Below are positions 1 through 64,000 of a DNA stretch of 64,000 nucleotides, piece after piece. The stretch comes from Stratiformator vulcanicus. GTDB taxonomy: Bacteria > Planctomycetota > Planctomycetia > Planctomycetales > Planctomycetaceae. The notes beneath the pieces were generated by a model. The model saw only the letters and a program-made list of their open reading frames with translations, was not told the DNA's origin and ran no database searches. The position numbers and the translations under genes are program-made. How positions within the stretch are numbered: the stretch's first letter is position 1; each line of letters begins with the position of its first letter. The stretch is taken from the NCBI RefSeq assembly GCF_007744515.1, contig NZ_CP036268.1, positions 3,394,712 through 3,458,711 of the forward strand. The letters run 5' to 3'.

Positions 1-1
1 C

Positions 2-472
2 ACGGCCGAACGCTTTGCCGCCCTGTGCCAAGCCGGTGAATCGATCGACATCACCCCGCAGCTCGAAGTCTGGGGGTTCTCGCAGACGCTTTCCAAATTA
101 AGCGAAGTCCTCTACGTCGCCGCGGCCTGCGGCCATTCCAATTCGCTCGTCCTGCCCGATGTTTACCACCTCTATAAAGGCGGCTCCCCCTTCGAAGGCT
201 TAAGGTTCCTCTCCCCGGAAACCTGCCGCGTCTTCCACCTCAACGACTACCCCGACATCCCCCGCGACAAAATTAACGACGGCGACCGCGTCTTCCCCAC
301 CGACGGCATCGCCCCGTTCAATGAAGTCCTTAAACACTCCGGCATCCTCAAAATCGAAAACCCACCCACCCTCTCACTCGAAGTCTTCAACAAGAGCTAC
401 TGGAGGCGCGACCCGTTAGAAGTCGCGAGGGAAGGGCTAAGAAAGATGAAACAGACGATTGCTTCAAGTTAG
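2..472 (+). CDS. Sugar phosphate isomerase/epimerase, 3' end only
   Basis: The open frame enters from the left edge and ends at a TAG at 470-472, giving about 156 C-terminal residues. The sequence (LVLPDVYHLYKGGSPFEGL, then VFHLNDYP, then a C-terminal SYW-R-DPLEVAREGLRKMK) fits the xylose-isomerase-like TIM-barrel family (AP_endonuc_2). These proteins isomerise or epimerise sugars, and the His and Asp residues near HLNDYP are usual metal ligands. The family call rests on motif resemblance; the substrate cannot be told. The start lies outside the window. Confidence 0.7.
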   Translation, partial: TAERFAALCQAGESIDITPQLEVWGFSQTLSKLSEVLYVAAACGHSNSLVLPDVYHLYKGGSPFEGLRFLSPETCRVFHLNDYPDIPRDKINDGDRVFPTDGIAPFNEVLKHSGILKIENPPTLSLEVFNKSYWRRDPLEVAREGLRKMKQTIASS

Positions 473-483
473 CTTAAAAGAGT

Positions 484-545
484 GTGCCGGGGGCGGCTCG
501 CCCCCGCAGTGAGCGGCCTGTCCCCTTCTTGCATAGTGTCCACTC
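484..545 (+). repeat. Left end of REP/RayT element
   Basis: This end has the palindrome GTGCCGGGGGCGGCTCGCCC at its start, a 16-nt spacer and the block CTTCTTGCATAGTGTCCACTC. It is inverted relative to 1130-1191, with mismatches only in the spacer, at two positions of the block and in the palindrome loop. Confidence 0.75.
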
Positions 546-567
546 CCGACAACTAAGTGGAACCCCG

Positions 568-1119
568 ATGCCCCGCCGCCGCACATTTAACGAGCCTGGG
601 CACGCTCACGAACTCACGTTCTCCTGCTTCCGCCGGCTCCCCCTACTGAGTCGAGACCGAACCCGCCTGTGGCTGGCTGAATCCATCGACGCCGCCCGCA
701 ACCGACTCAAGTTTCATTTGTGGGCCTACGTGTTTATGCCTGAACACGTCCACCTGATCGTGAAGCCGTTGGAACTCGATTACGACATGGGTTCAATCCG
801 AACCGCCATCAAATCACCGATCTCGAAGAGAGCCATTGACTGGCTCGAAGAGCACCGGCCGGACTGGCTGTCAAAACTGACAGTAACCAAGGGCGGCCGG
901 ATCGAGCGTCGTTTCTGGCAGAAAGGTCCGGGCTACGACCGCAACATCACGGAGTCGACGACGTTGCTGAAGATGATCGAATACATTCACGCCAATCCAG
1001 TTCGCCGCGGGCTCGTGGAACGGCCTGCCGATTGGAAGTGGTCGAGTGCTTCTGAGCTGATCGAGGACCAATCGGGACCACTCCGGGTGGATCGGGTACC
1101 GCCGGACTGGCTCGATTAA
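568..1119 (+). CDS. REP-associated tyrosine transposase (RayT, Y1 family)
   Basis: This 183-residue protein is a single-strand DNA transposase of the IS200/IS605-related RayT group. The HUH motif is visible as MPEHVHLIV (about residues 60-68), and the catalytic tyrosine sits in the typical YIHANPVRRGLV motif. I chose the ATG at 568 (MPRRRTFNEPG) because the longer frame from GTG 484 would start inside the left palindrome. RayT proteins nick and mobilise REP palindromes, and matched palindromes lie on both sides here. The frame is intact, so it may be active. Confidence 0.85.
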   Translation: MPRRRTFNEPGHAHELTFSCFRRLPLLSRDRTRLWLAESIDAARNRLKFHLWAYVFMPEHVHLIVKPLELDYDMGSIRTAIKSPISKRAIDWLEEHRPDWLSKLTVTKGGRIERRFWQKGPGYDRNITESTTLLKMIEYIHANPVRRGLVERPADWKWSSASELIEDQSGPLRVDRVPPDWLD

Positions 1120-1129
1120 CGCCGGGGGC

Positions 1130-1191
1130 GAGTGGATATTATGCAAGAAGAGAGTCAGCAACCAGATGCGGGGGCGGCTCGCCCCCGGCAC
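1130..1191 (-). repeat. Right end of REP/RayT element
   Basis: This is the inverted copy of 484-545: the block GAGTGGATATTATGCAAGAAG, a 16-nt spacer, then a GC-rich palindrome ending GCCCCCGGCAC. Confidence 0.75.
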
Positions 1192-1555
1192 CCAGCGCAG
1201 CCACCTCGCTGTCGTATAGCAATACTGTCGATATCGGTCTTGGTATCATGCTACTGTTTTCGCCAGCATTCCAAGCTCTTGTGATGACAGTGGTATTTTT
1301 TGCCTTTACAGTGAACAACGCTTACGTCTAGACAGTCCTAATCGACAATTCGGTCGCCGTTGGCACGGTTGAGATGAAGTTCTGCTACCGCAACGCTCAA
1401 GACTTAAACGTCGTCCTCAGTGATACATCCGGCAGCCGTGCTGAAACGGGCTTGATTCGCCCGCACCAACAAAGTTCCCGCTTTGGAAGTGGCAAGTAAC
1501 TTCCGCTTCTGCATCACGATCTCTGCCTAGATACTCTATACATTGGTCTTACACG
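1192..1555. other. Spacer with possible decayed coding sequence
   Basis: No intact gene is evident. The plus-strand frame 1332-1499 is open and ends in TAA. An internal ATG at 1374 would give 41 residues (MKFCYRNAQDLNVV...). I do not recognise it, and it may be the remnant of a larger gene displaced by the REP element. A promoter for the gene at 1556 presumably lies here, but none stands out. Confidence 0.3.
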
Positions 1556-1855
1556 ATGCCAGAAAAGCCGGATGAATCGCTAACCCTTGACGCGGTCGGA
1601 ATGTGCTTTACATTAATAAATGCCACTTCGGCAGTTCTATTATGGTTTGCCGGGGTTGGAGGGCTTCTGCCGTTTGCATCGCTGGGAAGTTTCTATCTTA
1701 TCTTAGCAATGTGCGTAGCTTGCACTATAATATTGATCTCTGGCGTCATCATCAGAAGAATTAAACCAGCTCGAGCATTTGTTCTAATTCTGGAAAATAC
1801 GGCAGCTGGATTTGGAATGGTATTTGCGGCTCACTCTGCGTCGGCTGCTGTTTAG
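1556..1855 (+). CDS. Small hypothetical membrane protein
   Basis: The 99-residue product has three hydrophobic stretches, at about residues 18-40, 42-66 and 75-95, separated by a short basic loop (RRIKPAR). A three-span inner-membrane protein is likely. No family is recognised. The neighbours (decayed frames, DPPF protein, immunity-like protein) look like an accessory patch. Confidence 0.5.
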   Translation: MPEKPDESLTLDAVGMCFTLINATSAVLLWFAGVGGLLPFASLGSFYLILAMCVACTIILISGVIIRRIKPARAFVLILENTAAGFGMVFAAHSASAAV

Positions 1856-1858
1856 GAT

Positions 1859-2070
1859 GCATCTCGACGAAAACCCAGGCGGCACGTTAAGGGTGACGGT
1901 CTTTGACCGTAACAACCGGCTGATCGACAAGAGCGGCACCGGCGGCAACAGTCAAGACTAGAACATTACTCTCGTCGGCGATTGTGACATCACGACTATC
2001 AAGGGCGTTCGGAAGGAACTGCCTGAACAACATCGTTTCGCTATGAGGTCCGGCCGGAACGCCTTTTAAT
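1859..2070 (+). pseudogene. Possible decayed coding remnant
   Basis: One frame reads as plausible protein (HLDENPGGTLRVTVFDRNNR...) but is interrupted by a TAG near 1960 and then continues (NITLVGDCDITTIKGVRKEL). There is no convincing start. It may be the remnant of a small secreted or toxin-related protein; identity is unknown. Confidence 0.25.
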
Positions 2071-2086
2071 TATATACAGTCAAGCA

Positions 2087-2596
2087 ATGAACGAACGCCA
2101 AGAGAATGAGCAATACTTTTTCGATGCCGCGACGCTTGATCGGCTTGGGGCCTTCGTAGCATCGTTTCCAAACCCATGTTGCGTGTGCTGTCCGCTCCTC
2201 GGAAAATGGCTCGTCGAGCATGGCCATGATGTCACGACTCTCGATGTCGACGACCTTTTCAGCGAATTGCCGGGCTTTCGGCATTTCGATTTGAATCGTC
2301 CCGACTGGCAAGGAGACGACTTCGGGATCATCATCTGTGACCCTCCATTCTATAACGTTTCTCTTCGGCAACTATTCGCCGCGCTGCGATTGCTCAGCCG
2401 GAATAACTTCGGCCAGCCCCTCATGATTTCGTATTTGAAGCGTCGCGATCAGGCGATTTTGAATTCTCTTGCTGAGTTCACGCTCTCCCCGTCTGGCTTC
2501 CGGCCCGGTTACCAAACCGTGCAGAAGATCAAACGGAATGAGATCGAGTTCTTTTCCAACTTGGATTCCGAATCGTTGGCACCATTACAAAGCTAA
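2087..2596 (+). CDS. DPPF-motif methyltransferase-like protein
   Basis: This 169-residue protein carries IIICDPPFYN (residues 81-90). This is the D/N-PP-F/Y motif of N6-adenine and N-lysine methyltransferases of the EEF1AKMT1/PF10237 type. The N-terminal half has the loop CCVCCPLLGKWL followed by a strand-helix pattern and TLDVDD, which could be the SAM-binding acidic strand. The substrate could be DNA, RNA or a protein lysine. The family assignment is by motif only. It is followed 62 bp later by the immunity-like gene. Confidence 0.5.
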   Translation: MNERQENEQYFFDAATLDRLGAFVASFPNPCCVCCPLLGKWLVEHGHDVTTLDVDDLFSELPGFRHFDLNRPDWQGDDFGIIICDPPFYNVSLRQLFAALRLLSRNNFGQPLMISYLKRRDQAILNSLAEFTLSPSGFRPGYQTVQKIKRNEIEFFSNLDSESLAPLQS

Positions 2597-2658
2597 ACAG
2601 GCGAAACAAGGATACGCTGCGTGCCACGGGCGGCGTACAAACCTGGAGTTTTAGTCAC

Positions 2659-2877
2659 ATGTCGCGAAAACTCGACCGTCGACAGCTTATCGAACTTGTA
2701 ACTCGACTCATGAGATCTTATGGCACGGAAGACGATATTGATGTAATGATCGATCAATTTGAGCAAAACGTCCCTCATCCTGAACCATCGGACCTGATTT
2801 TTTATCCCCAAAGGGAAATGAGTGCTGAGGAAATCGTTGACATGGCAATAAATTATAAGCCGATTGTCCTCGATTGA
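2659..2877 (+). CDS. Colicin E-type (Im7/Im9-like) immunity protein
   Basis: The 72-residue product has the layout of DNase-colicin immunity proteins: an N-terminal helix ending LIELVTRLM, an acidic second helix (EDDIDVMIDQFEQ), then the diagnostic HPEPSDLIFYP (residues 40-50) and a last helix (SAEEIVDMAI). In Im9 the matching SDLIYYP segment carries the tyrosines that contact the nuclease; here F48 and Y49 take those places. It probably binds and neutralises an HNH DNase-type toxin. No cognate nuclease is visible nearby, so it looks like an orphan immunity gene. Confidence 0.75.
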   Translation: MSRKLDRRQLIELVTRLMRSYGTEDDIDVMIDQFEQNVPHPEPSDLIFYPQREMSAEEIVDMAINYKPIVLD

Positions 2878-3019
2878 ACACATGCGGAGCCGAAGAAGGT
2901 GCATTATTGATCTATGGCATCATGGCTGAGAGCATTTAACGACGTTTGCCTGACTTGCGTCCTGGTTCCTTCCTGAGTCTCATCAACGCTTCGTCGACTT
3001 CCCCCCAATCAGGATTCGA

Positions 3020-4261
3020 ATGATGACGCACCGCATATATCTCAGGTCCGCAGCAGCACTCCTCATTGCTTTTTCGTTAGGACGTTTCGCCGGGGCGGTT
3101 GAGTTTAAAGACGCGGGGGACATTTCGGCGGGAAGCGTCCGCGGCCTGACCAGCATGGACGTTGGCGACTTCAATGGCGACGGACGCGCTGATGTATTTG
3201 CGGCCGAAGGCGGGAAACATGCGAGTGGCCGTCGCACGCTGGCATGGTTTGAGTCGCCTGCGAACAGTTCAAAATCAACGTGGCAGCGTCATGACATCAA
3301 CGTCGACGCCGACCTCGCGGAATTTCTCGGGGCGGCAAAGCTCGCCGATATCGACAGTGACGGCGACATCGATGTCGTAATTTCGTCGGACAAGCATTCG
3401 GGTAATAAGAAGAGTGCGAATGTGTTCGTCCTCCTAAATCCCGGATCATCCTCCGCGGACGATTCCGTGTGGGGCGTTCAAAGAGTCACTCCGGTCGCAA
3501 TGCCATGGCATCATATTAATGACATGGAGTTGGCGGATATCGACTCCAATGGTCGGATTGACATCGTCGTCCGCAGCCTCGACCCGAACGAGATTCATAT
3601 CTTATTTCAAGCGGAGAGTGGCCAATATGCTCTTCGGTCATTGCCAACTGGAATCGAAAAGTCAGAGGGCCTTGCCGTTGGCGATTTGAACAATGATGGC
3701 CGCCCCGACGTCACCTTTACCGGTTACTGGTTGGAGACGCCTGTCGATCCGCAGGAGGGACATTTTTTATTAAGAGCGATAGATGCCGACTTTAAAGCCG
3801 TCAACCAGAATACGAAGGAAGCAATTGGAGACATTGACGGAGACGGGCACCCGGATGTGTTAATCGGACCGGCCGAACGGTATCGGGGAGGCGGCAATCA
3901 TCATCTGGTCTGGTACCAGAATCCCGGAAACGAAACTGCAGAAACTTGGAAGAAGACGGTTGTGATTAAGAAAATCAATAACTGCCACACGATCAAATTA
4001 GTCGACGTCGATCGCGATTCCGATCTCGATATTATACTCGGAATTCCGTGGGGAAAGAGCCGGGTTGACCTGTTGCTCAACGACGGGCGGGGAAATTTCA
4101 GCAAGCCGCAAACGCTGGTCGAGGGCAAGGGGCTTTATTCCGGTGCAATCGGCGATGTCGATGGCGACGGTGATCTCGACATCGTCGGACAGGACACCTA
4201 TTCGCGTAACTCCCGACCCTTTCTCTATCGCAATATGCTGCCTTCAGCCGGTTCAGACTAA
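3020..4261 (+). CDS. Secreted FG-GAP/VCBS-repeat protein
   Basis: This 413-residue protein begins with a signal peptide (RSAAALLIAFSLGRFAGA, about residues 9-26). It then carries at least six calcium-binding-type D-x-D/N-x-D-G-x-x-D loops, such as DFNGDGRADV, DIDSDGDIDV, DLNNDGRPDV, DIDGDGHPDV and DVDGDGDLDI. These repeats fold into a seven-bladed beta-propeller typical of large planctomycete families. The substrate is unknown. It converges on the next gene, which has the same repeat type. Confidence 0.85.
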   Translation: MMTHRIYLRSAAALLIAFSLGRFAGAVEFKDAGDISAGSVRGLTSMDVGDFNGDGRADVFAAEGGKHASGRRTLAWFESPANSSKSTWQRHDINVDADLAEFLGAAKLADIDSDGDIDVVISSDKHSGNKKSANVFVLLNPGSSSADDSVWGVQRVTPVAMPWHHINDMELADIDSNGRIDIVVRSLDPNEIHILFQAESGQYALRSLPTGIEKSEGLAVGDLNNDGRPDVTFTGYWLETPVDPQEGHFLLRAIDADFKAVNQNTKEAIGDIDGDGHPDVLIGPAERYRGGGNHHLVWYQNPGNETAETWKKTVVIKKINNCHTIKLVDVDRDSDLDIILGIPWGKSRVDLLLNDGRGNFSKPQTLVEGKGLYSGAIGDVDGDGDLDIVGQDTYSRNSRPFLYRNMLPSAGSD

Positions 4262-4307
4262 TTATCTCCGGCCAACGAACTCGATGATTCGTTCTTCACA
4301 TTTTTTT

Positions 4308-6020
4308 TTAATTCGTGTTCATTTCTGCAGATTTTAGCTGATTCCACCAGACCGTGAGCATCCCTCTGTTGAGGACTCGCTCCGGCAGCGCGGATGGTTC
4401 CTTTGGTTCGAACAGCGTCTGGCCGGTCGCTATGTCGAGATCGCCATCCAGATCAAAATCGCCGAGTTCAATGTCGGCAGAACCGAGATCGTGAGATTGA
4501 TATACCGAGTGTCGCGTGAACGTCCCGTCGGCCTGTCGCTCGAACCATACTAGTAAATCAAAAAGTGTTGGGGCTTCCGACACGAAGTTCTTCATTCCCA
4601 ATGGAATATAGGCGGAGGCCGCGACATCAAGATCTCCGTCGCCGTCCAAGTCGCCTACCACCGCGCGATATGCCCCCGGTAGTTTCCCAATCAACTGAGT
4701 CGAAAATTGGAACTCGCCGTCGTTTCTCAACCAACGGACGCCGTGATGCACACTTGGAACGCCGCTGTCCAGCATATCACCATTCGTAAAAACGATATCG
4801 AGATCTCCGTCGACGTCGAAGTCAGTGACAACGAGACCACTTAAGCCGAATGCCGGGTTGTCTGCTGAAAATAATTGATGACGCTGAAACGTTAGATGAC
4901 CTAAATTGCGATAACATTCAATGACTTCATGTTCCTGACTAATTAAGACGATCAGATCGAGCCGCCCGTCGTCGTCTAGATCGTGCAGCCGAACGTCGCT
5001 GGCGCCGTAGCGGTCGTCGATCGTGGTGTTCTTCCACTGCTCTCCTACAGAGTCGCAGGTGAGCAGCGTGACTCGCCCTTCGGTTCGCCATCCGAATTCC
5101 GCGACGGCAATTTCTACATTTCCGTCGGCATTCAGGTCGCCGACGGCTGCGTCGGCGACACGATTGTGCGTTGCCCAAATATTAGTTCGGGTTAACGTGG
5201 AATCCGAACCGATTCGGCTTAATTTATAGAGTTTGGCGTCCGCTCGATTTGCTGGCAGAAAGCTGCCGAGCTCCGCAACCAAATATTCCTCCGATCCTTC
5301 CGCTCCGATCGGGCGGAGACGAGCGGGATGCTTTGCGAGATGGATTATTTCGCTATGAAATTTGCGATCTTTGACATCTACGCGAAGGATGCGACCGTGC
5401 CACATATCGCAGACAGTGAAGTAGCCGGATTGCTTGCCGGACGGAGGATACCAGTTGACATCGGACACGCTGCCGACGATCGGCCCGGGCGAAGGGTATG
5501 GCACTACCTCCGGAAGAAAATGCTGAGCCGCGGCGGAGTCGATCGGGGTGGCGTTTTCGATGTCGTGCCACCCGCCAGATTTAACGACGTAGTAGCCGAC
5601 CGTGTCTGCAAAGGGTGGTGCGATTAATTTTTTAATGTCGGGATCGGAGGATTCGTCGAAGAACTCATAACCGATCGCAACCTCGAATTCCCATTTATCT
5701 CGGTGAAAGAGCGAAGCGTCCGGGTAAGCATGACAGGCGCCGCACATCGCTCGCACCGGTTTTTCAAGCGCCTTCACCCGTACAAGATCGGCACTGGGAT
5801 CTTGCCCAATCGGAGCAAAATCGGACCATTGCTCGCCGGGTAACGGCGATTTCGGCGGGACATGAACAGGCGAGATTCCGAGGCCGGAAGTAATCCGGTT
5901 GATTTCGTCTGAAAAGTATATTTCGAGCAAGACACTCGTCACGACGGCAATTCCGACGCAACACAAGCCAGTAAGCAGTCGTCTCCCGCGAATGACCGAC
6001 ATGCCCGCGGTACCCCTCAT
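4308..6020 (-). CDS. VCBS-repeat protein with N-terminal haem-binding CXXCH
   Basis: The 570-residue product has an N-terminal membrane anchor (about residues 12-32). It then has a single c-type haem motif CGACH within MCGACHAYPDASLFHRDKWEF, and a C-terminal propeller with DLNADGNVEI, DLDDDGRLDL, DFDVDGDLDI, DLDGDGDLDV and DFDLDGDLDI loops. This architecture suggests an envelope redox or binding protein. It faces the 3020-4261 gene tail to tail across 46 bp. The function beyond the domains is unknown. Confidence 0.85.
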   Translation of the reverse strand: MRGTAGMSVIRGRRLLTGLCCVGIAVVTSVLLEIYFSDEINRITSGLGISPVHVPPKSPLPGEQWSDFAPIGQDPSADLVRVKALEKPVRAMCGACHAYPDASLFHRDKWEFEVAIGYEFFDESSDPDIKKLIAPPFADTVGYYVVKSGGWHDIENATPIDSAAAQHFLPEVVPYPSPGPIVGSVSDVNWYPPSGKQSGYFTVCDMWHGRILRVDVKDRKFHSEIIHLAKHPARLRPIGAEGSEEYLVAELGSFLPANRADAKLYKLSRIGSDSTLTRTNIWATHNRVADAAVGDLNADGNVEIAVAEFGWRTEGRVTLLTCDSVGEQWKNTTIDDRYGASDVRLHDLDDDGRLDLIVLISQEHEVIECYRNLGHLTFQRHQLFSADNPAFGLSGLVVTDFDVDGDLDIVFTNGDMLDSGVPSVHHGVRWLRNDGEFQFSTQLIGKLPGAYRAVVGDLDGDGDLDVAASAYIPLGMKNFVSEAPTLFDLLVWFERQADGTFTRHSVYQSHDLGSADIELGDFDLDGDLDIATGQTLFEPKEPSALPERVLNRGMLTVWWNQLKSAEMNTN

Positions 6021-6036
6021 CGCTCTGTGAATAGAG

Positions 6037-6321
6037 CTAAAGTATTTTGACTGCTGCGACCTTGTATTCGGTCACCCATTCTAAAAACCGTTCCTGATCC
6101 TCGCTAATTTCAATTTCGGCGAGGCCCTCGCTGTCGAGCGGGGAAACGAGGCGAAACACCCCGTCGTCGAGAATTTCCCGGCACTTCGGAGTGTCGATCG
6201 TATACGAACCTCGCTCGCCGGGGAGCGGATCAGCGAAGTAGACGATTTCGGTGCGGAAACGGTCCGGCATCGCACAGGGCGGAGCGTCGGCAGGATCGAG
6301 CGAAGTGATACGGGCGGACAC
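6037..6321 (-). CDS. Hypothetical protein, 94 residues
   Basis: The minus-strand frame is coding-like (ARITSLDPADAPPCAMPDRF, then REILDDGVFRLVSPLDSEGL). I placed the start at GTG 6319-6321, because further upstream the frame loses coding character and then runs under the SMP-30 gene. There is no recognised domain. It sits 152 bp downstream of the SMP-30 gene and could be cotranscribed with it. Confidence 0.55.
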   Translation of the reverse strand: MSARITSLDPADAPPCAMPDRFRTEIVYFADPLPGERGSYTIDTPKCREILDDGVFRLVSPLDSEGLAEIEISEDQERFLEWVTEYKVAAVKIL

Positions 6322-6473
6322 GGATGGTGCTTTCGGTGTTCTAGTCTTGAAATAGCTTAATTCAGCCGCTATTGCAGATGAATAAATTAATCTGAAGTGA
6401 CTCTGGTAACGAACGGACGCGCTGCGGCTATAAGCGAATCCCTTGCTTGCGGTGCGGGCTTGTTTCAGTGATT

Positions 6474-7514
6474 TTATTCTTCGCCGCGAAAGACGAGGCC
6501 CTTTGCTTTCGTACGAACTCGGCACAGATACATGTCCGATGTCATATAGAGCGTCGAGCCGTCGTCGCCCCAGCCGACGTTCGAGATTCGTTCTCCGGTA
6601 TCGATCCGGCCGAGGAGTTTCCCGTCCGGATTCATCACCCACACTCCGCCCGGACCACTCGCCCAGATGTTGCCGGCTGTGTCGACCTTCAAACCGTCGG
6701 GCAGGCCGGGCCAGTCGGGAACCTTTTCTGTCGCGTTGCGGAGGATACGTCCCTCACCGAGAGTGCCGTCTTCGGCGAGCGGAAAGGCTTTCCACAAAGC
6801 CGCCTTGGGGTCAGATTGGGCGATATACAGCGTCCGCTCATCGGGCGACAGGGCGATACCGTTCGGGCGAGTAAACTCATTCGTCAAGAGTTGAAGCCCC
6901 GCATCCTTATCGAGTCGGTATACGCCACAGAAATCAAGTTCCCGTTTCTCTTGGGCCACGCCGTACGGTGGGTCTGTAAAAAAGATCGCACCATCCGAGT
7001 GAATCACGAGGTCGTTAGGACTATTAAAACGCTTGCCCTCGAAGTTGTCGGTAAGGGTCATCTTACCACCACCTTTTGTGAGAACCGAGACGCGGCGGTC
7101 GCCGTGTTCACACAATACGAGGCGACCCTGGGCATCGAAGGCGAGGCCGTTAGAGCCCGATTCGCGACTTTTTCCAGACACTCCGGTGAAGCCGGAAGGC
7201 TGCATGTAAATGTCCACCCCGATACGGTTTTGCCAACGGAAGATCGTATTGGCGGGGACATCGGAAAACAGGAGGCCGCCACCATCTCCGGGCGACCAGA
7301 CCGGACCTTCCGACCAATCAAAGCCCGACGCGACGACTTCAATTTTGGCCTCCGGATCGATTAGAGCGTCTAGCTGCGGAGTATTGCGGTGAACGTTTCC
7401 GATCACGGGGTAGTTAGCCGTCCCCTGCGCCGCGGCCACGGCAGCGGTCGTCGCGACGATTCCGAATGAGGCGATCATGCTCAGGATTCGCTTGGTCAGA
7501 TTTCGCTGATTCAT
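6474..7514 (-). CDS. SMP-30/gluconolactonase family protein, exported
   Basis: This 346-residue beta-propeller hydrolase has a signal peptide (KRILSMIASFGIVATTAAVAAAQG). Family landmarks are in order: FDWSEGPVW with the metal-ligand Glu, NGLAFDAQGRLVLCEHG, SPNDLVIHSDGAIFFTDPPYG, RPNGIALSPDERTLYIAQSD, and the C-terminal SNVGWGDDGSTLYMTS. Family members hydrolyse sugar lactones in a metal-dependent reaction. The ATG at 7514 (MNQRNLTKR) is preferred over the longer frame from 7619, because it places the signal peptide at the N terminus. Confidence 0.9.
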   Translation of the reverse strand: MNQRNLTKRILSMIASFGIVATTAAVAAAQGTANYPVIGNVHRNTPQLDALIDPEAKIEVVASGFDWSEGPVWSPGDGGGLLFSDVPANTIFRWQNRIGVDIYMQPSGFTGVSGKSRESGSNGLAFDAQGRLVLCEHGDRRVSVLTKGGGKMTLTDNFEGKRFNSPNDLVIHSDGAIFFTDPPYGVAQEKRELDFCGVYRLDKDAGLQLLTNEFTRPNGIALSPDERTLYIAQSDPKAALWKAFPLAEDGTLGEGRILRNATEKVPDWPGLPDGLKVDTAGNIWASGPGGVWVMNPDGKLLGRIDTGERISNVGWGDDGSTLYMTSDMYLCRVRTKAKGLVFRGEE

Positions 7515-7760
7515 GTGTGGCTTTGCCGAATGAGAGCGTCGAGGTGAACGTTCCGACGGGCCAGACCATCCAGACCGATCAGAGTTTTCGAATGTAAGCG
7601 ACGAAACGATTCCCGGCAATCACGCCCGATCTGATTTGACGTTGGAGTCGGTTTGATAATAGGTTTTGCGGGCGCAAAAGAGTTGCGCAAGATTCGCGGT
7701 GCGTCCAGAATGTTACGCCTGCCGATATCTTTTTCTGAATCAAGACGGATCGGCCGGATC

Positions 7761-10700
7761 ATGTTCCGCCCCCAAGTGCTGGCGCTTTGCGTCGCTTTTT
7801 GCGTTTTTCCGTTGGTTGCGGGAGCGCAGGCGACGAATCCGAATGGCGAGAATGCGGAGCCCGATCCGAATGCGGGCGAGTCGAAACCTCGTGTCACGGT
7901 GCAGTCGGGTCCGGGATCGTCTTCTCAGCCGACCGAACAGACCGCGCCGCCACCAACGGAGGATGAGCCGCTGTTCGAGCCGGCCGCCCTGCCGGCTGAC
8001 GGTCTGGGTATTTCCGGACCTCAGAAGCCCGCGACGGCCGAGACCCCCGCCGCGGCCGAATCGCCAACGGACGCGCCGCCGAAAACGGACGAGAACCTGC
8101 CGTCGGTGGAGGACCTGCAGGCGGCTGTTGATCAGATGGCCGAGAGCGGTCTGCCAGCCGAGCAAAAGGATGCCGTATTAGTGGCGCTCAAGGAAGCACT
8201 CGAATCGTTGAAGCGGCTCAAGGCGTTGGCGGCCGACCGAATTCGATTTGAGCAGGATACCAAGTTAGCCGTCGAACGGGCGACCGCGTTGCAGACGCAA
8301 CTCGACGAACTGAGGAAACGGCCCGAGCCGAGTTTGCCGAATACGCTGGCAGAAATGGAGGCCGAAGCCGCACGACGTACCGCGGCGTTGGCGACACTGA
8401 AAACGGAATTGGCCGAGCTTCAATCGACACGGTCTCGGGTTTCGGAACAGAAGGCCGAAATTCAAAAGGTGAAAGCCGAGGCGGATCGACGTCGGGCCGA
8501 CCTCAAAAAAAAGATCGACCTTCCTGGTTCGCCGGACGACACGGAAGAACTAACAAAGGCTGTCCGGCTGCGTGCCCGGATTCAACTGGCTCGGCTGGAG
8601 CAACAACTTCAAACCGCCGAATACGAACTGGCGAAGTTTGCGGCTGAGGATTCTGCGCACCTGCTCGATATTCAGGAGACTCTCAAACGGGCGACGCTGG
8701 ATCGCGAAACGGCCTTTCTGAAAAAATTAAATGATGCCATCTCGGCCGAGGAGCAACGACAAGCCAATTTGCGCATTCAGGAAGCCCGGCGGGCTGCCCT
8801 CTTCGCCGACGATCGATTCCAGGGAATTGCGAAGGTCAACGAGCTTCTTGCGCGGCGGAATCAGCAAACGAATCTGGAATTGAACGAACTCGAAGCAGAG
8901 CTTGCCGACCGCAAAGCGCAATTGAGTGAGGTCGAAGATAGCTTCGACGATGCGGTCAATCGTGTCGAAACGGTCGGGGACCTGACCCAGCCGATTGGTT
9001 TGTTGCTACGTCGCAATCGAGCCGAGTTGCCGTCCGTTGCTCGATTACGCGATTCACTCGGCAGCCGCGAAGAGCCGATGGCCCAGGCCCGGCTGGAAGA
9101 GCTCGACATTGCCGACGAATCGGAGAATACCCCCTCGGTCGACGATCTACTCGGGCCGGTCCCCGAAGATGAGCCTCTCAGTGAGGAACAAGCCGCGCTA
9201 CGGGCCGATGCAGACCGCCTGCTGCAGATGCGCAGTGAGTTTCTAAGGGATGCCAAAAACAACCAGGCAAAAAAGTTTCAATTGCTCAGCGATTTGTACA
9301 CGCAAGAGTCGAGTCTGATTCAGAAGACCAACGAATACCTCGAGTATATTGACACTCGCGTCCTGTGGATTCGCAGCAGTGATCCGCTTTCGATCAGCGC
9401 CCTGAAAGATGATCGCAGCAGCGTCGAAATGCTGACCGACTCCGGAAATTGGGGCGATGCCTTTCGAACTGTTTTTAATGCCTTTCGCTTCAACGTGATC
9501 TGGGCATTGATCGCCGTTGCGACGGTGGTCGCTCTGATCGGACTCCGCATGCATGCCCGCGCGACGATCCGAGCGTGTGGCAAGCTGGCAAGCAAGCCCG
9601 GTAACCGGGACTTTACGCCAACCCTGCGAGCGGGCATTTACACTGCACTCTCTGCGGTACCCGGGCCGCTCATTCTCATCTCGGTGGCAGTATTCTTGCA
9701 GCAATCGAACAGTCCCTTCAACGACGCTCTCGCATCGGCGCTGCGATCGACAGCCCGGTTATGGTTTCCGATTGAATTAATCTATCTGGTCTGCCGAACC
9801 GGCGGACTGGCCGAGGCTCACTTCAAATGGCCGCTCGACCTCGTCCGGTCACTGCGTCGCACTTTGACGACCGCCCGATTGGTTCTTCTACCTCTCAATT
9901 TTGTTTGGGCTGTCCTAGCCGCCTTCGATCCGCTCGGAACCGGATTAGAAGCCGGCCCTGACGCTTTGTTCTTACCCGATCCGGGCACTACCGCGGCAGC
10001 GATCGCGTCCGATAACCCGCAGACGAGCGGTGTCATTGATCAATCGGACGAACTGAATTCCGAGTCAATTCTAATGTTCGGGCGATCGCAGGTGAGCACC
10101 CACGGCTGGGAACGAGTGGTGTTTATCGCGCTGCTGACAGCATTCGCGATCTTCGCTCATCGCATCTTTCGGCTCTCCGGCCGAACGCACACGTCGATGG
10201 CGAAAGAGGGGACCGTCCCCTCGTCAATCGTGGTCTGGTGGACCTCGCGGGCCGCGGCCGTTCTGTTGCCGGTGGTTCTCATCGTTTTGACTGCAAGCGG
10301 ATACCACTTCACCGCGACTCAAATCTATAGCGCGTTTCTCTGGTCGGTCTGGCTGCTGGCGGGGCTGTTTACACTCACGGCGTTTCTTTTTCGCGGCGTC
10401 ACGTTGCTGCGTCGCCGCGCGAAATTTGAACGCTGGCAACAGCAGCGTGAGCTCCGTGAGCACGAAACCGCGTCGGTTCCTCACCCGGCCGGTGAAGCCG
10501 CATCGCTACCCCAACCTCCCGATGATGAAAGCGTCGACTTCGATAAGACATCCGACCAGACGCGAAAGCTGATCGTCGCGATCGTTTGCGGAGTCGGGCT
10601 GTTCGGGTTCTGGTCGATCTGGAACGAGATTCTGCCGGCAGTGCGAATCGTGGAGAATTGGCCGCTTTATTCGGTATCCCGCATGGTCACGGTCGAGGCC

Positions 10701-11660
10701 CTCGACCCTGGTGCCGACACTGCGATGACAACGACCGAAGAGCAGCAGGTTCCGATCACGATCCTTCACTGGGCGGCTGGGCTCTTAATCGCCGTATTTG
10801 CCTTTATGGCCTCGCGCAATCTGCCGGGGTTCTTGGAAATTGCGGTCCTCGGCAACCTCCCGATCGACGCCGCCAGCCGATATGCGATTACACGGATCGT
10901 CGCGTATCTGTCGCTCATTCTCGGCATACTCGCCTTCACGTCGACCATCGGCTTGGCGTGGAGTCAGGTGCAATGGCTCGCCGCCGGATTAACGGTCGGC
11001 CTTGGGTTCGGACTACAGGAAGTCTTTGCGAACTTCGTTTCGGGATTAATCATCCTGTTCGAACGCCCGGTCCGCGTCGGCGACATCGTGACTGTCGAAG
11101 GGGTGACCGGAATCGTTACTCGAATCCGAATCCGCGCTACAACAATCGTGAACTGGGATCGTCAGGAGTTCATTGTCCCGAACAAGGAATTCATCACCGG
11201 TCGACTGCTCAACTGGACCCTCAACGACACGACGAACCGCATCCTGATCAATGTCGGCATCGCCTACGGCAGCGACACCGAATTGGCACGCTCAATTCTA
11301 AAACAAACCTGCGCAGAGCATCCCGACGTCCTCGAAGATCCGAAGCCGCTCGTCACGATGGAGGGGTTCGGCGCCAGCTCTCTCGATTTCGTCGTTCGGG
11401 CGTATCTCGCCAATATGGACAATCGACTCGAGACGATTCATCAGATGCACGTCAACATCGACATGGCTTTCCGCAAAGCCGGTATCGAGATCGCCTTCCC
11501 GCAGCAGGACATCCACCTCAGAGACGTGCCGTCGGATTGGCTTGGCGGTCCACGAGCAAACGGCTCGTCGGAAACCAAGATGAACGTCGCAGACTCAAAT
11601 AGTGGTAATTCAAACGGCAGCGAAACGGATCGCGATCCCAAAATTTCACAATCAGTGTGA
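7761..11660 (+). CDS. Large MscS-family mechanosensitive channel (MscK/MscM-like)
   Basis: The product of about 1,299 residues starts with a signal peptide (VLALCVAFCVFPLVAGAQA). A long acidic and coiled-coil periplasmic region follows (roughly residues 60-560), then several membrane spans and a C-terminal MscS core. The core shows the pore-lining Gly/Ala helix GLGFGLQEVFANFVSGLIILFERPVRVGD, then the beta domain with NWDRQEFIVPNKEF. Such channels vent solutes on hypo-osmotic shock. ATG 7761 is chosen over 7653 because it gives a proper signal peptide. Its 3' end overlaps csrA tail to tail by 9 bp. Confidence 0.9.
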   Translation: MFRPQVLALCVAFCVFPLVAGAQATNPNGENAEPDPNAGESKPRVTVQSGPGSSSQPTEQTAPPPTEDEPLFEPAALPADGLGISGPQKPATAETPAAAESPTDAPPKTDENLPSVEDLQAAVDQMAESGLPAEQKDAVLVALKEALESLKRLKALAADRIRFEQDTKLAVERATALQTQLDELRKRPEPSLPNTLAEMEAEAARRTAALATLKTELAELQSTRSRVSEQKAEIQKVKAEADRRRADLKKKIDLPGSPDDTEELTKAVRLRARIQLARLEQQLQTAEYELAKFAAEDSAHLLDIQETLKRATLDRETAFLKKLNDAISAEEQRQANLRIQEARRAALFADDRFQGIAKVNELLARRNQQTNLELNELEAELADRKAQLSEVEDSFDDAVNRVETVGDLTQPIGLLLRRNRAELPSVARLRDSLGSREEPMAQARLEELDIADESENTPSVDDLLGPVPEDEPLSEEQAALRADADRLLQMRSEFLRDAKNNQAKKFQLLSDLYTQESSLIQKTNEYLEYIDTRVLWIRSSDPLSISALKDDRSSVEMLTDSGNWGDAFRTVFNAFRFNVIWALIAVATVVALIGLRMHARATIRACGKLASKPGNRDFTPTLRAGIYTALSAVPGPLILISVAVFLQQSNSPFNDALASALRSTARLWFPIELIYLVCRTGGLAEAHFKWPLDLVRSLRRTLTTARLVLLPLNFVWAVLAAFDPLGTGLEAGPDALFLPDPGTTAAAIASDNPQTSGVIDQSDELNSESILMFGRSQVSTHGWERVVFIALLTAFAIFAHRIFRLSGRTHTSMAKEGTVPSSIVVWWTSRAAAVLLPVVLIVLTASGYHFTATQIYSAFLWSVWLLAGLFTLTAFLFRGVTLLRRRAKFERWQQQRELREHETASVPHPAGEAASLPQPPDDESVDFDKTSDQTRKLIVAIVCGVGLFGFWSIWNEILPAVRIVENWPLYSVSRMVTVEALDPGADTAMTTTEEQQVPITILHWAAGLLIAVFAFMASRNLPGFLEIAVLGNLPIDAASRYAITRIVAYLSLILGILAFTSTIGLAWSQVQWLAAGLTVGLGFGLQEVFANFVSGLIILFERPVRVGDIVTVEGVTGIVTRIRIRATTIVNWDRQEFIVPNKEFITGRLLNWTLNDTTNRILINVGIAYGSDTELARSILKQTCAEHPDVLEDPKPLVTMEGFGASSLDFVVRAYLANMDNRLETIHQMHVNIDMAFRKAGIEIAFPQQDIHLRDVPSDWLGGPRANGSSETKMNVADSNSGNSNGSETDRDPKISQSV

Positions 11661-11831
11661 CGCAGCCACAGCCCGCGGCGGCGGAGCACATTCGGAGTCG
11701 CGTCGGATCGGAACATGCGGCGGTGCCTGGATCGCCAATTTAACACGGTTCGAACCGGTCCGCTCGACCCGAATGACAATCGAATCGCCGATGACCAACT
11801 CTTCGCCCGATTTTCTGGAAATGACAAGCAT
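11652..11831 (-). CDS. csrA: Carbon storage regulator CsrA
   Basis: This 59-residue RNA-binding regulator begins with the signature MLVISRKSGEELVIGDSIVI and continues RVERTGSNRVKLAIQAPPHV-PIRRDSE. The LxxSRK N terminus, the GDxIxI strand and the VRIGI-equivalent RVKLAI strand are all present; the C-terminal tail (APPPRAVAASH) is atypical. CsrA dimers bind GGA motifs in 5' leaders. A good ribosome site (AGGGA) lies about 8 nt before the ATG. The stop overlaps the MscS gene end. Confidence 0.92.
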   Translation of the reverse strand: MLVISRKSGEELVIGDSIVIRVERTGSNRVKLAIQAPPHVPIRRDSECAPPPRAVAASH

Positions 11832-12138
11832 CGTTTACGTCCCTGTTTCGAAGCCTGGTCTGATAAGAGATGAAAAGACAGGAGCGCTCGACCCGAAATG
11901 CTGCCTAGCTGCCTCTATTGGATCAAAAGCGTGCTGGCGGGCTGACTGATTGGCAAATCATGGACCGCAACGGAAACGCGTCCATAAGTCCTTGAGCGCA
12001 ATAGGGTTCCAGCCGCATCGCCAAAAAACGTTCACCGCGGCTGTGTTGAGGATCGCCACAACTTCCGCAGCAAATTGCTACATCTGGGAGCGAAAGCGGA
12101 GAATTCTATCCCCGTCGCGAACTCGGTAAGTCGAACGC
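11832..12138. other. Intergenic region upstream of csrA and tRNA-His
   Basis: No gene or repeat is supported in these roughly 300 bases. They should contain the csrA promoter (reading left), but I see no clear elements. Confidence 0.4.
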
Positions 12139-12168
12139 TTGTCGAATTGCGGACGGGCGTGATATTCT
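12139..12168 (+). promoter_or_regulatory. Candidate sigma-70-type promoter of tRNA-His
   Basis: TTGTCG (12139-12144) and TATTCT (12163-12168) are separated by 18 bp, and the tRNA begins 24 nt after the -10 box. The -35 box matches at four or five positions and the -10 at four, so this is plausible but unproven. Confidence 0.4.
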
Positions 12169-12191
12169 CGCCGTCCTGTCGATGACCTCAT

Positions 12192-12266
12192 GGTGGCATT
12201 AGCTCAGTTGGTTAGAGCGCCGGATTGTGATTCCGGAGGTCGCCGGTTCAAATCCGGTATGCCACC
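12192..12266 (+). tRNA. tRNA-His (GTG)
   Basis: The cloverleaf is complete: acceptor stem GTGGCAT pairs with ATGCCAC, the D-arm is AGCTCAGTTGGTTAGAGC, the anticodon stem-loop is CCGGA-TTGTGAT-TCCGG with anticodon GTG, and the T-arm is CCGGTTCAAATCCGG. The extra 5' G at 12192 opposite C12266 is the G-1:C73 pair diagnostic of tRNA-His. The 3' CCA is not fully encoded. Confidence 0.95.
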
Positions 12267-12273
12267 CTTTGCT

Positions 12274-14208
12274 CTACTCGTTTGCGTCGCAGTTCTTTAA
12301 GGCGTATCGCAGCGAGCCAACGATCGGCGGGCCATAGGGTCGTGAACCACGCCCCGTTTTGCCTTTGCCGCGATATTCTTCGAGGAGCGCGGGGAAGTCG
12401 TCCGGTAGCGGACAGACTGCCTCGCCCGCGAGCATCACCTGCCGGGCCGCAAGCAGCGCGATCAACGGGCTCTTGCTTCGAACCCCTTCGAACAGGACTC
12501 CCTTTGCCGCCGCGTGACCGGGCGCGATCTGCAGAAGGGCCTGCGCGGACATGATCGCGACCGAGTCCGAATCGTCGTCGAGTCGAGCCGCTAAATAGGT
12601 CTTCAACGCCTCAGCCATCTTGGGATCGGCCACCATCGCCATGGCCGACCAATAGCGAGTGCCACTGTCCAATGAGCGAAGCCAGTACCGCAATCGCCCG
12701 ACCGAAACATCGCGATCACCGACGCGCTCAGCCGCGTCGAGAATTAATTCCAGCTCATAACGCGGTCGCGATACTCGATTGACCACCCGCGCCACTTCAT
12801 AGCGCGTCTCTCCGGGCTGCAGGCGTCGCTCCCACTCTGCCTCAGTGAGAAATCCGGTGTCGCGGGTCTCGAGGATGTGCTCACGGTTCCGCTTCCGCAT
12901 CGATTTGAGAATCGATGCGAACTCCGCTTTCGAAGCGAGATTCTCAATCTCATGCGGGTCCGTGTGCAGATCATACAACTCTTCGAGCGGCTTCTCGTCA
13001 GCCATCAGCAAAGCTGAATCCGCGGGCATCCGCCCCGCATCCTCGGCGCGATACAGTTCCAGAAAGCTGCGTTTTTCCTCGCCGTAAATCCACCCGGGCT
13101 GAATATACGGCAGGTGCGGCATGTAGTTCCGAACATAGAAGTAGCGGCCGTCAAAGACCGACCGTGACAACTCCTGCATGTCATCTGCCCGGCTGCGGGC
13201 GCCGTAGATAAGCTTGCGAGGGGAAGCGACATCAGGTCCGAGAAATTGCTGCCCCTGCATGTAGTCGGGTACAGGTTCGCCCATTAACGAAAGCGTCGTC
13301 GGAGCGAGGTCTACGAAACTGACGAGCCGCTCTTCCCGCGATCCCGGGCCAGATGTCGCCATCTCCCGATACGCCTCCGGCACCCGCACGATGAAGGGCA
13401 CGTGCAACCCGCTCCAATTGAGCCAGCGCTTATGCCGCGGCAGACCGAAGCCGTGATCACTGAAGAAAACGACAATCGTCTCTTCCGCCAAACCGTCCTT
13501 TTCGAGGGCCGTCAGGATCTCGCCGACTTGTCCGTCGAGCACCGTCGCCAGATCGTGATAGCCCGCCCAGATCGACCGCATCTCCGGCGTGTCGGGAAAA
13601 TACGGCGGCACTTGCGCTTCGGCGGGATCGTGGAAAGACTTCTCCGGCAGCGACGCCGTCAATTGATCGTACTTCGCCTGCTTGTTGGCCGGCCCTTCGT
13701 GCGTGGTACCTAAAACGAACGTGCAAAAGAACGGCTGCCCCTCCTTCCGCTTCCGCCAGGGAGCATAATCCTGCGTATTCCAATAGCTGAAGGCATTGTC
13801 TTGCGAGGTATTCCAACCGGTCTTGCCCCAGTTGCTGGTGAAGTAGCCCTTTTGCATCAGCATGCGCGGCAGCGGCTCGATCGGCTGCGGAAGTTCCACG
13901 TGCGAATGCAGGTGCTGCGTCCCCAGCGACGACGCGTAAACACCGGTCACGAAGGTCGACCGGGCTGGCCCGCAGATCGGAGCCCACGACGACGCGTTCT
14001 CATAGACGATTCCCTCAGCGGCGAGCCGATCGATGTTGGGAGTCGTCGCATACTCGCTACCGTAACACCCGATCGCCGCCGGACTGAGATCCTCGCAGTT
14101 GATCCACAGGACATTGGGAGCCGCCGAGGCGAGCGAAGCACCGAAAAAGCAGCTCACAACGGCAACGCCGCCGTATGCAGCACGCAAAATATGACCAGCA
14201 ACAGACAT
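12274..14208 (-). CDS. Exported sulfatase (formylglycine type)
   Basis: This 644-residue enzyme has a signal peptide (AYGGVAVVSCFFGASLASA) directly followed by NVLWINCEDLS, the metal-binding start of sulfatases. It also has the CGPAR active-site motif (C-x-P-x-R, Cys matured to formylglycine), then THEGP, FFSDHGFGLPRHKRW, and a C-terminal HEAT-like extension (AMVADPKMAEALKTYLAARL). It probably hydrolyses sulfate esters or N-sulfates of polysaccharides in the periplasm. ATG 14208 is preferred over 14406 because the longer N terminus is not coding-like and would bury the signal peptide. Confidence 0.88.
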   Translation of the reverse strand: MSVAGHILRAAYGGVAVVSCFFGASLASAAPNVLWINCEDLSPAAIGCYGSEYATTPNIDRLAAEGIVYENASSWAPICGPARSTFVTGVYASSLGTQHLHSHVELPQPIEPLPRMLMQKGYFTSNWGKTGWNTSQDNAFSYWNTQDYAPWRKRKEGQPFFCTFVLGTTHEGPANKQAKYDQLTASLPEKSFHDPAEAQVPPYFPDTPEMRSIWAGYHDLATVLDGQVGEILTALEKDGLAEETIVVFFSDHGFGLPRHKRWLNWSGLHVPFIVRVPEAYREMATSGPGSREERLVSFVDLAPTTLSLMGEPVPDYMQGQQFLGPDVASPRKLIYGARSRADDMQELSRSVFDGRYFYVRNYMPHLPYIQPGWIYGEEKRSFLELYRAEDAGRMPADSALLMADEKPLEELYDLHTDPHEIENLASKAEFASILKSMRKRNREHILETRDTGFLTEAEWERRLQPGETRYEVARVVNRVSRPRYELELILDAAERVGDRDVSVGRLRYWLRSLDSGTRYWSAMAMVADPKMAEALKTYLAARLDDDSDSVAIMSAQALLQIAPGHAAAKGVLFEGVRSKSPLIALLAARQVMLAGEAVCPLPDDFPALLEEYRGKGKTGRGSRPYGPPIVGSLRYALKNCDANE

Positions 14209-14363
14209 CGGAACCCTCGAACAAGCTGAACACGAGAAAGCAGCGAGACCGCCGCCGGTTCCAATGTCGACGGGATCACGCCCCATCGCAAGTGACCCAG
14301 TGGCTAGCGCAAAAACAAACCCGCGCTGGAAACGCGGGTGCAGTGCAGCGATGTTGTTTCGAA

Positions 14364-14420
14364 TGCCCAGGAGAGGACTCGAACCTCCACGTCCGTTTAA
14401 GGACACTAGGACCTGAACCT
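14364..14420 (-). pseudogene. 3' fragment of tRNA-Leu(CAG), probable attachment site
   Basis: Read on the minus strand, this is the 3' three-fifths of a class II tRNA-Leu: anticodon loop TTCAGGT, stem CCTAG, a long variable arm (TGTCCTTAAACGGACG), T-arm GGAGGTTCGAGTCCTCT and acceptor 3' strand CCTGGGCA. The 5' half is absent, since homology stops inside the anticodon stem at about 14420. Such fragments are left when an integrase inserts an element in a tRNA gene. The intact copy would lie at the other element end, past 64 kb. Confidence 0.8.
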
Positions 14421-14584
14421 GAAATCAAACATTGTGCTCACATTTAATTCTTGCTCTAATCCCATTGTTAGAAAAGACTTTTTGAATTCGAAGTCTCATC
14501 CAGGCTACGGCGATATTGCTCTGAAATCGCCAATTCTGTCCGCGATTTGTCCGCGGTGATCCACTATGATCGTCTCGCTGTAGA

Positions 14585-14925
14585 GAGTCGTTGCTAACCC
14601 GCCGCTCTGCTGGGTTCCGTTACACTTGCTCGAGTTCCCGGTCGATAGCTTCCCATGGCGGACTCTTTCAGGATTGGTTTGTCTAGTTCGGCTTCGGCTG
14701 ACAACCACTTCAGGCGTGCAATCGTACGTCTTAGGGGCTTCAGACGCTTGGCTTGAACGCTACGGTCCCGCGAAATCGCGGACACTCCGCGAGCAGGGCG
14801 AAACTGCTCTTCTGCGAAAAGTATCAGGCCTGATCGGTGATTCCGATCTTATTGCAGACCTGTCCGACGGTACTCACCTGCGAGAGCAGCACCTCAGCCG
14901 TTCGCAGATGCCGCTCTGTGCTTAA
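14585..14925 (-). pseudogene. Decayed IS3-family orfA remnant
   Basis: Minus-strand frames read LRTAEVLLSQVSTVGQVCNK then IGITDQA, and in another frame LKPLRRTIARLKWLSAEAEL then DKPILKESAMG. Together these correspond to the HTH and leucine-zipper halves of an IS3 OrfA (compare the intact copy at 21856-22137). A stop and a frameshift separate the pieces, and no ends are recognisable. Confidence 0.6.
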
Positions 14926-14967
14926 GGCTCAGCCCACGCCTTGCTTTCTCATGAACGCAGGGCGTTT

Positions 14968-17608
14968 TCACGATACAGCTTTCTGCTTATCCTTCAGATC
15001 ATCAACAATCGCGCGAAGTTCTCGCAAATCGTCTAATGCATCGTCTGGACTTGGCACTCCGAAACCACGCAAAGAGGACCGATCGTGCGCTGATGTAATG
15101 TCACAGCACCGCTGAAAAAGCTTCTGCAAACGCTCACAATGGTCAGTGGTTATCGCCGTGACCTTCTTGAGATATTTGAGGCTGATGTAGTCCTGATGCC
15201 GCATCACGATCCCGAGAAACAGCTTTTCTTCGACGGCTCGCTCAACCGTGGCTCGCAGTTCATTGTATACCGCACCAATCGACCGCTCGTACTCATCATC
15301 GTTGTGAGCATCGAAATCACTGCGAGTTGCTCGTGCACGCTTTTCCAACTCATCAATCCTGGGCAGTGTCTTCTGAGCAATCCATGGCAAACCGTCATTG
15401 ACAAAGCCACAGCTATCCCGATTTGACTGAACACGCCGCAACTCGATCGGGACATCGTTTTGTTCCGCTCCGCTCGCCAAATCATGGAGAAACACGATGT
15501 CGTGAGTAAACACGATAACTTGCCGATCCGCAGCTTCCTCGACTAGGCGTTGTGCGAAACACCCCCGCCAATGATGATCCAGAGAGGTGACGGGGTCATC
15601 GAAAATGACCGTCGACTTGCATGGCTCTGTGGCCAGTTCAGACAAAAATCCAGCCAAGGCGATGCATCGGTGCTCACCCTCCGAGACGATAGTTCCAATG
15701 TCGGCCTTACTGGCTCCTACAAGCTGAACGCGATAATAGGACGATCCGAATTCGCCAGCCGTAGGAACCAACTCGACATTCAGGCGACGAACGCCCTGCT
15801 GCATCTTCTTGATCTCCGTCGCAAACGCGTCGCGTAGCTGATCGGTCACATACGCCTTGGCCAACTCTTTACTCTTGATCGTGGTGCGATTCGTGCGGGT
15901 CTCTTTCAAAGCTTTCTTGAGCTTGTCAATCTGCGCCAATCGGTCCAGATGCTCTTTGACGTCACCGAGTACGGTCGCGAGCCACTCACGTGCCTTCAAC
16001 TCCGCGAGTTCGGTTTCAAGACGTTGACGTTCCTCCTGGTCTGCCGATTTCTCAACATCGACCGCTTTTGCATTGGTTGATGACACGAGCGTTGAGAGCT
16101 TTGTGTCGATGTTCTCAAGTGTGCCCGGAAGGGGAAAGTCCCATTGCCCCGATTGGTATCCCTGCTTGATCGCACGAAGCCTTCGGATCAGGGTGGCAAG
16201 TTGCCCTCGAACTGACGGGAGCAGTTGTTTGTCACCCGATTCCACATCCTTTAATTGCTCCCGCAACGCGTCCCCGAGCAAACCGAGACCTTCGACCTTC
16301 CCGACGGCATTTCGGAGGGCTTCCTTCGCCTTTGCCGCCTGTTGGGCACTGTCATCGCGGACGAATTGCTCGAAGCGATTCAGGCGATCTTTTGCATCCT
16401 CTCCAAGTGGCTGCTGGCACAATACGCAAACTGCATCGTCCCCGTCGGTCACCGGAAAGTCGCGATCCGGGTATGATACTTCTGAGTATTTGCGGGCCGC
16501 TTCCCAAAGCTGACGCCAAACCTGCTCCCCAATGTTCTGCAGCGGATCATCCGCGAAGTTAGTTTTAGCGGCCACCTGTGCCGCTTTCATCTTCGTTGCC
16601 GAATCTTCCGCAAGGGCCTTGGTTGCCTCAATTGCTTCATCTGATAGGGCGCTGGAGGCTTTCAGTAGTGTCGAACGAAGGGCGTCGATGCGTCCGGCCC
16701 GGGTTCTCAACTCCTTGGCCAGCTTTAGTGGATCAGACGCGAGCTGGGCGGGAATTTCCTTGAGCCGCTGCAATTCCGCATCAGTTAGCGACGCTAGGCG
16801 ATCAAGTTCATCGACGGATGTCGAAGACTTTAATCCGCGCAGTGTGACCGCAACCTTCGTGGAGCCGGTCGCATACGTCGACTTCAGGAACTGCGGACTA
16901 TCAAATTCAAGGCGCTTTCTCTCTGAGTCAAGTTTCTGCTGAACCGCTTTGCACGCAGATGCCAGTGACGGAAGGACATCGAGGCCGAACGGAGTGAACG
17001 CAATGTCATTCTTCCCGCGAACATGGACGGAGGCGCAATCAGAATCGAAAAAGCTGATTGATCCCAACGATCAATAGCACGCTGTCCATCGATCCATTGC
17101 TCCGGTGGCTGTTCGACATCGTCAACGGCGTAGGTAATCACTGCGCTCGCCGGGCCGTTGGAAGAATCCTGCAGTACGTTTGGCAGGATCGCGTCGCCCT
17201 TGTTTCGGGCTCTGCAAGCCCGTCGAAGTACTCGCCCATAGCCGCTCTTTCCCGAGCCATTGTAGCCGAAAACGACGGTCAGGCCGGTGCCCGCAAACGG
17301 CAGCGACTGCTTGGAGTCGATCGCGTTAACGTTTTCCGCCTCGGATACGGAACGCAGCGTCACCGTGGTGGAGGTATCGGCTCCGCTCGGAAGATGTGGG
17401 CAACCAGTGGACGCAGTTCCGGCCCATTCTCTTCGGCTAGGCCGTTGGACGCTCGGCAGGCTGTCGTCAATTCCTCGATATCGGCATCGCATAGCGTTCC
17501 GTTCTCAATAATTCGCCGAAGCGCGTCGCGTTGCCACCCCGGCAGGTCATTTGACCAGTCGAGAATCGCACGATGAATGCCGCTGCCGAGTGTGACATCC
17601 TGTTTCAT
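14968..17608 (-). pseudogene. Rad50/RloC-like AAA ATPase, broken by two frameshifts
   Basis: Three consecutive minus-strand frames make one gene of about 880 codons. From 17608 comes ILDWSNDLPGWQRDALRRII; from about 17390 the Walker A segment VVFGYNGSGKSGYGRVLRRA; from about 17050 a 699-residue remainder. That remainder has coiled coils, a zinc-hook-like CVLCQQPL, ABC signature SEGEHRCIALAGF, Walker B STVIFDDPVTSLD and an H-loop VIVFTHD. Each switch equals loss of one base. Rad50-like architecture with a Cys-x-x-Cys hook resembles RloC-type defence ATPases, and the C-terminal YNELRATVERAVEEKLF could be a PrrC/RloC-like nuclease region. That last point is hypothesis. A truncated hsdM lies just beyond. 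Confidence 0.7.
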
Positions 17609-17777
17609 ATCGATCGTTTCAACGAATGCAGTCTACCCCTGCGCGGAAAGGACACCAGCAAAGGCCCTCGGTTCGCAATGATACAGCGCCGACGGGCAGA
17701 TTGTAACCTCTCGGCAGGCTTGGTAACGTCTTGGCATGGCTGGAACAAAAATCCTACGCAACTTCGAGGCGTGCATA

Positions 17778-17993
17778 ATGCCAGCGACAAACGAATTCCT
17801 TTTAGTAAAGCAAGCAGCAGAACTGCTCGGTGTATCCGCGAACACGGTACGAGCGTGGGCTTCAACGGGGAAGCTTCAGGAATATCGTCACCCTGTTAAC
17901 AACTATCGGTTGTTCAAACGCAGTGAGGTCGAACGGCTCTCATTAAACATCGAGAACCCGAATCCCGTCAGGCCGGCGCCGAAGCCAAAGTGA
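17778..17993 (+). CDS. MerR-like helix-turn-helix DNA-binding protein
   Basis: This 71-residue protein consists of a single MerR/excisionase-type HTH: VKQAAELLGVSANTVRAWASTGKL, then HPVNNYRLFKRSEVERL. ATG 17778 is used because the upstream residues are not part of the fold and a GAGG sequence lies about 9 nt before it. It starts about 170 bp from the divergent AAA ATPase gene and precedes the hsdM stub by 52 bp, suggesting a regulator of a former restriction-type locus. Confidence 0.75.
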   Translation: MPATNEFLLVKQAAELLGVSANTVRAWASTGKLQEYRHPVNNYRLFKRSEVERLSLNIENPNPVRPAPKPK

Positions 17994-18045
17994 AATGTGA
18001 CACGGCGACCAAACACGCGTAATCTACAACACGAATTGACACTGA

Positions 18046-18143
18046 ATGGACCACTCGCAACACAACAACATCGTCAATTTCATCTGGGGCATCGCTGACG
18101 ATGTGCTCCGGGACGTGTACGTCCGAGGGAAATACCGCGACGT
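18046..18143 (+). pseudogene. hsdM: 5' stub of type I restriction methylase hsdM
   Basis: The first 32 codons read MDHSQHNNIVNFIWGIADDV then LRDVYVRGKYRD. This is the highly conserved N terminus of the HsdM subunit of type I restriction-modification systems (HxxIVxFIWGIADxLR). The gene is cut at 18143/18144 by an IS end (TGACCTGCCCCCGG), and no later part of hsdM, nor hsdS or hsdR, is found in the window. Confidence 0.8.
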
Positions 18144-18194
18144 TGACCTGCCCCCGGTTACGGAACCAGCCAGTATGTTGAGTGCTGTTTGTTT
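18144..18194. mobile_element. 51-bp left end of an IS3-family element
   Basis: It starts TGACCTGCCCCCGGTTACGG and matches the left end of the complete IS at 20925 almost base for base for its first 45 or so bases. It is cut at 18195 by the end of a second IS, which makes a nested junction. Confidence 0.7.
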
Positions 18195-18785
18195 TGACCT
18201 TGCCCCCGAGTCTGTACCACCGCGTGTGTCAGGATTCGGCTTCAGCGAGTGCCGGCGCGCCGGCACTCGCTGAAGCCGCGAACTCCGCGGGCGTCCGGTC
18301 GCCCAGGCTGCTGTGCGGCCGGACTTCGTTGTAGTCAGCCCTCCACGCCTCGACTTTCTCGACCGCGTCGGCCAGGTCGGGGAACCAGTGCTGATTCAGG
18401 CACTCCTGCCGGAACCGGCCATTGAATGACTCGATGAACGCGTTATCCGTCGGCTTTCCAGGACTACTGAAGTCGAGGGTCACTTTATTAACGTACGCCC
18501 ACCAGTCCAGAGACTTCGAGATGAACTCGGGACCATTGTCGACACGGATCGAAGCGGGCACGGCCCCACGTTCCGTCCGGACCGCTTCTTAGACCGAGAC
18601 GACGTCGTCGCCGGTCAGCCGTTGCCCGACCCGGATCGCCAGGCTCTCGCGGATAAAGTAATCGACTAACGTCAACAGCCGGAATCGGCGGCCGTCGAAC
18701 AGCTGATCGGACATGAAGTCCATGCTCCAGCTCTCATCCGCCCGACCGGCCCGAGGACGCTCCCTACGCTCCCGTCCGGCGTCAA
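18195..18785 (-). mobile_element. Truncated IS3-family element with orfB pseudogene
   Basis: It begins with the terminal sequence TGACCTTGCCCCC, shared with the IS at 39833. The minus strand carries the C-terminal part of an OrfB integrase: SWSMDFMSDQLFDGRRFRLL, then an in-frame TAA near 18592, then [16 protein letters not shown] and [17 protein letters not shown] with the catalytic D and E of the DDE triad. The N-terminal half and the right end are missing from about 18785. Confidence 0.75.
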
Positions 18786-19122
18786 ATGCTGATGATGCTA
18801 CGAGAGGTCAATCGAGTTCGCAAAGTGGCGGGACGCGAGCAATTGCCTCATGAAATCCTGCCGCTACGAAGGCGAGTCATCCGGCCATTCGAGGAACGCT
18901 CCCATCCAACTGCGACAGTTCACAGCATCGCCTTTGGCAACCGTGAGGCGAGAGATCAGCCAAAAAACTGAATCAGTCGTCATGAATCGAAATGAGATCG
19001 ACGCTGGGGAGTTGTCCAATTACTGTTCTGCGGCATCGACATTGACTCAGCCGACAAATCGACGAATACTATAATGATCTAACCAGTCGTCCTTTCCGAC
19101 GTGAATCACTCTTTCCGACCCA
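18786..19122. other. Scar region between IS fragment and metal-efflux cargo
   Basis: A 61-codon plus-strand frame (18786-18971, containing EQLPHEILPLRRRVIRPFEE) is coding-like but starts at the IS break. It may be the truncated tail of a lost gene, which I do not recognise. Nothing else is supported. Confidence 0.3.
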
Positions 19123-19509
19123 ATGTTGGCCCGCCTCATTCACCTGCTGATGTGCATAACCGTGCTGGTTTGTCCGGCGATGGGTGGGGTGTGTTGTGGA
19201 GTGTCGGAAAGTTCGGCTGCTGTGGTTGGCGGTTGTGAAGATCATTGCTGCTGCGATGCTGAGCATGATGAAGTTCCGGTGGCTCCTGAATGCCCGGAGC
19301 CTTGCCATGATTGTTTCTGTGCTGGTGCGTTGCCACCGGGATTTGGCGCTTCGGTGGAATTGGCTGGGGTGGTTGATGTCTCGGCTGTCGCTCCTATCGA
19401 AGTCTGTGCTGCCGCAACTAGCACTCAGCGTCTCGAAATTGCTTCGCGAGACGAATCGCCGCCGCATGGGCGTGCCCTGCTGACGTCTTACTGCCGGTTT
19501 TTGCTGTAA
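19123..19509 (+). CDS. Cys/His-rich exported protein, metal-efflux associated
   Basis: The 128-residue product has a signal sequence (LARLIHLLMCITVLVCPAMG). Clustered cysteines follow (GGVCCGVS, GGCEDHCCCDAEHDE, ECPEPCHDCFCAG), suggesting metal binding in the envelope. It lies 142 bp upstream of a CusB-type adaptor, an arrangement that suggests a role in metal sensing or chaperoning for that pump. No named family is assigned. Confidence 0.65.
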   Translation: MLARLIHLLMCITVLVCPAMGGVCCGVSESSAAVVGGCEDHCCCDAEHDEVPVAPECPEPCHDCFCAGALPPGFGASVELAGVVDVSAVAPIEVCAAATSTQRLEIASRDESPPHGRALLTSYCRFLL

Positions 19510-19651
19510 GACACTCTGCTTGCCGTTTCTCCGGCTGCACTTCGATGTGACTGTTTGTTGCTTCGTGCTGCGCTGCTGTGAAGCGGCCCTTTTCGTTTGC
19601 TCGGCGACAAGCATCGACTGAGTGTCTTTCCTTTTCAGCAGAAGCAGTGCC

Positions 19652-20924
19652 ATGTCGGATGTCATTTCCTCGCCGAAGGTCTCGGCAGAATCGCCGCCAT
19701 CAACGCCGGTTGTCGAAACGCAACCCGTCACCAGCGAGAATCGCGACGAAACACACACACAACGTAAACAGTCGCCCGTCCGGCGGTTGGCTGCCGTCGT
19801 GGTTTCATGGATACCATCGGTTGCCGTCGTTGGCGGATTGGCCGCGTTGGCGTGGTATGGCCATCACAACGATTGGAAGCTGCCGAGCTTGGCGGCAACG
19901 ACATCACCGGAAGCCAATGCTCCGGCGTGGTGCGACAGTCATGGTGTGCCGGAAGAAGAGTGCATCAACTGTGTGCCGGGACTGATCGAAGACCCGCCAA
20001 AGCTGACGTTCTGCGAATTCCACGGCGTCCACCGGTGTGTGCTTCATGACCCTTCGCTGGCGGAAACCAAATCGCCAGTCGAAGTAACGGCTGCTGATCT
20101 GGAACGCGCAGAGCGTGCGTTGGCCGTTCGACCTCGGCGAGAGAACCTCTCGCTAAGCCAGTTACCCGGTTCGCGAATCCAATTTGCATCTGTCGACGCC
20201 ATGCAGAGTGCTGGTGTTGACGTGGAACCGGTGCAGCGGCAGCCAATCGTCGAAAGTGTCGCGACGGCTGGCGAGATTCGCTACGACGCCACGAAGACGG
20301 CTCAAGTTTCACCGCCTGCGGACGGCATCGTCAAGCAGGTGCTGGTGAATGTCGGTGATTGGGTGGAAGCAGATCAAGTCTTGGCAATCGTCGATTCCGA
20401 GAAAGTGGGACGGCTAAAATCCGAACTCCTTTCAGCGTTATCCGATGAACGCCTGAAACAAGACGCCGTTCGTCGCATTGAACCGCTTGCCAACCGCAAC
20501 GTCATCCCCGGAAAGCGTTTGCTAGAGAGTCAGACTGAACTCCAGCAGGCAACTTCGCTGGTTGAGAAGACAGTTCGTTCTCTCGACAACCTTGGCTTGC
20601 CAGTTGATCTGAAACAACTGCGTTCGCTCCAACCGGATGAAGCCAAAGCGGCGGTTCGTAAATTGGGCACGGAACGAATCAAGGATCGCGGCAGCAGCGA
20701 TAACCTGATTGCCGTGGTTGCTCCTTTGGCTGGTCGGGTCGTTGATCGGGAAACGGTGGTCGGCGAGGTTGTCGATCGTGGGTCGCAAATGTTCCGGCTT
20801 TCAGACACACGAACTGTATGGCTCGATCTTCGCGTCGCGGCAGAAGAAGCATCACTGGCAAACATCGGACAGGAAGTTCGGTACCTGCCGGATGGTCAGA
20901 CTGCTGAGCATCGCGGCACGGTCA
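19652..20924 (+). pseudogene. cusB: CusB/CzcB-type RND efflux adaptor, 3' truncated by IS
   Basis: About 424 codons of a heavy-metal RND periplasmic adaptor remain. It has one N-terminal membrane span (VVVSWIPSVAVVGGLAALAWYG), a metal-binding-like Cys/His region (WCDSHGVPEEECINCVPGL, FCEFHGVHRCVLH), and a barrel-sandwich biotinyl-lipoyl domain (AQVSPPADGIVKQVLVNVGD, VAPLAGRVVDRETVVGEVVD). It then stops at RHRGTVM, where an IS3-family element begins at 20925. Without its C-terminal domain it is unlikely to work. ATG 19652 is the chosen start. Confidence 0.8.
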
Positions 20925-20950
20925 TGACCTGCCCCCGGTAACGGAACCAG

Positions 20951-21868
20951 TCAGTATTTTGAGTGTTCTTTGTTCATTGATCCAGCCCGTTCGGGCTGTG
21001 GAGGCGTAGCCGGAACAGGCCGAACGGGCTGGATCGCCTCCGGAGCCGGCGGCCGGTAGCCCAGTGAGCTGTGCGGCCGGACGGTGTTGTACGCCCGCCG
21101 CCACCGTTCGATCAGCACCTTCGCCTCCAGCAGCGTGTCGAGACGCTCGCGGGCCAGGAACTCGTCCCGGAACTTCCCGTTGAACGACTCGATGAAGCCG
21201 TTCTCCCACGGGCTGCCTGGTTCGATGAACAGCGTCTTCACGCCGACGCGGGCGAGCCACTCGCGGACCGCCTTGGCGGTGAACTCCGGCCCATTGTCGC
21301 TGCGGATGTAGGCCGGGACGCCACGCCGGACGAACAGATCGCTCAGGCGTTCGAGGACGTGCTCGCTTTTGAGACTTCGGGCCACATCGATCGCCAGGCA
21401 CTCGCGGGTGTGTTCGTCGATCAGCGTCAACATGCGGAGCGGCTTCCCGTCGGCCGTGCGGTCGGCCACGAAGTCATAACTCCACACGTGGTCTTTGTGT
21501 GTCGGCCGTAGCCGCACGCACGAACCGTCGTGGAGCCACAGACGCCCGCGTTTCGGCTGCTTTTGTGGCACTTTCAGGCCCTCCCGACGCCAGATCCGCT
21601 CGACCCGCTTGTGGTTCACCGCCCAGCCCTCGGCTCTTAATAACGCGGTCACTCGGCGATACCCGTAGCGGCCATACTTCGTCGCCAACGCGACGATCCG
21701 TCGTACCAGTCGCGGCTCATCCGGCGGTACGTGACGCTCCCGACGTTGCGTGCTCCGGGGCTGGCCGAGGACGTGACAGGCCCTCCGTTCCGAGACCTTC
21801 TCTCGGCCGAGAGAGTCGCGGGCGTACTCGACCGCCGCCGATCGCTTCGCCGGGCTCAGAAGTTTCCC
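20951..21868 (-). CDS. IS3-family transposase OrfB (integrase core)
   Basis: Translation is expected as an OrfAB fusion after -1 frameshifting at 21862-21868. The frame then reads GKLLSPAKRSAAVEYARD, RRACHVLGQPRSTQRRERHV and a complete rve/DDE domain: first D in VWSYDFVADR, second D in RSDNGPEF, E in NGFIESFNGKFRDEFL, ending [19 protein letters not shown] at 21688 could start a shorter product. No stops interrupt it, so it may be active. Confidence 0.88.
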   Translation of the reverse strand, partial: GKLLSPAKRSAAVEYARDSLGREKVSERRACHVLGQPRSTQRRERHVPPDEPRLVRRIVALATKYGRYGYRRVTALLRAEGWAVNHKRVERIWRREGLKVPQKQPKRGRLWLHDGSCVRLRPTHKDHVWSYDFVADRTADGKPLRMLTLIDEHTRECLAIDVARSLKSEHVLERLSDLFVRRGVPAYIRSDNGPEFTAKAVREWLARVGVKTLFIEPGSPWENGFIESFNGKFRDEFLARERLDTLLEAKVLIERWRRAYNTVRPHSSLGYRPPAPEAIQPVRPVPATPPQPERAGSMNKEHSKY

Positions 21869-22137
21869 GACGCCGCCTCACGCAAGATGGCTTTGTCGAG
21901 TTCGGCTTCGGCCAAGAGCTTCTTGAGGCGGGCGTTCTCCCGCTCCATCTCTTTGAGTCGTTTCGCTTGGTCGAGCCGCAGGCCGCCGTACTCCTTCTTC
22001 CACCGGTAGTAGGTCTGCTCGGTCACACCGATCTGGCGGCAAGCCTCCGGAACGGTCTGTCCCTGGGCCAAGGCGACTTCGGCCTCACGCAGCTTGGAGA
22101 TGATCTGCTCTGGAGTGTGCTTCTTCCCTCGCGGCAT
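21856..22137 (-). CDS. IS3-family transposase OrfA
   Basis: This 93-residue HTH and leucine-zipper protein (HTPEQIISKLREAEVALAQG, CRQIGVTEQTYYRWKKEYGG, ENARLKKLLAEAELDKAILR) binds the IS ends. It overlaps the orfB frame at its 3' end. Confidence 0.9.
   Translation of the reverse strand: MPRGKKHTPEQIISKLREAEVALAQGQTVPEACRQIGVTEQTYYRWKKEYGGLRLDQAKRLKEMERENARLKKLLAEAELDKAILREAASGNF
21862..21868 (-). promoter_or_regulatory. -1 ribosomal frameshift slippery heptamer G GGA AAC
   Basis: In the orfA frame the codons are GGA AAC preceded by G. This X XXY YYZ heptamer lies 3 nt before the orfA stop. Slipping back one base gives GGG AAA CTT, which is exactly the open orfB frame. It is therefore the likely control point for making the OrfAB transposase. 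Confidence 0.75.
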
Positions 22138-22215
22138 TGTGCTTTCCCCTTCGGATGCGTCCGTGATCCGTCAAAACTCCGACAGACCATGGACTCGTTC
22201 AAGGGGGGCAGGTCA

Positions 22216-22958
22216 GTTTGGTGAGGTGGTTGACGCCCTACAGGAGAACAATCGCAACGTAGGTGGCGGCAATGTAGATCGCATGGGCGAAATGCTGTTG
22301 GTGCAGGGGTTGGGCCGCACGACCAACATTCCGCAAATTGAAAATATCGTCATCAAAGCGGTGGGTGGAGTGCCCGTGCGTATACGTTATTTCGCAACTG
22401 TGGAAGTCGGCCACGAAATACGATGCGGTGCCGTCACGGCGGACGGCAACGGCGAAGCGGTCATGGGACTCGGCTTCATGCTGATGGGCGAGAATACGCA
22501 TCAATACACCGACGCATTGAAGGAATGTGTCGAAAAAAGCAAAGCGAATCTCCCGCCGGGTATGACGTTGGTCACTATGTACGACCGCACGGAACTGGTC
22601 GATTCGGTCATCAACATGGTTCGTAAGAATCTCTTTGAAGGCGGATTGCTCGTCATCGCCGTGCTGTTTCTCTCTCTTGGCAACCTGCGAGCCGGATTGA
22701 TTGTCGCACTGGCATTTCCACTCTCGATGTTGTTCGCATTCAGCGGGATGTGGCGATTCGCAATTTCGGCCAGTCTGCTGAGCTTGGGAGCGATCGACTT
22801 TGGACTCGTTGTCGATAGCTCGGTTGTGATGGTTGAGAACTGCGTGCGGCATCTGTCGCAGGCCAATCCTCTGAATCGAAGTCGGCTGGAACGGATTCGT
22901 GACGCGACGGTCGAAGTTCGCGGTCCGACCATGTTCGGTGAACTCATCATCATGATCG
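22216..22958 (+). pseudogene. cusA: Internal fragment of CusA/CzcA RND metal pump
   Basis: The frame is open straight from the IS end: FGEVVDALQENNRNVGGGNV, PQIENIVIKAVGGVPVRI, GEAVMGLGFMLMGENTHQY, then transmembrane and central residues such as AFSGMWRFAISASLLSLGAIDFGLVVDSSVVMVEN (the A-D-G-DSSVVMVEN helix with proton-relay acids). Homology stops abruptly after TMFGELIIMIV near 22958. Both ends are missing, so about a quarter of a pump of about 1,040 residues remains. Confidence 0.85.
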
Positions 22959-23012
22959 TCCGGGATGGCGATACTGGCAGCATTCTGCTGGTACTATTGT
23001 CAAAGTGGTTCG

Positions 23013-23813
23013 TTACTGAAGATTTCTGGGTTTCTGTGGCAGAGTGCGTGTTACGTTGTCGTCCTTTGCTTTCGGTCCGTGAATCAGGCAATTGGGTCGC
23101 TTTGCGTTGAACGCGGCGATAGCGGCAATGGTGACTTCGGTTCCTGCGACTTCCAACTCGCGAAGTTCGGACAGAACCATGAGTTTTGCGAATCCTGCAT
23201 CTGTGATTTTTGTATCCGACAGGTCGAGGTGCGTGAGGCTCTTTATCGCGATCAGGCTGTCGATGCAATCATCCGTGATGGATGTGCCGCTCAAATCTAA
23301 ATGATGAAGAGTCGTGAGCTTGCTGAGCGACTTGACCGTTGCATCGGTGATCTCGGTGTCCGACACGACCAGCGTGTGAATGGTTTTCCAAGAGCATTTT
23401 GCGAACGTCTTATCGGTGACCGCAGTTCCGGAGACTGAAAGTGTGCGGAGGTTCTTCAAGTCTTGCAGTTTGACAGCTGCCTCGTCGGTGATTTTGGTGC
23501 CGTCGAGGAATAGCCATTTCAATATGTTCAGCCCGCAGATTGTTGAGAGCGTCTTGTCAGTGCTAGACGTTCGCGCGACGGAGAGGAAAACAATCGATTG
23601 CTGATCCTCGATCAAGAAGGCTGAATCGTCAGAGAACCGTGAATCCTTCAGGTTCACATACGATAGTTCGCCATCGATTTCGCGAATATTCTCAGCACCA
23701 AGCGATCGAAGTTGCTCGGCCCGCGACGGGTTCGCATTCTGGGCGTATGCGTGTTGTGCAACAGTAAGGACCATACCGAGCCACAGCAGGCTGACATGTA
23801 GTTGTTTCGTCAT
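23013..23813 (-). CDS. Exported leucine-rich-repeat protein
   Basis: This 266-residue protein has a signal peptide (LLWLGMVLTVAQHAYAQ). At least five cysteine-poor LRRs follow, of the type L-x-x-L-x-L-S-G-T-x-I-T-D (LRTLSVSGTAVTDKTFAK, LHHLDLSGTSITDDCIDSL, LTHLDLSDTKITDAGFAKL). It is the last gene of the carbon-uptake operon, and its ATG (23813) overlaps the preceding stop in an ATGA. LRR domains bind proteins. A structural or envelope role in the system is possible, but its presence may also be incidental. Confidence 0.75.
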   Translation of the reverse strand: MTKQLHVSLLWLGMVLTVAQHAYAQNANPSRAEQLRSLGAENIREIDGELSYVNLKDSRFSDDSAFLIEDQQSIVFLSVARTSSTDKTLSTICGLNILKWLFLDGTKITDEAAVKLQDLKNLRTLSVSGTAVTDKTFAKCSWKTIHTLVVSDTEITDATVKSLSKLTTLHHLDLSGTSITDDCIDSLIAIKSLTHLDLSDTKITDAGFAKLMVLSELRELEVAGTEVTIAAIAAFNAKRPNCLIHGPKAKDDNVTRTLPQKPRNLQ

Positions 23814-24430
23814 CGCATCTCCTCGATGGGGACAAGGTTTCCCACGCGGGGATCGAATGCCAACACCCGCGCAGTTTCGTCGTTGACGATCCACAAATGC
23901 AACTTGAGTCCGTTGGCATCGAGTCTTTCGCGAATGGACGGGTTCGCCTGCAAGTTCTCAAGCTGGAAAATTGCATGTTCGCAGATAACACGTTCGACAT
24001 AGGCTTCACCAGTCAAATCGGGATATGTCGTGTCGACGGCTTTGACCGCTGCAGCGTAGAAGTGTGCTCGAAGATTTCCGGTGTCTGGACCGCTGTTGTC
24101 CTTCAGCCAGTTTGGGATCACGCCGCAACCGAGATGTCCGCAAACGACGGCATGACGGAGATCGTAGTCGTAAAAGCCGACCTCGATTGCCCCGAACAAA
24201 TCGTTGGGTTGGCGACGGTCTGGTGGCGGAACGGATTCACCGATGTGTTGGAGAATGAAAAATCGTTCCGTACCAGCAAATGAAACATTATCCGGGGCAC
24301 AGCCATGATCCGCACATGCGATCATCAGCGTATCGCGTTCGTTGCTGTCGGCAGTCGAGAGAAAATCATTGACGCCGCCGAAGTGATCCGGGTTGAAGTT
24401 GTGCAGTGACTTTTCGAGTTCAATTGTCAT
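23810..24430 (-). CDS. Beta-carbonic-anhydrase-like protein, catalytic Arg missing (copy 2)
   Basis: The 206-residue protein keeps all zinc ligands of beta-carbonic anhydrases: C39 and D41 in IACADHG, and H99 and C102 in VVCGHLGC. Where true enzymes have C-x-D-x-R (the Asp-Arg dyad), it has C-A-D-H-G, with Gly43 in place of Arg. The C-terminal LKLHLWIVNDETARVLAFD matches the usual LHGWVYD strand. It may be a low-activity enzyme, a bicarbonate sensor or a partner subunit. It lies 20 bp after its paralogue and overlaps the LRR gene. Confidence 0.75.
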   Translation of the reverse strand: MTIELEKSLHNFNPDHFGGVNDFLSTADSNERDTLMIACADHGCAPDNVSFAGTERFFILQHIGESVPPPDRRQPNDLFGAIEVGFYDYDLRHAVVCGHLGCGVIPNWLKDNSGPDTGNLRAHFYAAAVKAVDTTYPDLTGEAYVERVICEHAIFQLENLQANPSIRERLDANGLKLHLWIVNDETARVLAFDPRVGNLVPIEEMR

Positions 24431-24450
24431 CGTTCGCTAGTATTCGTTTC

Positions 24451-25080
24451 TCAGGTAGTAACTGAGGCACATGCATCGGATTCGACTGAAACAAAGTCGC
24501 CGACCAAGGCATCGTACGCCCTGATTCGCCTTGTTCCCTCATCGAAAACCCAACCGTGGAGCTTCAATCGACCGTCATTCAGTCGGCTTCTTACGAAATG
24601 ATACTCGATTAGACTCTCAAGTTGCAGGAGGACGTGCTCGCTAAGAAGCAGACCGAATCGTTCCATGTCGAACACATCGTCATAGTGCTTGTCGATGAAT
24701 TCGAGCGTGGGCGTCATCGTCTCACTGCCAATTGCCTTCTTGGAATTTGATGGTACCGCCAACCAATTTTGACAGATTCCGCAAGTCGTGTGCGAGCATA
24801 CGATGAAGTCCGTTACTTCATGTCCAAGCACTGCTTCCTCCAGTGCCTCAACTGTTTCAGAACACCTCTTCGTGAAAGGAGGAATGGCGAACCCCAACCA
24901 CTGAGCGACAAGAAACGACATCGGGTTCTGAACGGGCAGACCATGCGGCAACATGCCGTGGTCAGGACAGCCAATTAGGATGATCGATGGCGTTGGTGTC
25001 TCTTCGCGTCGGCAAAGTTCAGACGCCGAACCAAACCAATGTCGGTCAAAATAGTGAATTCGCCTGGTCAGTGGTTTCAT
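24451..25080 (-). CDS. Beta-carbonic-anhydrase-like protein, catalytic Arg missing (copy 1)
   Basis: This 209-residue paralogue of the next gene has putative zinc ligands C38, D40, H97 and C100 ([15 protein letters not shown]). Again C-x-D-H-G replaces C-x-D-x-R, and GH before the second Cys pair becomes SH. The C-terminal [19 protein letters not shown] fits the family. Its ATG overlaps the SulP stop (ATGA), implying translational coupling to the bicarbonate-type transporter. The shared DHG motif in both copies argues for a distinct subfamily rather than random decay. Confidence 0.75.
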
Positions 25081-27062
25081 TCGTTCGCCTCCGCTGCAAC
25101 TGAAACGAAATGATCTCGTCTGACGACATCGACCGTCTCAACGCAAGCCGTCACTTGATGCTTGGGAAGAACATCGCTGCGAAGGTATGACAATATCGCT
25201 TCGCACGTTTGATGGGACAAGACAATCTCGATCCGAACTTTGGAATTCGCTGATGTAACGCCGCCTTCCAGTTCACGACGCCCGGCTCCGCTGCATGGTT
25301 GCGATGTGAAACCTGTTGCCCCCAGTGCCACAAATTGTTCTTCCAGCGATTGCTCGATCGCCTCGTCAGCAATGACCGTCAGCCGTCGCATGGTTGCCAA
25401 TCCGCCCTTTCTAGCCGCATGGGGATTGTCGGCCAGCGGTTGCATGGCATCGAGACCGCGAACTTCAAAAGTCAGTCCTTTCTGCTCGAAGACGCGTTCC
25501 ATTTCTTCCAGCTTCTCCATCACACTGTGATCAACAAGCTTCGTACTGGATACGTCGACGATCAGGTTGCGCTTTTGAACCAATCCGATGTCTTCGATTT
25601 GGCGTTTGAATGGAATCCAGTTGCTAAACACTGCGGATTCACGCGCCAAGATGAGGCTGGTGTTGTCGTTCACTTTCTGAACCTCGATGTAAGGTTTGAA
25701 CAACGACTTGATGGGCACGCCGTTCGCGACGTGGATCACCATCTTCAGAATGATGCCAGCAGCGACACCGATTAGCAGGTCGGTCGCTAGGACAACGACC
25801 AACGTCGTGACGAAGATCGCCAGTTGTTCCTTCCCGATTCGCCATACGTGAATGAACTCGGTCGGATGTGCGAGTCGGTATCCGGTGTAGACCAGCATCC
25901 CCGCCAATGCCGCGAGTGGGATCTCATGGAGAATCGTGGGAATCAACGCTACGCAGGCGAGCAGGAAGATGCCGTGCCACAAATCAGCGAACCGCGTTCG
26001 GGCTCCGTTGTCGATATTCGCCTTGGAACGCACGATCTCTGAGATCATGGGAAGCCCGCCCACCATCGACGCACAAAGATTGCCAACACCGACCGCAACC
26101 ACGTCGCGATTCATGTTTGTCTTGCGCTTCCAAGGGTCGAGCAGGTCAACTGCCTTGGCACTAAGCAGTGATTCAAGGCTGCCGATAATGAAGAACATCA
26201 TCACCCACTTCCAAGCCTTCATCTGAGCCAACGCGGAAAAATCAGGAGACGTGATGTCATCAAACATGCCAAAGACTCGGTCGGGCATCTTCACCAGATA
26301 CTGTTCACCGAGTTGATAATGATGTTCCTGCAATGTGTAAGAGTGTTCGTGAAGCAAGTCGAAGCCGAAGCCCATCGGCACGGTTACCAGTAGCACAACC
26401 ATGGGCGATGGAATTTTCTTCAGGATGCCAACACGTTTCGCGGCAAGCGGCCAGTAGAACATGATCAGAATGCTCACGATGCCGATTGCTGCGATCGCCG
26501 GATTGGCTTCCATAATGTAGTGCGGCATTTCTTTGAGCATTTCCAGCGGTTCACCCCCGGCTGATACGCCAAGAGCCACTGGGAACTGCTTGATGATGAT
26601 GATGACACCAATCGCTGCCAGCATTCCATGGACGGCTGAGATCGGGAAGAACTCGCCGAGGATTCCGCCGCGAAACAGGCCGAACAGAATTTGAATGACC
26701 GCCGCTGCGACACCGACCGCCAACGCAGCTTTGTAGGCCATCAAATCGGCGTCGGTCCATCCGCCGGTCATTCCGTCGCCGCCGAAGTCTTCGATGCAGC
26801 CAATGGCAATGACGATCAATCCTGCGGCCGGACCTTTGATGGTCAGCTCGCTGTTACTGATGAACGTTGTCAGGACCGAACCGATGATTGCGGTGAAGAT
26901 GCCTGCAATCGGCGGATAACCGCAGGCCAGCGAGATACCGAGACACAGCGGCAATGCGATCAGGAAGACCAGCAATCCGGAAATGATATCTTGCTTAAAG
27001 TATTTGGCGAAGCCGGAGGCGTTGCCGCGTGGTGTCTCTTCGTTTTCCATTTTGTCGGTCAT
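25077..27062 (-). CDS. SulP anion (bicarbonate) transporter with STAS and PII/SbtB-like domains
   Basis: This 661-residue membrane protein has the SulP core ([41 protein letters not shown], the [23 protein letters not shown] helix and [16 protein letters not shown]). A short STAS domain follows ([20 protein letters not shown]). The last 104 residues (558-661) look like a PII/SbtB fold: [56 protein letters not shown]. SulP members such as BicA import bicarbonate with sodium or protons. A fused PII-like domain would sense nucleotides or bicarbonate. ATG 27062 lies 4 bp after the previous stop. Confidence 0.85.
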
Positions 27063-27066
27063 TTTT

Positions 27067-28533
27067 CTATTCGCTATCTGTATTGTCGGTGAGTGTTTCA
27101 GAGTGAGCCGAGTGTGATCCATCGCTCCCGTCGGAGTCGTCTGCTTGTTCGACACTGCGATGGTCGAGCAAGGCTTGGGCGGCGTGGTAGCGTGATTGCA
27201 CACCGGGTTGAGGAATCAGCCCGCCGCCAATGATCAGAACGACCATCACGAGAATCGTGATGCGTTCCGATGGGCGGCAGTCCATCTTGACGGTCGAAGT
27301 GTGCCGTATTCCGGTGAAGACGTGGAAGTAGGCTTTGACAATCGCCACTCCGTTCATCGCTGCTGCGACGACCACAGCCAATCCAACGAACGGGTAAACT
27401 TCGACCGCTCCTTCGACGAGAAGTTCTGTCCCAATGAATCCGACCGTACCGGGAAAGCCGATAGAAGCTAATCCGGTCAGCAGGAACATCGCCGCAAGAA
27501 ACGGCGTGTGTTCGTAGAGCCCGTGAAAGTTGTCGAGCGTCAGGCGTCCCGTGCGAGCTTCGACGCAACGCAGGGCGAGTCCGAAGCCGAGCAGAGAGAT
27601 TCCAACGCTCAGCCAAACGCAGAGTGCTCCAGCGAGTCCAATCGGTGTGGCCATTTCCAGACCGACGAGCACTAATGATGAATGGCTGAGAAATAGGTAG
27701 CAGAAGAATCGCCGCGAGTCCCGTTGCACCAATGCCATGCCAGCGGCGTAGATCGCAGTCACCAGCGACAGGATCGCGATGCTCTGCAATGCCCAAGATG
27801 GTGCGATCGGAAATACCAGTCGCATCACCGCGTAAGCTCCGGTCATCGGAGTCACAAAGAGTAATGCGGTCCCAAACGTCGCCTTCTCAAACAAGTCGGT
27901 CATCCAGCAATGCAGCGGACAGACTCCACTGCGAAGTAATGCTCCGGCAGTCAAAAGGCACCCGGCAAGGATCGGCGGATTAGCCGACGTAGCTGTCGCC
28001 CCGGCAAGGGCCTGTCCTGCGACCAACAGCGTCACAAACAATGCCATGTGGATCACAAAGACCCGCGTGCATTGGCCTCGCTTCCGTAGTTCCAGCCACG
28101 GCGGAATCGTGGCGATGGCAAGCAAGGTAATGATCAACCACGGACTACGGCACGCAAGCGTTGCCAGCAGGATCGATTCCGACACGAGCGTCCAATGAAA
28201 CGAAAAGCGATTGCTCTTGGTTCGCAGCGTCGTCATCTCGGTGGTCAAGTACAGAAGTGCCCCAAGTGGTAACAGCGGGGCACTCAACTCATCGATGACG
28301 AACACATCACGATGAAAGATCGACTGAAACAAGTCCCAATGATCGTGAGCCTCAAACGTTCCGAGCATTGCAAAGTCGAGCCATTCGCCGATTGCACAGA
28401 CGAGCGTAACAGCACACACGATGGTGCAAACTGTCCTCGCCCGGTCGCGGTTCTTCAGCAACGAAACCCAGATTCCTCCGACCAGCGGCAACAGCACAGA
28501 GAGTTCAAGCCAAGGGAGATGAAGTTCTGACAT
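27067..28533 (-). CDS. NuoM/DabB-like proton-pumping membrane subunit (second copy)
   Basis: This 488-residue polytopic protein is of the NADH-quinone oxidoreductase/Mrp antiporter family (PF00361 type). Conserved-like segments are [60 protein letters not shown] and [23 protein letters not shown]. The usual lysine in the KSGxxPFHxWLP motif is replaced by Arg ([12 protein letters not shown]). With DabA such subunits power CO2 hydration and vectorial bicarbonate accumulation. Its start overlaps the upstream stop by one base (TGATG). The C terminus is hydrophilic and Ser/Asp-rich. Confidence 0.8.
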
Positions 28534-29921
28534 CAGGCCACGTCCTCCAGTGAATCGCTGTAGGGCGAAACTTGATCGGATTCACGAGACGGGCCGCCGG
28601 ACAGCAGGTTCGTCCAGCGTCGCTCCATACCATCGCACCATCGAAACACCGCAGTGAATTGTCGCACAACGTAGTTATCAATCATTGCGTCGAGGTATCC
28701 GCGATGCAGTGCGAACCGATAAAGCCAGAGCTGAAAGCCAGTGGTGGTTTTCGCGGAATTGACTTCGTCACCAGTGAGATGCTCGCCCACCGCATCTTCG
28801 AGCATTTGATGATCCTTCAGTACGGAAGGGGCTCGCAGCAGTTGAAGCGTTCGCAGGCAGGCGTGACCAATCATGTGAATCAGAGCGATGTACCGCAGGC
28901 CGAGACCAATCTCGATGGTGATGATTCCGACTTGAGTCAACGAAGCGAAAGCCAATGCGTTTTTCACGTCGCTTTGCACCCGCGATGCGAGTGTTCCAAA
29001 GATGGCGGAAATCAATCCCAAAGTGATGACGAGGATTCGCAGCGGTAGTGAAATGTCCAGCAACGGGCTGACTCGCAACAACAGGTACGTTCCCAAGTGA
29101 ACGGACAAAGCACCGTAGAAGACGGCACTCGAAGGAGTTGGCCCTTCCATTGCTCGCGGTAACCAGCCAGAGAACGGCACCATGCCAGACTTTCCAGCCG
29201 CCGCCAGCAGTAATAGCGACCCAACGGCCAGAGCCGACCACGAGCTAATTGCGGCAACACCTTCCGGCCACGGTCCGGAACCCATCAGCCCATCGAAGTC
29301 ACCAGCTCCCGTCAGATGGTGCATCGTCAAAGCCGCCACGAGAAACGCGGCATCGGCTAAGCGATAGGTTGTCCACACACGATGTCCGTTGCGGACGGGC
29401 CCCGGTCGCTCGTGGAAATACGCGACAAGTAATGCTGAAGACAGCCCGACCAATTCCCAGCCGAAGAAAAGTGTTTCGATGGTGCCCGCCAGTGACGAAA
29501 CGATCATTCCCAACAAGAACAAGGCATACTGCAGGAAGAATCTCGCGTAGCCCTTCTCGCGATGCAGATAGACCGAAGCGAAGGCTCCCACCGTGCCGCA
29601 CAGCACAAAAGACAGCATCGCAAACGGAACGGACAGGCGATCGAACACAAACTTCAAGTGAAAATGAAAGTGTTCCTGCTCGATCGACACCCAATTACCG
29701 AGTTCGATCGGAACGTGACGGAGACCGGTCGCAAGCATCAGCACTAGAATCGCGACTGATGCCAAGAGGCCAATCACTACGCCTGCTCTTGTCAGCCCGG
29801 CTTGAACGCTTTCGCTCAATTTGAAGCCACAAAGCAGAGGCAACCCGAGAGCGGCCAGCAACACGGCGGGACTGGCAACGACAACAAGCCCGAGGAATTG
29901 CAGTACGGATTCAAGCGTCAT
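28533..29921 (-). CDS. dabB: DabB/NuoL-like proton-pumping membrane subunit
   Basis: The 462-residue protein shows the NuoL-type core: [22 protein letters not shown] (pump Glu), [43 protein letters not shown] (channel Lys and PTPxSA), and [26 protein letters not shown]. Its directly coupled partner is DabA, whose stop it overlaps by ATGA. In Dab complexes DabB couples the cation gradient to DabA's carbonic-anhydrase-like site. I assign it as DabB because it is adjacent and has a NuoL-like Glu/Lys set; which of the two membrane subunits contacts DabA is inference. Confidence 0.82.
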
Positions 29922-32900
29922 GACGACACCTCCGTTTCTTCAATCGAAAAGAACGGTCGGTGATCACGTTCGCCTTCGTAGCACTCCAGCGAAGAAGAGA
30001 CTTGCCTCAGCTCGCCGTCACTCTTATCGAACGGTTCAAACTTGCCGTTGCGAAACACTTGAACCTGTGATGTTTCTGCGTCGATGACAGCCAGATGTGA
30101 CCAGCCGCCTTGGCATAGCCTCGCGATCCCTTCGTTACGCTCCATGATCGACAGCATCGCTTCTGGCGTCGTTTCAATCAGGAACAGAATCCGAATCGGT
30201 TCATGAATCTCGACCATCTGCTGATACAGCCCGGTCCGCAGGTCGCTGGATGTTCCTTCCATCACGCCAAGCAGCGACACGATGTTGTGCGGAAGCTTGG
30301 AGCCCGATCCGTAGTTCTTGTAGTCAACGCAGGAAAAGTAGTATTCGAGATTGATTCCGGCACACACGGGTATTGCGGCTGAAAGAATGCGAAGCAGGAT
30401 CGAATGTTCTTCATCGTCCTGAGTCGGATCGTAGGACGTGAGGAACGCTCGACGATCGAGAAACAGCCCACGTGACCAGTCTCGGCGTCCAACGACGCAC
30501 AACGCGTTGGTCGCGTGGTTGTATTCCGGTCGAGCCTGCGAAATATCCTGTGCTCTCCCTTCGACGTGACGGAGGGCGTCCTTGGGTGTGATGTTCAGCG
30601 GTGCGGAAACAAACCGTCGGCAACGTTCGTGTGCGTTCCTGCGACGGGCTTCTTCGATCGCATCGCGAGCGGACTCGAAGTCTTCGCGGTGTGACGACGG
30701 AAGCTGGTCCAGATCGTAGAACACGACCGAGTCATCACACGTGTTGTGATAGGCTCCTACGAAAGTTGTGTCATTTGGAATGGTGATGCCTTGTTGAGCG
30801 ACAAGTGCTCGAACTCGCCAATCGTTTGCCATCTCGGCAAACGCACGAGCATTCGGTCCACCGCGTTTTCCCGCACAAGCACCGCAGCAATAAGCGGACT
30901 CATGAGGGTTGTTTAGGCTGGATGAACCATGACCGCAAACGATAAACAATCGTGAAAAGTCTTCCGACTTCGTTAGGCCAATATCTTGCAACAGGCGAAT
31001 GACAACATCGGCCATTTCGTCGATGGAGTAACCAATGTGCCCATTCGTTGGTCCAGGTGGTTCGGCATGACGTTCCAATTGCAGTTGCGTGACTGGAGGA
31101 GGCTGCAGCAACGAACCAAAACGTCGCCGGATTCGAGCTGTTAGGTGAGGGAAGAGAACACGAGCAACGAGTGGGACAGTCGCCAGCGACCCCACGATGC
31201 CCGCAAAGATGCCACCAAGAAACGTACGGCTGCGAGTGTGAAACAAGTGGCCCGCAAGTCCCAGACGACGACGCAACTCTGCCCGCCCCTGATGGACGCC
31301 TTCAAACGTGTATCCAACATCTTCCTGCACGTAATGATCCGGTGTGATGACTCCCGGACAAAGCGGCTTATAGAATCCATCCGCTGCTCCGCGATAGTAG
31401 ATCGCCACGGCAAAGAAACCGGCGGCTCCGAAGGTTTCACAGCGTGGTTGCACTTCCTCCAGATGTCGACGAAACGATTCTTCTCGATCGTCTATGCACG
31501 TCACGATTTGAAAGTCCGGACGGTCGCCCCACGGTAATTCAATCTCACGTCTTCGTGCTGCATGCTTTGAGAATGCGTTGATCGCGGCGTGGTGATACTT
31601 GCGTTCGTATGCTTCGTGAAAGATGCGATGGCGTTCGATGCCGTCGAAGACTTCGACTTCCTCAGAAAGCTGCTTCCACTCAGCTTCGCTAAGTTGCTGC
31701 AGCTCCAATGGCGTCCAGCCAAGCATCTGTGCGACCTGAAACAGCAGGAACGCTCCCCGTTCACGGTTCAACGGAGCGGGATCGCTCAACCGTTTCTGTG
31801 CTGATTCGACAATCGTTGCGAGGGATTCGTACTCACCAAACTCGCCCGCCCCAATTTTTCGGATGGCATGCTTCTCCAGAATCAACTGAACGGCAAGCAT
31901 TCCAACCAGCGACCCCTTTGGAATCGAATGCACCACCCAGTCCACACCGGACTCCAGTTGCCAGATCATTCCGGCCCAGCCCCCAAGGGCGAGCAGCGAC
32001 TGTGCGATGAATTCCTCTCGACCGGACTCAGCAATTCCGAGCTCGCGCAGAGAGACTTCGATGGACGCCTCTGCTGTCGCGTTGCTGTTTCGCAGAAACG
32101 ACAGTTCGTCGGGCAATCGTTTGAGCCAACGATCAAGCCCGCGAGAGCTTTCCGAATACAGCGATCCGAAGGACTCAAAGAACCCCTGATCGCGATTCGG
32201 CAGCAACCAATCGGAGTAACCCTGATCGACGTAGGCTGCACAGAATCGGATCAGAACTTCGTGAACGTGTCGGTCGATGTCTTCGCCGGTTGCATGAAGC
32301 AGCAAGTCACGCGGACGATCGTAGGTTGGTGGCAAACTCGCTGGTGTGATTGAACTCACGCCATTCAGGCAGGTCCGCCACAGTAGATGTAGTGAGAATG
32401 CTTCCCACGCAGAGTCAGACCAGTTGTCGATGTTGGGGCCGAACTTTTTCAAGAGGCCATTTTGGTCGTCGGTTGCTTCCGGCCTGCCGGCCGAATCCTG
32501 AAGCCACTTCTTAGCGGCGGACACGATGCGAGACCGATTGATCTGTGTAGTGCGTTCGCGAAATCTCTGCAGGGCATCGGTTTCCGCGACGACCCAACGA
32601 AGCTCTGCGTCTGGCCCGATATGCAGTGGGTGCCGCAGCATCGCATAACGAATCTCGCATCGCGTTCCAAGTCCGTTGATCTGCTCGCCTGCTCGTTCCC
32701 CGAGATCGTCCTTGATGACTGCTTCCAAATCCGAGTCGGTGATCCGACCCTCGGCGTAGAGCTGGCGATACTCTTGCTCCGTGAAATAGGGTGCAGCACC
32801 GTATCGGGCGAGCCCTGATTTGACTGCCTCATGAAACGACTGTTCCTCGAATGCGTGTAGCGTGTTGTGATGAACGAAGACCTCAATCGGCCCTTGGGCA

Positions 32901-32998
32901 GGCAGCAGATGAGCCGCATGCTCGACCATGTGCCGCAGCGATTCTGCGGCGTGGTCGTTCAGCGAGGTCGGATCGTCTTCGAGTTCTGCGGTCGGCAC
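29918..32998 (-). CDS. dabA: DabA, DUF2309 inorganic-carbon accumulation subunit
   Basis: This roughly 1,026-residue soluble subunit has the Dab zinc site. C501 and D503 lie in [13 protein letters not shown], which resembles the beta-CA C-x-D-x-R with R505. H690 lies in [16 protein letters not shown] and C705 in CCGAC. The 15-residue H-to-C spacing equals that of H524/C539 in the characterised Halothiobacillus enzyme. [21 protein letters not shown] is the conserved N-terminal block. The frame opens at ATG 33094, but the sigma-54 promoter at 33099-33113 would start the RNA near 33087, so I use GTG 32998; ATG 32929 is another option. Confidence 0.9.
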
Positions 32999-33098
32999 GG
33001 CGTGCCCCAGTCGTTGGTTGAAGGTCAGCAAATTGGCGTTCCATGCCGGGCCTCGGGCGTGCCGCAGGACTGTTCGGATGGGCTTACCGTTCACAAAC

Positions 33099-33113
33099 GC
33101 AAGCCGTGTGCCA
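33099..33113 (-). promoter_or_regulatory. Sigma-54 (RpoN) promoter of the dab operon
   Basis: On the minus strand the bases read TGGCACACGGCTTGC. This is an exact match to TGGCAC-N5-TTGC with the obligatory GG-N10-GC spacing. Transcription should begin about 12 nt downstream, near 33087, leading into dabA. An NtrC-type activator is encoded 5 kb away on the same island. Confidence 0.75.
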
Positions 33114-33267
33114 TTCGCGTTCGAGCGGCAACGTCCTCGATGGCGTCAGAGTGCGGTTTCAGACGAAATCCGCGAGCCATCCGTGATATTGCGGCGAATG
33201 GACAAGGTAAGAGCCGTGGGGCAGCAAAAATAAGCCCCAAGCGTTACAATCGAAGCCAAACGGACGT

Positions 33268-33279
33268 GCAAATGTTTGC
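33268..33279. promoter_or_regulatory. Dyad GCAAA-TG-TTTGC in the dab/CA divergent region
   Basis: A short inverted repeat lies between the sigma-54 promoter and the carbonic anhydrase gene, where an enhancer-binding site would be expected. Its function is inferred from position only. Confidence 0.3.
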
Positions 33280-33296
33280 AGGCCAAGTGCAATACG

Positions 33297-33315
33297 CTGC
33301 ACTCGCTGGGTGCAG
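33297..33315. promoter_or_regulatory. Inverted repeat CTGCAC-N7-GTGCAG before carbonic anhydrase
   Basis: Six-base perfect arms with a seven-base loop end 21 nt before the carbonic anhydrase ATG. It could be an operator or a leader hairpin. Confidence 0.35.
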
Positions 33316-33336
33316 TGAAAATAGGAATCGAATCCA

Positions 33337-33999
33337 ATGCAGAAACTCGTCGACGGAATCCACAAATTCCAATCGGAATCATTCAGTCAGGATCAGAAGC
33401 TGTTCGAGACGCTGGCCGATGGCCAGAATCTACTGGCTCTGTTCATCACTTGCTCGGATTCGCGTATCGACCCGAACCGGCTGACGCAAACGAAGCCCGG
33501 CGAATTATTCATTCAGCGAACCGCCGGAAACATCGTTCCTCCGTACGGCAGCGTCTTCGCGGGGGAGGCATGCACGATTGAGTACGCGGTGATGGCTCTT
33601 GGAATCAAAGACATCATCATCTGTGGCCACTCGCACTGTGGAGCGATGGGGGGGCTACTTGATCCGGATTCCATCGAACAAATGCCGGCGGTCAAGGAAT
33701 ATCTGAAGCACGCGGAAGCAACACGTCGGATCGTCAACGAAAATTACAAGCACCTGACCGACCCAGCCAAACGTCTGACGCTGACGGTTGAAGAAAATGT
33801 CTTGGTGCAACTCGAAAGCCTGAAGACTCACCCGTCAGTTGCCGCCGCAGTCGGACGGGGCGACCTGAAGCTTCACGGTTGGGTTTACAAGTTCGAGACC
33901 GGCGAAGTCTTCGGTTACACTCCGGAGAAGAATGCATTCCTGCCGGTCGAAGATGTCGAACCAGCCACGCCGGGTGACCGAACACTGCCTCCGATTTAG
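33337..33999 (+). CDS. Canonical beta-carbonic anhydrase
   Basis: The 220-residue enzyme has all catalytic parts: C39, D41 and R43 in [10 protein letters not shown]98 and C101 in CGHSHCGAM, and [11 protein letters not shown]. It interconverts CO2 and bicarbonate. It diverges from the dab operon across a regulatory region of about 240 bp. Unlike the two DHG-type paralogues at the other end of that operon, it should be fully active. Confidence 0.93.
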
Positions 34000-34001
34000 G
34001 C

Positions 34002-34370
34002 ATGTCGCATTTTGACTGGAAAGACGGCGACCTTCATCTGCGACTGAAGGTCGTTCCACGATCATCGAAAGACTCCATCGCCGGATTGCTTGGCGATCGT
34101 TTGAAGGTGACAATCACGGCACCGCCGGTCGACGGCAAAGCGAACGCTCACCTGATTCGCTGGTTCGCCAAACTGTGCGGCGTTCCGAAGTCCAGCGTCG
34201 AGGTCATCGCGGGTGAGACGAGTCGCAATAAGACCATTGCCATAATCGGCCCGCAGAATCTTCCATCTGTATTGCATTTGGACGACTCTGCTCCAGCTCG
34301 AAAGCACCCCACTTCGCACGCGAGTCGCCGTTGGTCTCCCTCACTTGCGTACTCGGCAAGAGCCTCATGA
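34002..34370 (+). CDS. yggU: DUF167/YggU-family protein
   Basis: This 122-residue protein has the YggU core LRLKVVPRSSKDSIAGLLGD, LKVTITAPPVDGKANAHLIR, VEVIAGETSRNKTI. The function of the family is unknown. Its ATG follows the carbonic anhydrase stop by two bases, so the two genes are probably cotranscribed. About 30 C-terminal residues beyond the usual length look non-conserved. Confidence 0.85.
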   Translation: MSHFDWKDGDLHLRLKVVPRSSKDSIAGLLGDRLKVTITAPPVDGKANAHLIRWFAKLCGVPKSSVEVIAGETSRNKTIAIIGPQNLPSVLHLDDSAPARKHPTSHASRRWSPSLAYSARAS

Positions 34371-34385
34371 ATGCTATGGTTGCCA

Positions 34386-34769
34386 TCACTTGTCAGCTTG
34401 TCCGATGCAGTAGCACAGTCCATCAGGCGCAACAACGAAGAACAATCGATAGTCCGTTCCACCGTGCGTCTGGTGTTGAATATCCGGCTTGAGTTCCAAG
34501 CCGTACCGTTGTAGTTCCGCAAGAGCAGCTTCCACATCGTCAACTTCAAAGAAGCAGCCTTCCTGCGAAGGATCGCCACCGTTTTCCGCGAGGCCAATCT
34601 GAATCGTGTCGCGTCCGAGTGTCACGCGACGGCAATCATCCTCCGATCGAGACACCACTCGGAATCCCATCTTCGATTCATAAAACGGTATGGCCTGCTC
34701 GACATCACGAACAGGAAGGTTCATCGCATCGTCGGCGTAGGGGGCAGTCCGGAAGAATTTGGCAGACAT
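34386..34769 (-). CDS. VOC-superfamily (glyoxalase/dioxygenase-like) protein
   Basis: The 127-residue single VOC module reads MNLPVRDVEQAIPFYESKMG, DTIQIGLAENGG, FFEVDDVEAALAELQRYGLE, DYRLFFVVAPDGLCYCIGQ. Family members use a metal in a beta-alpha-beta-beta-beta fold; the specific reaction is unknown. ATG 34769 removes 40 upstream residues that are not part of the fold. It converges on the YggU-like gene. Confidence 0.8.
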   Translation of the reverse strand: MSAKFFRTAPYADDAMNLPVRDVEQAIPFYESKMGFRVVSRSEDDCRRVTLGRDTIQIGLAENGGDPSQEGCFFEVDDVEAALAELQRYGLELKPDIQHQTHGGTDYRLFFVVAPDGLCYCIGQADK

Positions 34770-34941
34770 GGGGCTCACTCGGTGATTCGGGGATGGGTGC
34801 TTTGCTTCGCTGATAGTCAGTGAGTCGATGTCTTTGACCGAATTCCCGCCACGACTTGACAGCACTCGGATTTCTTCTGCTGATGACATTGTTCTAATGC
34901 CGACTTCAGCACTGCGGGCTCAGGTCGGCTGCTCTTTTCAA

Positions 34942-36339
34942 TCAGAAGTCCACTTGAGCCCGCATGGCAAAGATGTCGGCGTCGCTGTCGCCGTTGACGG
35001 GGTTGTCTAGGAAGGCGTGGATGTAATTGAACTGGAACTTGGTGAACTTGTTGAGATACCAGTTCAGACCAAGCGTCGACGTGTTGAGCCGTCCGCCGCG
35101 AATATCTGCGTTGTTCAAATCGAGCATAGACCAGCGAGCGGCGATCTCCCATGCACCGCAGCCGCATTCGCCGAAGTCGTTGGTTGGCACCACCCGTCCC
35201 AGCACTCCTGCCTTACGGTTATAGGGACGATGCTCGCCCGTCAGGATGTAACCGGCCTGAACCGACACCCCTGAAAAGCTAACAGTTGGCCCTGCGTTGC
35301 GATTGACGATCGCGTGGATGAATTCCGACTGTGCATGAAACGAGCCGCTGGTCGTAGCCAACTCCGCCCCGAACAGATGCGACTTTTTCGTCGCGATGAC
35401 ACCCGTATCAACAAACGGCGGAACGGCTGATGGGACTCCGGCGGGGACGAATGCAGCTCCACCGGTTTCTGCGATGAAGAACTCCGGCTGACTGCGATAC
35501 CGCACTGCATCGTTTGCCGGGTCGATCAGGCTGTACGCTCCGCCGATGTGGACGACTCTACCATTGGCATCCTCGAAAACTACCTGAGTCAACCGCGTGG
35601 CCAATCCGTACCCTCCGTCGTCACCGATTTGACCACCGAACACATCGGTTGGGAAACGAAAGCCTGACAAGGCCCACGTTCGACCAGCGTCTTCGTCTGC
35701 ACCAGACGTCATCGCTCCAATCTGTCGAAACGGTAGGAAAGCGAACGGCAATCCGCGTTCAATGAAAGTCAACTCCTTCACACTTGTTAGTCCACCAAGA
35801 CCAATCGGATGTCGAAACTGACCAACCTTCACGTCGCCAAGACGCGTATCACGAACTTCCAGCCAGACGTCCATGAAGCTGGGGCGACCGGGAAAACCAA
35901 AGTCGAACTCAACCATGTAGCCCACGTTTTCGGCCACATCGCCGGTTGCCGCAAGCCTTGCTCGACGAAAGTCCGCACCGTCCTGAATGTCGCCCACAGC
36001 GATTCGATTGGCCGCGTTCTGATGAATCCAACCGGCGTCGGCCTGAAAGAATCCGGTCATCTTGACCGCTGGGTACTTCGACGCATCCACGATGGGATTG
36101 TCCAACGTGCTGGAGTCATAATCGCTCGTCCATAGCGACGCATGCCTAGACGGAAGATCCGTCGGTGTCGCTGATGTCATAGATGCTGGCGTCGCTTGTC
36201 GCAGTGTAGCGACTTCCTCTTCGAGTGCCTGAATCCGAGCTTCGCAAGGTGTAATTCCGGCGGTCACCTGAGCCTGCACCGTTGCGGATGCCCCAGCGTA
36301 AAGGGTGATAAAAAGCATTAAAGTGATCTGTCGAAACAT
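34942..36339 (-). CDS. OprO/OprP-type outer-membrane porin
   Basis: This 465-residue protein has a signal peptide ([20 protein letters not shown]) and a short coiled coil ([17 protein letters not shown]). A phosphate-selective-porin-like barrel follows ([47 protein letters not shown]) and ends in the aromatic-terminated strand MRAQVDF typical of outer-membrane barrels. It imports anions. Given its neighbours it may admit bicarbonate, which is inference. ATG 36339 is favoured over 36351. Confidence 0.82.
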
Positions 36340-36579
36340 CGGGTCATCCATGAATAGCCGGTGAATCTAGCAAAATCGGTAAGACCGGTTGTACCCATAA
36401 GATCGGCACGACCAGCATAACGAGTTCACCCATTCACTCTGTTCTGGCCCACAACCTTCCTCGAACCATGTCGAAGCATCCAGGATTCAGTACCCGGCGT
36501 GCAGGTATTTGCGGTTCGCCTGCAAGATGTCGCACAGATTCTGTCTTCAATTAGGTCAACCAGCCATGTCTCCAATCAA

Positions 36580-36765
36580 AGGAGATCAGCACGCAGGCTA
36601 TCGAAGTCACGAGATAGAGGGCGAACGGTTATCCCCATCGCCCAGTTCAGTTCGAGTATGTTCCACTTCGATGCCTGCGTGTTGAAATTCATTCCGTACA
36701 GTCCAGCGATGAAGCTCAACGGGATGAAAAGCGTGGCGATGGCTGCACCCGGATCGGTCCTCCGC
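36580..36765 (-). pseudogene. corA: C-terminal remnant of a CorA-type magnesium transporter
   Basis: The minus strand encodes ATLFIPLSFIAGLYGMNFNT then QASKWNILELNWAMG. This includes the diagnostic GMN signature at the end of the first transmembrane helix of CorA. The frame is broken just upstream (about 36760) and stops at a TGA shortly after. Only the last tenth or so of the gene survives. Confidence 0.7.
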
Positions 36766-36836
36766 TATGCTCGTCTTCTGGTTTGTTGAGGAAGTTGTAT
36801 TGCGTGTCGCATAGGACAATTATCTCTTTTCGTGTT

Positions 36837-36851
36837 TGGACAGTAATTTGC
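36837..36851 (+). promoter_or_regulatory. Sigma-54-like promoter of the two-component operon
   Basis: TGGACAGTAATTTGC shows GG-N10-GC with a good -12 element (TTTGC) and a -24 element with two substitutions. The kinase ATG lies 75 nt downstream. It suggests autoregulation of the sigma-54 activator. Confidence 0.5.
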
Positions 36852-36926
36852 GAAAGTTCGTATTATTGCCAACGGTATTCCAATTTCTGCGACATCACGC
36901 CACGTCTTGCCAGAGACATTCCATTT

Positions 36927-38297
36927 ATGTTTCGAGTTCATACCGAAGAGACGGGAAAATTTTATTGGCTTGCGGTTATTGGCCTGTTGCTAATGAGTGC
37001 CGCTGCGCTGGGGGTAACGATTTGGGTGATGGTCGACTTTCTCCGTGAACAGGAAATCGTCGATGAGCTGATTCGCAAACTGCCGGACGATGCCACGAAG
37101 TCGGCGGAAGTACTGGCTGGCGAACTTCGCTGGCAGTTTCGGCTCAGCATGCTGGTCGTACTGAATCTGGTCGTCACGGGATTTGCCGTCGTTCTGTTGT
37201 GGCGTGCGTACCGCTCGTCACAGGAATCGCTACGTGACATCAAAGCGCTTGCAGGTGACATCCTCAGCAGCATGGATCAGGCAGTCATCACAACCGACGC
37301 CGATGGCAACGTCACCAGCATCAACCGTCGCGGGTTGGAGTTGGTCGGTCCACAAGAGGAGTGCGTTGGGCACCCGTTATCGATGTTGTCGGACAAGCTT
37401 CCACTTGACGATTTTCGCACCCAGTGGCAAGTTGAAAAAAACGTCGCGATGACGCGAGACTTCACTATTGACGGGAACGGCTCTGAACGGACGCTTCGTG
37501 CATTCTGCCAAACGCTCAGCGACCATGAAGACAACGAGATCGGCAATGTTTTGCAGCTTCGTGACATCACGGAGCGCCTGCTGATCGAAGATCGAATGCG
37601 GAGAATGGAAAGATACATGGGGCTGGGAACGCTGGCGGTGGGCCTTCACCATGAGATCAAGAACCCGCTCGCAGCGCTTTCACTGCACGTCCAGTTACTC
37701 GAAGAAGAAATCGACGGCGGCAACACGTCAAATGAAACGTGGCATATGCTTGGCGTCATTAAGACTGAGGTTTCTCGCATTGGCGGCGTTCTGGAAGGCT
37801 TCCGCGACTTCGCATCGATCGACCGGTTAAACCTCGGACCGGTCGATTTGCAGGAACTCATCAAGCGGCAGGTCGAGTTGGTTCGCCCGACTGCGCTACA
37901 GCATCAGGTCACGCTCGACACGCAGATTCCAGTAGACGATTTGCCTACCATCTTCGCCGACCAAGTCCGATTGGAACAGGTTTTGCTCAACTTGCTGCTC
38001 AATGCGCTGGATGCGATGCCCGATGGTGGGTCTGTCATGATCAAGCCATTCCATTCAGGCGAAATCGCGGGAATCGAAGTGACTGATTCTGGTTCTGGAA
38101 TTCCCACTTCACTGCACGACAAGGTTTTCGACGCATACTTTACGACCAAGGGTTCCGGTACCGGTCTGGGACTTGCAATGTGCGACAAGATCATGCGGCA
38201 ACACGATGGCAGTCTTGCGTTTCGATCCTCCAGCAAGGGAACGACTTTTGAAATGACTCTGCCAATCCGTCCAACGAACACCGATCAATCTGAGTAG
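36927..38297 (+). CDS. NtrB/ZraS-like sensor histidine kinase
   Basis: The 456-residue kinase has two membrane spans (about residues 12-38 and 75-97) enclosing a small periplasmic domain of about 35 residues. A PAS domain follows (SMDQAVITTDADGNVTSINR), then a HisKA box with the phospho-His in GLHHEIKNPLAALSLHVQLL, and an HATPase with N (LLNLLLNALDAMPDG), G1 (VTDSGSGIP) and G2 (GSGTGLGLAM) boxes. ATG 36927 is chosen because upstream residues are low in coding quality. It is followed 5 bp later by its response regulator. Confidence 0.9.
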   Translation: MFRVHTEETGKFYWLAVIGLLLMSAAALGVTIWVMVDFLREQEIVDELIRKLPDDATKSAEVLAGELRWQFRLSMLVVLNLVVTGFAVVLLWRAYRSSQESLRDIKALAGDILSSMDQAVITTDADGNVTSINRRGLELVGPQEECVGHPLSMLSDKLPLDDFRTQWQVEKNVAMTRDFTIDGNGSERTLRAFCQTLSDHEDNEIGNVLQLRDITERLLIEDRMRRMERYMGLGTLAVGLHHEIKNPLAALSLHVQLLEEEIDGGNTSNETWHMLGVIKTEVSRIGGVLEGFRDFASIDRLNLGPVDLQELIKRQVELVRPTALQHQVTLDTQIPVDDLPTIFADQVRLEQVLLNLLLNALDAMPDGGSVMIKPFHSGEIAGIEVTDSGSGIPTSLHDKVFDAYFTTKGSGTGLGLAMCDKIMRQHDGSLAFRSSSKGTTFEMTLPIRPTNTDQSE

Positions 38298-38302
38298 CGT
38301 GC

Positions 38303-39661
38303 ATGGATGAAGAATTTCACATTCTGATCGTTGATGACGAACCCAATATTCGTTCGGGGCTGGCTAAAGGCTTGGCAAAAGAAGCGAGCCGAATTGAAAC
38401 CGCTGGAACTGTCAACGAAGCGTTAGACAAGTTCGATGCCGGTCGTTTTCAACTTGTCATCGCCGATGTGAGGCTCCCCGGAGACCGAGATGGGTTAGAG
38501 CTGGTGTTACTCGTCCAGCAACGCAAACCCGGCACAACAGCCATTGTCATTACGGCTCACGGGACAGTTGAAACAGCCGTCGATGCAATGCGACGCGGTG
38601 CGTTCGACTTCATTACCAAGCCCGTCGACCTGAATCTGATCCGTCAGCAAGTCGCTAAAGCACGGGAACACTATCAACTGCAAACAGAGAATCGGCAACT
38701 CAAGGAAAAACTTGCCGAAGTCGGCGAAGTCTCCGGAATTGTTGGCAACTGCCGAGCCCTCAAGGAAGTGCTGACTCAGGTTCGGCAGGTTGCAGACACG
38801 GACGCGACCGTCCTGATTCAGGGCGAGAGCGGAACTGGAAAGGAACTCATCGCCCGAGCGATTCACGACCTGAGTACGCGTTCGACAGGCACGTTTGTCG
38901 CAGTGAATCTCGGGGCACTCCCTGAATCACTTCTTGAAAGCGAACTGTTCGGTCACGAGAAGGGTTCGTTCACTGGTGCATCACGACGAAAGCCGGGTTG
39001 TTTTGCACTCGCGAAATCCGGCACACTGTTCCTCGACGAGATCACTGAGATTCCCGCCAAGAGTCAGGTCGATCTATTACGAGTCTTGGAGACCGGCCAG
39101 TTCGCCCTTGTCGGTGGCGAGGAAACTCTTGAATCCGATGCTCGTATCGTGTCCGCAACCAATCGTGACGTCCAGCAACTCGTTGAGGACGGCGCTTTCC
39201 GCGAAGACCTTTTCTATCGGCTAAACATCGTCCCAATCGAAGTACCGCCACTGCGACAACGTCGCGACGATATCCCACTTCTCGCCAGTCACTTCCTGAG
39301 CCACTTTTGTTCCCGCCATCGCCGCGAGGAAAAGAAGATTGATTCCGATGCCATGAACGTCCTTATTGCAGCAAGCTGGCCCGGCAACATCCGTCAGCTC
39401 CGCAACGTCATCGAACGACTGGTCGTCACCGTGGCGGGCGACGCAATCACACCCACTGATCTTCCCAGCGACCTCAAGTCAGCCACCGCATCCGAGTCGA
39501 CCGAATTCCTCTCTCTCGCTGAAGTCACAGAAGCCGCCGAGAAAACCGCCATCCAATCCGCACTCGCCGCCAACGACTGCCACCGAGAACAGACCGCAAA
39601 AGCCCTCGGCGTCAGTGTAAGAACTCTTCACTACAAGATGAATCGGTACGGACTGCACTAA
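38303..39661 (+). CDS. NtrC-family sigma-54 response regulator
   Basis: This 452-residue activator has a receiver (acid pocket DDE, phospho-Asp D55 in IADVRLPG). Its AAA+ domain has Walker A GESGTGKE, the sigma-54 contact loop GSFTGA (usually GAFTGA), Walker B GTLFLDE and the R-finger region REDLFYRLNI. A Fis-type HTH closes it (QTAKALGVSVRTLHYKMNRYGL). Because a sigma-54 promoter sits before dabA, this protein is the likely activator of the carbon-uptake operon. That link is inference. Confidence 0.9.
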   Translation: MDEEFHILIVDDEPNIRSGLAKGLAKEASRIETAGTVNEALDKFDAGRFQLVIADVRLPGDRDGLELVLLVQQRKPGTTAIVITAHGTVETAVDAMRRGAFDFITKPVDLNLIRQQVAKAREHYQLQTENRQLKEKLAEVGEVSGIVGNCRALKEVLTQVRQVADTDATVLIQGESGTGKELIARAIHDLSTRSTGTFVAVNLGALPESLLESELFGHEKGSFTGASRRKPGCFALAKSGTLFLDEITEIPAKSQVDLLRVLETGQFALVGGEETLESDARIVSATNRDVQQLVEDGAFREDLFYRLNIVPIEVPPLRQRRDDIPLLASHFLSHFCSRHRREEKKIDSDAMNVLIAASWPGNIRQLRNVIERLVVTVAGDAITPTDLPSDLKSATASESTEFLSLAEVTEAAEKTAIQSALAANDCHREQTAKALGVSVRTLHYKMNRYGLH

Positions 39662-39889
39662 CTGGCTTCTTTGATCGTTCTGATCGCATCGCAGGCACGC
39701 GAAAACGTCGAAGCCCGCGTTGGTCACGAAAGATCGTCTGTGAGAAGGGATCATTCTGCTGCAAGTCCGGAAGACTGCAGCGGCCCTGCTCCCCAATTTC
39801 CGGTCCAGTTGGTATGAGAGTCTAACCGGTGTTGACCTTGCCCCCAACTTTGATCCAGTTGGGGTGTTAGTAAACAGGGTGCTCAGGCA

Positions 39890-40818
39890 TCATCCGGAGG
39901 CGTAGCCGGAGGATGATACCTGAGCGGCGAATTCGGCCGGGGGGACCTGCCCCAGACTGCTGTGGGGTCGGATGTGGTTGTAGTCGTGACGCCACTGGTC
40001 GACCTTCTCTTGAGCATCCTGCAACGACAGTAACCAGTGCTCGTTGAGACATTCCGCCCGCAACCTGCCGTTGAACGATTCCGCGAATGGATTGTCCGTC
40101 GGTTTCCCCGGACGACTGAAGTCCAGTTTCACCTTGTTCCAATAGGCCCAGCAGTCGAGTGACTTCGATATAAACTCCGGCCGGGCAACGCCCGGTTTCA
40201 AACCGCCAGCGGCGGCATTATCGACCTAGATCTGCTTCGGCATCCCATGCTCTTTAGTGGCCCTCTCCAGAATTGCCACAACATGGTCGCCGGTGACTTG
40301 GTGCCCAACCTCGATCGCCGGGCTCATCCGGCTAAAGTTATCGACTAACGTCAATAGCCGAAATCGCTGCCCCGAAAAGAGCTGGTCGGCGATGAAGTCC
40401 ATGCTCCATGTGTCATTGCGGGCCACGGCAACTTCCCTGGTAACGCGAATCAGACAGCTGCGATTCCGCCGCGGCCGTTTCCTTCGCATTTGCAGACTTT
40501 CATCGACGTACAGCCGATAGACCAGCTTGTGATTCACGTTCCAGCCCTCTCGGCGAAGCAAGATATAAGCCGTCGATAACCGTAATGCGGCCGACTGCTT
40601 GCCAGATCATTGATCCGAACCCTCAACTCAGCCCGCTCATCGCGCACACTCCGGTAGCGATGGCTCGTTCGCGGAAACCCCAATGCCCCGCAGGCGGCCG
40701 TTCGCTGACCGCATAGCAGACCTGCATCTCGTTGACGAGAATGCGGCGACGGACAGGCTTTACAGCTTTTTTGACAGCACATCCTGAAGCATCTTCTTAT
40801 CAAGACTGAGGTCGGCAA
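39890..40818 (-). pseudogene. IS3-family OrfB, disrupted
   Basis: Pieces in different frames read RPHYGYRRL (40534-40818), then WSMDFIADQLFSGQRFRLLT (40226-40561), then after a TAG and an insertion [40 protein letters not shown] and PHSSLGQVPPAEF (39890-40201). The DDE region is recognisable. The usual NAFIE is altered to NPFAE, and the RVDNG motif is split by the insertion at about 40181-40215. Confidence 0.8.
40181..40215. repeat. REP-like double hairpin inserted in OrfB
   Basis: Two perfect hairpins stand side by side: CCGGGC-AAC-GCCCGG (40181-40195) and CCGCC-AGC-GGCGG (40203-40215), joined by TTTCAAA. Relative to the usual [13 protein letters not shown] of OrfB, about 10 extra codons lie exactly here. 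Confidence 0.6.
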
Positions 40819-41089
40819 CGAGCTGCTTCAACTTACCGTTCTCCTCTTCAAGCTGCTTGAGCTTGCGGACCTCAGCGACACCCATCCCGGCGAATTTCTT
40901 CTTCCAGCGATAAAAGGTCTGCTCGCTCACGCCGAGCTTCCGGACGATCTCGGCCACCGTCGTCCCCGACTCGTGCTGCCGCAGCGCGAAGGCAATCTGC
41001 TCCTCGGTAAATCGCTTCTGCTTCATCCTTCCCGTCTCCTTTTCCAAAAGTGCAAAGTAACGAAAAAACTCGCACTCCGCATGGATCAA
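40760..41089 (-). CDS. IS3-family OrfA
   Basis: This 109-residue HTH and zipper protein (FTEEQIAFALRQHESGTTVA, RKLGVSEQTFYRWKKKFAGM, EENGKLKQLVADLSLDKKML) ends LSKKL-stop. The 3' end contains A AAA AAG, a classic -1 slippery heptamer. The residues before MKQKRFTEEQ are probably not translated. The partner OrfB is dead. Confidence 0.8.
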   Translation of the reverse strand: MIHAECEFFRYFALLEKETGRMKQKRFTEEQIAFALRQHESGTTVAEIVRKLGVSEQTFYRWKKKFAGMGVAEVRKLKQLEEENGKLKQLVADLSLDKKMLQDVLSKKL

Positions 41090-41108
41090 AAATCGGGGGG
41101 AAGGTCAG

Positions 41109-41700
41109 TCCATCCTGGGCCAAGGAGACTCATCATGACGAAGAAGCGAAAACGACACACGCCGGAGCAGATCGTCGCCAAGCTGCGTGATGCGGATGCG
41201 ATGCTGAATGCCGGCCAAGACCTGGCGGCGGTGCTTCAGACGCTGGAGGTCAGCGAGAAGAGCTACTACCGCTGGCGCAATCAGTACGGCGGGAAGCAAC
41301 AGAGCACGGCTGACTTAATGTCAGCCGAGCGCAGGGCGGTAGTACGTAATTCAAGCCAAGCGGCTGAAGTCCCTCGAAGGCGAGAACAAGCGACCCAAGG
41401 AGATTGTCGCCGAGCAACAGTTGGACATTAAGATGCTCAAGCACGTCGCATCAAAAAACTACCCACTGTTAATTCCGGACGTTTGTCCGAGGGCCCTCTC
41501 GGAAGCGCGTTGCCGCCGAAGATTTAAAGAAGTCGTTTAACGTCTCCGAACCTAGGGCCTGTCGAGTCATCGGCCAGCCCCGTTCGGTCCAGCGAAGCGT
41601 TCCGAAGCCGCGTTCTGATGAAGCCCGATTAGCGAAGGCGATGCGAGCGATCGTGCGGCCATCGAAACGCATCTGGCCGCTACCGTCTCAACAGACTTGG
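41109..41700 (+). pseudogene. Second decayed IS3-family remnant
   Basis: OrfA starts at ATG 41135 (KKRKRHTPEQIVAKLRDADA, LQTLEVSEKSYYRWRNQYGG). A frameshift follows, and another frame continues QAKRLKSLEGENKRPKEIVA, EQQLDIKMLKHVASKNY. Traces of OrfB (EPRACRVIGQPRSVQR, SDEARLAKAMRAIVR) run to about 41700, where homology stops. It abuts the preceding IS head to tail. Confidence 0.7.
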
Positions 41701-41718
41701 CAATACCATTTTGTTTAG

Positions 41719-41937
41719 CTTCTGACACTTCTCTCATTCGGCGGCTTCATCGTTGTCGGTTTGCTCGACTGGAACGGCCTTGGCTGGCCTGTCGTAATTC
41801 GCTGGCCAGTCGGACTGGTATTGATCATCGGTGGCAACGTTCTCGCGTGGGTCGGAGTCCGGCAACTGGGTAGCGAAGCGGAGTTTTCGTCTGAACGCGA
41901 AGTCGGAAATCTTGATACGCGGGCGACTCTGCGCTAG
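41719..41937 (+). pseudogene. 5'-truncated membrane protein fragment
   Basis: The frame is open from a TAG at 41716 to a TAG at 41935 with no ATG. It encodes two hydrophobic helices (LLTLLSFGGFIVVGLLDWNG; IRWPVGLVLIIGGNVLAWVG) and a polar tail. This resembles the N-terminal part of isoprenylcysteine-methyltransferase-like membrane proteins, but weakly. It was probably cut by the adjacent IS. Confidence 0.35.
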
Positions 41938-42035
41938 GATCGCGCTACCTTTCCTTTCTTATTCCGATTTCGCCTTTCCTCACCGTCCGTCAGGCCACTG
42001 AACTCACCGGTCGTTCCGAAACGACGATCAAGCGT

Positions 42036-42479
42036 GTGCTGCGTGAGATTGCCGACGACCCCGGTCACCCCGACCGCTCCTCCGTCCTGCCCGAGCCCGA
42101 CGAACTGGAGCGGAAGCAGACTTCGGGCGAGCAGTATGCATGGAAGGTGCATCGAGACTTGCTTTTGAAGCGGTTTCCAGTGGAGGACACGACGCGGAGG
42201 CGTCGGCCGGGAGACTCCTCAAAGAAGGGAAGTCGGGATGAGGCGGACGTGTTGCGGTCGCAGCTGCAGGGGAAGGACCAGTACGTTTCGTTTCTGGAAG
42301 AGCAGGTGCGGACCAAGGACGGGCAGCTGGCTGAGATGAACGAGCGGCTGCGGGAAAGCCATGTTCTGATTAAGGACCTGCAGCAGAAATCTGCGGGGGC
42401 GTTGCCGTCGCCCAGTGAAAACAACTCGCGGCACAAGCCGTTCTGGCGGCGGCCGATCCGGCTGTTCGGCCGCGGTTAA
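42036..42479 (+). CDS. HTH plus coiled-coil protein upstream of rep
   Basis: The frame encodes a winged-helix-like N terminus (LTVRQATELTGRSETTIKRV, visible upstream of this GTG), a basic linker and a coiled coil (LQGKDQYVSFLEEQVRTKDG then QLAEMNERLRESH). It ends 17 bp before the RepA-like gene. The same frame is open back to 41916, with no ATG, GTG or TTG ahead of the HTH; GTG 42036 falls inside the recognition helix. Either an ATT start is used or the 5' end was lost in the adjacent rearrangement. A replication-control or partition (KfrA-like) role is possible. Confidence 0.55.
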   Translation: MLREIADDPGHPDRSSVLPEPDELERKQTSGEQYAWKVHRDLLLKRFPVEDTTRRRRPGDSSKKGSRDEADVLRSQLQGKDQYVSFLEEQVRTKDGQLAEMNERLRESHVLIKDLQQKSAGALPSPSENNSRHKPFWRRPIRLFGRG

Positions 42480-42496
42480 TCTCTTTCAATCTCTGA

Positions 42497-43939
42497 TTGC
42501 CTGCAAACTCCACCCGTGATCGGCCCGACGAGAAGAAGCGTGCGTTGCACGCCGGCTCCGGCCTGGCGCCGCTGACGTTCGTCGAGCACGCACTCTGTCC
42601 GCTCGACATGACTGCGGGCATGGCCGAGGGATTGAGCCATGAGGTCAGTTTCGAGTACACCGATCGCAACCGAAACCGAAAAACCGCGTATGCGACCGTC
42701 GCCGCCCCGTTCGGCCTCTCGCCGCATGACGAACTCTATCTCTACGGCCTGCTCGCCCTCACGCTGGCCCAGCCGGAGCCGACCGAGGAGTTTTCAGCCA
42801 CGCCGCACTGGTGCTTGCGGCAACTTGGAATCGTCGACACCGGGCGTCAGCAGCAGGGCACGAGGTACCGGCAGTTCCGCGACGCGATCCGGCGGCTGTC
42901 GGGTGTGATCTATCAGAGCAACGGATTCTATGACCCACACCGCGGCGAGCATCGCGACGTGGCGTTCGGACTCCTCGGCTACAGCCTGCCGGCCGATCCG
43001 GCCTCCTCGCGGGCCTGGCAGTTCGTCTGGAACAGGCAGTTCTTCCAAATCGCCGAGTCGATCCGGGGAAGTTTCATCTTCGACCTGCTGACTTATCGCC
43101 GCTTGAGTCCGGCCGCACGGCGGCTGTTCCTGCTGCTGCAGAAGATTTTTCATCGAATGGACGAATCACCGGCGTTCGACCTGAAGCACCTCGCGGTGAA
43201 CACGCTCGGCTTCTCCGACTCGCTGGCGACGAAATCGCTTCGGCAGAAGCTACTGCGAGTGGCGACTGAACTCCTCAAGGAAGAAATCATTGCTCTGCCT
43301 GAAGGAGCGGAGTCCGTGGTCGAATTGATTACGAAGCGGAGCAAGGGCGTCTACGCTGTTCGCTTCAGGCGAGGTGCGTATTTCGATCGAGAACCTCGCT
43401 CAGCGGCTTGCGTGGAGTCGCCGCTACGAGACCCGCTCGGCCAGATCGGCCTCGAGGCACAAACGATCGACCGGGTGCTCCGGCAATTTAAGCCGCAATT
43501 GCTCCAGCAATGGTCCGACATCACTCTCGCCGCGGTCGAGCAGAAGAGAATTCGAACCTCGCCGCAGGCCTTCTTTATGCACCACGTCCGGGAAGCCGCC
43601 GAGAAACGCACCACGCCGCCCGACTGGTGGCGGGAACTCCGTAAGAAAGAATTCGAACAGAACCCTGACGAGAGGCGCACGGATCGTCCCACGGTTCAGG
43701 ACGACGGCTTCGAGCAGTACATCCGCAAGGAAGGCCGGGAGGCCTTCCAGAACGTGATGACGCGGATTTTTGAGGGACTGTGCGAATCGGGGCAGTCCGA
43801 ACCCGAGGCCCGCCGTAACGCCGCATACACCGCCCGGATGAACCTCCGCCGGCAGTATCGCAAAGACCATCCGGAGCGGGCCGGGGACGGCCCAGTCTCA
43901 CTCGGCCGGATGATGGAGCAGCGATGGGGAAATCAGTAG
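42497..43939 (+). CDS. RepA-like plasmid replication initiator
   Basis: The 480-residue protein has the initiator fold pattern of the RPA/RepA family. FEYTDRNRNRKTAYATVAAP then FGLSPHDELYLYGLLALTL is followed by paired winged-helix regions (WCLRQLGIVDTGRQQQGTRY, FRDAIRRLSGVIYQ, FIFDLLTYRRLSPAARRLFL, HLAVNTLGFSDSLATKSLRQ). A basic tail (RRQYRKDHPERA) ends it. It would bind iterons and open the origin; iteron-like repeats lie 7 bp after its stop. TTG 42497 is used. Confidence 0.75.
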   Translation: MPANSTRDRPDEKKRALHAGSGLAPLTFVEHALCPLDMTAGMAEGLSHEVSFEYTDRNRNRKTAYATVAAPFGLSPHDELYLYGLLALTLAQPEPTEEFSATPHWCLRQLGIVDTGRQQQGTRYRQFRDAIRRLSGVIYQSNGFYDPHRGEHRDVAFGLLGYSLPADPASSRAWQFVWNRQFFQIAESIRGSFIFDLLTYRRLSPAARRLFLLLQKIFHRMDESPAFDLKHLAVNTLGFSDSLATKSLRQKLLRVATELLKEEIIALPEGAESVVELITKRSKGVYAVRFRRGAYFDREPRSAACVESPLRDPLGQIGLEAQTIDRVLRQFKPQLLQQWSDITLAAVEQKRIRTSPQAFFMHHVREAAEKRTTPPDWWRELRKKEFEQNPDERRTDRPTVQDDGFEQYIRKEGREAFQNVMTRIFEGLCESGQSEPEARRNAAYTARMNLRRQYRKDHPERAGDGPVSLGRMMEQRWGNQ

Positions 43940-43946
43940 TACTAAG

Positions 43947-44033
43947 GCCCGCAGTTCGCGTTACCGTTCTCGGGCCGAATGCCCGCAGTCAGCGTTACCA
44001 TTTTGACGAAGAGGCCCGCAACTTGCGTTACCT
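43947..44033. repeat. Three iteron-like direct repeats, candidate replication origin
   Basis: Copies of GCCCGCAGTTCGCGTTACC start at 43947, 43981 and 44014 (second: GCCCGCAGTCAGCGTTACC; third: GCCCGCAACTTGCGTTACC), each followed by a T-rich stretch. The spacing of 34 and 33 bp is about three helical turns. The position directly after the rep gene is the usual site of iterons. Confidence 0.75.
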
Positions 44034-44522
44034 TTTTCGATGATTAAATAGTCGCCGATTCGGCCATCGTCCAAAGCCTACGGCTGGTATCGTGAATTGA
44101 CCGAATCGCTTCGCCAACGCCAAAGACTATTGATACAAAGTAAATGATAACAAAGAGCGACCGGAGGTCGCCGTTTGATTGAGAATTTCGGCTGCGATAT
44201 TTAATCGAGAATTCAGTTTCCCGGAAGCTGATCGAAAGCCTGTTCCCATAGAGGGTCAGCCTCGGGAACATTCATCGGGTCAGGGGAACTGAACCCGATC
44301 GCCGCTCCGACTGGCGACGGAAGGACTCCACGAGGAGGGCTCCGCGTCGACGGGCTATCGCCCGCGACCCGCGGAGCTACCGACGACGCCGGGGACGGCT
44401 GCTCAATCTCCGCGGGTCGCGGCCTCCGGCTCGTCCCTCGCCTGTGCCCCCGACGCGTCGCCGCACTTCGCTCCCGTTTCCGGAGGAAGCTCCGCCAATC
44501 GGACACAGTCCGATCGCTCCTC
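44034..44522. other. Spacer after the iterons, before the primase
   Basis: The first 200 bases are AT-richer (possible unwinding element). They contain a weak 75-codon minus frame (44044-44271) with one hydrophobic segment. The rest is GC-rich with hairpins such as CGGGC-TAT-CGCCCG. No gene is convincingly supported. Confidence 0.35.
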
Positions 44523-45743
44523 TCACGGCGTCCGGTTTGCAGTGAATCGGATCGCCTGGCGCTGCTCGATCGCGGTCCACTCGTCGCTGCTGAAGTTCTC
44601 CGGCTGTCGCCCGTCAAACTTTCCGCCATACATCGTACGGCTACACCCCAGCCGCACCTCGACCTGATTCTCGGCCAACTTCCACAGTAGGTCCCGAAAA
44701 CTGTCCTCACCTTCCTCGTCACAGTCTGGAAGTAGCAGCACCCGATTGTCGGCCAGACTTCGGGCATAACGCACGATTTTCGCAATCTGTTCCTCGGTCG
44801 CTCGATTGCTGCCGAGGCCGATGGCGGCCACTTCGAGGTCGTGCATCCGCAGGACTTCGTTCATGCCCTCGACCACGACCAGCCCGCGGTTCGCAAGAGA
44901 TTCCTTCACGTAGCTGTCGCCGAGGCGCGTCGCGTGACCGCCGTAGAGTTCGAGGCCGCGGCGGTAGCCGCTGACGTAGCGGTGTTTGAAGGGTTTTCGA
45001 GCGTCATCGGGTTTGCCGCGGCGGAGCCACTGTTGCCATTTCTCCTCAAAGAACAGATCGCGGCCGGAGTAGCTGACGACCTCGCCCCGTTCGTTGCGGT
45101 GCGTGTAGACGAAGTAGTTCCTGCGGAATAGCGATCGACCGTTACCGGGAATCCAGCCGACACCCCACTTCCGCATCAGTTCCGGCGTCATCCAGGGCCG
45201 CTGGCGGACGTAGGCGGCCGCCTCGGGACTCATTTCGGCCACATCGGTGACGAGTTCGTCACACAGGTCGGCCAGCTCGCGGGCGGCCCCTTTATCATGG
45301 CGGACTAGGGGAACGTTGAAGGCCGGTTCAACTGAGGAAGTCTGCTTGCCAAGCTTGGCGGATGTCGAAGGCTTCTCGTCCGATTCCCCATTCAGAAGTC
45401 CTCGGATCTCCCGGAGGGTGCTCACGGCCGCTTTGAATTCGTCGCCGCGGAGTTTCCCGCCGGCTGGCGGCTCGTGCTTCTCCAAGCCGTGAATGAGCGT
45501 CAGCAAGTTCCCACGGACGCCGCAGGAGTGGCAGTAGATGCGGTGAGCCACATCGTCGAGCTTAATCGTTAACTGGCCGTACTGGCTCTTCTGGCAGGAC
45601 TCGCTGAACACGCAGGGGATGCGGTGCTCGCCGCTCGATTTCTCCGGCGGCTGGAGGCCGTAGTGAGACAGGACGCTGGCCACGCTCGTCTCTTCGACGA
45701 GCCGGTCGACGTCACGGATGTAGGCGGACTTTCGGGGAGGCAT
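44523..45743 (-). CDS. DnaG-type primase (CHC2 zinc finger plus TOPRIM)
   Basis: This 406-residue protein has a CHC2-like zinc ribbon (CVFSESC...[16 protein letters not shown]), a central region with [20 protein letters not shown], and a TOPRIM domain with the conserved Glu in [12 protein letters not shown] and acids in [12 protein letters not shown]. It makes RNA primers for element replication. The C-terminal helicase-binding domain of chromosomal DnaG is absent, as in plasmid and phage primases. It reads toward the iterons. Confidence 0.82.
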
Positions 45744-45788
45744 GCAAGCGGACTTTAATGGTGCCTATGCTACGCTGCTCAGACTGCC

Positions 45789-46667
45789 TTGCCAAAGAAA
45801 TTCCGCACGAAGATCGGCCCCCGCGATATTGAAATACTGGAAGCGATCGACCGCTGCCCGTTAACCGCCGCTCAACTAAAATGGCTCAGCAATACGTTCG
45901 AAATGCCGTTTCGCGATGAGCATAATCTGCGTCGGCGTTTAAGACTTCTGGGCGCTTCCGGCTTAATCCGCTGTTGGCCTTACGCTTTGGTCGGTGACGG
46001 CCGCGCCCCGCGCTACTGGAAGCTCACCCGCGACGGCTATCGGTTGCTCTACGGCGAGGATGCCCCGCTTCCTCGACGAAGGCACTTCGAAGAGATCGGC
46101 CACGGCCGGCATCATCACACGCACGCACTCACCCAGCTCGTCGTGCGATTGATCACGGCCGGACAGGACCACGGAATTCGAATGACACACTTCGCCCGTG
46201 AGAACAGTGTCCGGCTGGAGACCGGGTCCTTTACCGTCTATCCCGACTGCGGATTCCGATTGGAGACACGAGAGGGCAAGTCCTATTGCTTTCACGTCGA
46301 ACTCGATAACGGCTCCGAGCGGGTCCGCACCCGACAGGATGTCGAGTCGATCGAGCGGAAACTCCGAGCCTACGACGCCCATCAGTCGCAGTTCTCGGCG
46401 GACGATCCCGATCGCTACATGGTCCTGTTCGTGACGACGCGGAGTGAAGCCCGACTCGATCATGTGTTCGCACTGGCGAACGACGTGATGCGGAACCGCC
46501 AGCGGACCGTGTTTTTGGGATGCGGATTGGAAACGCTGATGCGGCATGATCCATACCGAGAAGCAATCTTCCGCGATCACCGCGGGCTAAAGCGAACGAT
46601 CCTTCCGTTAAACCAAGTCGCTTCGGAAAAGCCGACGGAACGCATGACGGCTCCGGCTTCGGCGTGA
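45789..46667 (+). CDS. Replic_Relax-family protein (copy 1)
   Basis: This 292-residue protein has an N-terminal winged helix ([40 protein letters not shown]) and [13 protein letters not shown]-terminal part has [29 protein letters not shown]; this PD-x-E-x-D spacing is reminiscent of PD-(D/E)xK folds. It belongs with replication-relaxation proteins of plasmids and ICEs, which may nick or bind element DNA. It precedes a TraG-like ATPase. The start is TTG 45789. Confidence 0.65.
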
Positions 46668-47083
46668 TACCGTAGGCGTCCCTTCGGAAGCCCTTCCCCC
46701 ATGCCGGCACGGATCGCGATCGGGCGGTCGTCCGCCCTCCCACGCCGAACGTCCCTCGAATCTGTCGATAGCGGTGGCGTCGCCTCGGCAGCCTCGACGG
46801 AAGCGACTCGAACCCGGTCGCCCGTTTCGGGACGGCGGAATCGCCGCGCTCAGGCAGTTCGGGCACGACGGGCCCCGCTCCCGCCGGCACACACCCCGAA
46901 CGGAGCGGGGAGCACTTCGTGCTCTGTTCGGCCGCGACGGATTTTATAGGGACTGCGGACCGCCATTGCCGCGAACAGATGCATTTCAATGAGGAGTTCT
47001 TGTGGAGGCGGACCTGCTGCTCGATGTTGTAGTTTAAGATTGGAGAAACTGTCGGCCTGTGGGAGAATTCGTCGTGCCACGAC
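46668..47083. other. GC-rich spacer between Replic_Relax and TraG-like genes
   Basis: No gene is supported. A hairpin with nine perfect pairs (CCCCGCTCC at 46873-46881 with GGAGCGGGG at 46902-46910) could attenuate transcription into the ATPase gene. A short leader-like frame (ATGCATTTCAATGAGGAG...) near 46978 is probably chance. Confidence 0.35.
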
Positions 47084-49282
47084 ATGAGGGTCTTGCTGAC
47101 TTCACCCACCGGCAACACGCGAGGCCCGCTGCACGCGGAGCCGCTGCTAAGGACTTTGCATCAGCAGTGCCGTGCTGGCGAACCCGCGGAACTTGTGTTG
47201 TTGAGCCGAGAAGGGACAGCGAACTTGGCGGCCGATCTCCCGAGGCATTCCTACCGGCTCATCGCCGACGAATTCCGCGACGCCTATCCCGGCATGGCCG
47301 TGAAGCCGGATCAACGCGAACCAACCGGCGACGGGATCGCCTGGTCGACTGAGCTGCACCTCAGGCCGGACATCATGTCGCTTCGGCTCCCGTCGGAGTT
47401 CACCGACATCGGTCGCGAGAGGTCTTGGACGGATCCATTGGCCGGAGTGTTCGCGTCTCTGCGAAGTGGTCGTTCGGGACGGATGGAGTGTGAGTCCCGG
47501 CTCTTAATCCGTCCGGCGAGAAAATCCCGCGTAAGAGAAGCCGAGCGAATCGCGATTCGAGCCGACCGGATGAAGTCCCTTCCTTTGAGGAGATTTTTCC
47601 TCCAAGCCTCCACGATTCGGATTGGAGCGGTTCGCTTGCTCGTCCGACTCCTGCATTGGCCGCAAGCTTTCGGCCCGTCCCGGGCCGACGATCTACCGGC
47701 GAAGTTCCGCGAGCCGCTGTTCGAATGCCGGTTGCGAATCACCGTCACCGCACCGCCCGATGCCGAGAAGGTCACCCGCCGCAAGCTGGCCGACATAACC
47801 GCGGCCTACGGCCGGTTCACCGACGCGGAGACCGCGTTCGTCTCGTCGCGGGTGAGGCAAGGCAATCAGCCGCAACGGGGGCGGGGATTTCTGCTGGGAG
47901 TGAGCGAGGTGGCCATACTGTGGCATCCGCTGACCGAATCGGCAGACGGAGTCTCCCGCGTCGAGCGGCCGGACTTTCGTGAGGTCGAGCCGGCGGTCAG
48001 TCTCGGCCAAAGCCGACCCTCGACCGACACGACCGTCCTCGGACGCGTCTTGTTCCGCGAACAGCGAAACCAATTCGGGATTAACATCGACGACTTCCGT
48101 CGTCACCTCATCGCGGTCGGTAAGACCGGTTGCGGCAAATCCACGTTTCTCCTCTCGGTCGTCCGGCAGCAGATGGAAGCCGGCCGCGGAGTCGTGCTGA
48201 TCGACCCGCACGGTCAACTGGCCGAGGCCGTGCTCGATGTCGTCCCGCGAAGCCGGACGAACGATGTGGTCTATTTCGACGCATCGGATCGAAAGTACCC
48301 GGTGGGCTTCAACCCGCTGCTCGGTCCGAGCGGCACCGATCCGACTCTGGTCGCAGACGGCGTCCTGACCGCATTTAAGCAAGTCTTCGGCCTCAGGGAA
48401 GAGACCGCTCCGCGACTCCTGCACATCTTCCGCAATTGCCTGCTCGCGTTGGTCGGGACACCGGAGGCCTCACTCGATGCGGTCGGCCGTCTGCTGGTCG
48501 ACAGCAACTTCCGCCGGTCGGTCACCGGTCGGGTCACCAACGAGGCCGTCCGGCAGTTCTGGTCGGGCGAGTTCGGCCGCTGGTCGGAACGTGACCGCAC
48601 GCAGTACATCGCCAGCTTGCAGAATAAGTTGGGAGCCTTCACGACCAACGAACGGCTTCGGGCGATCCTGAACCCGGCGGGCGAGGGCATTAAACTCCGC
48701 GAGGTGATCGACGACTCGAAAATTCTGATCTGCAACCTGTCGAAGGGCACGGTCGGGCATGATGCTTCGACGCTGCTCGGCTCTCTGCTGCTGTCATCGC
48801 TGCAGGTCGCGGCCATGAGCCGGGCCAACATTCCCGAGTCGGATCGGACCGATTGCGTGGCCGTGGTCGACGAGTTCCACACGTATCTGTCGGAAGGCAA
48901 CCCGACGATGGCTGATGCCCTGGCCGAATCCCGGAAGTACCGCGTCAGCTATGTGCTGGCGACGCAATTGCTCGAACAACTCGACTCCCACACGCTCGCC
49001 GCCGTGTTGGGCAATTGTGGATCGACGCTGGCGATGACGGTCGGACCGCGAGACGCCGTGATTCTGTCGGAACTTCTCGGCAGCGGACTGACGCCCGACG
49101 ACCTGATGCGGATTCCAAAGTATCACGGATACATGCGGCTGTTGGTTAAGGGTGTCCCACGGACGTTCTCGATGACGACGCTACCGCCACAGCCGGGACG
49201 GGGTCGTCGACGTGAGGTTATTCGGCGGGTGTCGCGGCAGCGGTATGGTCAGCACCCGACGACAGTCGACGGAGATTGTTGA
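47084..49282 (+). CDS. TraG/VirD4-like conjugative coupling ATPase (copy 1)
   Basis: The 732-residue protein has an unusual N-terminal region of about 340 residues without clear membrane spans, then a RecA-like motor. Walker A is AVGKTGCGKSTFLLSV (about residues 343-358), followed by VLIDPHGQLAEAVLD and YPVGFNPL. Walker B is VAVVDEFHTYLSEG, and VLATQLLEQL is the sensor strand. Such ATPases feed DNA to a secretion channel or translocate it between cells. It follows Replic_Relax copy 1. The paralogous pair lies at 56.8-60.8 kb. Confidence 0.8.
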   Translation: MRVLLTSPTGNTRGPLHAEPLLRTLHQQCRAGEPAELVLLSREGTANLAADLPRHSYRLIADEFRDAYPGMAVKPDQREPTGDGIAWSTELHLRPDIMSLRLPSEFTDIGRERSWTDPLAGVFASLRSGRSGRMECESRLLIRPARKSRVREAERIAIRADRMKSLPLRRFFLQASTIRIGAVRLLVRLLHWPQAFGPSRADDLPAKFREPLFECRLRITVTAPPDAEKVTRRKLADITAAYGRFTDAETAFVSSRVRQGNQPQRGRGFLLGVSEVAILWHPLTESADGVSRVERPDFREVEPAVSLGQSRPSTDTTVLGRVLFREQRNQFGINIDDFRRHLIAVGKTGCGKSTFLLSVVRQQMEAGRGVVLIDPHGQLAEAVLDVVPRSRTNDVVYFDASDRKYPVGFNPLLGPSGTDPTLVADGVLTAFKQVFGLREETAPRLLHIFRNCLLALVGTPEASLDAVGRLLVDSNFRRSVTGRVTNEAVRQFWSGEFGRWSERDRTQYIASLQNKLGAFTTNERLRAILNPAGEGIKLREVIDDSKILICNLSKGTVGHDASTLLGSLLLSSLQVAAMSRANIPESDRTDCVAVVDEFHTYLSEGNPTMADALAESRKYRVSYVLATQLLEQLDSHTLAAVLGNCGSTLAMTVGPRDAVILSELLGSGLTPDDLMRIPKYHGYMRLLVKGVPRTFSMTTLPPQPGRGRRREVIRRVSRQRYGQHPTTVDGDC

Positions 49283-49436
49283 GGATTTGCGAGCGCACTT
49301 CTTCGGACATCGGCGGGAGGCCTTCGATTACGCTGTTTCGCTCGACAACCTCCAGGATCAACTGATGCCGCCGTTCATCATCGATAAGCGCCGGCAGCAC
49401 TTCTTTGAGCGGACGACCATTCCCGAAAGCGATCAT
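49218..49436 (-). CDS. Small hypothetical protein, 72 residues
   Basis: The minus frame is coding-like and helical (GRPLKEVLPALIDDERRHQL then ILEVVERNSVIEGLPPMSEE). Its 3' end overlaps the TraG-like gene by 65 bp tail to tail. I do not recognise it; an antitoxin or regulatory size is all that can be said. Confidence 0.5.
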   Translation of the reverse strand: MIAFGNGRPLKEVLPALIDDERRHQLILEVVERNSVIEGLPPMSEEVRSQILNNLRRLSSGADHTAAATPAE

Positions 49437-49496
49437 ACCGCCAGTTTATCAGACAAGCTATGAAGTCGTGAGCGATCACCAAACTGGAATAGAAAC

Positions 49497-49533
49497 GTCC
49501 GGTACGGAGCTTCGTGAGGGCTCCGTACCGGAC
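49497..49533. terminator. 14-bp perfect hairpin downstream of the 31-codon gene
   Basis: GTCCGGTACGGAGC and GCTCCGTACCGGAC pair perfectly around the loop TTCGTGAGG. On the minus strand it lies 18 nt after the small gene's stop and is followed by GTTTCTATTCC, so a terminator is possible, though the T-tract is poor. A protein-binding site is the alternative. Confidence 0.45.
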
Positions 49534-49551
49534 GCCCGACAGTCGACCAGC

Positions 49552-49647
49552 TCAGTTCTTCTTGCCGTCCTTCGGCGTTTGCGTCGAACCTCCTGATGAA
49601 GAGGAAGTCGTCTGCGGTTCGTGTCCGTGGTCGCCTCCGTTGGTCAT
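49552..49647 (-). CDS. Very small protein, 31 residues, Ser/Gly/Thr-rich
   Basis: MTNGGDHGHEPQTTSSSSGG then STQTPKDGKKN is preceded by a strong ribosome site (GGAG, 8-9 nt before ATG) and followed by the hairpin at 49497-49533. Composition is disordered and hydrophilic with a basic C terminus. No family is recognised. The signals around it argue that it is expressed. Confidence 0.5.
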   Translation of the reverse strand: MTNGGDHGHEPQTTSSSSGGSTQTPKDGKKN

Positions 49648-49693
49648 CACACTTCTCCGTATCGAGGGTCCAGTTGCGGGTTTCCCAGATCAG

Positions 49694-49716
49694 GAATTTC
49701 CCATTTTGGGAAATTC
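49694..49716. promoter_or_regulatory. Palindromic operator GAATTTCCCA-TTT-TGGGAAATTC
   Basis: A perfect 10-bp dyad centred about 62 bp before the XRE regulator's ATG and about 58 bp before the minus-strand small gene's start. It probably binds the regulator and controls both directions. Confidence 0.65.
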
Positions 49717-49766
49717 TAGCGGCCGCCCTACGCTCCCGCAATGAAATTCCGGGGTAGCTGGGCTCA

Positions 49767-50006
49767 ATGACGAAGAAGTCGCGGTACACTCAGAACTATG
49801 AGCGATTACTCGCCGCACTTCGGGCCGCCCGCCACGAAGCTGGACTCACGCAAGCGGAAGTCGGGAAGAAGTTCGGCTCACACGCGTCGTTCGTTTCCAA
49901 AATCGAGTCGGGGGAACGACGTATCGATGTCGTTGAATTGGCCGAATTCTGCCGCTGCTACGGCGTCACGCTGGTCGAGTTCTTGGAGTCAGCGGGTATC
50001 AAGTAG
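49767..50006 (+). CDS. XRE/Cro-type transcriptional regulator
   Basis: The 79-residue protein is a single HTH_3 domain (LLAALRAARHEAGLTQAEVG, KKFGSHASFVSKIESGERRI, VVELAEFCRCYGVTLVEFLE). The Q-x-x-V/A-G and S-x-I-E-x-G residues are canonical. It probably represses element genes through the dyad just upstream. Confidence 0.88.
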   Translation: MTKKSRYTQNYERLLAALRAARHEAGLTQAEVGKKFGSHASFVSKIESGERRIDVVELAEFCRCYGVTLVEFLESAGIK

Positions 50007-50015
50007 CTGCAGTTG

Positions 50016-50546
50016 TCACGACGCAGCCGTGCGGTCCAGAAGAGCGTCGGCTCTGCGATAGTACTTCGACAGTGTGTCTCTCGATCCGGCGAACAGGATC
50101 GGCACAACAAGCAAGCAGGCGACCTCCGCCATCCCGAACGGCGTGCTCCAGAATCCGAGTCCGATCCGCCGTCCGAAGTAGGCGATGACGACTGCCACCA
50201 GTCCGTTGGCGTGAAATTGGTAGTAGCGGTAGTGAATCTCGATCAGGCGATCGAATGCGTCGATGTTCTCCTGCAGTCTTGAGAAATCCCAGCTGGGTCG
50301 CCGGATTCCTGTCAGGTGATGCAGCGTATCGATCACGAGCCAGCGGACCGTGCTGACGGTGAGACCGGCCGCCAGGGACGCAATCGTCACATACAGAAAC
50401 CCGCCCAGAGTCGGAGCATCGGCCGTCGAACCTCCGAGCCAGGCGTTGACCGTCGGTGACGAAAAGCTCACTCCCCAGAGCGTCACGAAACCCGGGACGA
50501 GGTAAGCGATCAAGAGGCCGAAATTATTGAGGGAAATTTCCTTCAC
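50016..50546 (-). CDS. Hypothetical membrane protein with four spans
   Basis: This 176-residue protein has hydrophobic segments near residues 9-27 (GLLIAYLVPGFVTLWGV), 47-68, 113-130 and 138-155, with a polar helical region between the second and third (RPSWDFSRLQENIDAFDRLI). The family is not recognised. It ends 10 bp from the XRE gene, convergent with it. Confidence 0.6.
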   Translation of the reverse strand: MKEISLNNFGLLIAYLVPGFVTLWGVSFSSPTVNAWLGGSTADAPTLGGFLYVTIASLAAGLTVSTVRWLVIDTLHHLTGIRRPSWDFSRLQENIDAFDRLIEIHYRYYQFHANGLVAVVIAYFGRRIGLGFWSTPFGMAEVACLLVVPILFAGSRDTLSKYYRRADALLDRTAAS

Positions 50547-50596
50547 GCAGATGCGGTCAACTCATCGAGAGTAGACCGACGAGGCGACCGGCGCAA

Positions 50597-51121
50597 GTGA
50601 ATAAACCGCCGAGTTCATTGCGCAAGCATCACGCTTGTGGCACGCTGACAACTCTCTTGCCGCCTGAAAATGCACCAGAATCGGCTCCTCCCGAGCGGCA
50701 TCCGCTCGTTCCACTGCTCAACCAACTTTGCGAAGAGCTGCAGCTGTTTCGAGAGCTGATCGAGGACCTGCGGGTCGATATTCGGTACGTCCTCGACAAC
50801 GACCTCGGCCAGCCGGAGCCGGTAAGGAAGTCGTCCGTGCCCGCGCGACCTGCGTTGACGCTGTTCGACCCCGGGGACGCCGTGGAATTTCGACACGAAG
50901 GCCGCGATGTCTTCGGCGAGATCGTCTCGGTCGACGACGCGAACAACCGGGCCATGGTGCAACTGATTCCGTCGATGGAGCAGGTGACCGTCTGCCAGGA
51001 CGATCTACGTCACGCCGAGCGAGTCGGTCTGAAACGCAGGGCCGCGGCGAAGTGCGAGAACACGTCGGTAGGCAGCGCGGACGAAGTGCTGGCCGAGTCG
51101 CCGCAAGGCAGCCTGTTCTGA
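50597..51121 (+). CDS. Hypothetical protein with C-terminal clamp-like motif
   Basis: The 174-residue product has a helical N-terminal half (LVPLLNQLCEELQLFRELIE) and a small beta-rich domain (DAVEFRHEGRDVFGEIVSVD, AMVQLIPSMEQVTVCQDDL), possibly SH3-like. Its last residues are QGSLF, a fair match to the beta-sliding-clamp-binding pentapeptide QLxLF. It is followed 13 bp later by the methyltransferase-like gene, which also ends in such a motif. Confidence 0.6.
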   Translation: MNKPPSSLRKHHACGTLTTLLPPENAPESAPPERHPLVPLLNQLCEELQLFRELIEDLRVDIRYVLDNDLGQPEPVRKSSVPARPALTLFDPGDAVEFRHEGRDVFGEIVSVDDANNRAMVQLIPSMEQVTVCQDDLRHAERVGLKRRAAAKCENTSVGSADEVLAESPQGSLF

Positions 51122-51134
51122 TCCCCCACGCATC

Positions 51135-51920
51135 TTGGCCAAGGAGTCCTTTCAGTACCGGGAGACCGAATCACTCTTTCAACAGCTGGAAGACGTGTCG
51201 CAGCGCTCCAGCGTCAGCCGCGGCCAGGCTTTCGAAGACTTCCTGCACGCGGTCGTGTGTTCCCTCGGGCATCCACGAATGGAGGAGGAGTACCTCGACA
51301 TGATCGCCCGACACACGGACGGCCCCAAAGGAGAACGCGGCTGCGACAAGCTTGCCGAAATGTTCGGCCAACTCGTCGCCATCATGGACCGTACACGTCA
51401 GGACGTGCTGGGCGATCTGTTTCAGGGAGCGATCACCTATGGGGAACGTGGCCAGTTCATGACACCCGAGCCGGTCTGCCAGATGATGGCTCGGTTAAAC
51501 CTGCCAGTCGAGGACACGGGGCTGGAGGGCCGGCGAACGGTCAACGATCCCTGTTGCGGTTCCGGCCGCATGCTGACGGCCTCGGCCGAGTTGCAGCCGC
51601 ACTGGCACTTCATCGGGCAGGACATCGACCTCCGCTGCGTCCGCATGACCGCGATCAACCTCGCGCTGCGGAACCACTACGGACACGTCGTGTGGGGCAA
51701 TACTCTCGCCGTCGAAGCCAAGCTAATCTACGAGACCGGTCGGCTGCAATTGTGGGGTAACGCCATCCGCAAAGTCGGACGTCTGCCCGTTCCCGATCGA
51801 GAAGCGCAGTTGGTCGATGTCACTCCTCCGTCGAATGCCGATCGGCCCGAGGCGGCCGAGTCCGTTGATGGTCCTCAAGCCAATTCCGAACCGCCGAGTC
51901 GCCAACTTCGCCTGTTCTAG
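51135..51920 (+). CDS. N6-DNA-methylase-like protein lacking the NPPY motif
   Basis: This 261-residue protein shows the N-terminal methylase region ITYGERGQFMTPEPVCQMMA, motif I NDPCCGSGRML and the SAM-strand acid GQDIDLRCVRMTAIN. It then reads YGHVVWGNTL, but no NPPY/F follows. The remaining tail (DREAQLVDVTPPSNADRPEA) is disordered and ends SRQLRLF, a strong beta-clamp-binding motif. It is probably a SAM-binding but non-methylating protein, or a subunit needing a partner. The start is TTG 51135. Confidence 0.7.
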   Translation: MAKESFQYRETESLFQQLEDVSQRSSVSRGQAFEDFLHAVVCSLGHPRMEEEYLDMIARHTDGPKGERGCDKLAEMFGQLVAIMDRTRQDVLGDLFQGAITYGERGQFMTPEPVCQMMARLNLPVEDTGLEGRRTVNDPCCGSGRMLTASAELQPHWHFIGQDIDLRCVRMTAINLALRNHYGHVVWGNTLAVEAKLIYETGRLQLWGNAIRKVGRLPVPDREAQLVDVTPPSNADRPEAAESVDGPQANSEPPSRQLRLF

Positions 51921-52061
51921 CTGAAACACTCACTTCGAATCGACGGCGAACCGGATGCAGCATTCCGCGAGCGTACCAAAAGGGCCGGTCGCTTCGCCCA
52001 AATTCTCACTGAGGCATGTTTGGCCAACAAGTGGGCCAATCGATTTCTCGCGGACGATTGA
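51921..52061 (+). other. In-frame open extension after the methylase-like gene
   Basis: Directly after the TAG at 51918-51920 the same frame stays open for 46 coding-like codons (LKHSLRIDGEPDAAFRERTK, ILTEACLANKWANRFLADD). It ends in a TGA that touches the next ATG. The only start available is a CTG at 51921, so either a CTG-initiated small protein, stop readthrough or a remnant is possible. Confidence 0.3.
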
Positions 52062-52442
52062 ATGCATTTCATCACTGAGAAATCGCTACGATCAAATCCC
52101 GTCGTTCGCGTCGAGTCTGACCAGGCGATCGCGTTTGGCGGCCTCGGCGAGACGCTCAGCGCGACCCGATTGAAACACTGGGACGAAGGACCGCAGATTC
52201 TTCCGCTGGAGCCGGACGACTGGTTCGACCCGAACCGGATCACTTACGTCTATCGCGAGAACAGTCTTTACAACCGCCGCTTTCTTCGAAGACGACGCCT
52301 GAAGGAACTGCCGGGCCAAGAACTGACAAGAATGGTCGAGGCCGCCAAGTACCGCGGCCATGACTGGGAAACCTCCCGCCGACACATTCTGACGCGTGCG
52401 ATCGAACGACAGATCGAAGCCAGGCTCGCCCTCACCGCCTGA
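52062..52442 (+). CDS. Hypothetical basic protein, 126 residues
   Basis: The product is rich in Arg and aromatic residues (GLGETLSATRLKHWDEGPQI, FDPNRITYVYRENSLYNRRF, AAKYRGHDWETSRRHILTRA) and could bind nucleic acid. No family is recognised. It begins immediately after the preceding TGA, consistent with an operon starting at 50597. Confidence 0.6.
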   Translation: MHFITEKSLRSNPVVRVESDQAIAFGGLGETLSATRLKHWDEGPQILPLEPDDWFDPNRITYVYRENSLYNRRFLRRRRLKELPGQELTRMVEAAKYRGHDWETSRRHILTRAIERQIEARLALTA

Positions 52443-52560
52443 GAATTCTGGAGGGCGGCTCACGGAAAGGTGCTATATGCTCAACTTCCGCTTCCGTTCC
52501 GACAGCGACGGCTTTTTGACAAGGAGACCTGGCACGACGGGAATAACGGTTCTGTCCTCA

Positions 52561-52962
52561 TCAGTGCAGCCGGCAATCAGGAGAGCCTTCGAGGTCATCC
52601 ATCATCGTTTGCGCTCCGTCGACATCGTCCCCGAGGAGTTCGGTGACCTGTTTTGCGAATTCATCACGTAGCGTTCGCTCGCGGTTTGCATTCTTCGCTC
52701 GGATATCTTCGAGGCAGCCTTCGCAGAGCATCGAGTAGTAGACACCATCCCCGTCACAAAGGCCGGCCTGATAGACGTACCACGGATCGGCTCGCCACCC
52801 GGGATTCTCATTCGGGCCGCTGCCGCAGCAGTGGCACATGCCTCCGGGGCGTTCGACGCCTTCGTCCAGAAACGTGACGACGCGTGAGTCGAAGCGAGTT
52901 TCGAGTTCGAGACGCGACGGCACTGTTTCAGCGGCTGCCTTCGATTTCCGTTCAGCTGGCAT
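52561..52962 (-). CDS. Hypothetical zinc-binding-type protein
   Basis: This 133-residue protein has a Cys-rich centre, GMCHCCGSGPNENPGWRADP, then LCDGDG and MLCEGCLEDI. These C-x-x-C pairs could bind zinc. Acidic helices follow (LRDEFAKQVTELLGDDVDGA). ATG 52962 is chosen over 52998. It converges on the previous gene. The function is unknown. Confidence 0.6.
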   Translation of the reverse strand: MPAERKSKAAAETVPSRLELETRFDSRVVTFLDEGVERPGGMCHCCGSGPNENPGWRADPWYVYQAGLCDGDGVYYSMLCEGCLEDIRAKNANRERTLRDEFAKQVTELLGDDVDGAQTMMDDLEGSPDCRLH

Positions 52963-53059
52963 CGGTGAGAGTGTGGCACGGCTTCCAGCCCCGCGCAATC
53001 GACTCGCTTAAAAAGTCTTGCGTCCCAGTCCGGGTGCGCTAATCTGTCCGCAGTTACTT

Positions 53060-53257
53060 ATGCAGGCACAACTCGACACCATCGCCGACCTTCTCGCCCG
53101 ACTGCAACGGCTCACCGACCTCGTCGGAGCAACCTCAGCCGCACCGAAATGCATCGATGAGATTTGCCTCGCCCTGTCAACAGACGATTGTCGGCGACTT
53201 CGCAGCCGCGTCGCTATTCGCTTGCGCGAGTTGCCTGTTTCCCCCTCGACCCGATGA
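53060..53257 (+). CDS. Small hypothetical protein coupled to the next gene
   Basis: This 65-residue helical protein (MQAQLDTIADLLARLQRLTD, CRRLRSRVAIRLRELPV) ends with a TGA that overlaps the next ATG in ATGA, supporting both starts. No family is recognised. Confidence 0.55.
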   Translation: MQAQLDTIADLLARLQRLTDLVGATSAAPKCIDEICLALSTDDCRRLRSRVAIRLRELPVSPSTR

Positions 53258-53604
53258 ACGGCTACATCAGCTTCGGCGGCCGCGACAAACGAGAGTACTG
53301 TTTCTTCCCCCGGCCCTTCGGCGAAACACTGCCCAGCGAGCCGGGCGTTTACGCCATCACCCGAGCCTCGCGGGAGGACGGGGCGTGGCATCACGAGGTG
53401 CTCAGCGTCGGTTGCACCGAGAACATCGCCGAGGTTCTGAAGAACCACCCTTGCATCGAATGCCTTGACGCCCACGGGGCGAATACGATCTGTATCCGCA
53501 TCGAGCAGAGTGCCCCGCATTGCTCCAGTCTGGCCTGCGAATTGATCGAGAGCCTATCACCGCCTTGTCAGCCGACAGAGGATGAAGTCATCGAACGTTG
53601 GTGA
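53254..53604 (+). CDS. GIY-YIG-like small protein
   Basis: This 116-residue protein resembles the GIY-YIG fold: EPGVYAITRA (GIY position), about 15 residues later HEVLSVGCTENIAEVLKNH (YIG position, here SVG, with the T-x-N loop), and ACELIESLSPPCQP with the metal-ligand-like Glu. The Tyr of YIG and the usual Arg are not evident, so catalysis is doubtful. It is translationally coupled to the preceding gene. Confidence 0.45.
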   Translation: MNGYISFGGRDKREYCFFPRPFGETLPSEPGVYAITRASREDGAWHHEVLSVGCTENIAEVLKNHPCIECLDAHGANTICIRIEQSAPHCSSLACELIESLSPPCQPTEDEVIERW

Positions 53605-53652
53605 CTCCGCCAGGGAAAGTCAACGAAAAATTTGCCGCAGTTTCAAGACTTC

Positions 53653-53943
53653 ATGTATGATGCCGATATGGAAAAGCGAATCACCCGCAACGTCAGCGAA
53701 CTCCAGCCGCCGGAGAAGGCACTGTACGAGTCCGTGCTCGGCGAGCAGCTGCGTGAGAACCAGCAGGTGATCATCCAGGTGATGACCGTCGGCGAGCCGC
53801 AAGTCGATCACTTCGCCGCCACCCTGCCCAGGACCGATCTGCCGGCCTGGTGCGATGTCTACGATGGCCTGACGGACGAGGACGTGGCCGAGGTCGAGGC
53901 GATCGCACTCGATCGGTCTGATTTGTCCCGCCGCCCTGCGTAG
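53653..53943 (+). CDS. VapB-type antitoxin
   Basis: The product of about 96 residues lies 3 bp before a PIN-domain toxin, the standard antitoxin position. Its sequence (QPPEKALYESVLGEQLRENQ, VIIQVMTVGEPQVDHFAATL, DLPAWCDVYDGLTDEDVAEV, EAIALDRSDLSR) has the acidic C terminus found in VapB proteins that block PIN active sites. ATG 53653 and ATG 53668 are both possible starts. Confidence 0.7.
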   Translation: MYDADMEKRITRNVSELQPPEKALYESVLGEQLRENQQVIIQVMTVGEPQVDHFAATLPRTDLPAWCDVYDGLTDEDVAEVEAIALDRSDLSRRPA

Positions 53944-53946
53944 CCG

Positions 53947-54357
53947 ATGTCGGAAGCCCTGCTCGACACCGACATCCTTTCGGAAGTCCTGAAGCAGAAG
54001 GACGACTCCGTCGTAGCCATGGCCTCGCTCTACCTGCAGGAGCATGGCCGCTTTTCAATTTCGTCGATTACCCGCTACGAGATTCTTCGCGGCCTGAAAC
54101 ACAAGGGTGCAACCCGCCAAGTACGGAAGTTCGAGGAGTTCTGTCGTCACTCCGTCGTGCATGCCGTGACCGACGAAATTCTCGACCGCACGGCGGACTT
54201 GTGGGTCCTCGGGGAGCGAGGCGGTCGTCCGCATCGGGACGCGGACCTGATCATCGCGGCCACGGCCTTGGAGCACGATCGGGTGCTGGTTACGGGAAAC
54301 ACTCCGCACTTCGAGTGGATTCCAAACTTGTCACTTGAGAATTGGCGGGCTGTTTGA
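53947..54357 (+). CDS. vapC: VapC-type PIN-domain toxin
   Basis: This 136-residue ribonuclease has the PIN acids: D7 and D9 in LLDTDILSEVL, E46 in SSITRYEILRGL, and the later pair in GRPHRDADLIIAATAL, followed by VLVTGNTPHFEWIPNL. VapC toxins cleave tRNA or rRNA when freed from VapB. The pair probably stabilises the element. Confidence 0.9.
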   Translation: MSEALLDTDILSEVLKQKDDSVVAMASLYLQEHGRFSISSITRYEILRGLKHKGATRQVRKFEEFCRHSVVHAVTDEILDRTADLWVLGERGGRPHRDADLIIAATALEHDRVLVTGNTPHFEWIPNLSLENWRAV

Positions 54358-54520
54358 GCCGCTTTAAAAATTCAGCCGTTATTGTGACAATCGAACAGCT
54401 TGTTGGTCATCGTTCCGTCACGACTTGAACTGTCGAGCGTCAAGAAAACTGGCCCCTGACGGCCAATACGATATCGTCAGCGCTTGTTGGTCGCGAAATC
54501 CGCTTCAGTGAGGGATACCA

Positions 54521-55441
54521 ATGAACCCGTTTCATCGCCTTGTCGATGTTCTGGATCATGGCAATTTCGTGCCCCTGACGTTGGCCGCCGGGGTGTTCCT
54601 CTATGTCGGTCAACTCTCGACTTCCGGCTCACCTGATGTTCGACGCTACGGGGGACACGTGGCGCTATGTGGCTTTGTTGCCTATCTGACGTATCGTTTC
54701 GGCTTCGTTGGTTTTTCAACAGAAGTTGAACTCGTCGATGCGGTCTTCCGTACCGTGATCGTAGCAGCCATTGTCCTTGGCGGTTCCTGGATACTTCTCT
54801 CGATTGCGCTCCCGGTTTACCGGGTCGTGGATAGATATGCACGGAGAATTATGCAGACGACCAGATTCTCTCGGCCTACCTGGATTTCGCGTCCGCTGGC
54901 CGACGAACCGTATGAATCCCGATCACATGAAGAGGAAGGGCTGAGGGCTCACCGCGAAACTCATCGACGAAGTGACGCAGAGCAGCAGACTTTGCATGAG
55001 GAAAAAAGGATTTCCGAGCAGCGACGCCGCGAGGACGCTCGGTTCCGAACAAAGCTGGTCTACGACCGACATGCCGCTGAAATCAAAGCTGCAATGCCGA
55101 GGAAGCTGTTCGACGAATACTTCGGCACGTTCCTCGGAGATGACCTCCCGCCGGAGGAGGTGGAACGCCGGGCCACGTTACTTCGAGAATTAGTTCTTGA
55201 CTTCAGCAAACCGGACGATGCCCGAGAGGGCTCGTTCAATCTGCCTGACCAACTTGCGACACTCGCAGAACGTCAACAGGCAATTCTCAACAGCGCTTTC
55301 GATTCCCAGACGAAAGAAGCTCTGTTAGCGAACGTTCAATTCGAGCTTGAGCGAACACTGACCTCTCACGGTCATACCTCGTCGGATCGGACAGGAGATG
55401 CCTCGGTGAACGCCCCCGTCAATCTCGGTACTACCCCTTAG
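54521..55441 (+). CDS. Hypothetical membrane protein with coiled-coil tail
   Basis: This 306-residue protein has three N-terminal spans (about residues 16-33, 46-64 and 77-100). A charged Glu/Arg coiled coil follows (EEEGLRAHRETHRRSDAEQQ), then a helical cytoplasmic domain (MPRKLFDEYFGTFLGDDLPP). No family is recognised. It has its own upstream gap of about 160 bp, so its own promoter is likely. Confidence 0.6.
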   Translation: MNPFHRLVDVLDHGNFVPLTLAAGVFLYVGQLSTSGSPDVRRYGGHVALCGFVAYLTYRFGFVGFSTEVELVDAVFRTVIVAAIVLGGSWILLSIALPVYRVVDRYARRIMQTTRFSRPTWISRPLADEPYESRSHEEEGLRAHRETHRRSDAEQQTLHEEKRISEQRRREDARFRTKLVYDRHAAEIKAAMPRKLFDEYFGTFLGDDLPPEEVERRATLLRELVLDFSKPDDAREGSFNLPDQLATLAERQQAILNSAFDSQTKEALLANVQFELERTLTSHGHTSSDRTGDASVNAPVNLGTTP

Positions 55442-55635
55442 GCATCTGGGGATTGCACGCGTCGTCGTCATTGAAGACGGGTGGTGTACAGGATTGTGCG
55501 GGATAGGCTGGACGGTATTGTGTGCGGGTCGATTTTGGCGTTGCCGCTACGCAGATCAGCCGGCTTCGGCTCATTAATCATCGACAGGACTTCTGCCTTC
55601 GTGTCAGTTCCCGCGTTTCAATTTGGAGCCACATC

Positions 55636-56610
55636 ATGAGGACCATTTCTACACTCTTGGCCGTTCTATTGCTTGTGTCCAGTTCCGATGTGCTTTTTGC
55701 GCAGTCGCGTCGATCGAATAGTTCCAACTCGCGGCCGACGTATCGGATGGACAAAGAGGCGAAGGATCGGCTCTTCGACGTTGTCAAGCAGAGTCGCGGA
55801 AAGCGAGCGAGTCTCAGATTAAAGCATGGTCTGGCGTGGCTGGTGACACTGCACGGTGTGGTTGATGGCAAGATCGACGCCACCAATCACAGTTTCGGCG
55901 ACCGCAACCAGTACCAGGCTGAGCCGATCGACTCAATTGTGGTCGGAAACAGAGTCGTGTTCGAAGATTCTGTAGATCGCCACAGACGACTCCGGTCTGC
56001 ATTAGGGATTTACCGTGATGTACCGATCATGCCTCCGGAATTCATGACGACTGAGCGTCTCCGCGCTCTTGAGGGTGAGCGGATCACCGTGCTCAGCAAG
56101 GGCGACAAATCGTTCAAGGTCAAGGCCATCAATATTGCCTATCAGCATTGGGCTCAGTGGCGATCGGAAGGCGGGAAACCCGCTTCCAAGTATTGCATAT
56201 TTACGAGCAACGACGAAATCCTGCCGAGCATTGATGTCGGACGTGTCCGCGCGATCTATCACAAAGGTGCGATCTATGACATTGAGTGGCTTTATGCGGC
56301 CGAGGTAATGCAGGGGCAGCATAAGAGCATCGTCGACGCAATCCTCCGGGCAGCCGTGGAGCAGTCATTCGAATATCTGGCGGAAAAAGCCGTTCGAAAG
56401 GCGTTCCCCGGCATGTCCGACGCCGAGGCGAAAATCGCGGTCAAGATTGGGCGAGAGATGCTGGAAGAGAAAGAAAACGGTAGAACGGGAGATGCGATAA
56501 TCGTTGACACGGCAGCGGAAGAAATGCTTGCAGAAAACCCGGGAATGGAGAATGCGACCGGAGTGGCCACATTCATGCTTCGCGTAGTAAAGGCCTACGA
56601 GGATCAATAG
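55636..56610 (+). CDS. Exported hypothetical protein
   Basis: The 324-residue product has a signal peptide (TISTLLAVLLLVSSSDVLFA), which supports ATG 55636 over the longer frame from 55522. A basic region, a central alpha/beta domain (ERITVLSKGDKSFKVKAINI, IDVGRVRAIYHKGAIYDIEW) and C-terminal amphipathic helices follow. No family is recognised. It lies just upstream of the second coupling ATPase. Confidence 0.6.
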   Translation: MRTISTLLAVLLLVSSSDVLFAQSRRSNSSNSRPTYRMDKEAKDRLFDVVKQSRGKRASLRLKHGLAWLVTLHGVVDGKIDATNHSFGDRNQYQAEPIDSIVVGNRVVFEDSVDRHRRLRSALGIYRDVPIMPPEFMTTERLRALEGERITVLSKGDKSFKVKAINIAYQHWAQWRSEGGKPASKYCIFTSNDEILPSIDVGRVRAIYHKGAIYDIEWLYAAEVMQGQHKSIVDAILRAAVEQSFEYLAEKAVRKAFPGMSDAEAKIAVKIGREMLEEKENGRTGDAIIVDTAAEEMLAENPGMENATGVATFMLRVVKAYEDQ

Positions 56611-56766
56611 CCACCTTCTTATAGATCGGTGATCAAGGTGGCGGGGATTCGCTCCAATTGTGTACCTGCATTCTTCGCTAAGAGAAGCAAGGTCATTCTT
56701 TGTCCGAATCCGCTTCGACACAATCTCGATCGTGCCGTGTGATGCGGCTGGATCAGGTGTGCTGAC

Positions 56767-58560
56767 ATGCTATCCGCTCACATACCGCTCCGCTTGGGGG
56801 TTGACGCCGAATCCGCTAGCGAACGAACGGTCAAGCCGGAAACGCTGCGTACGCACCTGCACATGATCGGGGCGACCGGGGCCGGTAAGACCTCGGCGAT
56901 CATGACGTTACTCCGGCCGCTGATGCTGAATCCGAAGCCGAATCAGTCCTGCATCTTCGTCATCGACCCGATGGGGAATCTGTCACGCGACCTATTGAAG
57001 CTGATCGCCCACCCGCGATTCAGCACGGAGGACCTTCGACGTCGACTCGTCTATATCGAACCGGCCCGCGAAGATGTCGTCCTCCCGTTTAATCCGCTGC
57101 TGCATACCTCCGAGGCCAACCGCTACTACCAGACCATGCGGGCGGTCGATATCGTGCTGCGGGCGTGGGAGGCGCAGAGTCTTGCCGAACAGCCGCGATT
57201 GTTTCAGTGGCTGTATAAGTCGTTCTGTGCCGCGGCCATGATGGGCCTGCCGATCGCGACGTGCCGCTATCTGCTTCATCCGGGACCGCCGGAGCACGAG
57301 GCCATTCTCTCCCACATTCCCGGCGACATCCGCTACCACTGGCAGGAGATTCTGAAAGCCCGCGGTGGTGAAGCCACCCGGATTCTTGAATCGACCCGCA
57401 ACCGGCTCGACCCGTTCTTCGAGTCGGTCAATCTGCGGCGGATGTTCGGCGTCATGAAGAGCCGCTTCGACTGTGAACGATTTATCCGCGAACGGCGAAT
57501 CGTGCTGTTGAATCTCGCCACGCTGGGTCGGATTCCCGCCTTCATCGCCCACACCATCGGAGCGCTCGCGCTCAACGAGTTATTCGAGACCGCGGCCAGG
57601 CTGACGACGACCGAGGGCCGCCACGTCGTCGAACCGACCTACGTGGTGATGGATGAGTTCCAGAACTACGTGACGCCCGATATTCAGGAGGCGATTCCGA
57701 CCGTGCGTCAGATGGGGCTGCGGATGGTGCTCGCGCACCAATCGTTTTCTCAATTGGAACGAAACGATATCGACCTGGTCCAGATGATCTGGCAGGCACA
57801 GAGCCGCTTGATGTTCAAGAACAGTGCGGTCGATGCGGATATCGTCGCTGAGGAACTGGCGAAGTGGACGTTCGATCCGATGACGATCAAGGATCGCCGC
57901 ACCAGCGTGAAGCAGATCATTACGGGCTATCGGCGCGAGTGGTTCCGAAACGTGTCGTCGACGGAGACGACGTCCGATGCTGACATGACTCAGGACTCGA
58001 CCTCACGGGGCGATTCACAAAGCCGCACGCTGAATCCGAACGTGATCGGCTATTCCAACAACACCACCGGCATCACGAGCGGCACCAGCGGCCAGTCCGG
58101 GCAATCGCAGGGCCGAACCTCCGCGAGAAGTTCGGGCACAAGCGAGGGCCAAAGCGAAACCAACGTCCCCATCCACAAGACCTTCCGCGAGACGAGCAGC
58201 CTCACCTTCGAAGGATTCGATGAGTTCGTCGTTAAATGGGGCCAGCAAATCCGCAAGCTGAAAGTCGGTGAAGCCTACTACCAGGAAGCGGACACCGATG
58301 AGATTCGGAAGATAAAGCTCGATCACATCGACATCCCCGACTCGCCCGAGATCGCCGCCGCCGTCGAACGATTGAAGGAGAGGAACTTCGATTCCGACTT
58401 TTTCATCTCGGCCGGCGAAGCCGATCGAGAGGCCGAAGAATTGCGCGCGAAACTACTGGCCGGTCCGCAACAGAATTTCCGTCCCGATCAGGCCACGGCG
58501 GCCGACAGTGAGGGGGAGTCCGGATCGAGCGACAATTCGTCGATGCCGTTCGAGCTTTGA
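56767..58560 (+). CDS. TraG/VirD4-like coupling ATPase (copy 2)
   Basis: This 597-residue motor protein has Walker A IGATGAGKTSAIM (residues 34-46), VIDPMGNLSRDLL and VLPFNPL. Walker B is YVVMDEFQNYVTPD, and the sensor MVLAHQSFSQL and arginine-rich region follow. Residues about 400-475 form a Ser/Thr/Gly/Asn/Gln-rich linker, and a C-terminal domain (KTFRETSSLTFEGFDEFVVK) follows. No membrane anchor is seen. With Replic_Relax copy 2 it repeats the pairing found at 45.8-49.3 kb. Confidence 0.8.
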   Translation: MLSAHIPLRLGVDAESASERTVKPETLRTHLHMIGATGAGKTSAIMTLLRPLMLNPKPNQSCIFVIDPMGNLSRDLLKLIAHPRFSTEDLRRRLVYIEPAREDVVLPFNPLLHTSEANRYYQTMRAVDIVLRAWEAQSLAEQPRLFQWLYKSFCAAAMMGLPIATCRYLLHPGPPEHEAILSHIPGDIRYHWQEILKARGGEATRILESTRNRLDPFFESVNLRRMFGVMKSRFDCERFIRERRIVLLNLATLGRIPAFIAHTIGALALNELFETAARLTTTEGRHVVEPTYVVMDEFQNYVTPDIQEAIPTVRQMGLRMVLAHQSFSQLERNDIDLVQMIWQAQSRLMFKNSAVDADIVAEELAKWTFDPMTIKDRRTSVKQIITGYRREWFRNVSSTETTSDADMTQDSTSRGDSQSRTLNPNVIGYSNNTTGITSGTSGQSGQSQGRTSARSSGTSEGQSETNVPIHKTFRETSSLTFEGFDEFVVKWGQQIRKLKVGEAYYQEADTDEIRKIKLDHIDIPDSPEIAAAVERLKERNFDSDFFISAGEADREAEELRAKLLAGPQQNFRPDQATAADSEGESGSSDNSSMPFEL

Positions 58561-58919
58561 TTGATGGCCGTCATGCGGGCATGAGCCAGGCCCGCCGCCT
58601 CGCGGAGTGTCAACCCGCCGTGCTCGGCAACTTCGCTCAGGAGCACCTGGAACGCCTGCCGTTCACTGGCCCGCACACCGAACTCGATCAGGTACTGCAG
58701 TTCGAGCCGCTTCTCGGCCACCGACAGTTCGATGCGATCGGTAACTTCGCGATTGATTCGCTCCTGTTCGGCGATCGTCTCTTCGGCCTCGGCCATCCGT
58801 TTCAGCATCAGCTTCGCATCCCCCTGCCGCAGTAATCGCCCGGTCGTCGTATCGACGCCGTAGTTCTCTAGCACGGAGGGGATTTCGCCGGCGAGTGGGT
58901 CCTGGGAAGGGGAGTTCAC
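58488..58919 (-). CDS. Hypothetical coiled-coil protein
   Basis: This 143-residue protein has a long charged helix (AKLMLKRMAEAEETIAEQER, VTDRIELSVAEKRLELQYLI) and a second helical unit (SEVAEHGGLTLREAAGLAHA). It overlaps the 3' end of the ATPase gene by 73 bp, tail to tail. The frame is strongly coding-like throughout. The function is unknown. Confidence 0.6.
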   Translation of the reverse strand: MNSPSQDPLAGEIPSVLENYGVDTTTGRLLRQGDAKLMLKRMAEAEETIAEQERINREVTDRIELSVAEKRLELQYLIEFGVRASERQAFQVLLSEVAEHGGLTLREAAGLAHARMTAINQSSNGIDELSLDPDSPSLSAAVA

Positions 58920-59489
58920 GCAGCCAGACTACGCCTGAATTTCGGGTGGCGCAAGTGAAAAAGTCTGGTGAAATCAACTCTCCGACAGCCGCCAGTTCGG
59001 ACCCGATCTGCGTGTCCGCCCCCTGTCCGGGAGGGGTGTCCGGAGGGTGTCCGTTGCCTGTCCAACCCCGGACACCCGAGGTGTTGACCGAAGTTGATGC
59101 CCCGCCCAGCTTTGGGGTGCAAGGGGCTCGCTCCGCGACCCCTTGCCCCACCCGCATCCCGGCATCCTCGCTCGCTGCTCTCGCGAATGCCGGACGCTCC
59201 GCTGTCGCTACGCTATGCGGCTGGGGCAAGGGCTACGCCCCTGCACCCCATGCCGGAGTGAGCCGCCCACGGGGAGGCCTTCCGCTCACTCCGGCACCGC
59301 TGCATGCGCAGCGGTAAAGCTGCCCCCTCCAAAAAATGATTGCAATTCTGAGCATGGATGTTCTAATTGCATTCTGTCGAGGTGAATGGTCTTAAGAGAC
59401 GCTGGGGCCTGACACGGAGGCTTTGGCCGACCGAGTCCAAGAACCTCGACTCCCGTTTCGGCGGGTTTAATTGATTACCCATCACCTTT
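58920..59489. other. Non-coding, repeat-rich interval
   Basis: These 570 bases hold no credible gene. They contain the GTGTCCG repeat cluster (59012-59076) and a hairpin formed by GCAAGGGG and CCCCTTGC near 59119-59146, followed by GC-rich sequence and an AT-rich segment (59330-59380). Position and structure would suit a transfer origin or another cis-acting site. Confidence 0.4.
59012..59076. repeat. Cluster of GTGTCCG repeats, four direct and one inverted
   Basis: GTGTCCG (or CTGTCCGG) occurs at about 59012, 59024, 59036 and 59047, spaced about 11-12 bp. The inverted CGGACACC is at 59069-59076. Helical-turn spacing suggests cooperative protein binding. Confidence 0.5.
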
Positions 59490-59654
59490 ATGTGGAAACT
59501 CCTGAAGCGGTATCATCGACTCGTGCGATGGGCCGCCCGACCGCTTTCGAAATTCCGGCCGCAGATTCTGCCCGGATCGGAACTGGAACTCGTGGTGTTC
59601 GGACTGCACATGGTGATCGGAGTGGGGCACTTGGTGCTTCTATTTCGAGGGTGA
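59490..59654 (+). CDS. Small membrane-associated protein, 54 residues
   Basis: MWKLLKRYHRLVRWAARPLS is a basic amphipathic start. It is followed by FRPQILPGSELE and one hydrophobic span (LVVFGLHMVIGVGHLVLLF). It is coding-like, with ATG and TGA, and unrecognised. Confidence 0.45.
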   Translation: MWKLLKRYHRLVRWAARPLSKFRPQILPGSELELVVFGLHMVIGVGHLVLLFRG

Positions 59655-59664
59655 AGGAAACACC

Positions 59665-59757
59665 GTGCGTGTGTTCGCCGTGTCGAACGCACTGCTCGGA
59701 GGCTGGGCGGATTCGCCGGAGATGCCGAACGGCATTGTAGGCGACTTCACCGGCTGA
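59665..59757 (+). CDS. Possible 30-residue protein
   Basis: A GTG start with AAGGA about 6 nt upstream opens MRVFAVSNALLGGWADSPEM then PNGIVGDFTG. It lies 10 bp after the preceding small gene. The evidence is the ribosome site and composition only. Confidence 0.3.
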   Translation: MRVFAVSNALLGGWADSPEMPNGIVGDFTG

Positions 59758-59825
59758 ACTTTGCGGTCTCTTTGCGAGACCGGCTCTCCTTGAAGAGCGG
59801 CGCTCCGTCGCTCTTCACTCTTTCG

Positions 59826-60779
59826 ATGCCGCCGACCGATGGTCGTGTGGGTGAGAGCGTGGAAAAGTTTGGCCGAGGGAATCCGTCGATGGTGTTACAG
59901 GAACGTGACATCGAAGTGCTCGCCGCGTTAGCGCGGTACTTCCTCCTCAATTCGCGGCAGATTCGCGAACACTGTTTCCCGGACGACAGCAGCGGTCGGA
60001 TCACGCGCCGTCGACTATCGAAGATGACGCGCGACGGCTATGTCCGTAAACGCGCCCTGCAGGTCGTCGGCCCGGCGGACGGTGCGGCCAGCCCGGTCTA
60101 TCACCTGACGTCGACCGGCCGCGAGTTTCTGGCCGGCCACTTCGACGATGAAATGCTCCTGGCGAAACCGGTCGAGCCATCGCAGCCGCAGCACCTGTTT
60201 CACTACGTTGCCGTCGCCGAGACGCACCGCCTTTTCGATCGCGCTACCAAATCCCAGGAGGGTGAAGTGCAGCTCACGCGATGGGTTCACGAAGACGAAT
60301 ATCTGAATCCCGAGGAGACGGACCGTAAGAAGCGCCGGATGCTGCGGACCGACTTCGACGGACCGCGGAAGGTTTTCTGCATTCCCGATGCGGCCTTCGT
60401 GATCTCCTATCATGACCAGCACGCGGTCATCTATCTGGAGCAGGATCGTGACACGTTCTTTCACGATCGCGTCGCCGCCCGCAAGAGCCCCGGCTATCGA
60501 CTGCTGTCGGAGCGGGAAGGGCACCGGAGGCACTTTCCGGAGACGACGCTGGCATTCTTCTTCGTGTTGTTCGTCGCGCCCTCACGAAAGAGAGCCGATC
60601 AACTCCGTCGAGCCTTCGCCAAAAAGAATGCCGAACACGATGTCCGCCGCGTCTATCGATTCGCGGCCTTCGACGAACTGAATGAAACGAATCTGTTCTT
60701 CGAGCCGCTGCTCGGCTGCTGCCACCACGACGACCGGGTTCCGCTGATTAAGCGGGTCGGTGAGGAGGCGGCACCGTGA
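59826..60779 (+). CDS. Replic_Relax-family protein (copy 2)
   Basis: This 317-residue protein has an N-terminal winged helix (LQERDIEVLAALARYFLLNS, GRITRRRLSKMTRDGYVRKR, SPVYHLTSTGREFLA) and HLFHYVAVAETHRLF. It then shows PDAAFVISYHDQHAVIYLEQDRDTF, with the same PD-x-E-x-D spacing as copy 1. ATG 59826 is used, and ATG 59889 (MVLQERD) is an alternative. A DNA-processing role for the element is likely but unproven. Confidence 0.65.
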   Translation: MPPTDGRVGESVEKFGRGNPSMVLQERDIEVLAALARYFLLNSRQIREHCFPDDSSGRITRRRLSKMTRDGYVRKRALQVVGPADGAASPVYHLTSTGREFLAGHFDDEMLLAKPVEPSQPQHLFHYVAVAETHRLFDRATKSQEGEVQLTRWVHEDEYLNPEETDRKKRRMLRTDFDGPRKVFCIPDAAFVISYHDQHAVIYLEQDRDTFFHDRVAARKSPGYRLLSEREGHRRHFPETTLAFFFVLFVAPSRKRADQLRRAFAKKNAEHDVRRVYRFAAFDELNETNLFFEPLLGCCHHDDRVPLIKRVGEEAAP

Positions 60780-60956
60780 ACGATTCCGTCCGACTTCCCA
60801 CGTTTAATTTCCGGCCGGCCGTTGGTCGGCCGCCACGCGATCACCGCACGGTCATCGTCGCTCACTCCGGTTACGGACGGAGCGAACGGCCAGGCCGCGC
60901 GGTGCCTGTCCTCCGGCAGTCGTTGCCGGAGAGTCATTCCTTTCCCCTTTTCTCTC

Positions 60957-61412
60957 ATGGGACAGTATTTCAAAGCGGTCAACCTCGACAAGAAAGAGGT
61001 TGTCTGCCCGTGGTGCCTCGGAGGAGGTGCCAAACTCTGGGAATGGGCGGCCAATCCCCAGGGAGCCGTCCTGACCCTGCTATTGCGGAAGAGTTCCGAA
61101 GGCGGAGGCGGCGACTACAACAGTCCGCCGCCGCAGATCGTGTCGATCGAAGATCGTGCGGCCGATATTGCCGCCGTCGTGGCTGCGGGGATTACCCGCG
61201 AGGGTGCTCCGATGGTCCTGCCCGAAGACTCGGTCGTCGGCCGTTGGGCCGGCGACCGGATCGTCCTGATCGGCGACTACGACGAGTCGAAGCTGTGGGA
61301 AGAACTGCCTTCCTATCGCAACATCTCGAACGAAGTCGCCGAAGCATGGAACGACTTCATCGAGATCGAGGACATGAAGCTGGCGACCCGCCACGATTGC
61401 GGCTGCCAGTAA
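60957..61412 (+). CDS. Conserved-type hypothetical protein (MGQYFKAVNLDKKE)
   Basis: This 151-residue protein begins MGQYFKAVNLDKKEVVCPWC and continues GGGAKLWEWAANPQGAVLTL, DRIVLIGDYDESKLWEELPS, NISNEVAEAWNDFIEIEDM. I recall similar openings in uncharacterised proteins of other phyla. Function is unknown. ATG 60957 is used because the upstream frame is a structured GC-rich spacer. Confidence 0.65.
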   Translation: MGQYFKAVNLDKKEVVCPWCLGGGAKLWEWAANPQGAVLTLLLRKSSEGGGGDYNSPPPQIVSIEDRAADIAAVVAAGITREGAPMVLPEDSVVGRWAGDRIVLIGDYDESKLWEELPSYRNISNEVAEAWNDFIEIEDMKLATRHDCGCQ

Positions 61413-61545
61413 GCGTCGGACACCGGGGCGGCCGTAACCGCTCCCATCGAGCCACACGCCTTGCGTCGCGTCCGGTCATCCCGATCAGGGTCGGGTCTGG
61501 CCGGGCGGACGCGTGTGGATGTTTCGTTTCTTACCCAATTTCATC

Positions 61546-61821
61546 ATGCCTGAATCACGAAAGGAGAATTCCAAGAATAAGCCCGTGAAGAAATTCCAGC
61601 TTCGCGGCATTTCGGCCAGCATCTTCGAGAATCGGTCCGAGAAAGGTTCACCGTTTCATAAGGTGTCGATCACTCGCACCTATAAGGACGGCGACGAATT
61701 CAAGACCACCGGCTCGTTTGGGCGGGATGACCTTCCGCTCGTGGAAGCCCTCGCCCGGCAGAGCTGGTTCGAAATTCTGAAACGAGAAGCGAAAGCCAGA
61801 TCGTCTTCAGACGAGGAATAA
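61546..61821 (+). CDS. Small hypothetical protein, paralogue of 62339-62617
   Basis: This 91-residue basic protein has the pattern FQLRGISASIFENR, VSITRTYKDGDEFKTTGSFG, RDDLPLVEALARQSWFEIL. The same pattern recurs in the gene at 62339. A compact beta-strand fold followed by a helix is likely. The function is unknown, and nucleic-acid binding is a guess. Confidence 0.65.
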   Translation: MPESRKENSKNKPVKKFQLRGISASIFENRSEKGSPFHKVSITRTYKDGDEFKTTGSFGRDDLPLVEALARQSWFEILKREAKARSSSDEE

Positions 61822-62046
61822 CGACTGACGTTGAGGGTCGCCCTGACGGCCCTCGCCATCCTCTCGTCGAGAGGAGCACCGGGAGTGTTCGCCAGCGACG
61901 CCCTTCGGGCGATCCCCGTGAACGCACCGGTCACACCACGGCCATTCATGGGCCGACTCTCCGAAGCATCCGCTCCGGGTGCTTCCCTCTTTCGCGTAGC
62001 CCCACGTTGCCGCTGCGCGCATCCATTCCCCGCGAGGAGAGTCCCG

Positions 62047-62235
62047 ATGCAGGTCGTACTGAGCGAGTTTCACGAGGACGAAGAGTGCGTCTGGTGCCAA
62101 AAGGAGCGTGAGTGCGTTGTCGCCACGTTCTCAGATGAATTCCTTAAGGACGCACCGCTGTGCTGGAAGTGTTTGCAGACCGCCTTCCGCGTCCGCAGCA
62201 GCCAGGCCGAATCGGCCGACCCAGAAAGTCGCTGA
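62047..62235 (+). CDS. Small zinc-ribbon-like protein, 62 residues
   Basis: ECVWCQKERECVVATFSDEF then LKDAPLCWKCLQTAFRVRSS contains two C-x-x-C pairs that could hold one zinc. A GGAG ribosome site precedes ATG 62047, while the upstream part of the open frame is GC-rich spacer. Confidence 0.6.
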   Translation: MQVVLSEFHEDEECVWCQKERECVVATFSDEFLKDAPLCWKCLQTAFRVRSSQAESADPESR

Positions 62236-62338
62236 TCTGATTGCGCCCGAACCGAACTCGGGGCATCGTTCCACCGCTTTCAGCCGCGTCGGCCGGAAGC
62301 GCTGCGCGTCAATCGCTCCTTACACAGAGAGGTAAGTC

Positions 62339-62617
62339 ATGGCTGGAAAACGTTCTCAGAAGTCGAAGACGAATCCGCCGGAGAAGGTGTTTCGGGTCGG
62401 TGCCGTCAGTGCCTCGGTCTTCGCCCACGAGGTGGAGTTCGAAGGGACCAAGCGAACCATTCGGTCCGTGTCGGTTCAGAAGCGCTACCGCGACGGCGAC
62501 GGCGTGAAGTACACGCAGAGCTTTAACCTGGGGGAACTGCCCTTGGTCGTCCGGGCCTTCCAGCTGGCCCAGCGCTACGTCGAAGACCTGGAGGCCGAAA
62601 TCCAGCTCGGCGACTGA
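62339..62617 (+). CDS. Small hypothetical protein, paralogue of 61546-61821
   Basis: This 92-residue protein reads FRVGAVSASVFAHEVEFEGT, RSVSVQKRYRDGDGVKYTQS, FNLGELPLVVRAFQLAQRYV. It shares the V/ISASxF...YxDGDxxKxTxSFxxxxLPLV signature with its neighbour. An AGAGAGG ribosome site lies before the ATG. The two copies imply a local duplication or paired function. Confidence 0.65.
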   Translation: MAGKRSQKSKTNPPEKVFRVGAVSASVFAHEVEFEGTKRTIRSVSVQKRYRDGDGVKYTQSFNLGELPLVVRAFQLAQRYVEDLEAEIQLGD

Positions 62618-62709
62618 CTGCACTTGCCGATGAGCCGCCCCGAGGCGGTTCATCGGCTTTTTCATTCCTTTTAACGATCCATCTTAATTGCGAACTGAAG
62701 GAGCCTCTC

Positions 62710-62997
62710 ATGCTCGATGAAGTTTTAATCCGTCTCGATCGCATTGAGACGGCACTGGCCGCGATCGCCGAACAGAAGGCGACCAAGGAGTTCTATACGA
62801 CCGCCGAGGTGGCCGAGATCGTCGGCCGCGCCGAATTTACCGTCCGCGAGTGGTGCCGGCTGGGGCGGATCGACGCCGTCAAGCAGACCTCCGGCATCGG
62901 CCGGCAGCGTGAGTGGCGGATCAGCCACGAGGAACTGGATCGCATCCGCAACCACGGGCCGCGGCCGCTCGTCGCCCGTCACACCAAGTGTGGATGA
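62710..62997 (+). CDS. Excisionase-like HTH protein
   Basis: The 95-residue protein has a short coiled N terminus (LIRLDRIETALAAIAEQKAT) and a MerR/HTH_17 domain (FYTTAEVAEIVGRAEFTVRE, WCRLGRIDAVKQTSGIGRQR, EWRISHEELDRI). Its place 123 bp before the integrase suggests a recombination directionality factor. Confidence 0.75.
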   Translation: MLDEVLIRLDRIETALAAIAEQKATKEFYTTAEVAEIVGRAEFTVREWCRLGRIDAVKQTSGIGRQREWRISHEELDRIRNHGPRPLVARHTKCG

Positions 62998-63119
62998 CCT
63001 GTTGCGACCGACACCGAGTTTGGAACCGTCAATGATCGATCCACGTCGCCGCCGTTAAGAGGCACGCACGATCGATTTGGAGGTTCGGACACCTTGGGGC
63101 AGACTGTCAGGCGACTCGC

Positions 63120-64000
63120 ATGGCATCGCTGGAGAACCGCACCGGCTACTACAACGTCGTCTTCCGCTTCGGCGGCCGCAAATTCACGCGGTCGCTCGGC
63201 ACCGACGACGAACGTGAGGCGGACCGGATGCGGGCTAATCTGGAGCAGACGATCCGTGACGTGAAGAGCGGTCGCCTGACAGTTCCCGAAGACGCCGAGA
63301 TCGCGACGTTTCTGCTATCTGATGGGAAGCTGACGCAGGCTCCGAAAGTCATCGACGAGGAAGAGCCGGATGTCCCTGCCGCACCAGCCTTGGTCGAGGT
63401 CTTCGGCCAGTTCTTCGACTCGTTGCCGGACGGGGCGCTGGAAGACTCCACGATCGCCACCATGAAAACCCACCGGCAGAATCTACTGCGGATTCTCGGC
63501 CCTGATGAGATCATCGCTGAGCACATCGACCTCAACACACTCGACCGCTACGTCCGCAGTCGGAGTCGGGAGAAAGGGCAGCGTGGCCGGAATATCGGGA
63601 CCGTCACGATTCAGAAGGAGATCGCGACCCTGCGTCGCGTATGGCGGTGGGCGCGGAAACGAGGAATCCTGCCAAATGATTTCCCGGACGTGGGCGACAT
63701 CCAGATGCCCAAGTCATCGGAGAAACCGGCGTTTCAGACGTATGACGAAATCACGCGGCAGATTAAGACCGGTGGGCTGTCCGAGGCCGAGCAGCGGGAA
63801 TTGTGGGATTCGCTCTATCTGCGAACGACAGAGATCGACAAATTGCTCGACCACGTTCGCGCGAATGCACGTCAGGCTTTCCTCTACCCGATGGTCGTGG
63901 CCGCGGCCCACACCGGGGCGAGGCGGAGCGAACTGATGCGGTCGCAGGTTTCGGACATCCGCGAGGATTCTCTGATCATCCGCGAGAAGAAACGCAGAAA
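63120..64000 (+). CDS. Tyrosine-recombinase integrase, 3' end beyond window
   Basis: About 293 residues are visible. There is an N-terminal arm-binding region (YYNVVFRFGGRKFTRSLGTD, DEREADRMRANLEQTIRDVK), a core-binding SAM-like domain (LVEVFGQFFDSLPDGALEDS, FDxxT-type spacing), and the start of the catalytic domain with the first Arg in VVAAAHTGARRSELMRSQVS. The later H-x-x-R and Tyr lie outside. It should insert the element into tRNA-Leu, matching the tRNA fragment at 14364. Confidence 0.9.
   Translation, partial: MASLENRTGYYNVVFRFGGRKFTRSLGTDDEREADRMRANLEQTIRDVKSGRLTVPEDAEIATFLLSDGKLTQAPKVIDEEEPDVPAAPALVEVFGQFFDSLPDGALEDSTIATMKTHRQNLLRILGPDEIIAEHIDLNTLDRYVRSRSREKGQRGRNIGTVTIQKEIATLRRVWRWARKRGILPNDFPDVGDIQMPKSSEKPAFQTYDEITRQIKTGGLSEAEQRELWDSLYLRTTEIDKLLDHVRANARQAFLYPMVVAAAHTGARRSELMRSQVSDIREDSLIIREKKRR

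Follow-up and report, generated by a model that had tools for sequence, protein, structure and literature searches.

Gene content of the locus

Within the window (a stretch of 64,000 nucleotides of Stratiformator vulcanicus DNA), seven ORFs on the minus strand and one divergent ORF on the plus strand were listed between positions 23013 and 33999. From the dabA end, the minus-strand genes encode DabA of the long planctomycete type (29918..33094, 1058 aa as called), the NuoL-like DabB1 (28533..29921), an additional NuoM-like subunit, DabB2 (27067..28533), a SulP carrier with a STAS-like and a C-terminal PII-like domain (25077..27203), beta-carbonic anhydrase (CA)-like proteins 2 (24451..25080) and 1 (23810..24430), and an LRR protein (23013..23813). 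A canonical beta-CA (33337..33999, plus strand) diverges from these genes. The Dab and SulP operon is confirmed as a real gene cluster at these coordinates. All seven minus-strand genes of the original prediction were recovered with Pfam support, as were the diverging beta-CA, the domains of both a Dab-type complex and a SulP carrier in one operon, and the two-component regulator beside it. The latter consists of a PAS/HisKA histidine kinase (36783..38297, plus strand; Pfam) and an NtrC-family (sigma-54-dependent) response regulator (38303..39661, plus strand; domain models).

LRR repeats were matched with Pfam in the ORF spanning 23013-23894, and an ATGA overlap between this gene and that of CA-like protein 1 was read from the sequence at 23813-23810. 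Among 80 Dab loci, the LRR protein found one match (71 bits, locus L084); not being conserved across these loci, it was rejected as a member of the module. A Porin_O_P-type outer-membrane porin (34942..36351, minus strand; PF07396) is a recurring neighbour, with matches above 400 bits in seven loci, that of the window included, and is a possible entry route for anions.

DabA

DabA was matched by PF10070 over profile positions 1-746 of 747 (780 bits, E 2.7e-234). Its residues C533, D535, R537, H722 and C737 align with C351, D353, R355, H524 and C539 of DabA2, and the Cys2His zinc site and Asp-Arg dyad of DabA2 are kept in all 108 rows (103 distinct) of the long DabA alignment, the window protein included. 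Glutamate at the column of DabA2 residue 444, in the finger motif, occurs in none of these 108 rows; DabA2 and 6/6 plasmid-borne relatives have it, as do nine of the 11 short-type rows from planctomycetes. At the site of DabA2 Leu658 the long DabA proteins carry His (97 rows) or Asn (11 rows). According to passages of PMC13144422, changes of Glu444 abolish the activity of DAB2, and this finger glutamate forms part of the proposed coupling point.

The long planctomycete DabA proteins were found to form a clade of their own, apart from that holding Halothiobacillus DabA2. A grouping outside functional Dab clades had been named by the original prediction as evidence against it; this is borne out in part, the clade being separate from that of DabA2 but the zinc site intact. 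In the structural model, the finger region is of low confidence (block pLDDT about 45-63). A fold search with the DabA model against a structure library to 2026-04-08 was uninformative, returning 185 matches with none at E 0.001 or better, and 9rd0 was not among the 50 matches listed. The true start of DabA is probably somewhat downstream of the GTG at 33094, because only 4 nt separate that codon from the end of a candidate sigma-54 site upstream.

DabB1 and DabB2

Both membrane subunits contain Proton_antipo_M (Pfam, E 1e-38 and 6e-27). DabB1 (PF00361/PF00662) comprises TM1-11 only: its AF2 model was matched by Foldseek to NuoL over about 370 columns, with no TM12-15. Past position 370 the 90 rows reaching there mostly hold 86-88 residues (range 75-139), compared with 156-195 in 14 classical DabBs. 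Glutamate at the NuoL-E144 site is found in 93 of 94 DabB1 rows (1 gap) and in none of the classical DabBs. The ion-pair residues Arg182/Asp185/Lys235 and the half-channel residues Ser256, Lys310, His339 and His343 are kept, while the His260 site is Tyr in 91 of 94 rows (3 gaps), the Lys347 site is Arg in 90 (4 gaps) and the Ser316 site is mostly changed, all three residues being important in DAB2.

DabB2 (PF00361, 95 bits) was aligned with TIGR01972 (NuoM) over residues 9-457 at 139.9 bits, below the model cut-off of 263.8. The idea that DabB1 and DabB2 are the halves of one split DabB was rejected on the basis of this alignment. PF00361 was matched by 40/40 DabB2 members, the window protein over its C-terminal part only. 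The TM5 Glu is absent from all 89 rows and the TM7 Lys is replaced by Arg in 87 of them. In TM12, a Glu is present one column after NuoM E407 in 84 of 89 rows (4 gaps, 1 Asp), followed four columns on by a further Asp/Glu in 83/89; the TM12 acidic residues of the window protein are E370 and E374. As the first Glu is one column off, its equivalence to E407 is not certain. Taken together, these residue patterns would fit a proton path divided over DabB1 and DabB2. The changes at residues important in DAB2 could also mean different or lost ion transport, as could the effect of a Glu placed at position 151, which halved the growth yield of DAB2 (PMC13144422).

The SulP carrier

The SulP protein was matched by Sulfate_transp (PF00916, 189 bits, E 1.4e-55), and its start is likely an ATG near 27062. 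It scored 105 bits with the BicA equivalog of NCBIfam, under the cut-off of 880. Residues 509-591 have weak similarity to a STAS structure (E 0.011), and Pfam STAS models match one or two of seven SulP members at E 0.01. The original prediction had overlooked a PII-like domain at residues 605-697 (25113..25391, minus strand; PF00543, 37.9 bits with the cut-off at 25), which resembles TTHA0516 (2cz4) with E 1.2e-9. The domain varies much among the seven aligned SulP members, and P-II was matched at E 0.01 in only five of these fused proteins; the fused domain is thus divergent.

SulP proteins aligning through the PII end were found in 13 genomes among 294 of the phylum. When compared by hand, eight of these adjoin a long DabA, four do not and one is undecidable. 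In the Pfam scan, which covered three of the four away from Dab, P-II was absent at E 0.01 in two and below the cut-off in one.

Carbonic anhydrases and host carboxylases

Pro_CA (PF00484) was identified in all three CA-type proteins, with E-values of 1.8e-13 for CA-like protein 2, 7.2e-16 for CA-like protein 1 and 3.7e-46 (157.7 bits) for the divergent beta-CA, in which the zinc ligands and the Asp-Arg dyad (CSDSR) are intact. The two CA-like proteins keep the Cys and His-x-x-Cys zinc ligands, but the CxDxR motif of the dyad is replaced by CPDHG in protein 2 and CADHG in protein 1. The Gly in place of Arg is found in 7/7 distinct close members, and because it replaces a catalytic residue both proteins are probably pseudo-enzymes. 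The best solved relative of both is the beta-CA 5swc, which we take to be CcaA of Synechocystis; it differs from them in having the dyad Arg. The three CA-type proteins of the original prediction are thus not supported as enzymes, two of them having lost the catalytic Arg.

Besides the divergent beta-CA, two more CxDxR-type Pro_CA genes are present in the genome, so that a supply of bicarbonate by Dab is not obviously needed. In passages of PMC8567241, MpsAB and CA are described as rarely coexisting. RuBisCO was not found in the genome and a link to it was rejected for that reason. With RuBisCO missing and a PEP carboxylase and a PYC_OADA protein (pyruvate carboxylase) encoded, the earlier suggestion that bicarbonate is provided for anaplerotic carboxylation is plausible.

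Promoter and regulation

A candidate sigma-54 (-24/-12) promoter upstream of dabA, TGGCACACGGCTTGC (33099..33113, minus strand), is the sole motif match in the window without mismatches, and RpoN is present in the genome. Perfect sites are not enriched genome-wide (seven including that of dabA, compared with ten for a reversed control), nor are sites with up to two mismatches in excess within the window (60 against 58.6 expected). The argument for the promoter is instead drawn from its position and its recurrence upstream of related dabA genes. Sites with at most one mismatch were identified in 20 of 92 distinct dabA upstream regions, compared with 1.3 in shuffles and 2/92 on the opposite strand, these counts being uncorrected for shared ancestry. 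Such a site is present in 10 of 13 cases with a regulator gene upstream and in 7 of 55 without, and the predicted dabA sigma-54 promoters thus go with a neighbouring NtrC-type regulator. Relatives of the kinase and response regulator adjoin the operon in loci L081, L088, L064, L062 and L050.

Distribution and mobility

PF10070 was found in 38 of 59 relatives. Of the 84 distinct planctomycete loci that have a long DabA and could be tested, 79 show the order DabA-DabB1-DabB2 when counted by gene end (64/84 by ORF start, B1 stop-to-stop frames overlapping DabA), and in the other five B1-B2 is absent nearby. Around short-type DabA genes, B2 was found within 6 kb in 0/11 loci. DabA-DabB1-DabB2 is a conserved planctomycete unit. 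In 30 of the 70 distinct loci where this could be tested, B2 is followed by SulP, and the combination of Dab and SulP, which the original prediction regarded as unusual, therefore recurs in the phylum. The scan bearing on presence outside Planctomycetota covered the best 80 of 554 confirmed relatives.

The operon had also been described as laterally mobile, and its arrival on a nearby mobile element might be proposed from an IS3-like element at 20925-22215 with 12-bp inverted ends and from conjugation-like genes at about 47-59 kb. However, the IS3-like element belongs to a distinct CusB/RND-like efflux locus, and a repeat search over 20800-22300 placed its ends outside the operon. Operon and regulator are found together in other planctomycetes as well, and those sharing the neighbouring beta-CA, kinase and regulator include G057 of another family (L064); the canonical beta-CA has an 86% identical neighbour in L081. 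Plasmid relatives of DabA are remote: among 123 matching plasmid records, none reached 60% identity and none 80% coverage. Together with the spread of PF10070 and the conserved gene order, these results speak against the claim of lateral mobility, and we regard a mobile island as highly improbable.

Proposed function

Very probably, the cluster serves to fill the cell with bicarbonate. The explanation that we favour, with somewhat better than even confidence, is that in a planctomycete lacking RuBisCO it acts as a loading station for inorganic carbon, built from a three-subunit Dab complex with a divided ion path, a SulP-PII carrier and pseudo-CAs. When bicarbonate is scarce, the kinase and NtrC-type regulator would turn on the operon from the sigma-54 promoter. 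DabA-DabB1-DabB2 would then hydrate CO2 at the cytoplasmic face, yielding bicarbonate, with ion flow keeping the reaction one-way. The cytoplasmic half-channel would be supplied by DabB1 and the outer half-channel by the NuoM-like DabB2 through its TM12 acidic residues, the outer part being provided in DAB2 by the finger glutamate of DabA. SulP may import bicarbonate or some similar anion, with the PII-like domain fused to it serving as a gate, and the Arg-less CA-like proteins, zinc-binding and non-catalytic, may serve as sensors or partners. The bicarbonate would feed PEP or pyruvate carboxylation and biosynthesis. The gene content, gene order, residue patterns and promoter motif underlying this scheme are observed; activity, direction, divided channel, gating, inducing signal and the role of the pseudo-enzymes are inferred from them. 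The mechanism by which proton flow makes CO2 hydration unidirectional in Dab complexes is itself still hypothetical (PMC13144422).

A bolder proposal, held tentatively and with doubts that outweigh our confidence in it, is that these systems constitute a separate Planctomycetota class of energy-coupled CA, with the ion pathway running over two half-degenerate complex-I-type subunits in place of a single subunit and a DabA finger glutamate, and with a PII-gated SulP and zinc-binding pseudo-CAs that report bicarbonate. Conversely, DabA-DabB1 may work like DAB2 through other proton-path residues, DabB2 being an accessory or assembly subunit. Retention of the zinc site and of Arg182/Asp185/Lys235, Ser256, Lys310, His339 and His343 is in keeping with this, as is the third, small membrane protein of H. 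neapolitanus DAB1 mentioned in passages of PMC13144422. It is nevertheless rather unlikely given the loss of Glu444, needed in DAB2, from every long DabA row, the lack of TM12 onward in DabB1, and the presence of B2 with the long type in nearly all testable loci and with the short type in none.

Less probable still, the complex may function in cation/bicarbonate symport or in pH homeostasis rather than as a vectorial CA. Two antiporter-like subunits, as are also found in Mrp, would suit such a role, and DabB1 retains the NuoL gating Glu lost in DAB2. A precedent is the proposal that MpsAB is a Na+/HCO3- symporter (PMC13144422). A pure antiporter would, however, have no need of the catalytic CA residues that are invariant in 108/108 long DabA proteins, and the presence of beta-CA and SulP genes alongside it at some of the loci likewise speaks against this reading.

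Comparison with known systems

The planctomycete complex shares the Cys2His zinc site, the Asp-Arg dyad and a NuoL-like partner with DAB2 of Halothiobacillus neapolitanus (DabA2-DabB2, PDB 9rd0). It differs in the length of DabA (1058 aa in the window, 870 aa in DAB2), in its separate clade and A-B1-B2 order, in lacking the finger Glu444 and carrying His or Asn at the Leu658 site, and in having a truncated DabB1 with the E144-site Glu and an extra NuoM-like subunit. MpsAB, the DAC homologue of Staphylococcus, is not known to include a SulP carrier or another complete antiporter-like subunit. MpsAB does, however, illustrate the use of such complexes by heterotrophs for bicarbonate supply (PMC8567241), with sodium coupling proposed for it (PMC13144422). 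A literature search of papers available without subscription recognised no description of the planctomycete Dab variant or of a SulP-PII fusion, which is weak evidence of absence.

A large natural clade without the finger glutamate and with an extra antiporter-like subunit offers a ready-made test of the DAB2 coupling model. The locus also suggests that active accumulation of bicarbonate is worth its cost to some planctomycetes, a group generally regarded as heterotrophic. SulP carriers linked to CA genes are likewise known from BicA and SulP-CA fusions (passages of PMC6458275); the planctomycete SulP is distinguished by falling under the BicA equivalog cut-off and by its fused PII-like domain. 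In SbtB and CPII a PII-like domain is also tied to a presumed bicarbonate carrier, but SbtB is a separate protein acting on SbtA, whereas here PII is fused to SulP. According to a 2021 review (PMC8438413), SbtA was the only bicarbonate uptake system for which regulation by a protein had emerged; the locus adds a case of a PII-type domain fused to a SulP carrier. Free PII proteins adjoin Dab genes in two actinobacterial plasmids.

Gene content and conservation of the Dab operon

At 23013-33999 of the window, the S. vulcanicus genome (a single contig of 5.23 Mb) was found to have minus-strand genes for DabA, two antiporter-like proteins (DabB1 and DabB2), a SulP protein, two carbonic anhydrase (CA)-like proteins and an LRR protein, with a canonical beta-CA gene diverging from them. 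Window ORFs and Pfam matches agree with the gene cluster of the original prediction, which had overlooked a PII-like domain at the C-terminus of the SulP protein. The chief interest of this operon lies in its altered Dab core.

DabA (PF10070) was identified in 38 of 59 relatives. A profile search with the long planctomycete type of DabA, to which that of the window belongs, confirmed 554 loci, and the best 80 of these were taken; the record titles named planctomycetes for all but four of the 80 (L081, L083, L090 and L092), which were called simply 'bacterium'. Pooling these with loci found separately gave 110 long DabA loci (105 distinct), of which 84 had at least 3.3 kb downstream, the flanks of the remaining 21 being too short for the gene order to be counted. 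The same order as in the window, B1 followed by B2 downstream of long dabA, was found in 79 of these 84. DabA-B1-B2 is a conserved planctomycete unit, and the operon, which had been claimed to be mobile, is not visibly so. Long dabA genes without B1-B2 downstream were observed at L139, L130, L154, L068 and L152, three of them titled Schlesneria.

SulP was the third gene downstream in 30 of the 70 loci with at least 5.5 kb of sequence there, and carried a PII tail in 23 of the 70, as called with a profile made from seven fused members (five of which match Pfam P-II at E 0.01). Among 294 genomes drawn evenly across the phylum, DabA was detected in 38 at E 1e-50; the long-type Dab system is patchy in the phylum, since 20 of the 294 reached 700 bits with the long-type profile. 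Four genomes (G015, G023, G033 and G048) hold both the short (B-A) and the long (A-B1-B2) type. A Porin_O_P-type outer-membrane porin lies near the Dab operon in the window (34942-36351) and also at L081, L082, L092, L094, L110 and L116.

Residues of the DabA and DabB subunits

Alignment with DabA2 of Halothiobacillus neapolitanus DAB2 (PDB 9rd0) showed that the zinc ligands and dyad of the window DabA match residue for residue, and these are kept in all 108 long rows (103 distinct; truncated long-type rows L091 and L106 excluded). In contrast to DAB2, long DabAs lack the finger residue Glu444, this column holding Gly, Ala, Thr, Ser or Val in 108 of 108 rows (and Gly in both truncated rows), with Leu658 replaced by His (97) or Asn (11); 7 of the 108 carry some acidic residue at another finger column. 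Glu444 is present in DabA2, in 6/6 plasmid-borne relatives and in 9/11 short-type planctomycete rows, the exceptions being L031 and L070, the latter an odd row among the short types that also lacks the dyad Arg. The DAB2 study describes activity as abolished by changes to Glu444 and exchange of Leu658 as tolerated (PMC13144422). In a quick-method tree of the window DabA, 25 random full-length long rows and all shorter rows, long DabAs formed one clade (32 rows, SH-aLRT 100) separate from that containing DabA2, with long branches flagged and L070 also falling in the long clade. This separation counts partly against the original prediction, which required DabA to group with functional Dab clades, but the zinc site is intact.

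In its predicted model (mean pLDDT 80), DabB1 aligns with NuoL of E. coli over approximately 370 columns, and past TM11 it has one more long helix (408-441) with hydrophobicity too low for a membrane segment. DabB1 carries Glu at the NuoL-E144 site in 93 of 94 rows (one gap) and keeps Arg182, Asp185 and Lys235, with His260 replaced by Tyr in 91 (three gaps), Lys347 by Arg in 90 (four gaps) and Ser316 by Ala in 86. His260 and Lys347 are present, and the E144-site Glu is absent, in every DabB of two comparison sets (six plasmid-borne; eight short-type planctomycete). DabB2 resembles NuoM; the TM5 Glu is found in none of 89 rows, the TM7 Lys is Arg in 87, and a Glu stands one column past NuoM Glu407 in 84 (four gaps, one Asp), with another acidic residue four columns further in 83. 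These residue patterns, together with the NuoL and NuoM alignments, suggest that DabB1 retains the inner half-channel and DabB2 charged residues at the expected place of the outer half-channel. DabB2 may stand in for the finger Glu of DabA; the mechanism of the operon is a proposal and is unproven.

Carbonic anhydrases, SulP carrier and carbon physiology

Three CA-type proteins had been proposed for the operon. The divergent beta-CA has CxDxR, but the two CA-like proteins, in which Cys and His-x-x-Cys are kept, have Gly for the dyad Arg and, judged by these residues, are probably inactive. This Gly occurs in all seven distinct CA-like proteins scoring >200 bits to the CA-like profile (the two of the window and five from related loci, L048 and L137 being one locus), with the dyad Asp kept in five; in a weaker relative outside this set (L095, 86 bits), the dyad Arg is likewise missing. 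Three further Pro_CA matches were identified in the genome, all with CxDxR, namely the divergent gene, one at 2470178 and one at 2013179-2013697 (L073), which is a beta-CA fused to a SulP carrier, away from the operon.

The window SulP scored below the curated BicA cut-off and is not BicA by that criterion. Its Glu344 aligns with an Asp of 6ki1, the BicA structure, in which this Asp belongs to the ion site. A SulP aligning through the PII end but lacking Dab genes as neighbours also occurs in each of four genomes belonging to one other family (L170-L173); every one adjoins a dCache-domain protein, and one also lies near a Pro_CA_2 protein.

The suggested carboxylase check of the host genome did not find a RuBisCO large subunit, but identified one PEP carboxylase and one PYC_OADA protein. 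According to PMC8567241, MpsAB provides bicarbonate for anaplerosis in non-autotrophs and is rarely found together with CA. In S. vulcanicus, a Dab system stands alongside CA genes.

Probable sigma-54 regulation and neighbouring elements

A perfect sigma-54 -24/-12 motif (33113-33099, minus strand) ends 4 nt upstream of dabA as called. No other perfect match occurs in the window, and this one is among seven in the genome; sites with up to two mismatches showed no excess in the window. Sigma-54 control of the operon is likely, because this motif is accompanied by RpoN in the host and an NtrC-type regulator gene 5 kb away. Sites with at most one mismatch were found in 20 of 92 distinct testable regions upstream of long dabA (shuffles, 1.3; opposite strand, 2/92; kinship uncorrected), and in 10 of 13 regions with an upstream regulator gene versus 7 of 55 without, again uncorrected for kinship.

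An IS3-like element (20925-22215) with 12-bp inverted ends TGACCTGCCCCC is flanked by a CusB/HlyD-like gene on one side and a partial ACR_tran (RND) gene on the other; this efflux locus is broken and distinct from the Dab operon. Conjugation-like genes at 44523-58560, comprising two TrwB/TraG-type coupling-protein-like ATPases and a weak Toprim-domain match, mark a possible integrative element.
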